Positions 1-38,224 of a stretch of 38,224 nucleotides of DNA are shown one piece after another. Position 1 is the stretch's first letter. Every line of letters starts with the position of its first letter. Made by a program: the position numbers and the translations under genes. The notes under the pieces were generated by a model. The model saw nothing but the letters and a program-made list of their open reading frames with translations, was not told the origin of the DNA and made no database searches. The stretch is from Clostridia bacterium (GTDB taxonomy: Bacteria > Bacillota > DSM-521 > Neomoorellales > SLTJ01), in contig SLTJ01000030.1 of assembly GCA_004347685.1 (NCBI GenBank), forward strand, positions 27,600-65,823, given 5' to 3'.

Positions 1-32
1 AATCTCCCTTGGAGATTTGGTGCCGTGGCCAC

Positions 33-788
33 TTCCAAGCCAGGGGCTTCGCAGTCCACGCGGCGGTGTTTCAATCTCCCTTGGAGATTTGGTGCCGTGG
101 CCACGGTAACGTCAACAGGAAGGCCTGCATAATAGACGTGGTTTCAATCTCCCTTGGAGATTTGGTGCCGTGGCCACACTACTTCAAGCCCCAGAAGCCG
201 GGATGGGATACTGTTTCAATCTCCCTTGGAGATTTGGTGCCGTGGCCACCAATTGGCGGTAATGCCACCATCTCACCCCCTTATGTTTCAATCTCCCTTG
301 GAGATTTGGTGCCGTGGCCACTTGAAGCGCGAGGAGTTCAATCGCCTGGTGGATTAGTTTCAATCTCCCTTGGAGATTTGGTGCCGTGGCCACCGACAAA
401 GAAGTAGCCGACCTGAACGATGAGGAAGTTTCAATCTCCCTTGGAGATTTGGTGCCGTGGCCACTTCCAAGCCAGGGGCTTCGCAGTCCACGCGGCGGTG
501 TTTCAATCTCCCTTGGAGATTTGGTGCCGTGGCCACGGTAACGTCAACAGGAAGGCCTGCATAATAGACGTGGTTTCAATCTCCCTTGGAGATTTGGTGC
601 CGTGGCCACACTACTTCAAGCCCCAGAAGCCGGGATGGGATACTGTTTCAATCTCCCTTGGAGATTTGGTGCCGTGGCCACCAATTGGCGGTAATGCCAC
701 CATCTCACCCCCTTATGTTTCAATCTCCCTTGGAGATTTGGTGCCGTGGCCACTTGAAGCGCGAGGAGTTCAATCGCCTGGTGGATTA
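33..788. repeat. Five-spacer block duplicated in array 1
   Basis: The five spacers at 33-356 recur in the same order at 465-788, offset exactly 432 nt. One extra spacer (394-427) lies between the copies. This is what unequal recombination between repeats produces. Confidence 0.95.
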
Positions 789-1336
789 GTTTCAATCTCC
801 CTTGGAGATTTGGTGCCGTGGCCACGCATTCCCCCTCTGTACTTTCACCTACAGTATACCAGTTTCAATCTCCCTTGGAGATTTGGTGCCGTGGCCACAC
901 TCCATTTGCCTTGCGACAATGCTGGGCGCGATCTGTTTCAATCTCCCTTGGACATTTGGTGCCGTGGCCACTCGCCGAAATGGGCCTGGCTCATTCCGTA
1001 CTTTAGTTGTTTCAATCTCCCTTGGAGATTTGGTGCCGTGGCCACGTTTCTGGCTGCCATCAAGCCGGCGGTGGCCGCCTCGTTTCAATCTCCCTTGGAG
1101 ATTTGGTGCCGTGGCCACTTTACCGATAGGCCCCTTTTCCGCTATCCCAATTAGGTTTCAATCTCCCTTGGAGATTTGGTGCCGTGGCCACGTGCCTCGT
1201 CCAGTCGTAAACCCACTTCCAGCCGGCGTTTCAATCTCCCTTGGAGATTTGGTGCCGTGGCCACCCAAGGTTCAGGAGTTCCTGCACCGGGGCGAACTCG
1301 TTTCAATCTCCCTTGGAGATTTGGTGCCGTGGCCAC

Positions 1337-1518
1337 CAGGACGGCGCGGAAATACGGGCTTAACAACATCGTGTTTCAATCTCCCTTGGAGATTTGGTGC
1401 CGTGGCCACCAGGACGGCGCGGAAATACGGGCTTAACAACATCGTGTTTCAATCTCCCTTGGAGATTTGGTGCCGTGGCCACCAGGACGGCGCGGAAATA
1501 CGGGCTTAACAACATCGT
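1337..1518. repeat. One spacer in three tandem copies (array 1)
   Basis: The spacer beginning CAGGACGGCG occurs at 1337-1372, 1410-1445 and 1483-1518 with intact repeats between the copies. Confidence 0.95.
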
Positions 1519-1993
1519 GTTTCAATCTCCCTTGGAGATTTGGTGCCGTGGCCACCCAGAGAGGTGGCCGACCTCCGCATTCAGGCGCATGTTTCAATCT
1601 CCCTTGGAGATTTGGTGCCGTGGCCACGGGCGCTGGGTTGAGCTTGGGAACGCTGGCCGTCACGTTTCAATCTCCCTTGGAGATTTGGTGCCGTGGCCAC
1701 GCCGCTAGTCCCAATCCCCGAAGTTCATCGGGTCATGTTTCAATCTCCCTTGGAGATTTGGTGCCGTGGCCACAGACGCGGAGGCTCTCAAGGAACAAAT
1801 TATTGCCGGTTTCAATCTCCCTTGGAGATTTGGTGCCGTGGCCACCTTTCATACTTGCACGCGGGCCAGCCGTGTGATATCCTGTTTCAATCTCCCTTGG
1901 AGATTTGGTGCCGTGGCCACCCAGCTGGGCAATAATGTCGTCCCGCTGCTTGCCGTGTTTCAATCTCCCTTGGAGATTTGGTGCCGTGGCCAC

Positions 1994-2467
1994 CATTGAG
2001 GAAGTATCTCCAGGCCAAAAAGCCCTATGTTTCAATCTCCCTTGGAGATTTGGTGCCGTGGCCACCATTGAGGAAGTATCTCCAGGCCAAAAAGCCCTAT
2101 GTTTCAATCTCCCTTGGAGATTTGGTGCCGTGGCCACTGACCGCCTCAATCAAGGCCGCGATAGCCAAGTTATTGTTTCAATCTCCCTTGGAGATTTGGT
2201 GCCGTGGCCACAGAACTGGTCAGTTCACCCAATCCGGATGGTGTAGGAAGTTTCAATCTCCCTTGGAGATTTGGTGCCGTGGCCACCCAGCACGGTAGCC
2301 GTGTATCCCGCCTGCGCGTTGATGTTTCAATCTCCCTTGGAGATTTGGTGCCGTGGCCACAAATGGTATGTGGCCACGATCATCATTCCACCGCGGTTTC
2401 AATCTCCCTTGGAGATTTGGTGCCGTGGCCACCATTGAGGAAGTATCTCCAGGCCAAAAAGCCCTAT
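1994..2467. repeat. One spacer in three copies, one displaced (array 1)
   Basis: The spacer beginning CATTGAGGAAG occurs at 1994-2028 and 2066-2100, and again four spacers later at 2433-2467. The displaced copy points to a rearrangement more complex than one tandem slip. Confidence 0.95.
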
Positions 2468-2721
2468 GTTTCAATCTCCCTTGGAGATTTGGTGCCGTGG
2501 CCACTTAGATGTTGTGGAAGAAGCCATTGAGGCGGTTGAGTTTCAATCTCCCTTGGAGATTTGGTGCCGTGGCCACACGACTCCGGGGATATTCTCCCCG
2601 GCGAACTCCCGGTTTCAATCTCCCTTGGAGATTTGGTGCCGTGGCCACTGAGCAATGACAGTACCCGGGCTGTCATCCGGGTACGTTTCAATCTCCCTTG
2701 GAGATTTGGTGCCGTGGCCAC

Positions 2722-3263
2722 GTGGAGGGGCTGCGAAGCGCAGCAGGGTGGCCGAGTTTCAATCTCCCTTGGAGATTTGGTGCCGTGGCCACGTGGAGGG
2801 GCTGCGAAGCGCAGCAGGGTGGCCGAGTTTCAATCTCCCTTGGAGATTTGGTGCCGTGGCCACGCGCAGGTTGGAGGTTTTCCCTCCCGCCCGCTTGCGG
2901 TTTCAATCTCCCTTGGAGATTTGGTGCCGTGGCCACCGCGGTTTCGTCCTCGATCGCGCTTATGCGATCGAGGTTTCAATCTCCCTTGGAGATTTGGTGC
3001 CGTGGCCACCTATCGTAGTAATAGCTCGGAATGCCCTTCTCCGAGTTTCAATCTCCCTTGGAGATTTGGTGCCGTGGCCACCGTTGGAGGGGAGCAATGG
3101 GGGGAAGCAATTTTCAGGTTTCAATCTCCCTTGGAGATTTGGTGCCGTGGCCACCGTTGGAGGGGAGCAATGGGGGGAAGCAATTTTCAGGTTTCAATCT
3201 CCCTTGGAGATTTGGTGCCGTGGCCACCGTTGGAGGGGAGCAATGGGGGGAAGCAATTTTCAG
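2722..3263. repeat. Two further tandem spacer duplications (array 1)
   Basis: The spacer beginning GTGGAGGGGC is present twice (2722-2755, 2793-2826). The spacer beginning CGTTGGAGGG is present three times (3082-3117, 3155-3190, 3228-3263). Confidence 0.95.
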
Positions 3264-6200
3264 GTTTCAATCTCCCTTGGAGATTTGGTGCCGTGGCCAC
3301 ATCCTCCCATCCCCCCCCTGGGGGGGGATGCCCCGAGTTTCAATCTCCCTTGGAGATTTGGTGCCGTGGCCACTACTTGCCTCCCGCCACCTGTTCATGT
3401 TTTTTGCCGTTTCAATCTCCCTTGGAGATTTGGTGCCGTGGCCACTGGTGTGGGGCGCCAGCGATAACCTCGTCCAGGTAAGTTTCAATCTCCCTTGGAG
3501 ATTTGGTGCCGTGGCCACCTTTTTAGGCTACCGCATTTGGAAAGACCACCGGTGTTTCAATCTCCCTTGGAGATTTGGTGCCGTGGCCACTCATTCTAAA
3601 GCGAGGTGAATCCCATGGCAGTGGAGTTTCAATCTCCCTTGGAGATTTGGTGCCGTGGCCACTTGTGGCCTCCTGGCTTGCCAACGACCCCGCGGCTGGT
3701 TTCAATCTCCCTTGGAGATTTGGTGCCGTGGCCACTTAAAGAGGCTAATTTTTACGTGCTTCGCAAGACAGTTTCAATCTCCCTTGGAGATTTGGTGCCG
3801 TGGCCACCAGGTAATACCCATTTAATGTTCCGGCAGTTATGTGGTTTCAATCTCCCTTGGAGATTTGGTGCCGTGGCCACGCTGCTGGAAAGCCGCGGGA
3901 TTGCTCTCAAGAGTATGTTTCAATCTCCCTTGGAGATTTGGTGCCGTGGCCACTGCTTCACGCTGCGGGCCAGGCGGTCGAGCCTGTAGTTTCAATCTCC
4001 CTTGGAGATTTGGTGCCGTGGCCACGGAACAGGAACGGCAGATGGCCAGCCGGGATTTTGGTTTCAATCTCCCTTGGAGATTTGGTGCCGTGGCCACGGG
4101 AAGTGCTGCGTATTGCGCTGCGTACTGCGCCAAGTTTCAATCTCCCTTGGAGATTTGGTGCCGTGGCCACCGGGTGGTTTTATCCGGGCGCGGCATGGAA
4201 CGCAGGGTTTCAATCTCCCTTGGAGATTTGGTGCCGTGGCCACCCCATCGCGCTACATAGTCCCATTTGAACAGATGGGTTTCAATCTCCCTTGGAGATT
4301 TGGTGCCGTGGCCACAATCCTGATACCGGGCAATGGGTGAACGACGGCGGTTTCAATCTCCCTTGGAGATTTGGTGCCGTGGCCACCAATGGCCGGGGGT
4401 GGGTACGGATGCCGCGGCGGGGTTTCAATCTCCCTTGGAGATTTGGTGCCGTGGCCACCAACCACGCCTTGACCCGTTGGTCGACGAACGTGAGGTTTCA
4501 ATCTCCCTTGGAGATTTGGTGCCGTGGCCACCTGATCGGTTCCCAGTTCTTATAGATCAGGTAAGCCAGTTTCAATCTCCCTTGGAGATTTGGTGCCGTG
4601 GCCACCCCGTCAAACGCCAGCTTGTACGTCGTATCCGCGTCGTTTCAATCTCCCTTGGAGATTTGGTGCCGTGGCCACTATATGGGCATCGGGTGGGTGA
4701 TCGCGGCCATCTTCGTTTCAATCTCCCTTGGAGATTTGGTGCCGTGGCCACTGGGCATTACTGATGCCAAGCTCAGCAGCGGCCAGGGTTTCAATCTCCC
4801 TTGGAGATTTGGTGCCGTGGCCACGGAAGAACTACCCGAGGTTCGGCCGCCAGTTCGCCTTGTTTCAATCTCCCTTGGAGATTTGGTGCCGTGGCCACTC
4901 GAGGATATGCAGGCCGGGTTCGGGATTACTTATGTTTCAATCTCCCTTGGAGATTTGGTGCCGTGGCCACTCAGGGCCTGCCAGCCCTGGCAATATGGTA
5001 CCAGCGTTTCAATCTCCCTTGGAGATTTGGTGCCGTGGCCACGGACCAGCGCTGCCGCCTTGAATTCCCCCTCAGTTGTTTCAATCTCCCTTGGAGATTT
5101 GGTGCCGTGGCCACGGGATTGAGTGGAAAAGGGCAGATACCGTTTCCTGTTTCAATCTCCCTTGGAGATTTGGTGCCGTGGCCACTATGCTTCTTGCCGG
5201 TGGAGCTTCAGCATGGTTATGTTTCAATCTCCCTTGGAGATTTGGTGCCGTGGCCACTGGTACCCCAGCGACCAGGAATGGTGCGAGTGCTGCGTTTCAA
5301 TCTCCCTTGGAGATTTGGTGCCGTGGCCACGCCGTGCCGGGCCAGCTCTCGACGTCCTTCAACACGTTTCAATCTCCCTTGGAGATTTGGTGCCGTGGCC
5401 ACTGAAGCAGTTATCCACATAGTGGCCGGACTCTTGAGTTTCAATCTCCCTTGGAGATTTGGTGCCGTGGCCACACGAACATTGGGCACAGGCAACCCGC
5501 GTTTCGTTGAGTTTCAATCTCCCTTGGAGATTTGGTGCCGTGGCCACGCAGGGCTCCGGCTGGTCCGTGGGCACGGTGGACGTGTTTCAATCTCCCTTGG
5601 AGATTTGGTGCCGTGGCCACCGCCGTATGCAGTTCCCAGGCGTCTTGGACCGGCAGTTTCAATCTCCCTTGGAGATTTGGTGCCGTGGCCACCGCGAACA
5701 TTTGACTTGTTAGGTTGCCTATAGGCAGTTTCAATCTCCCTTGGAGATTTGGTGCCGTGGCCACGTGGTCGCCCACTGGTGAATCCTCCGGTGAGCGGAG
5801 TTTCAATCTCCCTTGGAGATTTGGTGCCGTGGCCACCGAAAAGCTGTGCAGGGAGTGTGAAGCAATCGTAAATGTTTCAATCTCCCTTGGAGATTTGGTG
5901 CCGTGGCCACATCGAGGGTAGGGTTTCTGTCCCCGGTCTCAATCAGTTTCAATCTCCCTTGGAGATTTGGTGCCGTGGCCACGCGTGCCGGCCATGGCGC
6001 AACTCTTCGGCCAGGCCTGTTTCAATCTCCCTTGGAGATTTGGTGCCGTGGCCACGTGGCAACTATTGAAGCGAACGCCATCTTGAATGGGTTTCAATCT
6101 CCCTTGGAGATTTGGTGCCGTGGCCACAGGAGGGTTTGTGATTGTTGCTCCATAGAACCACTAGTTTCAATCTCCCTTGGAGATTTGGTGCCGTGGCCAC

Positions 6201-6272
6201 GGCATTCTTCGTACCTTGGGACAAGAGATAATTGAGTTTCAATCTCCCTTGGAGATTTGGTGCCGTGGCCAC

Positions 6273-6600
6273 ACTCTCCCTTTCCATATCCTCATGCACT
6301 AATGTAATGTTTCAATCTCCCTTGGAGATTTGGTGCCGTGGCCACCCGTAGACTATCTTCTTGGCCGCACTGATGATCCCCGTTTCAATCTCCCTTGGAG
6401 ATTTGGTGCCGTGGCCACACTCTCCCTTTCCATATCCTCATGCACTAATGTAATGTTTCAATCTCCCTTGGAGATTTGGTGCCGTGGCCACCCGTAGACT
6501 ATCTTCTTGGCCGCACTGATGATCCCCGTTTCAATCTCCCTTGGAGATTTGGTGCCGTGGCCACACTCTCCCTTTCCATATCCTCATGCACTAATGTAAT
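6273..6600. repeat. A-B-A-B-A spacer alternation (array 1)
   Basis: Spacer A (begins ACTCTCCCTT) is at 6273-6308, 6419-6454 and 6565-6600. Spacer B (begins CCGTAGACTA) is at 6346-6381 and 6492-6527. This is a tandem expansion of a two-spacer unit. Confidence 0.95.
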
Positions 6601-7578
6601 GTTTCAATCTCCCTTGGAGATTTGGTGCCGTGGCCACCCCGATCGGGCACCGCTCGGAGCAGTACCAATCGGTTTCAATCTCCCTTGGAGATTTGGTGCC
6701 GTGGCCACTAGAACACCTCTTTGCTCGGACCTATATTGATTTCGTTTCAATCTCCCTTGGAGATTTGGTGCCGTGGCCACGGGGAAGATGGCAACAGTTG
6801 GAACATTGATTGTAAGTTTCAATCTCCCTTGGAGATTTGGTGCCGTGGCCACGGTATCCGCAGGGAGATGCAGTGGTAGGTGATGACGTTTCAATCTCCC
6901 TTGGAGATTTGGTGCCGTGGCCACATGTTGCCGCTCAAGGATTTTGCCATGTTACTTTTGTTTCAATCTCCCTTGGAGATTTGGTGCCGTGGCCACTTCC
7001 CGCTTGCAGTCTCCTGCCCGAGTGGATGCAGCGTTTCAATCTCCCTTGGAGATTTGGTGCCGTGGCCACCAGAAAGGGTGATCCCGTGCCCGGCCACCTC
7101 GAAAGTTTCAATCTCCCTTGGAGATTTGGTGCCGTGGCCACTAGTCAACGTGCCGCTGCCGACGTGTTGCTTCTCAAGTTTCAATCTCCCTTGGAGATTT
7201 GGTGCCGTGGCCACGATTGGCCACATGCCGCTTGCTGCGGCAGTGGACCGTTTCAATCTCCCTTGGAGATTTGGTGCCGTGGCCACGGGAGGTGATATAG
7301 CATGTTCGCAGCCATCTTGTCCAGTTTCAATCTCCCTTGGAGATTTGGTGCCGTGGCCACGCTTCGGGGCAGCTCCCCCCCAGGGGGGATAGTAGTTTCA
7401 ATCTCCCTTGGAGATTTGGTGCCGTGGCCACCATCCGTAGGCCTCAAAGGCCCCGTCCTTATATCTGTTTCAATCTCCCTTGGAGATTTGGTGCCGTGGC
7501 CACAGTGGGTAATGCGCGATGCTCTTGATTCTTTGCTTAAAGTTTCAATCTCCCTTGGAGATTTGGTGCCGTGGCCAC

Positions 7579-8048
7579 AGCAGGCACTCGATTAGTTGTC
7601 ACGCAAGGGATGTAGCTTGCTTCTGCGAGGATAACCTATCTTGCAGACCGTAATTTCCATTCCCAGCCAACCCAATGGATAAATCCTCCCGTACCAAGCG
7701 GCTCCTATGCCTTGAGCTCCAACGGCTTGACAGTACCCGACGGCCTTACGAGGGTAACCCGGCGTTTTTACTCAAACAGAGGTGCTCGCGGCCACGAGCC
7801 GGCATGTTTCGATCCCCTTGGAGATTTGGTGCGTGGCAACACCGCCCAGCAAACTTCCCGGCTTCTCGCCAAATGGTTTCGCCAAACGGCGGTGCAAATC
7901 CTGCCCGAGACCGGCCAAAATTTTTCCATGCTGTTCCGCGACAAAGAAATGATCTCTCTCGCAAGCGTACCTTTCTTTATTCCCAGGTTGGGCGTAACGC
8001 GGAGTTCCGGCTGTGCCTTCATGAGATCTCCGGCACCCGCACTTTTCT
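7579..8048 (-). promoter_or_regulatory. Inferred leader of array 1 (gene-free stretch)
   Basis: These 470 nt separate the last repeat from the cas6 stop codon. Given minus-strand transcription of the array, this is where the leader and its promoter should be. Several short ORFs overlap here on both strands, but none has a recognisable domain or a supporting context. I see a short inverted repeat (GCAAG at 7603, CTTGC at 7616), a direct repeat of CGCCAAA around 7867-7885, and the degenerate CRISPR repeat at 7806. I see no convincing promoter, and no strong terminator after cas6. Read-through from the cas operon into the array is therefore possible. Confidence 0.6.
7806..7840 (-). repeat. Isolated degenerate 37-nt-type CRISPR repeat
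   Basis: This 35-nt copy of the array 1 repeat begins GTTTCGATCCCC and ends GTGCGTGGCAAC. It differs by two single-base deletions and a few substitutions, and lies 227 nt to the right of the last intact repeat. Read on the minus strand it would give a tag ATCGAAAC, with the stem before it weakened. No second repeat follows, so it is a lone repeat inside the leader next to cas6. It may be an array remnant or a crRNA-like regulatory RNA. Confidence 0.9.
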
Positions 8049-8909
8049 TCATTCCCGGTGTATGATCTGCGCCGGCTCCCCTTCCACGCTTGCAGCTTGC
8101 CGACCGGGTGTCCGGGCATGAAATATCGTTTGCCCCATGCCCATGGTTGACTTATATCCACTGCCGCAGTAGTAAGCGAAACGGGCGAGGGTACGCAGAG
8201 CCGCCGCCTCCGGCCCCTCCAGTCCGAGTATGCGAAAATGAACCCGGCCTACAAAGCCGATCTGCATGGCTTTCGGCAGGTAAAAAACCCTCGTCTCGAG
8301 GTGGTGCCGAGAGATCACCAGCCCTGCTTCCACATAGTCCAGCAGGCCCTCGGGAAATGGCTGCCCGCTGTAATCGTTCCACCGCTTAAGGTAACCAGTG
8401 AAGAGGATTTGGGGATCCGGCAGCGGCAGGTTTCGGGATTTGCGCCGCAGGGTAGTGGGAGAAATGAACTCGAGGCTAAACTCAGTTTCCCGCCCGCGCC
8501 GGCCCTCTTCCACCAACTGCTCGTAGGACGTGTAGTCGCACAGCAGGCCATGGCTCGAGTCGGTAAGCACCCGCAGCAGGTGAACTTCGGCCCGGCCAAG
8601 GCGAAGGGTCCGCAGGTCGGCATCCAGAAAGCTGGTCACCAGCGATTCCTCTACCTGAGGGGCAAAGACGGTAAACCGTACCCGGTAGTCAACGCCAGGC
8701 GATAATGTGATGTCACGGCCGCCTTCGTAGCCCAGTATCGAAGATACGGTAAAGGGCTTGCTCACCGCCGGGCCGTGCAGGTCACCGGCCAGTTTCGGGT
8801 CTACCCGGCTGATAAGTTCGAGAAATATGGCGTGAAAATGCTCCCCGGGAGCAACGTCCAACCTGACCGGTCTCGCGGGGGTAAACTCCAAGAGACAACT
8901 CCACGGCAT
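8049..8909 (-). CDS. cas6: Cas6 endoribonuclease, pre-crRNA processing
   Basis: The product is 286 residues, the usual size for Cas6. It should cut within the repeat of the array transcript and leave an 8-nt 5' tag on each crRNA. The N-terminal part has GEHFHAIFL with H24 and H26; one is a candidate catalytic histidine, by analogy to the N-terminal histidine of other Cas6 proteins. The C-terminal glycine-rich loop that marks the family is clear at about residues 248-261 (CGSGYKSTMGMGQT). The ATG at 8909 is 95 nt beyond the end of the CARF-HEPN gene, the largest gap inside the operon, and its ribosome-binding site is weak. It is the only cas6 in the window and the last gene of the operon, next to array 1, so it probably serves both the I-D and III-B complexes. 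Confidence 0.9.
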   Translation of the reverse strand: MPWSCLLEFTPARPVRLDVAPGEHFHAIFLELISRVDPKLAGDLHGPAVSKPFTVSSILGYEGGRDITLSPGVDYRVRFTVFAPQVEESLVTSFLDADLRTLRLGRAEVHLLRVLTDSSHGLLCDYTSYEQLVEEGRRGRETEFSLEFISPTTLRRKSRNLPLPDPQILFTGYLKRWNDYSGQPFPEGLLDYVEAGLVISRHHLETRVFYLPKAMQIGFVGRVHFRILGLEGPEAAALRTLARFAYYCGSGYKSTMGMGQTIFHARTPGRQAASVEGEPAQIIHRE

Positions 8910-9004
8910 TTACAACCCACTCCCCATCCTTCGAAGACGTATCGGCGCATCCCGCCCGTCGTGTCTGGCGGTAATGTAACGGCGCGGAGATACGTAGCTG
9001 CCAT

Positions 9005-10267
9005 TCAATGGTTTTCAGAGAGCGTGGGAAACTGCAACAGATCGCTCTCTTTTATTTCCCCGAGGTCTAAAACGGCCCGCCAGAGATCGTGGAAAACTTT
9101 TGCCGGCACTGGGTCGAAGCCGTGCGCCAGGATGGACCGGTTGCGCTGGCTCAAAGGGGACTTCTCCCTATCTGCCAGGCCCAGGGCCACAAAGCGGTCC
9201 CCCATGGGGTCGCCTAGAGCTCGCAACAGTTCATAGTCGTCCTGCAGCGCCAGCCTCACTTTCCCTTCCCCGCCGGCACGGCTCGCCCATTTCGCCCTCA
9301 ATGGCTCTGGAACCATTTCCAACGGCACCTTTCCGGTGTCGGCGATTCCGTAGCTGGCCTTGAGCCGGTGCTGGGCCAGGGCTTCGATACTGCGGTAGAG
9401 ACGGGCAACCGCGTCGTCGAAACGTCCTTGATGTAACCGCCGCCTGGCGTTGGCCAGGAGGTCCAAGATCTTCGGAAACATATCCTGAGCCCCTACCAGT
9501 TGTTCCAGAAACGCTACGTGTTCGCGTACTTGCCGCGATAAGTTCTCCGCCTTATCCCCCCCCAGCAGGTGGCGCAGGTTGTTCATGTTTTTCAGCACAT
9601 CTGTAAACCTGGTCAATGCCGCCTTGTGGGCGAAACGGTCCCATTCGCGGTAGCCTGCGGCCAGGTTCTGCAAAGCGGCTATCTCCTGCCTGACGTCAGG
9701 GGCGGTTATGCGTGGAAGAATACTTTTCAACAACCGGCCGGCAGCCTCGTATTCGAGCTGATCAAAAAGGACAATAGCTTCATCTACGGCCTGATAGCCG
9801 AGAGAGTTCCAGGGGTTCTCGGTGTGGAAAATCATCTCTCGCCCAGAAACTACCACTCCTACTCCGCCTTTGGTCCTTTCGTTACCGCCTACGTAGCTGA
9901 AGGTGCACGACCAGTTCCGGGCCACCAGGGCTATGGCTGCGGACATACACTTGGTCCCGCCGGTAAAATCAACAAGTACGCTGTAATCATTGCCGCGGCC
10001 CAGCCATTCCCGGATTTCGTTTTCCCTCGCCCGCACTACGGTGGTACACCCGGCGAAGTCCTGCGCGTCGTCCACTGCCCTTATGTCGTATTGCCCCGGG
10101 CCGATAACCACGCCTTGCGCGACCGCTTCCGGGAGAATCTTGTTTTCCACCTCCCGCGCCGTATCCCTGGAGGCGATGAATATTACCCGGTCGGGCTTCG
10201 ACGCTATCAAGGAGGTGACGACCGGCTCAGGGCTTCCGCCCACCGAGCAAAGTAATAACACCGGCAT
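9005..10267 (-). CDS. CARF-HEPN ancillary RNase (TIGR02710-like, Csm6/Csx1 group)
   Basis: The 420-residue protein starts with a CARF-type fold: CSVGGSPEPVV at 7-17, and DFTGGTKCM at 100-108, the typical ligand-pocket glycine/threonine motif. Near the C-terminus R377-S-I-L-A-H382 fits the HEPN RNase motif R-X4-H. CARF-HEPN proteins are RNases switched on by the cyclic oligoadenylate that a type III Cas10 makes when its complex binds target RNA. The sequence looks most like the family often named CRISPR-associated protein TIGR02710. The ATG at 10267 has a good Shine-Dalgarno (GAGGTGATC) and follows the cmr6 stop by 4 nt, so it is co-expressed with the Cmr complex. The spacing of the motifs supports an active enzyme; the ligand ring size cannot be told. 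Confidence 0.85.
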   Translation of the reverse strand: MPVLLLCSVGGSPEPVVTSLIASKPDRVIFIASRDTAREVENKILPEAVAQGVVIGPGQYDIRAVDDAQDFAGCTTVVRARENEIREWLGRGNDYSVLVDFTGGTKCMSAAIALVARNWSCTFSYVGGNERTKGGVGVVVSGREMIFHTENPWNSLGYQAVDEAIVLFDQLEYEAAGRLLKSILPRITAPDVRQEIAALQNLAAGYREWDRFAHKAALTRFTDVLKNMNNLRHLLGGDKAENLSRQVREHVAFLEQLVGAQDMFPKILDLLANARRRLHQGRFDDAVARLYRSIEALAQHRLKASYGIADTGKVPLEMVPEPLRAKWASRAGGEGKVRLALQDDYELLRALGDPMGDRFVALGLADREKSPLSQRNRSILAHGFDPVPAKVFHDLWRAVLDLGEIKESDLLQFPTLSENH

Positions 10268-10271
10268 CCGA

Positions 10272-11432
10272 TCACCTCGTTTCTCCAGGCGCAGGCTCTA
10301 GCGCCCGCCGGATCCGGTTAACTTTGGCTTCGTTCTTACCTCTGGGTCTCTCCCACTGGTCCGGACGGTACTTGCGATACCAATCCGCCAAGAGTTGCGC
10401 AATCTCGCGCCTCACCACGGGCAACTCAGACTCGCTGTCCATGCGGGCCAACCACTTCGCGCTCAGAGACTCCATGAACCTGTCGGGGTTACCGCTATAT
10501 CCGTCTTGCTCCATTTCCAGCCGCACGGGGCTCATGGCAGCCAGGGCCGCTGCCCTCGCTTCTTCCGCTTCAATCCTCACCTTCTCTTCCTGCCAGGAGC
10601 GTTCCGCCTCCTGATCAACCCTGAAACAGCCGTACCCGACCGACGTCTTCGCTCCCGCGCCGAGCTGTTCCAGCGCTTCCAGCAGCCAGGTGCCGGCCTG
10701 CGCCGCGTCCTGCCGGGCCTGAGCATCCTCTTGGCGCCGAGGCGCGACCGCAACAACGAAAAGCTGACCGGCAACCACGGTGAGAAAAGGAACGGGGATC
10801 GGGCTGTCCCAGTCAGCCGGCGGTTTCGTCCGGGTATCTTCCCGGTAGTAGTCCTGGTAGTGGGGCGTCATTACGTCAGCCTCCAGCTTCACCGGAGCGG
10901 CCGGCAACAGATCAAAAAATATGACGCTCCCAGAGGCTTTACTATCGCTGTGTTCCGGCCCGAAAACCCGGGCCAGGGCCGCCTGTTTCTCGGTCTCACT
11001 TTTCCAGCCATCCCACCAACTGGTCGCCCAGGCGCGTGTGACTCCCTTGACCGACGTGCCGGGCAAAAAGGGCGTTCCCAGGGTGTGGTGCCAGGCGAAC
11101 CCGTTTTCCACCGGGTGCTCGCGGCCCATGCCGGTTACGAATCGGCCCACGGTCCTGACGAACCTCACTTGTCCGCCCAGGGCGGCGACAAGGCCGGCCA
11201 GGCGCGACACGGATTCCACGATACGCTTACCGTCTCCCACAGACGTACCAGTAACCGTCCCTATCCATTCGCTCTTGCAGCTCTTGCCGCTCTTGCCCTG
11301 GCCGGGGAGGCTCCACTCGCCGGCGGCAACTTGCCAGCGGTCACAAAACTTATCATACCAGAGCCCGGCATTGGCGTCCCGGGGAAGGTAACCGCCGGGA
11401 AAACCGTTATCCCTGTAAAGCGGCAGAGTCAC
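10272..11432 (-). CDS. cmr6: Cmr6, type III-B RAMP subunit
   Basis: A 386-residue Cas7-group RAMP protein that caps the backbone of the Cmr complex. Recognisable Cmr6 features are the HHTLGTPFLPGTSVKG segment, the conserved RAMP loop that contacts RNA, and a later glycine-rich GAGAKTSVGYGCF segment. The C-terminal ~100 residues are charged and helical (rich in E, R, A), longer than the core fold needs. The start is GTG at 11432 with GGGAGG 8 nt upstream, and it overlaps the end of cmr5 by 26 nt, which implies translational coupling. Confidence 0.9.
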   Translation of the reverse strand: MTLPLYRDNGFPGGYLPRDANAGLWYDKFCDRWQVAAGEWSLPGQGKSGKSCKSEWIGTVTGTSVGDGKRIVESVSRLAGLVAALGGQVRFVRTVGRFVTGMGREHPVENGFAWHHTLGTPFLPGTSVKGVTRAWATSWWDGWKSETEKQAALARVFGPEHSDSKASGSVIFFDLLPAAPVKLEADVMTPHYQDYYREDTRTKPPADWDSPIPVPFLTVVAGQLFVVAVAPRRQEDAQARQDAAQAGTWLLEALEQLGAGAKTSVGYGCFRVDQEAERSWQEEKVRIEAEEARAAALAAMSPVRLEMEQDGYSGNPDRFMESLSAKWLARMDSESELPVVRREIAQLLADWYRKYRPDQWERPRGKNEAKVNRIRRALEPAPGETR

Positions 11433-11856
11433 CCGCGTCGCCTCCCGTCCGCTCCGGCCTTTTCAGGTACGCTACGGCCAGTTTTTTCAGCCACTGGAGC
11501 CAGGCCAAGGCTTCGGCCTGGGCCCGAAGATACAGATACCTGTCCCCGTTTACCACGGCTTCAAGCAGGTCACCTGCTGGGTAAACGGCGCCAGATTCGT
11601 TCCGGCAGAGCCAGCCCTGAAGGTGGCGGTACAGCGCAAGATGAGGGTCTTTCGCATCTCCCCGAGCCGCGGCCAGCAACATGGCGCAAGCCTGGCCAAG
11701 TCCGCACGTGAGAATGGTAGCCGGCAGGCTTTCAACGTAGGACGCATACCGGTCATTCCACTCTGAACGATCCTGGCGGTCACCCGAGCCCTGACGCAAC
11801 TTAGCTACCACGTCCAGGGCGTTAGCGGCCCTGGTTTGGTCGAGAGTTCTGGTCAC
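11407..11856 (-). CDS. cmr5: Cmr5, type III-B small subunit
   Basis: A small, mainly helical protein of 149 residues, matching the size and position of Cmr5, which forms the inner filament (Cas11-like) of the Cmr complex. It begins TRTLDQTRAANAL after the initiator, a typical Cmr5 start. I chose the GTG at 11856 because it forms a GTGA overlap with the cmr4 stop and has a run of G 9 nt upstream. The same reading frame stays open upstream to 11898, but that extension lies inside cmr4 and looks spurious. No enzymatic role is expected. Confidence 0.88.
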   Translation of the reverse strand: MTRTLDQTRAANALDVVAKLRQGSGDRQDRSEWNDRYASYVESLPATILTCGLGQACAMLLAAARGDAKDPHLALYRHLQGWLCRNESGAVYPAGDLLEAVVNGDRYLYLRAQAEALAWLQWLKKLAVAYLKRPERTGGDAGDSAALQG

Positions 11857-12680
11857 CGCCACTTCCCCCCGTCTCCGTACCACGCCACCGCACACCAACC
11901 CTGGCCGACCGTTTCATTTCCGCCCACCTGGAGATACGGGCGGCGCGCAAAAAGCTCCCGTACCTCATCCAGCATACCTTCCCCGCCCGGGCGGGCCACC
12001 AGCAGCGCGTACAGCAGCGTGTCAGGAGGTATAGTTTCTTCGTACCACAGGTTTTCGCTGGTCTTGGTATCGTCATTTAAGACATTCCGAGCACTAACTT
12101 GCAGGGCGTACCTGGCAAAGTACGCGAAGTCGTCGTCGGGACACACGAGGAGCTGCTCGCCCAGCCGGCTCCTTACTGAGTGGTGTGGTATCATGGAACT
12201 GACGGTCGCTACCACCACTGACAAATCAGCCACGGCCACCGTGAAAGAAACTTCCTCCAGGTACAGGGTACCTGGAGCCCCGGCCATCACGTGCCCGGGT
12301 GAAGGGGCGGTAAGGGAACCCGAGAAAGGCAGCCCCGCCAGCATGCCGTCTCTCTGCAGGCGCTCAAGAACGTATGCGCAGGTTGCCCATTTGAAATGCC
12401 CGGTCAGGGAGCGAACTGGTAATAGTAGCAGCCGGGCGTCGGTCACCGCCAGTCCCCCGGCAGAATCCGGGGCTCCAAAAATCGCCTCAACCTTCGGATC
12501 TTTGTTACCCCACTCCTCTTCCGCCCGCTCCCGCAGGGCCCCCTTGAGACTGGACCCGGGGATTACCGGGTAGCCGGTAACCACTTCCCTGGCCACCGGC
12601 AGGTCTATCACTCCTGATGTTGCCCCCGCTCCAGGATGCAGGCTGGTTTCGGCCAAAAGGCCAATTAACGCTGCTTTCAT
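11853..12680 (-). CDS. cmr4: Cmr4, backbone RNase subunit of type III-B
   Basis: A 275-residue Cas7-type RAMP. Several copies form the backbone of the Cmr complex and cut bound target RNA at about 6-nt intervals. D26, in GVIDLPVARE, aligns with the catalytic aspartate known from Pyrococcus Cmr4, so slicing should be active. The segment VIPGSSLKGALRE (39-51) is the RAMP glycine/serine loop. The ATG at 12680 is preceded by GGAGGAG and overlaps the cmr3 stop as ATGA. The longer open frame to 12746 lies in cmr3 and is not needed. Confidence 0.92.
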   Translation of the reverse strand: MKAALIGLLAETSLHPGAGATSGVIDLPVAREVVTGYPVIPGSSLKGALRERAEEEWGNKDPKVEAIFGAPDSAGGLAVTDARLLLLPVRSLTGHFKWATCAYVLERLQRDGMLAGLPFSGSLTAPSPGHVMAGAPGTLYLEEVSFTVAVADLSVVVATVSSMIPHHSVRSRLGEQLLVCPDDDFAYFARYALQVSARNVLNDDTKTSENLWYEETIPPDTLLYALLVARPGGEGMLDEVRELFARRPYLQVGGNETVGQGWCAVAWYGDGGKWR

Positions 12681-13777
12681 GTTTTCTCCTCCCATCTCCC
12701 GATCAGAACTTGCCCCAGCCCCCAGGCCTGCCCGTCGCCAAGGCATTTGCCGTGCAGAACCTGAACCTCTGCGGCCCTGGAGCCTTCCGTCTCAAAGAAC
12801 CAGGTACTGCCAGCGGGGATCAGCGGCCGTAGAGGGCGCGGAGCGTGGCTTTTCAGGTCCCAGCCGCCTGATTGCTGCATCCGGCCCGTACAAGCGGCCA
12901 CACAGCGTCCGGGAACTTCAGGCGGACCGTTCCTGACCGCGGATGCCACGTCAGGGAAGCTGCCGGAGGTGATCAAGGTAACCGTAAACCGGATCTTGTC
13001 ACCGTCCCGGTGGACAGCCGGTAACTCAGGAAGATCGAGCCCCTGCTCCGCAATCCTTATCCGGGCCAGCCGGCCTTCACCGCCGAGCGGAATTACCGCC
13101 GGGACCCCGTCGTACCACTCGTCCGTCAGACCCGAAACTTCTACCTGGAGGCTGACACCCTGACACAGGCGGGTGAAGGTGGCCGAGTAAAGTTTGTGTT
13201 CCACCGCCGTACGCCGGCGGCGATCCCGCTCGATCCCCACCCGAGGTTCCTCGCGCCAGAGCGCGGAAGCCTGAAAAACCTGACCGTCACCAGGCAACCC
13301 GCCTGCCAGTACCTCTGCCATCCCCTGCCCGGACAACCAGGCACCCTGCAGCTCCGTTGCTCCCGCTGCGTTTTCAGTCGGTTCCGGAAGGCGCACCAGC
13401 CCCAGATCGCATTCAACGGCCGGACCCGGTACCAGTCTGATGTAATGGTATCGTTTGTCCCCGGCATCCTTTCGGCACAGGATGTTCAACGGGGCCGGGA
13501 GAAGAATCTCGCCTTCACTGAACAAATAGGGCCCCCGCAGTACTACCCGGCCCGGGTCATCCGGACCGCCCAATTCACCGGGCCACATGTCCGGCCGCTC
13601 CGGCCGCCAACCCCGTCCGTAGGCCAGCGCGGTGCGAACGGCTCCCTGCAATGTGGACATAAAGGGGGGAAAGAAACCCCCGGCACCGGTCCAGCCACCT
13701 TCACCGGCATTGTAAGGGCTGGCGTCCCTGAAGAAAAAGACGTCCAGGGGGGCGAATTCCCATAATCTCGCCGTCAC
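12677..13777 (-). CDS. cmr3: Cmr3, type III-B crRNA-tag-binding RAMP
   Basis: A 366-residue Cas5-like RAMP that holds the crRNA 5' tag and pairs with Cmr2. The N-terminus (TARLWEFAPLDVFFF, then RDASPYNAG) has the Cmr3 hallmark pattern of an aromatic strand followed by an RD.PF/Y loop. The GTG at 13777 forms a GTGA overlap with the cmr2 stop and has GGGGGTGG upstream. The longer open frame reaching 13885 lies inside cmr2 and is rejected. Confidence 0.88.
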   Translation of the reverse strand: MTARLWEFAPLDVFFFRDASPYNAGEGGWTGAGGFFPPFMSTLQGAVRTALAYGRGWRPERPDMWPGELGGPDDPGRVVLRGPYLFSEGEILLPAPLNILCRKDAGDKRYHYIRLVPGPAVECDLGLVRLPEPTENAAGATELQGAWLSGQGMAEVLAGGLPGDGQVFQASALWREEPRVGIERDRRRRTAVEHKLYSATFTRLCQGVSLQVEVSGLTDEWYDGVPAVIPLGGEGRLARIRIAEQGLDLPELPAVHRDGDKIRFTVTLITSGSFPDVASAVRNGPPEVPGRCVAACTGRMQQSGGWDLKSHAPRPLRPLIPAGSTWFFETEGSRAAEVQVLHGKCLGDGQAWGLGQVLIGRWEEKT

Positions 13778-15669
13778 ACAGCCACCCCCTTGGTGGCGAT
13801 AAACCTGACCAGCAGGGCTCCGTCCAAAGCCAAAGGCCCTTCCGCCTCGTGGACCCCGCCACCGGCATCCCGCCACGAACGACAACAGACCCGCAGCAAT
13901 TGCCTGATGAGGTTCTCCACCTCGTCCACACCTGACCGAGCGCCGCGGTCCGGGCCGTGCTCCCGCGCCCTGAGGTATTCGGCAGCCAACAGGCGAACCA
14001 GGTCCTCCATCGCAAAGGTCGGGGCAGCCTCTTTCCCGGATGCGACAAAACGCTGGTGCAGATTGTAGAGAAAGCTGCCGCTCAACCCGCCCGCGTCACC
14101 CGTCTTGCCCCGGACCTCTTGCGCCAGTTCGGTGATGAGGTCCCGGTGCCCGTCAAGCAACACTCTCCAGGGCGCCGCCCAGGTGAGCACCGGTCCTCCG
14201 GTTTTCCACACAGTCACCGCCAGGCTGTCACGCCCTGTCTCCTCCTTCGCCACCTTTTCGAGCAGCCGGTGAGCCTCGCTTACGATAGCACTGAGCGGCG
14301 CGTGGTAATGGGCGTACACGATGGCCGCCGAGACGGTGGCCATGTCGGCGGGGACGTCGCTTCCCGCGAAGGCGTCCCGGTAGGCACAGCGCGATGCGAT
14401 GGCTGCCGGCAAAGCGTCTTCCAGCGGCAGCATGGCCAGCAGGTCGTCGCCACCCGCGTAAATGGTAAAGCCGTTGTGACCGCCCACCAGCGCGGCGGCC
14501 CGCCCGGAGAAGCGTTTCAAGGCCTCACTTATCTTGACGCCACCAAACTGACGCAGGTTGGCCCCCAGCCTGTCCCCGTCCATGAGCAGCAAAGCGTAAA
14601 AAGGAGCCGGCTCTTCCTCAAGATTTTGCTTCAACATCCGGCCCACCATTTCCCTGGCCTCACGCGAGCCTTCTTCCCACAGGGAATCGTTAGCCAGCGA
14701 GGAAGTGAAGAAACACCTGCCATCCAGCCAGGCCAGTTTCGCCGCCCCTGGCTCGCGCTCCATGGCCTGGCGCAGGCAGGAGAAGTCCTCACCTCGACCC
14801 GGAACGGCCCCAGGCAGGAGCGAGGCTGCCGCACCAGCAAACTCGCCGGCCAGGGCGGGCCTCTCTACCATCATCCTCTCCACCCAGTGCACCGCGGCCA
14901 TGTACGTCGTGGAAGGGTAGCCAGTGGTCCTCACCTTCCAGCCGATGGCTTCTTCCGCCACCAGCGGGAAAAGGCGCTTGATCAGGGCCACGGCGGACAG
15001 CCTTTCGTCCGGCCTGATGTCTAGATCGGGAACGGAGCGGCTCAGCGCCCGCCAGAAATCCTCCTGTCCAGCCCGATCCCGGGAACGAACAAATCCGGAA
15101 AGTTCTTGGAGATTCCCCATGATCACGCATTTGTCACCGGGTTCTACCGCGGGCACGTGGCTGCGCCAGTTCTTGCGCCGGTCAAGAAGGTCCTCGCCCG
15201 GCCCTACCACCCAGTTTACCTCCCAGAAACCCTTTACCTGGCGCTCCCAGATGGCCGGAGTTCCCAGCCCGTAGCCGCTGACCGGGGCCACAAAGCGCTC
15301 CCAGACGCTGGCCGCGATTTTCTCCCAGGAGGCCTGTACCGCTTGGACGCAGCTCTCCGGGTCAAAGCCGGCGGGGATTTCCGCCTTGAACCGGTTGGGC
15401 AGCGTGCCGATCCGCGGACCGGACGACACCTTGTCCCCGGCATTAGCAGCGCAAATCGCCTGCAACAACTCGTCGGAAATATCGCCGCTCGAAGATTGGA
15501 CGGCGGGAAAAACAATCTTGCCCTTGGGGCCCAGGGCAGCTCTCATGGCCTGCCCGGCCAGGTAAGAAAGCAAGAATGAACCCGCCCACAGGTCTCGGGT
15601 GCGCCGGGCCCGGGCCACGAAAGCCTGCACCGGGCCAAGAGAAAAGTGCAACACCCTGGTATCCGGCAC
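13774..15669 (-). CDS. cmr2: Cmr2 (Cas10) without HD domain, GGDD cyclase motif intact
   Basis: The large subunit of the Cmr complex, 631 residues. The conserved block after the start, with SLGPVQAFVARARRTRDLWA, normally follows an N-terminal HD nuclease of about 200 residues in Cmr2; here it comes directly after the initiator. The start is fixed by cmr1, which ends at the same base, so no HD region is encoded. The palm motif GGDD is intact at 406-409 (codons at 14443-14454), in YAGGDDLL. The protein should therefore synthesise cyclic oligoadenylate but not cut ssDNA itself. This fits the CARF-HEPN effector encoded four genes later. Confidence 0.93.
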   Translation of the reverse strand: MPDTRVLHFSLGPVQAFVARARRTRDLWAGSFLLSYLAGQAMRAALGPKGKIVFPAVQSSSGDISDELLQAICAANAGDKVSSGPRIGTLPNRFKAEIPAGFDPESCVQAVQASWEKIAASVWERFVAPVSGYGLGTPAIWERQVKGFWEVNWVVGPGEDLLDRRKNWRSHVPAVEPGDKCVIMGNLQELSGFVRSRDRAGQEDFWRALSRSVPDLDIRPDERLSAVALIKRLFPLVAEEAIGWKVRTTGYPSTTYMAAVHWVERMMVERPALAGEFAGAAASLLPGAVPGRGEDFSCLRQAMEREPGAAKLAWLDGRCFFTSSLANDSLWEEGSREAREMVGRMLKQNLEEEPAPFYALLLMDGDRLGANLRQFGGVKISEALKRFSGRAAALVGGHNGFTIYAGGDDLLAMLPLEDALPAAIASRCAYRDAFAGSDVPADMATVSAAIVYAHYHAPLSAIVSEAHRLLEKVAKEETGRDSLAVTVWKTGGPVLTWAAPWRVLLDGHRDLITELAQEVRGKTGDAGGLSGSFLYNLHQRFVASGKEAAPTFAMEDLVRLLAAEYLRAREHGPDRGARSGVDEVENLIRQLLRVCCRSWRDAGGGVHEAEGPLALDGALLVRFIATKGVAV

Positions 15670-16823
15670 TAAATCCTCACCTCCACCCGGCTGTCGAAGC
15701 GATCAATAAAGCGGTGCAAGACGCCAAAATCAACCTGACAGGGCACGGAAATACCGCGGCCGCCCTTGGGTTTCATGAGTATGTTCTCGCCAGCCGGGAC
15801 AAACCGGGCCGGCAACAACGACAGCACGGCCACGTATTCGCCGGCCAATGGATGCATGTGGATAAACAGGGGGCTGGCCCGGCGCTCAACAGTCTCGCCT
15901 GTTACCTCTACGTCCCGGGCACCTGGCGTGGAGAAATGATAGTTATGAGGCAGGCCGAAGACGACCCGCTCGGGATGTCTTTTCTCGCTTCCTCCCGTGG
16001 CCACGGCCCGCACCAGGTCGTGGTCAGGGCTGAAATTCTGTTCCGCCTCCGCTCTCCAGGGCAAGATGTGGCGGCCGCTCCGGTTATCCCGGTGCCCGTA
16101 ACTCCGGTAGCCCATCATTTCCCGGCCCAGGTCGTCCAGCACGGCAAGGGGGTCTTGCTGGCCGAAGGACACTATGGCTATCCGGCTTTGCGCGCTCAAT
16201 GCTGTGTACTCCGGCGGGCCGGCCGGTAAGGCTGTGTCACCCCAGATTTTCTCAATATAATTTCTCAACTCGTCCACCGTGGCCGGATCGGTCCGCCGCT
16301 CCGCCCCGTCGAGTTCCACCGCCTGCAGGGCGACGGAACCGAAACCACGGCGTGAGCGGGAGCCGAGGCCGCCTAGCAGACCGAGGGCCCGGATTGCCCT
16401 CACCAGGTGATCGCCCAGGACCGTATCTACTCCCGGGCGCAGCGTAATAAACACGTTGAAAATCGTGCCGGGTCTGATATACGGCCGCGCGCTCTGCGCG
16501 TTCTGGCCCGGCGTGATCGGGCCGTACCCCAAGTACGCGCTACCGGGCCATGGCCAGCGACTCCCCGCCGGCTCGGTCTCAAGCCGGCCAGCAGCCTCCA
16601 CCCGGAGGGTAAACCTGGCCTGCCCACAACGTGTACTACCAAACCATTCCTGCTCTTCCTCCATGACCTTTTCCCATGTCTTCAGCCGGCCGAGGGCAAT
16701 GGCCCGGTACCAAAACCGCAGCGCCCCTTTGACCGACGCGGCCCGCAGTTCAGCGGTACCTGCGTCGGCACCGGCCATGAACAACGGGGTAACAACACGA
16801 AAGGTGGCTTTGATGCTCTTCAT
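15669..16823 (-). CDS. cmr1: Cmr1, type III-B RAMP subunit
   Basis: A 384-residue RAMP protein that sits at the target-recognition end of the Cmr complex. The N-terminus is typical Cmr1: IKATFRVVTPLFMAGAD, followed by RAASVKGALRFWYRA, the signature loop, at about residues 28-42. A second RAMP-like glycine-rich segment, GLGSRSRRGFGSV, lies near the middle. The ATG at 16823 has GGAGGG 10 nt upstream. It follows the cas3 stop after 37 nt with no terminator visible, so the III-B genes appear to continue the I-D operon. Confidence 0.92.
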   Translation of the reverse strand: MKSIKATFRVVTPLFMAGADAGTAELRAASVKGALRFWYRAIALGRLKTWEKVMEEEQEWFGSTRCGQARFTLRVEAAGRLETEPAGSRWPWPGSAYLGYGPITPGQNAQSARPYIRPGTIFNVFITLRPGVDTVLGDHLVRAIRALGLLGGLGSRSRRGFGSVALQAVELDGAERRTDPATVDELRNYIEKIWGDTALPAGPPEYTALSAQSRIAIVSFGQQDPLAVLDDLGREMMGYRSYGHRDNRSGRHILPWRAEAEQNFSPDHDLVRAVATGGSEKRHPERVVFGLPHNYHFSTPGARDVEVTGETVERRASPLFIHMHPLAGEYVAVLSLLPARFVPAGENILMKPKGGRGISVPCQVDFGVLHRFIDRFDSRVEVRI

Positions 16824-16860
16824 TTCGGTTTATCCCTCCAGTGGGACCGGTAATCCACCT

Positions 16861-19221
16861 TTAGATTATCACCGGCAGTTCTTTGTCCGCGTCTGCCCGC
16901 AAGGCCCGGAAAATCGCCGGCCGGATCTCCGGGTAGAGAAGATAGGCGGCCGTGCCCACCACAGCCCAGTATTCCACCTCTTTCCCGGCATCGGGAAAGG
17001 TCACGCCCACCTTTACCGGCGCGATGCCGGCGCCGCGACACGCGGACAGCAAAGCGCCAACCGCGGCGTCAGGTACGACCAGGGCCACCACGTACTGGTC
17101 CTGTAGGAACCTGGAAACTTCAGCGGGCAGAGGGTGCACCGCCCCCCCGCGCGCCGATCGGCCCCGTATCCCCAGCCCCCGCAGGGCTACCGGCCGCGTG
17201 GCGTATTTCTCCATGAAAAAGGAACGGGTGACCTCCTGGGGACATTCGTAGCGATAGTATAATTGGAGGGGCTCCTCCCGGAATTTCACTACCTCCACGT
17301 AGAAATCGGCCGGCGGCGGCGTTTCACCGGCGCAGCGGTGGAATTCCTCGGCCCCGGGAAAGAACCGCAGATCATAGTACCGGAGCAGGTGCAGAAGGCC
17401 GTATACCGCGCCGGCGGTGTCGGTAAAAATCCCTTTGGGGTCATATACGGCGGCCACCGGGCCCTCCAGGCACTCCCTGAACGAGAAAATGGCCTTCTTG
17501 GCGGCATACTGGCCGCGGACGAAGTCCAAGACCTGGCGGCGGTACATCGGGTGCCGCAGGCATTCCGCCCCTTCGGCTGGACCAGCCGACTTGCCTGACC
17601 ACCAAAAGAGGAAATCATGGGCATCCCGGGTGGTCAGCGCTGCCTCTGCCCGGCGGAAAACTTCCTCCTGGTGGGCGTAGCCACGCATAGCCCTGATCAT
17701 GGAGCCGAAGCTGCGCCAGCTTGCCCCGGCAAAGACCTCCTTGACCCGGTCAAAGACGCTTTGGATATAAGGCCGGTCCTCCAGGGCGGTCATCCCGTGC
17801 AACTGGTAGATGGGCCAGAAGGTTTCCAGGTAAAAGGCCTCTGAACCGAGGTAGTGGACCAGGTCCCGGCGGGGCGGAGGAGCGGCGAGTTCCGCGCTCA
17901 GTTGCTTCAGGGCGCTGCGGGCATACGTCCCCCCCTCCCCCACCCGGTCCCGCCAGGTGACGACCACATCTTCGGGAACCAGGGCCCAGATATGGCTGGG
18001 GAAATCGCACCGCGCCTTACCCAGCACCCGGCCCGCCCGGCCCAGGCGCTGCCAGAACTCGTCGTGATTGAAAGCCTCAAAGACCAGGAAGTCCAGCCCC
18101 TGGCGGTCTTTTTGTTTCTTGGCGAAGTTAAAGCCAATATCCACCGTCGGCGTAGCCCAGATAAGCTGTCGCGCGGCTGCCTCATGCCTGTTATCGGACG
18201 ATTCCGGCCCGGTAATCCGGCCGGCGTCCGGCCAGGGGACGGCCTGCCGGGCCCGGTTCAAGCGGTGCAAAGAACTGGCAATCACCGCCCCGTCTTGACC
18301 CTGTTCCAGCAGCGGCCATGTTCTTTCCCGCAGCCACTGCGCCTGCTCGGCTACATCCCCTCCCACCAGGTGCAAAACCGCGGGGGCCAGGACAGGTGCC
18401 GCTCCCGGGGTCCCCGGCTCGGCCTCCACCTCCGGCGGGCGCACCTCGCCGACGTGTATTTTCAGCCGGGCCAGGAAATCCCGCATGTAGGGAGCCGGCG
18501 TCGCCGAAAGCAGGCATACCTTCCGCCCGGCGGCGAAATGACCCAGGTCCTCACACAGGAGCAAGAAAAAGAGGAAGTTGGCGAACTGCTTCGGGGCGTA
18601 GTAGTGGAACTCGTCTATCACTATGTAGGCGAAGCGGGAGACGAAATCCAAAAACAGGTTTCGCCGGTCAAAGGCGTTATACCGATAATAGAGGGCGTAA
18701 TAGAAAATATCCGGGTTAACCACCACGATGCCCGGCCGGGAGGTGTCGGCGTCAATCAGCATATCCCCGATGCCCGACTGGCCGGCAAACTGGCGCGGGT
18801 CGGCGAGCAGCTCGTGGAGCTTTTCTCCCGCCCGGCCCGGGCCGGCCCCGGCCTCGAGATGGCGAAGCCCTTCCGCCGTGACTTCAAGGACGTTAAAGGG
18901 TAGCTTCCTTGCCGTGACAAAATCGCGGATGTCCCGGGCATGCTGCGCCAATAGCTCGTTTACCGGCGCGACGAACAGTACGTCTTTTCGCCGCCCGGTT
19001 TCCTCGTATTCGCGGGCCAGGTCCTGCAAGTAGAGCAGGGCGGCGACGGTTTTGCCCATACCAGTATCCCACGTATTGAAGACCAGGTCGTGCTCGCGTA
19101 GCGCCTGCCAGGTCTCCACCTGGTGCTGCAGCAAACCCGACAAAGAATCATTGTCCCCAAGATAGACGGGAGCCGCCACCGGCAGGAGATTAACGGTTAA
19201 CTCCACTTGCAACCCCCTCAT
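16861..19221 (-). CDS. cas3: Cas3 helicase, type I-D (no HD domain)
   Basis: A 786-residue superfamily 2 helicase that unwinds target DNA for the I-D complex. From the chosen start the motifs are Walker A TGMGKT (53-58), DEFH box (203-206, in YIVIDEFHYY), SAT (239-241) and motif VI QRLGRAGR (391-398). No HD nuclease is fused at either end; in type I-D it sits in Cas10d. The C-terminal ~350 residues have no motif I recognise. I chose the ATG at 19221 because it overlaps the csc1 stop as ATGA with GGAAGGA just upstream. The frame is open to 19254, which would add 11 residues inside csc1. Confidence 0.92.
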   Translation of the reverse strand: MRGLQVELTVNLLPVAAPVYLGDNDSLSGLLQHQVETWQALREHDLVFNTWDTGMGKTVAALLYLQDLAREYEETGRRKDVLFVAPVNELLAQHARDIRDFVTARKLPFNVLEVTAEGLRHLEAGAGPGRAGEKLHELLADPRQFAGQSGIGDMLIDADTSRPGIVVVNPDIFYYALYYRYNAFDRRNLFLDFVSRFAYIVIDEFHYYAPKQFANFLFFLLLCEDLGHFAAGRKVCLLSATPAPYMRDFLARLKIHVGEVRPPEVEAEPGTPGAAPVLAPAVLHLVGGDVAEQAQWLRERTWPLLEQGQDGAVIASSLHRLNRARQAVPWPDAGRITGPESSDNRHEAAARQLIWATPTVDIGFNFAKKQKDRQGLDFLVFEAFNHDEFWQRLGRAGRVLGKARCDFPSHIWALVPEDVVVTWRDRVGEGGTYARSALKQLSAELAAPPPRRDLVHYLGSEAFYLETFWPIYQLHGMTALEDRPYIQSVFDRVKEVFAGASWRSFGSMIRAMRGYAHQEEVFRRAEAALTTRDAHDFLFWWSGKSAGPAEGAECLRHPMYRRQVLDFVRGQYAAKKAIFSFRECLEGPVAAVYDPKGIFTDTAGAVYGLLHLLRYYDLRFFPGAEEFHRCAGETPPPADFYVEVVKFREEPLQLYYRYECPQEVTRSFFMEKYATRPVALRGLGIRGRSARGGAVHPLPAEVSRFLQDQYVVALVVPDAAVGALLSACRGAGIAPVKVGVTFPDAGKEVEYWAVVGTAAYLLYPEIRPAIFRALRADADKELPVII

Positions 19222-19943
19222 TCCTTCCCTGGCAGGGCAAACCGCATAGGCCACGGCAAGAACTCGCCCGTTTCCCTGACGCGCAGGCCCGGACCGGTCA
19301 ACCTGGCGTTCTTTACCAGGACCGCCGGGCGGATGTGGACGATATCACACGCTCCCAAAGTCACATTCTCCGGGAAATCCAGAGGGGAGAGCACCCGGGC
19401 CACCTTTTCCGGGCTAGCTGCGGCCGGCTCCCATGTAATTTCCCGCCACTGGACCCTGGCCTTGCTGTTGAATTTCCCCAGACGGACGTACCCCGGCCTG
19501 GAGATTTCCTCACCCCGGGCCGGAAGCATCACGTAGAAGGTGAACATGCTCCCCACGGCCAGCATTTTCAGCCGCCCGTGCTGGGGATAGTTCACCGCCC
19601 TGGCTTCCTGCGCCTGGCTTACGGCCACGGCGTTGGGGCGAAACTGAAACCAGTAAGAATCAGAGTTGGCGTTAAAAGACTGAATGGCAAAGGCCGGCCG
19701 TCCGGCCGGAGTAGCCGGGGTAACGTATATCCCCCGCTGGTTCAATTGCTCGAGGTCACGGGCATAGAGCGGCGCCGGCGGCTGGTGGTATGGGCTCCGG
19801 CAGAACCCCAGGGCGTAGGCCAGGGCCACGTTCCCGATCACCGGCTCCGTCTCGTAGTAGTCGAATATCTCCCGGCTGGCAAAAAAGGTGTTCTCGTGTA
19901 GTTGCAGTCGCGCCAGATAGCAGCGGACTTCCACTTCCATCAC
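19218..19943 (-). CDS. csc1: Csc1 (Cas5d-type), type I-D complex subunit
   Basis: A 241-residue Cas5-like protein that caps the 5' end of the crRNA in the I-D complex. It is recognised by the opening EVRCYLARLQLHENTFF, then SREIFDYYETEP and a conserved GNVALAYALGFC segment, as in Csc1 proteins, and by its place between csc2 and cas3. It starts at GTG 19943, overlapping the csc2 stop as GTGA; an ATG one codon later is equally possible. It overlaps cas3 at the other end, so csc2-csc1-cas3 should be translationally coupled. Confidence 0.88.
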   Translation of the reverse strand: MMEVEVRCYLARLQLHENTFFASREIFDYYETEPVIGNVALAYALGFCRSPYHQPPAPLYARDLEQLNQRGIYVTPATPAGRPAFAIQSFNANSDSYWFQFRPNAVAVSQAQEARAVNYPQHGRLKMLAVGSMFTFYVMLPARGEEISRPGYVRLGKFNSKARVQWREITWEPAAASPEKVARVLSPLDFPENVTLGACDIVHIRPAVLVKNARLTGPGLRVRETGEFLPWPMRFALPGKE

Positions 19944-20926
19944 CCCCGGTCCGGGTACTTGCCTTCAAGCTGCCGCAGCAGAGCCTGGAGGCCCTCCTCC
20001 TGCCGGTACAACTGCCTGACCTCCGCTACGAGCTGATCCAACTCCTCCGGTGGCATTTCCTGCACCCGGCCGCAGGCCTGACCGGCCAGCCTGGCGGCCG
20101 TCTCCCGCACCGGCGGTACCAAGTCCTGGGTCAGCAGAGGCAGTTCCGGCTCCTCCGGGAGTAAACCCGCCACCTCCTCCGTCAGCTCGAGATTGCTGTA
20201 GAGCTCGCAGGTGCTGAAGGTAATGCCGATAATGTGATTGGTCACGCGCCCCACCCGAGACGATACCGCCCCGTAACGGGTACTGCGCAGGAGGTTTCCA
20301 AGGACATACACCAGTTCCTCGGCCATAACGTCCTTGAGTACTTGCACGTCCAGGAAGTGAGAGTGAGGCTTTACATATTCGTTTTCGCTCAAGGCCCGGG
20401 AAGGTTCTTTGTTAATCGGGTCCCGCATAGTGCCGTCGTCATAGGTGGCGTTGAAAGTGCGCTCTTCGGCAATGTCGCCGGCGGGCAGCAATGAATACGC
20501 GTCCTGGGTGATTACCCTCGAGCGCTGGGCGCCACCGCCTCCCACAGCGTAGCCGTAAAGCATGCAATCAATACATTTCTCACAGGGGTTGTTGCGGTTG
20601 AGGGCACAGATGTTATCTTCTCCCCCTTTTTGGTTGGCGCTGTACAGCATGTCAAAGCGCCGTAAGAGCTCCCTCCCCGTCCGCCGCTCCACGGCCACCT
20701 GCTTGCGCTTGGTTATCACCACCCGCGGCACGGGTTCGCCGCCGGCGGTGAGGCGCACAAACTCCTTGTTCAGGCCCGGGCCGGCTGCCCCCTCGGTGCG
20801 AAAAATGGTTTCTGACAGGGTCTCGCGGATCATCAAAATGTTCACGTAGTTGCCTCGGGGAAAGTTCTGATACTGCGGCGCCAGGAAGTCCTGGTAGGGC
20901 TCCAGGCTCCGGATAACCATGCTCAT
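19940..20926 (-). CDS. csc2: Csc2 (Cas7d), type I-D backbone subunit
   Basis: A 328-residue Cas7-family RAMP that coats the crRNA and forms the I-D backbone. Features typical of Csc2 are the opening SLEPYQDFLAPQYQNFPRG, a cysteine cluster CEKCIDCMLYGYA and the following GGGAQRSRVITQDAYSLLP block. The cluster has three cysteines close together and may bind a metal. The ATG at 20926 is preceded by GGAGGA and follows the cas10d stop directly. The C-terminal ~60 residues are acidic and helical. Confidence 0.92.
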   Translation of the reverse strand: MSMVIRSLEPYQDFLAPQYQNFPRGNYVNILMIRETLSETIFRTEGAAGPGLNKEFVRLTAGGEPVPRVVITKRKQVAVERRTGRELLRRFDMLYSANQKGGEDNICALNRNNPCEKCIDCMLYGYAVGGGGAQRSRVITQDAYSLLPAGDIAEERTFNATYDDGTMRDPINKEPSRALSENEYVKPHSHFLDVQVLKDVMAEELVYVLGNLLRSTRYGAVSSRVGRVTNHIIGITFSTCELYSNLELTEEVAGLLPEEPELPLLTQDLVPPVRETAARLAGQACGRVQEMPPEELDQLVAEVRQLYRQEEGLQALLRQLEGKYPDRG

Positions 20927-20928
20927 CT

Positions 20929-23694
20929 CTAATCCTCCTCCAAGTTCACCTGGTTTTTCCCGGCCCGGCCGCCGGCCATGGCTTCACGTACGTAGAACAG
21001 GTAAGCCGCGGTCAATGTCTTCTGGTCGGCCAGCAGGTTGGTCACCTTCCCGTCGTAGCAGCCATCGAGCAGTTCACTGCGAAAGACTTCCACATAGTCC
21101 TTTACCTGCTCCCGTTTACGCATGCCGGGACGGTACTGCTCCTCGGCGATACGCTCCAGGTGGGCGTAGATTTCTTCCACGGCCGCGGCGAACAGGGTAT
21201 CCAGATTCAGGTAGCGGCTCTTTTTCTCCAGCATGCCCAGCATCATGTTCCACGGTTTGAGCAGGGAATTGCGTTCCAGGGAACCGCCCCGGATATGGGC
21301 TTTCCACGCTAATTCCCCCAGTTTGGCGATTGCCTCCACGATCTTCTTTTCCCTCCCATCCGTGATAAGTGGCTCTACATACCCGAGCGCCACCTGGGAC
21401 TTACGGATAACCGCCCCCTCGCGCTCCTGGCCCCGGTTGCGCTCGAGCTCCCGGTCACAGACCACGAACAGGCCCAGCGGGTCCCTGCCGGCCTGGCGCA
21501 GAAGGGCCGCGTTCACCCCCTGCCGCTCCACCGGCGCCGCGACCTCGGCGGCCACGGCATAAAGCGCCCGCAGCATATCCCACAGGGCATCGCTGTCCTC
21601 CCGCGGGAGATCGGGCCGGTGCACCAGCCCGGCCAGGTTTTCCGGCAAGTAATCGAGATAGGTATGGGTAAATTCCTCTCCTCCCAGGGGCGGTACCGGT
21701 GACCTGGAAATGATCCCCCGCAGACCGAAGCTGCGCTCAAAAAGGAGGAGGTTTTGCAGGGCAAAGGCGTACTTCTCCGTATCGTTGTCACCTACACAGT
21801 TAACCGGCAGGGTGATGACATTGCCGACGACCTCGGAGTACCTGGCCACGGGGATGCCGTTGCCCCTGGTGCCGCTGAAAGGGAGCGCCCGGGCTTCCCC
21901 CCGCACCTCAGCCAGGATGGCCCGGTCGGTCTTCAGCAGTACCGCTGTCACGTCCTCCCCCCGCAGCCGCTCCAGGCCCTTTTTGAAACTGTCCAGGAAC
22001 AGGGCCGTATAGAAAGGTAGAGGATAAAAGTGCAGGTAAACCGTCTCATCGTCCGGCCTGGCGACAAAGTTGATCTTTTGCAGGATAAACTGGGTGTTAC
22101 AGACGTGACAGATGTTGCGCTTTGGCTCGCGGGCCCCGCCGGCCAGGCGGTTGGAGAAAAACTGCACTTTAAGGTTGCTCGGCACCTCACCAGCCATCCA
22201 CGGGCTCACTCCCTGCTCCGACCCGCAGGTGGAACACTGGACATGGGGCCGGGCGGCATAGTAGCTGAACTCGGCCCGGTAGCCCTCCAGGGAGACGGCC
22301 GAACCCCCCTCTATCTGCAACACCCGTTGCACATAGGTTTCCACGAGTTCGTCACTTCCGGGCGTTACCCCCAAGCTGTTCATAAAGCGCTCCCCGGCCT
22401 GCTCCACCAGCGGGCGCAAGTCGTCGTACCTTATACCCTTGGCCACCAGGTAGCGCCCCAGGGCCAGGTGACGGTTGTACAAGGCGTCAAAGGCCTCCAG
22501 ATCCCCGCGAACCCCTTCTTCCACCCCCAGCATGTCGTAAACTTCCTGCCAGGCCGCGCCGGCGCTGTAGTTCCCGTGCTCGCGGAGGAACTTGTAGTAG
22601 GTGCGCAAGAGTTCGCCTACGTGCAGTTCCTCGGCGGTAAAAGAGGACGCCCCGACCCGCGCCAAGAGTTCCTCGGCCCCGGGGGTGAGGCGCTGATTCT
22701 TCTTGCGAACCTTGGCCAGGACCTCCAGGTGGTCGTCTGGCCTGGGCTTCTTGGCCTTGATCCTCTTTTCCACCTCGACCAGCAAGCTGGCGAAAGGAAC
22801 GCCCTGCTCCAGACACTTGGCGTTGATCTTGATGCCGTCGCCGCGCGACTGGATAAAATCCGCGAAGTTGACGTTGACCATGCCGCCGATGCGCCGGGCC
22901 ACGGCCCCAGCCACCCGGAAGTAGACATCGGTGCCGGGCGACACCTCGGCCCGGCCCGCCAGGTAATACGTGCCTTCCGGGTAGAGGAAGACAGGCACCC
23001 AGCCAAAATTATCCCGCACGTAGTCCGTCACTTCGTTATGGATTATGTTGGACAGAATGCCCCGCTGCTCGGTCAGGCGGTGATAGGTGAGGCGAGCCGG
23101 TCGAGACAGGCTCTTGTTGAGGTGGCGCAAGAAGGCTTGCTTGTGGTTCTCTTCGGCGAAACTGCGCGACAGGTCGGCCACATCGGTGGCCCGGATCAGG
23201 TTGAGCATGTGGTCGCGGCGGTCCGGGGACAGGCGGTAGCGCCCGGCCGCCCTGGCGATAACCGCCTCCCCGGCTATATGCTGGTGGCCGCTATGTCCGT
23301 GGATCAGGTAGGCGATATCGGCCAGGTAGTCGGCGTATTCCGGAAAAACCTCGGGAATCCTCACCCGCTCCAGTTCCGCTTTGATATTCTCGGTCGTGGC
23401 TATTTGGCTAAAACTAAGGCCCTGGTACCGGGGCAACTTATTCAGGTCGTGGACGCTGAACGCGCTTATGGCCACCTGCCTTTCCACCGGGGGCAAGCCG
23501 GCCAGCCCCGCCAGATTCTCCAGCAACTCGCACCCGTGTACCACATGGTCGTACAGGGTAGTACCCGCCCGCTCGCCAGTTTGGTAGATCAACTGGTAGG
23601 GCAACAATCCCCCCAGGGCACACTTTCGCACGAACTCCCCGTAAAACACCTGCTCCTCAGGTATGGCGATCAGACCAAAATCCTCCAGAGGCAT
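20929..23694 (-). CDS. cas10d: Cas10d (Csc3), type I-D large subunit with HD nuclease
   Basis: The 921-residue large subunit of the I-D complex. It has an N-terminal HD nuclease: H50 and H53 in LYDHVVHG, H82-D83 in SVHDLNKL, then the histidine-rich HGHSGHQH. A zinc-finger-like set follows at C487-X2-C490 and C529-X2-C532. I see no GGDD motif, as expected for Cas10d, so it should not make cyclic oligoadenylate. In known I-D systems this subunit recognises the PAM and its HD cuts DNA while the separate Cas3 unwinds it. The start ATG at 23694 has GGGAGGTG 5 nt upstream; the open frame to 23715 adds seven unlikely residues. It is the first gene of the effector operon. Confidence 0.93.
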   Translation of the reverse strand: MPLEDFGLIAIPEEQVFYGEFVRKCALGGLLPYQLIYQTGERAGTTLYDHVVHGCELLENLAGLAGLPPVERQVAISAFSVHDLNKLPRYQGLSFSQIATTENIKAELERVRIPEVFPEYADYLADIAYLIHGHSGHQHIAGEAVIARAAGRYRLSPDRRDHMLNLIRATDVADLSRSFAEENHKQAFLRHLNKSLSRPARLTYHRLTEQRGILSNIIHNEVTDYVRDNFGWVPVFLYPEGTYYLAGRAEVSPGTDVYFRVAGAVARRIGGMVNVNFADFIQSRGDGIKINAKCLEQGVPFASLLVEVEKRIKAKKPRPDDHLEVLAKVRKKNQRLTPGAEELLARVGASSFTAEELHVGELLRTYYKFLREHGNYSAGAAWQEVYDMLGVEEGVRGDLEAFDALYNRHLALGRYLVAKGIRYDDLRPLVEQAGERFMNSLGVTPGSDELVETYVQRVLQIEGGSAVSLEGYRAEFSYYAARPHVQCSTCGSEQGVSPWMAGEVPSNLKVQFFSNRLAGGAREPKRNICHVCNTQFILQKINFVARPDDETVYLHFYPLPFYTALFLDSFKKGLERLRGEDVTAVLLKTDRAILAEVRGEARALPFSGTRGNGIPVARYSEVVGNVITLPVNCVGDNDTEKYAFALQNLLLFERSFGLRGIISRSPVPPLGGEEFTHTYLDYLPENLAGLVHRPDLPREDSDALWDMLRALYAVAAEVAAPVERQGVNAALLRQAGRDPLGLFVVCDRELERNRGQEREGAVIRKSQVALGYVEPLITDGREKKIVEAIAKLGELAWKAHIRGGSLERNSLLKPWNMMLGMLEKKSRYLNLDTLFAAAVEEIYAHLERIAEEQYRPGMRKREQVKDYVEVFRSELLDGCYDGKVTNLLADQKTLTAAYLFYVREAMAGGRAGKNQVNLEED

Positions 23695-23715
23695 CCGTTC
23701 ACCTCCCGAACACAT

Positions 23716-23891
23716 TATTTACCGCCATTAGCTGCACCCATATCTCCGCGTCCGGCCCGCGCTGCGCCTCCCCCAGTTCGCTTGTCCTCCCCTCTCGGTC
23801 TCACCGCGGCTCGGAAACGCCTACCTGACCACAGCGTGGTTTCACTAAAGATCATACTATCGCAACCCTTTGACAACTGTCTGTCACCGGG
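23716..23891 (-). promoter_or_regulatory. Promoter/5' leader of the I-D/III-B operon with operator-like inverted repeat
   Basis: On the minus strand the element GGTGACAGACAGTTGTCAAA spans 23869-23888 and contains TGACA-N6-TGTCA (23871-23886). A near-identical element stands upstream of the WYL regulator (27224-27243), 18 of 20 bases the same. The next bases are also alike (GTTG, then TA and GTAT), which suggests two related promoters. A -10-like TATGAT and -35-like TTGTCA are visible, but their 14-nt spacing is too short to be sure. A 5-bp hairpin (ACCAC-AGC-GTGGT, 23828-23840) falls in the presumed 5' UTR. Confidence 0.65.
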
Positions 23892-24164
23892 TCACACGAA
23901 AATAAGATTTTCATCCAGGGGCCGGACCCCGCCGATTCGCTCCACCTTCTGCTGGCAGTCCTGGCAGAGGAAATAGAAACGGATGCTGTCCTCTTTGGAA
24001 TCAATGTTCTTCTGCAGCCGCTGCTTCAGGCGCAGGAAATCCCTGGCCTCCAAGCTGCACTCGAAAACACTGTACTGCACCCACTGGCCGAAGTCCTTGA
24101 GGACCTTGTGTATTCTGGTACGCCGCTTGTCATCCGGAATATCGTAGGAGATCACGATAAACAT
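23892..24164 (-). CDS. cas2: Cas2, adaptation subunit (I-D module)
   Basis: A 90-residue ferredoxin-fold protein. With Cas1 it forms the integrase that adds new spacers. It begins FIVISYDIPDDKRR, with the conserved aspartate at the end of strand 1, and continues with GQWVQYSVFEC, the usual Cas2 second strand. The C-terminal half carries a CQDC pair. The ATG at 24164 has GGGAAG 11 nt upstream. It is separated from cas1 by 187 nt, unusual for a cas1-cas2 pair, and its stop lies 6 nt from the operator-like repeat of the next operon. Confidence 0.93.
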   Translation of the reverse strand: MFIVISYDIPDDKRRTRIHKVLKDFGQWVQYSVFECSLEARDFLRLKQRLQKNIDSKEDSIRFYFLCQDCQQKVERIGGVRPLDENLIFV

Positions 24165-24252
24165 GATAACAACTTCCCTTCACAAACGCCAGCCCTCCCT
24201 GGCCCCTGAGGTAATTCCGAAGTATCACCTGAGCCCCACTTTGCCACTCCCG

Positions 24253-24272
24253 CCGGGTTCTTTCTAACCCGG
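24253..24272 (-). other. Hairpin in the cas1-cas2 gap
   Basis: A perfect 7-bp inverted repeat (CCGGGTT at 24253-24259, AACCCGG at 24266-24272) with a 6-nt loop lies in the 187-nt non-coding stretch between cas1 and cas2. No T run follows on the minus strand, so it is not a standard intrinsic terminator. It may dampen transcription or stabilise the mRNA ends. Confidence 0.45.
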
Positions 24273-24351
24273 GCAGAACCACGTACAAAACTGTGCCCTC
24301 TGTTACGGGCTGCTACTTCCGCTGGCACACGAACAGACGGCAGCAGCCACG

Positions 24352-25347
24352 TTACCGGCTGGTAAAAGGCTGGTAAGCGGGGATCTCCCCCATCAGGTAC
24401 TTGGCCACCAGGCGCACCTGCAGATGCAGGCAGCGCCGCAGGGTGGCGCTGTATTCAAAATACGGGTGGTTGACTTCCGTGCGCAGGCGGGCCTCGTACT
24501 GCTCGAGGAACTTCCGCGTCCCGGCCTTTCTTAGCTCGTAAGTGCCGTATACCTCCTGCAGGTCGTCGGGCTGCAGGACGCCCTTGTTTATCACCGACTT
24601 GACCACCGAATCGACGACGATAGGCCGGAACTCCTCCATGAGGTCCAGGGCCAGCGCCGGCTTGGAATACTTGGCGGCGTGAAGGTAGCCGATGTAGGGG
24701 TCAAATCCCGCCAGGCTGACGGCGCTCATCACTTCGTTAAAAAGAAGCGTGTAACCGAAACTGAGCAGAGCGTTGACCGGGTCCCGCGGCGGGCGGCGAC
24801 TGCGGCCGTTAAAGTACCAGCCTTCTTTCAGCTCCCGGCCGAAAACGCTGAAATAGGCTTTTGAGCCCACGCCCTCGTACCCGCGCACGGTGTCCACTTC
24901 GGCCGCGACGGCGGTCTTGTCAATGTAGATCTTTACATTCCTGATCGCTTCCTCGCTGGCAGCGTCGCGCTCGCCACGCGTTGCGCGGAGCATGAGCGCG
25001 CGCATGTTGGTGAGTTTGCCCTGGACAAACCACCGGGCCAGTTCCAGGGTCTGCCGGCCGTCCTCGGCGGCCCGGTACTGGGCCCGGCGCAGGAGTGAGT
25101 TCTTGCTAAAAGGGGGCGTCAGGGCGCCCCGGTAGCGGCCGCTGTACGTCAGAAATCCAACTGGGATGTCAGCCGCCAGCAAGAGATCAATGGCCGGCGG
25201 GGTAAGGGAGACATTGCCCAGGACCACCACTTGGTCCACTTTGACCAGGGGGATATCGGCCAGTACCTGCGAACCCCTGCGCACCACCAGCCTTTCCCCG
25301 GTCTTGCTCAACTGGGTGTCGTCTTCAGTTATATACACCACCGCCAT
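24352..25347 (-). CDS. cas1: Cas1 integrase (I-D module)
   Basis: A 331-residue Cas1. The metal-binding triad is present: E158 in RGYEGVGSKAYF, H223 in GYLHAAKYSK and D235 in ALALDLMEEFRP. The N-terminal beta domain and the helical C-terminal domain have full length. It differs strongly from the second Cas1 at 36521, so the two are not recent duplicates. The ATG at 25347 has GAGAG upstream. A 135-nt gap separates it from cas4; I see nothing else coded there. With cas4 and cas2 it forms the spacer-acquisition module presumed to serve array 1. Confidence 0.95.
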   Translation of the reverse strand: MAVVYITEDDTQLSKTGERLVVRRGSQVLADIPLVKVDQVVVLGNVSLTPPAIDLLLAADIPVGFLTYSGRYRGALTPPFSKNSLLRRAQYRAAEDGRQTLELARWFVQGKLTNMRALMLRATRGERDAASEEAIRNVKIYIDKTAVAAEVDTVRGYEGVGSKAYFSVFGRELKEGWYFNGRSRRPPRDPVNALLSFGYTLLFNEVMSAVSLAGFDPYIGYLHAAKYSKPALALDLMEEFRPIVVDSVVKSVINKGVLQPDDLQEVYGTYELRKAGTRKFLEQYEARLRTEVNHPYFEYSATLRRCLHLQVRLVAKYLMGEIPAYQPFTSR

Positions 25348-25482
25348 AGCTCTCGTCCGTCACCCCCATAGCCAGACCTGGTTGGCGAGAGTGTTGCATC
25401 AGGCTTCCCGCCCGGCGGCGGGGCTGGCGCCCCGACGTTTCACAACACCTTCGCGAGAGGGTTGAAGAAATCTCGCCGCCGG

Positions 25483-26076
25483 CTACGGTCCGGCCCGCAG
25501 GATGGCCGTTTCCCGGGGCAGGCAAAACGAAAGTACGCTGCAAGGGTCACACCTGCCCTTACGGTAAGCGGGTACCGGTACCGGCGCACCCTCGTAAAGC
25601 GCCCGGAGATCCCGACAGGCTTTCTCGGTGGCCGCCATCAGTTCCGGGGTGAACTTCACTTCGCGCCGGCGGCGCGAACCCATGTACCATACATAACCCC
25701 GGGAGATCTCGCGGCCCAACTGCTCCGCCAGGCACAGGCCCTGGGCGCACACCTGCACCTGGTCGTTAAGCCATCTCCCTTGCCGGCCCTTTTTATACTC
25801 CACCGGATAGATTTCCGCGGCCCGCTCCTCGACCACGTCAATTTGCCCCACCAGGCCCAAAGCTTCCGACTTCACGAACACCCGGGTCGTCTGGAAACTG
25901 TCATCTACCACCCGCTCTTTCTCGCTGTGCACCGTCTCGTGCTCAATCTCGCCTTCAATGGTAAAGACATTATCTTCCCATTCCCCGAGGACATATTCCA
26001 CATACGCCCGGTAGGGACAGTAGAGGTAGGCGTTGAGAGCCGAAAGGGGTATGTACAGATCATAACCCTCATCCAT
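25483..26076 (-). CDS. cas4: Cas4 nuclease, PAM-end trimming (I-D module)
   Basis: A RecB-type exonuclease with an Fe-S cluster that trims prespacers and helps select PAM-adjacent DNA for Cas1-Cas2. From the chosen start it is 197 residues: C20 in LYCPYRAY, then D80 and E93-X-K95 of the nuclease site (GQIDVV, PVEYKKG), and the C-terminal cluster C176-X2-C179-X5-C185. All four cluster cysteines are intact. The start is uncertain: the ATG at 26076 has only a distant GGGAG, while a TTG at 26127 in the same frame adds 17 residues. It follows the WYL regulator by at most 70 nt. Confidence 0.9.
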   Translation of the reverse strand: MDEGYDLYIPLSALNAYLYCPYRAYVEYVLGEWEDNVFTIEGEIEHETVHSEKERVVDDSFQTTRVFVKSEALGLVGQIDVVEERAAEIYPVEYKKGRQGRWLNDQVQVCAQGLCLAEQLGREISRGYVWYMGSRRRREVKFTPELMAATEKACRDLRALYEGAPVPVPAYRKGRCDPCSVLSFCLPRETAILRAGP

Positions 26077-26146
26077 AATATTGCTAGTTTCGCCACTCCC
26101 TGCCAAAATTCCTGCCCGAACAGACAAAATTTGCGTGCGCTTATGT

Positions 26147-27139
26147 TCATTTACCCGCCGACTCAGCCCCGCCTTCCCCGGCCCCGGCTTCTACATACAT
26201 CTGCACCATGGCCTGCGCCACCGTCAGGGCCTCCCGGCGCAGCCAGTCCGGCTCCAGGATCTCCACGCTGGCGCCATAAGACAAGAGCCAGAAGAAAACT
26301 TCTTTCCACCCGTTGACCTTTAGCCGGTAAAGTACGGACCCGTCCTGGTCCTGAACCTTTTCTTCGTGCCGGTGGAAGGTGGCTTCTAGGATAAGCTGGG
26401 ATACCTCAGGTCTAAAGCGGGCGACAATGGTTACTGGTTCACCGCCAGGCATGAGCTCGAAGCCCTGGCCGAGGAATTCTTCCAGATCAAAGTCCTCCGG
26501 TAGATCGAAGTACTCAACCGTGTGCTCCATGGCTTCGATTCTGGCCAGACGGAAAAGGAGAATCTTGTTGTTCTTATGGTCCAGCCCTGCTAGGTACCAG
26601 GCCCGCCGGCGGAAAAAGAGGGCATACGGGTCAACTGTCCGCCAGGATGTAGCCTGGGAACTGAAGGAAAAATACTTTATCCGCACCCGCCGGTGTTCCT
26701 CCACCGCCGGTCGCAGACGGACAAGCATCTCCTGAGCCCGCGGACTGTCAGGAGGCATGGCCGGGAAAAGCCGCACCTCGCGCGCCACTTCCTGGCAGGC
26801 CTCTTGCAGTTCCTCGGGGATAACCCCGGCAATTCGCTGCAGCGCCTCCTCGAGGGGCCGGCGCAGGGCTTCGTGATTGGCTAAGGCCGTGGCCGCAATA
26901 TATAGGGCCGTGGCCTGGCTATAGTCCAGGAAGACAGGGGGTAACGCCCCGTGGTTCATGAAGCGGATGCCGCTTGAGGTTTCCACCGGCATCCCGGCCT
27001 CCCCCAAGGCATCAACATCGCGGCGGATGGTACGCTCGTGCACCCCCAGTCCGCGGGCAAAGTAGGCATAGGATTGGCCTGGGTGCCGGGCAATGGCGTC
27101 GGCCAGGCGCACCAGGCGCAAAAGGCGGTCGTAGCGCAC
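26147..27139 (-). CDS. WYL-domain transcriptional regulator
   Basis: A 330-residue regulator. It has an N-terminal winged helix-turn-helix (about 1-60; FARGLGVHERTIRRDVDAL is the recognition region), a central WYL domain with the motif W181-Y182-L183, and a C-terminal WCX-like part. WYL proteins are commonly linked to CRISPR loci, where they bind nucleic acid or nucleotide ligands and usually repress. Start GTG at 27139 with GGGAGGGG upstream. It is the first gene of the WYL-cas4-cas1-cas2 operon. The inverted repeat 87 nt upstream (27226-27241) recurs before the effector operon, so I infer that it controls itself, adaptation and interference together. Confidence 0.88.
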   Translation of the reverse strand: MRYDRLLRLVRLADAIARHPGQSYAYFARGLGVHERTIRRDVDALGEAGMPVETSSGIRFMNHGALPPVFLDYSQATALYIAATALANHEALRRPLEEALQRIAGVIPEELQEACQEVAREVRLFPAMPPDSPRAQEMLVRLRPAVEEHRRVRIKYFSFSSQATSWRTVDPYALFFRRRAWYLAGLDHKNNKILLFRLARIEAMEHTVEYFDLPEDFDLEEFLGQGFELMPGGEPVTIVARFRPEVSQLILEATFHRHEEKVQDQDGSVLYRLKVNGWKEVFFWLLSYGASVEILEPDWLRREALTVAQAMVQMYVEAGAGEGGAESAGK

Positions 27140-27297
27140 GCAAACTCCCCTCCCTTTACATTCTCATACACAAGCCTTTCCTTTGTGGCGGCGGCTACGT
27201 TCGCCGATACTGTACCACAACTGTTTGACACCTGTTTGTCACCAGGCGGGCGAAATCTTTACGGCGGCCTGTACCGCTGACCGGAAATATGAGTGGC
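27140..27297 (-). promoter_or_regulatory. Promoter/operator of the WYL-cas4-cas1-cas2 operon
   Basis: On the minus strand GGTGACAAACAGGTGTCAAA spans 27224-27243 and contains TGACA-N6-TGTCA (27226-27241). It is followed by CAGTTGTGGTACAGTAT, which resembles the sequence after the matching element at 23869-23888. I read it as the operator of the WYL regulator overlapping its own promoter. The exact -35 and -10 are not resolved. Confidence 0.65.
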
Positions 27298-27327
27298 GTT
27301 TCAATCTCTCAAAGGCAGGCTGCACCT
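27298..27327 (-). repeat. Isolated degenerate 30-nt-type CRISPR repeat
   Basis: The sequence begins GTTTCAATCTCTCAAAGG and continues CAGGCTGC. It matches the array 2 repeat with three mismatches over its first 26 bases; the last four bases differ. It stands 610 nt from the first intact repeat of array 2, beyond the rnr fragment, and 55 nt upstream of the WYL operator. On the minus strand its tag ATTGAAAC is intact. Confidence 0.9.
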
Positions 27328-27435
27328 ATCATCAGTTTCCGGGAAGATGACCTGGGAGGGGGCCTGTCTCACTCTGCCACCTGAAAAACTATCTCGCCAG
27401 CGTACATCGGGAGCTTCCTCGCGCTGGCCTCCACC

Positions 27436-27937
27436 TTACTCTATCAGCTCAAAGTCCACCTGTCTGGCCTCTGGGTCGGCCCGTACCACCCGCACCTGTA
27501 CCGGGAAACCGATACGATAAACCTTGCCAGTGTGCTCGCCTACCAGGGCCAGCCTATCTTCCAAGTACTGGTAGTAGTCGCCAGTCATGGTAGATACGTG
27601 GACCAGGCCTTCCACGGTATTATCCAATTGAACAAAGATTCCGTAGGGAACTACGCCGGATACCCGTCCCGGGAAGACATCCCCCAGGTACCGCTGCATG
27701 TATTCAACCTTCTTCAATTCCACCGTTTCCCGCTCGGCCTCCTCGGCCAGTCTCTCCCTCTGGGAAGCCTGCTCGGCCCACCGGGAGAGCTCTGACCGTT
27801 CGCCTTTCCAGCCGGCATCATCCGCCTCCTCCAGGGCCCGTCTTAATGACCGGTGCACCACCAAATCGGGATAACGGCGGATGGGAGAAGTAAAGTGGCG
27901 GTAATAGCCTAGTGTCAAACCCTGCCGGCAATAGTTG
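27436..27937 (-). pseudogene. rnr: RNase R C-terminal fragment, cut by the CRISPR array
   Basis: About 167 codons remain of an RNB-family exoribonuclease that is normally 700-800 residues. The frame runs without interruption from the base next to the first array 2 repeat (27938) to a natural stop at 27436. It holds the end of the RNB catalytic domain (HFTSPIRRYPDLVVHR) and a whole S1 RNA-binding domain (GRVSGVVPYGIFVQLDN, then EGLVHVSTM). The catalytic aspartates and the N-terminal cold-shock domains are missing and are not found on the other side of the array. A TTG at 27918 could start translation but has no evident role. The coding quality is good, so the truncation looks fairly recent. 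A complete rnr probably exists elsewhere. Confidence 0.9.
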
Positions 27938-28956
27938 GTTTCAATCCCTCATAGGTAGGCTGCGGACATGGCCTGCCCCTCCTCGACTACCATGTCGCTC
28001 ATAGTTTCAATCCCTCATAGGTAGGCTGCGGACCTGGTTGACCTCCCGGAGTTCGAACCTGATACATAGTTTCAATCCCTCGTAGGTAGGCTGCGGACGG
28101 CCTGGCGATCCGCAGGCGTTCGTTGAGGCTCTGCTGTTTCAATCCCTCATAGGTAGGCTGCGGACTCCACCCAAATTTGATAATCCTTAGTCCAGGCCGG
28201 GTTTCAATCCCTCATAGGTAGGCTGCGGACTAGAGGATGCGGGACCTACATTGAAGGAGCCTGTATTGGTTTCAATCCCTCATAGGTAGGCTGCGGACCG
28301 TAGTGCGCTCCAGGGGAGATGGTGACAATCTTTTGTTTCAATCCCTCATAGGTAGGCTGCGGACCTTTCTGGATAGTATACCAGGTAGCTAGCTACCTGT
28401 GTTTCAATCCCTCATAGGTAGGCTGCGGACTCAGCCCTTGACCCAATGACAAGGGGACTGAAAGACGTTTCAATCCCTCATAGGTAGGCTGCGGACGCCC
28501 AAAAGATACTTCCTATGCCTGACTGCTACCGGTTTCAATCCCTCATAGGTAGGCTGCGGACGAAGAAGCTGGGTGGTGCGAGGAGGAAGCGGCGGTAGTT
28601 TCAATCCCTCATAGGTAGGCTGCGGACCTTTTCGGCACGGGAATCTGGTGCTTCACCTGGGAGTTTCAATCCCTCATAGGTAGGCTGCGGACCAAGCCCC
28701 GCCTTGCCCCGCCTGCCATGCCAAGCCTGTTTCAATCCCTCATAGGTAGGCTGCGGACGGCTTATCACACCGCCAGTACTTTCCGGTGAGCCAGTTTCAA
28801 TCCCTCATAGGTAGGCTGCGGACGAGTGGCGACCCAGCCACACCGACTACGGCGAGGATGGTTTCAATCCCTCATAGGTAGGCTGCGGACTCCGGCATGC
28901 CCCCACTATAGCCGCCTTAAACCCGGGTTTCAATCCCTCATAGGTAGGCTGCGGAC

Positions 28957-29523
28957 CGGCCAGCGTTGTTGACCTTTTGGAAAACGCAGGCTAGTTTCAA
29001 TCCCTCATAGGTAGGCTGCGGACCGTTCGGCCATGGATCTGGCGAGAGAAGCCATCCGGGTTTCAATCCCTCATAGGTAGGCTGCGGACCAGTAGTGCTA
29101 TCGTAGTGCTACTGTAGTGTTCCGGGTTTCAATCCCTCATAGGTAGGCTGCGGACCGGCCAGCGTTGTTGACCTTTTGGAAAACGCAGGCTAGTTTCAAT
29201 CCCTCATAGGTAGGCTGCGGACCGTTCGGCCATGGATCTGGCGAGAGAAGCCATCCGGGTTTCAATCCCTCATAGGTAGGCTGCGGACCAGTAGTGCTAT
29301 CGTAGTGCTACTGTAGTGTTCCGGGTTTCAATCCCTCATAGGTAGGCTGCGGACCGGCCAGCGTTGTTGACCTTTTGGAAAACGCAGGCTAGTTTCAATC
29401 CCTCATAGGTAGGCTGCGGACCGTTCGGCCATGGATCTGGCGAGAGAAGCCATCCGGGTTTCAATCCCTCATAGGTAGGCTGCGGACCAGTAGTGCTATC
29501 GTAGTGCTACTGTAGTGTTCCGG
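28957..29523. repeat. Three-spacer block in three tandem copies (array 2)
   Basis: Three spacers (beginning CGGCCAGCG, CGTTCGGCC and CAGTAGTGC) repeat as a unit of exactly 199 nt three times. Repeats at 28927, 29126, 29325 and 29524 mark the unit boundaries. Confidence 0.96.
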
Positions 29524-31476
29524 GTTTCAATCCCTCATAGGTAGGCTGCGGACGTGGTGGCCGAGAGGTTAGGCCACAGCACTACCAGGGGTTTCAATCC
29601 CTCATAGGTAGGCTGCGGACACGGGGGCGAGAATTACAACGGGCGAAAAGTTCCAAGTTTCAATCCCTCATAGGTAGGCTGCGGACGCCGCGACCTCCAG
29701 ACCGTCACCAGCAGGATTGCGGTGTTTCAATCCCTCATAGGTAGGCTGCGGACCCCCAGGCGCTGGTCAGCTGGAGCAACCCCGGTTATGGTTTCAATCC
29801 CTCATAGGTAGGCTGCGGACCTCGTCGCTGGCGCGCTTCTCGGCGCGCCGGACGAAGTTTCAATCCCTCATAGGTAGGCTGCGGACCGCCGGGCAGAGGA
29901 GGAAGGATGATTGTCCGCAGTCGGTTTCAATCCCTCATAGGTAGGCTGCGGACGAGATAGGAAGTATCCCCAAAGATAAGAGGTATCTCGTTTCAATCCC
30001 TCATAGGTAGGCTGCGGACTTCTACGTGGCCGGCCGGCGGCCCGGGGATCTGGAGTTTCAATCCCTCATAGGTAGGCTGCGGACGCCATACTGAGACATA
30101 ATCCGCCCCACCTCGGCAAGTTTCAATCCCTCATAGGTAGGCTGCGGACCAGGACGCAGGGACAGGGCCATCTCTCTCAACTCAGGTTTCAATCCCTCAT
30201 AGGTAGGCTGCGGACCTTCGCAGAAACGAGGACAATAGTCTCTGCGGTAACGTGTTTCAATCCCTCATAGGTAGGCTGCGGACTCAGCCCCGCAGGGCGT
30301 ACTGCCGTACGCCCCGTAGTTTCAATCCCTCATAGGTAGGCTGCGGACCCAAGCCCGGCGTGAGGTGCTTCATGCGCGTTGCCAGGTTTCAATCCCTCAT
30401 AGGTAGGCTGCGGACTCAGGATGGAAACGTCTATATTTACCGGGAGTACACGTTTCAATCCCTCATAGGTAGGCTGCGGACGAGGAGGGCGGCCTGGAGA
30501 AGAATCCGCTCGTCCGGGTTTCAATCCCTCATAGGTAGGCTGCGGACTTGCTCCCGCCCCTGGGCGGATGTTTTAGCTCCATGTGTTTCAATCCCTCATA
30601 GGTAGGCTGCGGACGGCTGCGGTCCAGAGCACGCGTAGCGGCTCCGGAGTGGTTTCAATCCCTCATAGGTAGGCTGCGGACTTGTCCCAGGTAACGACTT
30701 GGAGATACCGTCTCCCGTGTTTCAATCCCTCATAGGTAGGCTGCGGACGTATAAGTTTCCTTCCGATCCCGATAGCTGGAAAGGGGTTTCAATCCCTCAT
30801 AGGTAGGCTGCGGACGGCTTCCAGACTGCCCATGAGAAACAAACTGAATTTGGTTTCAATCCCTCATAGGTAGGCTGCGGACTCATCGTAGCCGGCCTCC
30901 GTAGCGGCTACCAGAGTGTGTTTCAATCCCTCATAGGTAGGCTGCGGACCGTTTGCCGACGACCGCATTTGGCCGACGCCTAGATAAGTTTCAATCCCTC
31001 ATAGGTAGGCTGCGGACCGAAAAAAGGAGGGGTTTAGTTATGGCCAAGTACCGGTTTCAATCCCTCATAGGTAGGCTGCGGACTCGTCCGCGATCTATTC
31101 GGTACGTTGCAAGGTATTGAGTTTCAATCCCTCATAGGTAGGCTGCGGACCAATGGTCCGTGCCGTATATAGACACTCTGGAAGGGTTTCAATCCCTCAT
31201 AGGTAGGCTGCGGACTTGAACTCGTTCAGGCCTGCCATGTCGCCCGGCGTGTTTCAATCCCTCATAGGTAGGCTGCGGACTGAAGTACCTAGCCCACTTC
31301 CCGTGGACGAGGAATTGTTTCAATCCCTCATAGGTAGGCTGCGGACCCCTTCGCGGATATTGGGCAGGTAGCCCACGGCGGGTTTCAATCCCTCATAGGT
31401 AGGCTGCGGACAAAAATTTTCTCCGCCATTTTCCGGTTCAAAAGTTGTTTCAATCCCTCATAGGTAGGCTGCGGAC

Positions 31477-31710
31477 GGTCGGGCACCTCAAAATGTCGAG
31501 CGTACTCTCGGCGTTTCAATCCCTCATAGGTAGGCTGCGGACGGTCGGGCACCTCAAAATGTCGAGCGTACTCTCGGCGTTTCAATCCCTCATAGGTAGG
31601 CTGCGGACGGTCGGGCACCTCAAAATGTCGAGCGTACTCTCGGCGTTTCAATCCCTCATAGGTAGGCTGCGGACGGTCGGGCACCTCAAAATGTCGAGCG
31701 TACTCTCGGC
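31477..31710. repeat. One spacer in four tandem copies (array 2)
   Basis: The spacer beginning GGTCGGGCAC occurs four times in a row with a 66-nt period. Confidence 0.96.
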
Positions 31711-32464
31711 GTTTCAATCCCTCATAGGTAGGCTGCGGACGTCCGAACCTACGAGGTTGACGGGAGACGGTATCTCGTTTCAATCCCTCATAGGTAGGCT
31801 GCGGACGGCGACCGGGCCTAGGCCCGGTTTCGCTAACTACTGTTTCAATCCCTCATAGGTAGGCTGCGGACCATATGGAGATTCTTAGTCTTTACTCCCC
31901 GGTCGGCGTTTCAATCCCTCATAGGTAGGCTGCGGACGAGCGGGCAACAAGTCCAGAGTTTACGGCTTTTTGCAGTTTCAATCCCTCATAGGTAGGCTGC
32001 GGACCGCATAGCCAGCATATTTCGTCCGCTACAGGCACGTTTCAATCCCTCATAGGTAGGCTGCGGACAAGGGCCGTTTTCTGATTATACCCGGCCAATA
32101 TGGTGTTTCAATCCCTCATAGGTAGGCTGCGGACGTTATAGAGGATCCCGAATCCGGCCTGCATATCCTGTTTCAATCCCTCATAGGTAGGCTGCGGACT
32201 TTTTCTTCCCTTTTTCAGAAGCGGTTTCGCCATCGAGGTTTCAATCCCTCATAGGTAGGCTGCGGACAATCACCCCTTTCGCCTCAAAGAAAGTCCTCAC
32301 GTGTTTCAATCCCTCATAGGTAGGCTGCGGACTGAAGCACCGCACAATGCTAAACATGCCCATATATTGTTTCAATCCCTCATAGGTAGGCTGCGGACTA
32401 GTAAGCAGGGAAATACTATCAGGAAACTTGAAGGGTTTCAATCCCTCATAGGTAGGCTGCGGAC

Positions 32465-32632
32465 ATTCCGTAGGGGTGCCCGGAAAGAACCTCAGCCGTG
32501 GTTTCAATCCCTCATAGGTAGGCTGCGGACATTCCGTAGGGGTGCCCGGAAAGAACCTCAGCCGTGGTTTCAATCCCTCATAGGTAGGCTGCGGACATTC
32601 CGTAGGGGTGCCCGGAAAGAACCTCAGCCGTG
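32465..32632. repeat. One spacer in three tandem copies (array 2)
   Basis: The spacer beginning ATTCCGTAGG occurs at 32465, 32531 and 32597 with identical sequence. Confidence 0.96.
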
Positions 32633-34121
32633 GTTTCAATCCCTCATAGGTAGGCTGCGGACGTGTACGCGCGCATATATACACATGAATTTCCGATCGG
32701 GTTTCAATCCCTCATAGGTAGGCTGCGGACCGCAACCGCAGCAATACCCACAGGGCCGGTAAGTGCAGGTTTCAATCCCTCATAGGTAGGCTGCGGACTT
32801 AAATACGTCATTACCCATCCTGACGAGAGAGGGGTTTCAATCCCTCATAGGTAGGCTGCGGACATCCCATATGGGTTGTTCTAATTCTACCAGATCGGGT
32901 TTCAATCCCTCATAGGTAGGCTGCGGACGGAATAGGCAGGGTAGGGTAGGGGGGTAGGGTATCGTTTCAATCCCTCATAGGTAGGCTGCGGACTATCAGC
33001 TTGACCTGTTTATCAGGAAGTAGTCTATGTTTCAATCCCTCATAGGTAGGCTGCGGACGAGGCGGTGAGGCGGGATGTCTGAACGAAACCAAACCAGTTT
33101 CAATCCCTCATAGGTAGGCTGCGGACTGGTTCTTCCATGATCTTCTTCCATACCCAAAACGGGTTTCAATCCCTCATAGGTAGGCTGCGGACACGGCTGC
33201 GACCATTCTGCCGCATTTCGACCAACGGAGTTTCAATCCCTCATAGGTAGGCTGCGGACGGTTGAGGCGGAAATTAGGCCGCAGGTATGGCAAAGGAGTT
33301 TCAATCCCTCATAGGTAGGCTGCGGACTTCACGCCCCTCTGGAATGTCCCTACGGCCATGATACGTTTCAATCCCTCATAGGTAGGCTGCGGACGAGGCT
33401 CCGGGCAGGGCGGCTAGCCCTGCTCATCAGGGTTTCAATCCCTCATAGGTAGGCTGCGGACGATGGTCGCAAGCGTATGCGCCACAATGTGGAAATGGTT
33501 TCAATCCCTCATAGGTAGGCTGCGGACTGAAGTATATCCGTGACCGTATTCGGGTTGCCAGGAAAGTTTCAATCCCTCATAGGTAGGCTGCGGACCCGCC
33601 CCAGATCTTCTGAACCTCCTGGATGTTGGCGTTTCAATCCCTCATAGGTAGGCTGCGGACCCTGCCGCCTAGCCGCCTCGCACGCCCTCCAGGCGGGTTT
33701 CAATCCCTCATAGGTAGGCTGCGGACGGCCCACTTTTCGCTGGTCATGGGCAGGAGGAAGGTGTTTCAATCCCTCATAGGTAGGCTGCGGACGGTAAGCC
33801 CGTGGTTCTGTGGGCCGAGAGTGTGGAGGTTTCAATCCCTCATAGGTAGGCTGCGGACTATGACTGGACGCATCACACCGAGCAAGATGACCGGTTTCAA
33901 TCCCTCATAGGTAGGCTGCGGACCGCCATTTTTGAACGGCCAGACGGTGTTGTGAGGATGTTTCAATCCCTCATAGGTAGGCTGCGGACACGTGATAGAC
34001 AAAATGGAGATATAATCTGGAGGGAGTTTCAATCCCTCATAGGTAGGCTGCGGACCGGGCAAAGCAGCTCGGTCTCGATCCGCTGAGCGGGGTTTCAATC
34101 CCTCATAGGTAGGCTGCGGAC

Positions 34122-34351
34122 GCCGGGCAGATGTACCGGATCGGCCTGGAGGTCTTGTTTCAATCCCTCATAGGTAGGCTGCGGACTTGGTCAGCGTCCA
34201 GGCCTAAGTCGTACAGCCGGGGTTTCAATCCCTCATAGGTAGGCTGCGGACGCCGGGCAGATGTACCGGATCGGCCTGGAGGTCTTGTTTCAATCCCTCA
34301 TAGGTAGGCTGCGGACTTGGTCAGCGTCCAGGCCTAAGTCGTACAGCCGGG
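34122..34351. repeat. Two-spacer block duplicated (array 2)
   Basis: The pair of spacers beginning GCCGGGCAGA and TTGGTCAGCG recurs 130 nt later (34122-34221 and 34252-34351). Confidence 0.96.
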
Positions 34352-36034
34352 GTTTCAATCCCTCATAGGTAGGCTGCGGACAAGATCACAGCCGCAGGGT
34401 TCCCCTGACTTCCAGTGTTTCAATCCCTCATAGGTAGGCTGCGGACGGGCGGTCAGGCCGTGCTGCTGCCGAAAGGACTCGGGTTTCAATCCCTCATAGG
34501 TAGGCTGCGGACGGAAGCGGGCTAGCCGCGTCGTACTCGAAGACTCCGGTTTCAATCCCTCATAGGTAGGCTGCGGACTCGCCGCGGCATCTGCGCCCAC
34601 CCCCGGGTATTAGTAGTTTCAATCCCTCATAGGTAGGCTGCGGACCCCTTGCGGGCGTTTTTTGTTGAGTAGTCTAGGAAGTTTCAATCCCTCATAGGTA
34701 GGCTGCGGACGACTGCGAGTACAGTGGGCTGCCGGTGCCACGGTCGAAGTTTCAATCCCTCATAGGTAGGCTGCGGACGTGCTGGCCGCCAGACCGGAAC
34801 GCCAGCCGGTCAATGTTTCAATCCCTCATAGGTAGGCTGCGGACTATTGGCGGGCAGAGTATGGATGCTGGGCGTTGAGGAGTTTCAATCCCTCATAGGT
34901 AGGCTGCGGACGGACCGGGACTGCGGACGATGGTGAGCTTGAGCTTGTTTCAATCCCTCATAGGTAGGCTGCGGACCCGGGTCATCCCATATATGCGTAT
35001 GGATTTGCCTGGTTTCAATCCCTCATAGGTAGGCTGCGGACTTTCTCCGGTCAGGTCAGGCGGCGCGTCCGAACTGCGTTTCAATCCCTCATAGGTAGGC
35101 TGCGGACGCAGGGAGAGGAGAGGCCGAGATGAGGCGCAAAAAGAGGTTTCAATCCCTCATAGGTAGGCTGCGGACCTCGTGCAGGTTCACGTACTCTGCC
35201 CTGGGTGGCAAGTTTCAATCCCTCATAGGTAGGCTGCGGACGTGGCGGAATGTCCTGAGCATGGACAAGCTCAGGGAGGTTTCAATCCCTCATAGGTAGG
35301 CTGCGGACGCTATGCCAGCTTTGCTTTTGAGATCACGCTGGGTCTGTTTCAATCCCTCATAGGTAGGCTGCGGACGTTTAGGTCGTCCGAACAGGTGTAA
35401 TGAAGTCTGAGTTTCAATCCCTCATAGGTAGGCTGCGGACCTGGCGCTCCTGTTGCTTGGCCGCGATTTCATCCTTGTTTCAATCCCTCATAGGTAGGCT
35501 GCGGACGCTCGAGGCGGCGAAGGTCTCCTCATCCAGGTTGAGGTTTCAATCCCTCATAGGTAGGCTGCGGACCGGCGGGGCCACGGTCTCCCCGGCCTCA
35601 TAGCAGGGTTTCAATCCCTCATAGGTAGGCTGCGGACATGCGCTCACCCCCTCGGCAGGCTCCCCGGTCCAGGTTTCAATCCCTCATAGGTAGGCTGCGG
35701 ACCGTTTCTTGGCCATCTTGAGGACAGTATTCCACTGGTGTTTCAATCCCTCATAGGTAGGCTGCGGACTCAACGGCGGGGTGAGCCGGCACAATATCAG
35801 TCTACGTTTCAATCCCTCATAGGTAGGCTGCGGACGTACTCTTGCCCTTTCCCTTCTTGCTGCGGGTCCTGGGTTTCAATCCCTCATAGGTAGGCTGCGG
35901 ACGGAGAGAGATCATGATCCCCTGGGGCTTAATAATATGTTTCAATCCCTCATAGGTAGGCTGCGGACTTTTCCTGGTGCTGGATGACCTGGGCGCGGAA
36001 AGAGGTTTCAATCCCTCATAGGTAGGCTGCGGAC

Positions 36035-36228
36035 CAATTTCGGCCCAGGAATCCCAAATGATCTAGATGTCCACGATATGGCCGCGGTGCACCTGCCTTC
36101 TCGGCAGTCAGCAGCTCAATTGCTTGCAATTGCTAGGGTATGAGCGATCCATCCCCAGTTGGATTTGTCGTCGAACCCTGTGCCTTTATACATTATTAGT
36201 GGTAGACGACAGATTTCCTGCCGGGGGA
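36035..36228 (-). promoter_or_regulatory. Leader of array 2
   Basis: These 194 nt lie between the last repeat and the cas2 stop, and are more AT-rich than their surroundings toward cas2. On the minus strand a candidate promoter is CTGTCG (36207-36212) and TATAAA (36185-36190) with 16-nt spacing; the -35 is a poor match. Two stem-loops lie nearer the array: CTGCC-TTCTC-GGCAG (36093-36107) and CAATTGC-TT-GCAATTG (36117-36132). Such leader structures could guide integration or affect the transcript. No gene is visible. Confidence 0.6.
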
Positions 36229-36492
36229 TCAAATTATCTGATCACGGCCGCCTTTTTCCAGACCCATTATTTCCCTGGAATAGTACTTGGTGGTTCTCAG
36301 ATTGTAAATGATCACCGAGTCCTCTTCCCTATCAATAATACGGCCAAGCTCCATCTTCAGTTTAGCCAGGTTAGCTTCCGAAATGTCGCCCTCGAGTACA
36401 GAGTTTTGTACCCAGTACAGGTACTTACGGCATGTCTTGAGCACCTTGGCGACCCTGTTAGCGTTCACGTCATATACCAGGATAATGAACAT
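36229..36492 (-). CDS. cas2: Cas2, adaptation subunit (I-B module)
   Basis: An 87-residue Cas2 with the usual first strand FIILVYDVNANRV and YWVQNSVLEGDIS for the second. It joins Cas1 to integrate spacers, here into array 2, whose leader begins right after it. The ATG at 36492 is preceded by GGGGGAAT. The frame is open to 36537, but that overlaps the end of cas1 and adds residues that do not fit a Cas2. It differs clearly from the 90-residue Cas2 at 23892. Confidence 0.93.
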   Translation of the reverse strand: MFIILVYDVNANRVAKVLKTCRKYLYWVQNSVLEGDISEANLAKLKMELGRIIDREEDSVIIYNLRTTKYYSREIMGLEKGGRDQII

Positions 36493-36520
36493 CCCTATTC
36501 CCCCAACCTTTACCGCACTG

Positions 36521-37516
36521 TCACCAGGTAGCGACAAAGGGCTCGTATTCCTTCTCGCCCATTAGATGTTTCTCCAGTTTATAAAGCTCTAGCCGGATCA
36601 GTCGCCGGTAGGATACGGGCCTGCCGATTTCGCGGTGTTTGATCGTGGTCTTGAACTTCTCCTCCACTTGTTCCACGAAACGACGCCTGGCCTGCTCCTT
36701 CATCAAGAGACCTGCCGTTTCGCGCACAAAGTCGTCCGGGCCTACCATACGCCGGTCGAGCAGAGTGAAAATCACCCGGTCCACAATGATAGGCTTAAAA
36801 ATCTCGGCCACGTCAAGGTTCAAAGTGAACCGCCGGAAATTGGTGGTATGCAGGAAGCCAATGCGCGGATCCAGGTGGGTACGATATATTTCACTCAAAC
36901 ATGCGGTATACATGAGCGAGTTGCCGAAGCTAATCATGGTATTGAGGTAATTCTGGGGTGGCCGGCGGGTACGGACCTCGAAGGTAAATTCTGGAATGCC
37001 GATGATGACATCGAAGGTGCGGTAATACTGATCCCGGATATTTCCCTCCAGGGCCATGAGTTCAGCCGTATCGCCGGCCTCGTTTATCAAGGGCAAAAGC
37101 CCTTCAATGGCAGCAACCCTCCCTGACAGGTCCCTGCCTCGCGTCTCATAATACTTTAGTACCCGAAGGATATTTCTGGCTGCGCCACTTACCAGCCGCC
37201 GGGCAATAAAGATGCGCTTCTCCTGGTCAAGGTAATGTTCCACCTGTTTCAGGATCATGTGGCCGGAGTTGAAGTGTTCCCGGGGGTAAAAGCTGCCCAC
37301 ATAGTAACCGTAGTGGTTGAAATAATGCATGATGATTTCCTTCTCGGCGAGGAACTCAAGGAATCGCTTGTTTACGTCTACCTCGCCCAGCACCACTATC
37401 TCGGCCGTATCTTCGACCGGAATGAAACGCCGTTCACCCTGTTCTGTCTCAAAATACAGGGTGTTTTCGCGGCGCTGGAAGGTACCTGAAGAAAAGACAT
37501 AGAAGGTCTTCTTCAT
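36521..37516 (-). CDS. cas1: Cas1 integrase (I-B type)
   Basis: A 331-residue Cas1. It begins KKTFYVFSSGTFQRREN and NTLYFE, the pattern of type I-B Cas1 proteins. The metal ligands are E157 (MALEGNIRDQYY), H223 (GFLHTTNFRRF) and D235 (LNLDVAEIFKP). The ATG at 37516 is preceded by GGTGGGAG; a GTG three codons upstream (37525) is an alternative start. It is 28 nt from cas2 and 125 nt from cas4, with nothing coded in the gap. Its sequence family is what identifies the right-hand module as I-B. Confidence 0.95.
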   Translation of the reverse strand: MKKTFYVFSSGTFQRRENTLYFETEQGERRFIPVEDTAEIVVLGEVDVNKRFLEFLAEKEIIMHYFNHYGYYVGSFYPREHFNSGHMILKQVEHYLDQEKRIFIARRLVSGAARNILRVLKYYETRGRDLSGRVAAIEGLLPLINEAGDTAELMALEGNIRDQYYRTFDVIIGIPEFTFEVRTRRPPQNYLNTMISFGNSLMYTACLSEIYRTHLDPRIGFLHTTNFRRFTLNLDVAEIFKPIIVDRVIFTLLDRRMVGPDDFVRETAGLLMKEQARRRFVEQVEEKFKTTIKHREIGRPVSYRRLIRLELYKLEKHLMGEKEYEPFVATW

Positions 37517-37641
37517 TGCTCCCACCCACTTCGAGGACGCCCCTCGAGCTCAGATACACAAAAGTCCTCTGCCAGGTTTTCAGGAAGAAACTATCACGTT
37601 AACTACGTCATGATTTGGCTGAATGGGCAACAGCCTCCCCC

Positions 37642-38142
37642 CTACGACCAGCAAAACTCCGCATAGGCACACTTGCCACAATAACGGTTCTTTTGGGGCG
37701 GAGGTGGTTGCTCCTGATAGACAATCCCCAGGATCTCCTTTTCCACCTGTTCGAGTTCGGCCAGGGTAGCCTCGTCCAGCACCACCGGTTCCCTGGTTTT
37801 CTCGGCCGGGAACCGCAGCTCGCCCCTGGCCTGTACCCCGCTGGTGGCAAGTTCCTTCAGGTAATGGGCCAATTGCATCCGCGCGCTCTGGCGGTAGCGG
37901 GAACTCTTTTTCACCTCACCCACCACCAGTTCGCCGTCAACAAATGCGTAGACGTCCATCTTGTTGCCCCCCAGGACGAGTTCTTTCTTTTCCCGGGAGT
38001 AGCTTGTGGCGTCAATCAGCCGCCCTATCAGGAGGTTGGTATCCTCCTGATCTGGCGTTAACTGGTGCGAGATCAGCCATACCTGCCGCGGACAAATGTA
38101 GTAATACCAGACCAGGGTCCCACCTACGTCTATTTCTGCCAT
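37642..38142 (-). CDS. cas4: Cas4 nuclease (I-B module)
   Basis: A 166-residue Cas4 of the short form found in I-B loci. C17 (YYYICPRQVW), D63 (NKMDVYAF) and E76-X-K78 (VGEVKKS) give the first cluster cysteine and the nuclease site; C155-X2-C158-X5-C164 (YCGKCAYAEFC) gives the remaining Fe-S ligands. It trims prespacers for the neighbouring Cas1-Cas2. I prefer the ATG at 38142 because GGGGGGCGG lies just upstream; an ATG at 38163 would add seven residues. Confidence 0.93.
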   Translation of the reverse strand: MAEIDVGGTLVWYYYICPRQVWLISHQLTPDQEDTNLLIGRLIDATSYSREKKELVLGGNKMDVYAFVDGELVVGEVKKSSRYRQSARMQLAHYLKELATSGVQARGELRFPAEKTREPVVLDEATLAELEQVEKEILGIVYQEQPPPPQKNRYCGKCAYAEFCWS

Positions 38143-38224
38143 CCGGGCCGCCCCCCAGCCCATGCAATATTACCGTAATCTTGTAACTACTCAGCCCACC
38201 AACGTAAAAGTTAGAGATCAGATA
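38143..38224. other. Right edge, no gene resolved
   Basis: These 82 nt hold the ribosome-binding site of cas4 and AT-rich sequence. In type I-B loci cas3 normally lies upstream of cas4, so its end is expected just beyond the window. I cannot see it here. Confidence 0.4.

Follow-up and report, generated by a model that had tools for sequence, protein, structure and literature searches.

The type I-D locus and its operons

The window, that is the whole stretch of 38,224 nucleotides analysed here, carries a type I-D CRISPR-Cas system (Cas10d, Csc2, Csc1, Cas3', Cas1d, Cas2 and Cas4), in which cas10d, csc2, csc1, cas3' and cas1d all score above the cut-off of their models (TIGR03174, TIGR03157, TIGR03159, TIGR03158 and TIGR04093). 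A type III-B Cmr module, a CARF-HEPN protein and Cas6 are encoded 3' of the I-D genes on the same strand, and CRISPR arrays flank this combined I-D and III-B gene block on both sides (Table 1). Cmr2/Cas10, the CARF-HEPN protein and Cas6 were identified by models, and cmr1 and cmr3-6 were named from gene order and sequence together with tblastn to a second I-D plus III-B locus. From cas10d (23694) to cas6 (8049), all effector genes share one orientation. The gap between cas3' and the III-B module is 38 bp and, judged by gene spacing alone, the module is probably part of the same transcription unit as the I-D effector genes. The adaptation operon has the order WYL-cas4-cas1-cas2, with the gene of a WYL-domain regulator in first position.

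The stretch 27436-27918 (minus strand), flanked by the WYL operon and the second array, encodes a lone C-terminal piece of RNase R (the end of the RNB domain plus S1); the gene looks truncated. A second adaptation module (cas4, a cas1b-type gene and cas2) is located at 36229-38163 on the minus strand, near the arrays at 28-35 kb; the composite promoter described below is absent from this module.

Table 1. Genes and promoter elements of the window discussed in the text.
Feature	Position	Strand	Comment
cas10d (Csc3), first gene of the effector operon	20929..23694	-	ATG at 23694, preceded by GGGAGGTGAACGG; identified by models
csc2 (cas7d), csc1 (cas5d) and cas3' of type I-D	16861..20926	-	identified by models
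Type III-B module: cmr1, cmr2/cas10, cmr3-6, CARF-HEPN (TIGR02710), cas6	8049..16823	-	
cas2	23892..24164	-	stops 4 bp before the effector-operon element begins
cas1d	24352..25347	-	
cas4	25483..26127	-	19 bp after the WYL gene
WYL regulator gene	26147..27139	-	HTH + WYL + WCX, 330 aa, GTG start; proposed to bind both sites
Palindrome TGACAGACAGTTGTCA, effector-operon promoter	23871..23886	-	putative WYL site
-10 hexamer TAGTAT, effector-operon promoter	23854..23859	-	11 bp past the palindrome
Palindrome TGACAAACAGGTGTCA, WYL-adaptation promoter	27226..27241	-	putative WYL site
-10 hexamer TACAGT, WYL-adaptation promoter	27209..27214	-	11 bp past the palindrome; TGn in front

Two copies of a composite promoter

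The 20-mers GGTGACAGACAGTTGTCAAA (23888-23869, effector side) and GGTGACAAACAGGTGTCAAA (27243-27224, WYL side), both on the minus strand, are identical at 18 of 20 positions and share the inverted repeat TGACA-N6-TGTCA, as had been noted, and no other exact match to this repeat occurs in the window. The copy at 27224-27243 was rightly placed before WYL-cas4-cas1-cas2, and the assignment of the other is corrected here, 23869-23888 being the site before the effector operon, 4 bp past the cas2 stop codon. The similarity does reach into the promoter (GTTGnGnTA is shared downstream), and what had been missed is a -10 hexamer at a fixed distance of 11 bp. The cas10d promoter reads TGACAGACAGTTGTCA-AAGGGTTGCGA-TAGTAT and that of the WYL gene TGACAAACAGGTGTCA-AACAGTTGTGG-TACAGT, both copies having the form TGACA-N6-TGTCA-N11-TAnnnT, in which TAnnnT is a pattern that begins at 0.95% of the window positions. 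The bare operator originally proposed is thus a real shared element, better described as a composite promoter made up of a palindrome plus a fixed -10.

Outside the promoter, no sequence is shared between the flanks of the two copies. A classical sigma-70 promoter was rejected, as a consensus scan found none at either site; the spacers from the TTGACA/TTGTCA sequences within the half-sites to the -10 would be 22 and 11 bp. An RNA element was likewise rejected, the window having no Rfam match.

The motif is not scattered over the 3.1 Mb genome. The only close copies of the 20-mer, at up to three mismatches, are the two CRISPR-operon sites, and one further match (C24:3478) has three mismatches and imperfect halves. 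A whole-genome search for the composite including the -10, at up to one mismatch, returned the two exact sites, their antisense reads and a single match with one mismatch (C46:7825), which was rejected as a third genomic site as it lies within a coding region on the other strand. A degenerate scan of the window allowing two mismatches in TGACA-N6-TGTCA stayed at chance level (12 found versus 9.4 expected) and was not used, so that only the exact form is informative.

Distribution of the element in the phylum

In order to follow the element beyond the window, the pattern TGACA-N6-TGTCA-N11-TAnnnT, with a free centre, was searched in 299 genomes of the same phylum; a scan of contigs by WYL alignment had yielded 16 loci, and the survey was therefore based on this genome pattern search. 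It gave 72 unique exact composites after reads from both strands were merged and one genome with an interspersed repeat (G134) was removed. Thirteen of these are linked to cas genes and nine more to WYL genes (within about 1.5 kb), and two further composites lie 2.3 kb from a WYL gene. The reversed pattern, used as a control, occurred at 14 places versus 57 for the real composite in the same 185 genomes, about four times fewer, and within 1.5 kb of the 14 control loci there is neither a cas nor a WYL gene, compared to linkage in 22 of the 72 composites (Fisher p 0.01). About two thirds of the composites have no recognised cas or WYL neighbour; some of these are chance occurrences and others may stem from other regulons.

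The cas-linked composites comprise, besides the two in the window, those before WYL-cas6 and before a separate cas3g operon in each of two genomes (G112 and G074), before cas3c and before cas3e in G114, before cas6b four times (twice in G252, once each in G180 and G202) and before the cas8b-cas7-cas5-cas3 operon of G078. The cas operons concerned belong to subtypes I-B, I-C, I-D, I-E and I-G, and one further composite precedes sspB of the Ssp defence system. The same box precedes, in G114 (L151, L152), the cas3c operon, the cas3e operon and five other genes, making up a candidate multi-system regulon. An AddB/GajB-like helicase-nuclease (UvrD plus PD-(D/E)XK, ~940 aa) is found directly under a composite at L166 (3536-6376) and L174 (3241-6054), in genomes that also have cas6b under a composite.

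TAnnnT was built into the pattern of this larger survey, whereas the sites in the window and in L054/L055 were found without it. A search for TGACARACAGNTGTCA in 398 genomes gave 17 sites versus three for the reversed pattern, with TAnnnT at exactly 11 bp in ten and at 12 bp in four of the 17. Among them are a type I-D operon headed by a WYL gene (WYL-cas10d in G331; WYL protein 44% identical), the WYL-cas6 operon of G112, WYL-containing operons in G026 and G072 and the cas8b-cas7-cas5-cas3 operon of G078. Nearly all of the closest relatives of the window's WYL protein have a site, in G110 with one mismatch, and the composite is also present at three deltaproteobacterial WYL loci; at least twelve independent loci, these three contigs among them, have a site beside a WYL gene. 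In three of the loci of the closest relatives (L051, L052, L053) genes for small membrane proteins, one of them VanZ-like, separate the site from the WYL gene. A spacing of 12 bp is found at sites before a small zinc-ribbon gene adjoining a WYL gene (L058 8952, FCQSCGMPM; L059 6751, FCQSCAMPL), which is likely a non-CRISPR target family.

The conservation of the motif before WYL and cas genes elsewhere was thus borne out (G331, G112 and G074; five type I subtypes), but its restriction to I-D was not: the element is neither I-D-specific nor common to every I-D WYL regulator, the Synechocystis sll7009 locus being without it. An occurrence at all CRISPR-linked WYL genes was also rejected, as none was found in Synechocystis pSYSA, the I-E system of Thermus HB8 or Synechococcus elongatus, and most of the remoter WYL loci in the phylum have no such site. 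As in the window, a type I-D locus in G011 (L189) directly adjoins cmr genes of type III-B, but with neither a WYL gene nor a site; the pairing of I-D and III-B may be a recurrent one.

Promoter architecture

When 6 to 16 bp were allowed between palindrome and TAnnnT (11 spacings), the spacings of 11 and 12 bp were enriched, accounting for 46 of 132 among the matches listed, and for 29 of 52 among the matches listed whose hexamer resembles TATAAT. Most of the 28 cas- or WYL-linked sites have a strong -10 (at least 5/6 matches in 20 of them), and 16 of the 28 have G at -14. Over these sites, a -35 sought at 15 to 17 bp was no better than chance at any of the spacings, the mean match being 1.1/6 at a spacer of 16 and 0.9/6 at a spacer of 17. 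The sites accordingly have the layout known from WYL-activator promoters, namely no canonical -35 and a constant distance to the -10. Three N11 sites have a 4/6 -35 at 18 bp spacing, which makes a basal activity possible.

The WYL protein and its known relatives

Over its full length, the window's WYL protein is closest, among solved structures, to PafBC (6e-18) and DriD (2e-13). CapW matches with an E of 0.06 over residues 119-208 and BrxR was recovered by profile only, in the WYL domain only, and whole-length homology to the BrxR/CapW regulators is thus lacking. The recognition helix (R36-T-I-R-R40) holds an R-x3-R pair, R36/R40, at the spacing of the arginines R44/R48 in PafB and R38/R42 in SiwR, and together with the HTH-WYL-WCX architecture this agrees with a regulator of the activator type (PafBC, DriD, SiwR). 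The PADLOC Cas3c model PDLC01766 (1009 positions) matches the protein through its first 316 positions, which suggests that natural WYL-Cas3 fusions exist.

With ssDNA as its activator, PafBC acts through sigma adaptation at -26 (PMC11804915), and the consensus of PafBC-dependent promoters is tTGTCRgtg-8nt-TAnnnT (quoted in PMC5656591). The core of this (RecA-NDp) promoter, TGTCR-N11-TAnnnT, is identical in sequence and spacing to the window sites (TGTCA-N11-TAGTAT and TGTCA-N11-TACAGT), and neither has a -35. The two differ in that gtg follows TGTCR in the PafBC consensus while aag and aac do so in the window, and in that PafBC is a heterodimer with a non-palindromic motif, whereas the window has a full palindrome and a single WYL gene in the locus. 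The PafBC regulon is one of DNA repair in actinobacteria, as opposed to the CRISPR operons found here. DriD of Caulobacter, a homodimeric WYL activator, offers a likeness in its GAC...GTC (pseudo-)palindrome over a weak -35; its sites have their centre at a poor -35 and keep a constant distance to the -10, with a conserved G-14 (PMC12340889). Its consensus ATACGAC-N7-GTCGTAT (GAC-N7-GTC) differs from TGACA-N6-TGTCA (GAC-N8-GTC), as do its targets. SiwR likewise relies on a palindrome together with the -26 region (PMC10693628).

BrxR and CapW, WYL regulators of phage defence, bind palindromes at the promoters that drive defence operons and the regulator gene itself, with two boxes for BrxR in one island. 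They are repressors, their box sequences are unrelated to the window element (BrxR arms of 10-11 bp, spaced by 5), their recognition-helix residues differ (SRQQ in BrxR) and the homology outside the WYL domain is weak. In Synechocystis the WYL gene sll7009 likewise adjoins a type I-D cas operon and alters CRISPR output. Sll7009, the one I-D WYL regulator that has been tested, is reported to be negative, its deletion having raised crRNA; its locus lacks the composite, and its HTH region is not alignable to the R-x3-R helix.

A probable WYL-dependent promoter and its alternatives

The window elements are members of a promoter class over which a WYL-domain protein probably has control, and the shared element probably links acquisition, interference and the regulator. 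We regard as reasonably likely a WYL-dependent promoter that co-controls adaptation, the WYL gene itself and the long I-D plus III-B effector operon, the two sites being regulator-dependent sigma-A promoters activated by a homodimer. The 330 aa protein would bind TGACA-N6-TGTCA as a homodimer at about -39 to -24, replacing the normal -35 box, and the bound dimer would help RNA polymerase to use the -10 hexamer 11 bp downstream, as with PafBC and DriD. One promoter would thereby serve WYL-cas4-cas1-cas2 (self-control and spacer acquisition) and the other cas10d-csc2-csc1-cas3' and probably also the III-B, CARF-HEPN and cas6 genes. By analogy with PafBC, DriD and SiwR, the ligand of the WYL domain may be single-stranded DNA arising from damage or infection.

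Activation is the more likely sign of control, since the -35 is missing, the -10 strong and a G at -14 common, since half-site and spacing equal the PafBC-dependent consensus in a layout resembling that of DriD and SiwR, and since the best full-length solved relatives, with the R-x3-R helix, are PafBC and DriD and not BrxR/CapW. In uninfected cells the same site might instead be occupied by the WYL protein as a repressor of the BrxR/CapW type; a ligand would then release the dimer and so free adaptation and interference together. The precedents of BrxR and CapW, with palindromes over their promoters (that of BrxR over the -35 region, where this repressor binds), the raised crRNA upon deletion of sll7009 and the site at the WYL gene's own promoter, which fits negative feedback, all agree with this reading. 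We nevertheless consider it unlikely, as the -35 is at or below chance in the 28 cas- or WYL-linked sites and derepression would leave a weak promoter, as a repressor has no need of an 11-12 bp spacing to the -10 fixed over many genera, and as BrxR and CapW are only remote relatives of the window's protein, with other recognition residues in BrxR.

It is much less probable that the palindrome is bound by another regulator encoded elsewhere, the WYL gene merely being a target. Most of the sites found phylum-wide have no WYL gene within 1.5 kb, and the two cas operons of G114 with a site have no adjoining WYL gene, but the many independent loci where WYL genes adjoin sites, the near-constant presence of a site with the nearest WYL relatives and the joint absence of both from the I-D locus of G011 argue against it. 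A chance similarity or duplicated repeat element is the least credible explanation and is largely refuted. Short palindromes are common, and in G134 (L186, L187) the interspersed repeat TGACACCATTTTGTCAAGTTATT, which probably is a mobile element end, mimics the palindrome. Against this stand the confinement of the copies in this genome to two cas promoters, flanks that share no sequence beyond the promoter, and the excess of the composite over its reversed control together with its linkage to cas and WYL genes.

More tentatively, a WYL-activated class resembling sigma adaptation (TGACA-N6-TGTCA-N11/12-TAnnnT) may, Bacillota-wide, induce both CRISPR adaptation and interference in many subtypes of type I as well as other defence genes upon a signal of nucleic-acid damage.

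Implications for CRISPR regulation

WYL-controlled defence promoters are already known, and the window element is one member of a class common to cas operons. In the literature searched, no prior description was found of the TGACA-N6-TGTCA motif, nor of an activation of cas operons by WYL proteins in Bacillota. A review of type I-D systems gives the regulator's control of expression and its signal as an open question (PMC10212523), for which a concrete promoter element and a predicted sign of control are offered here. One regulator family is linked to cas operons from five subtypes of type I (in the window with a III-B module downstream) and to an SspB-type operon. This suggests that adaptation and interference may be inducible together through a WYL promoter of the kind that governs the DNA-damage response in actinobacteria, and the element class may switch CRISPR immunity on in a cell under attack. 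If true, the class-wide reading would put CRISPR immunity under a command line that is induced by damage and independent of SOS.
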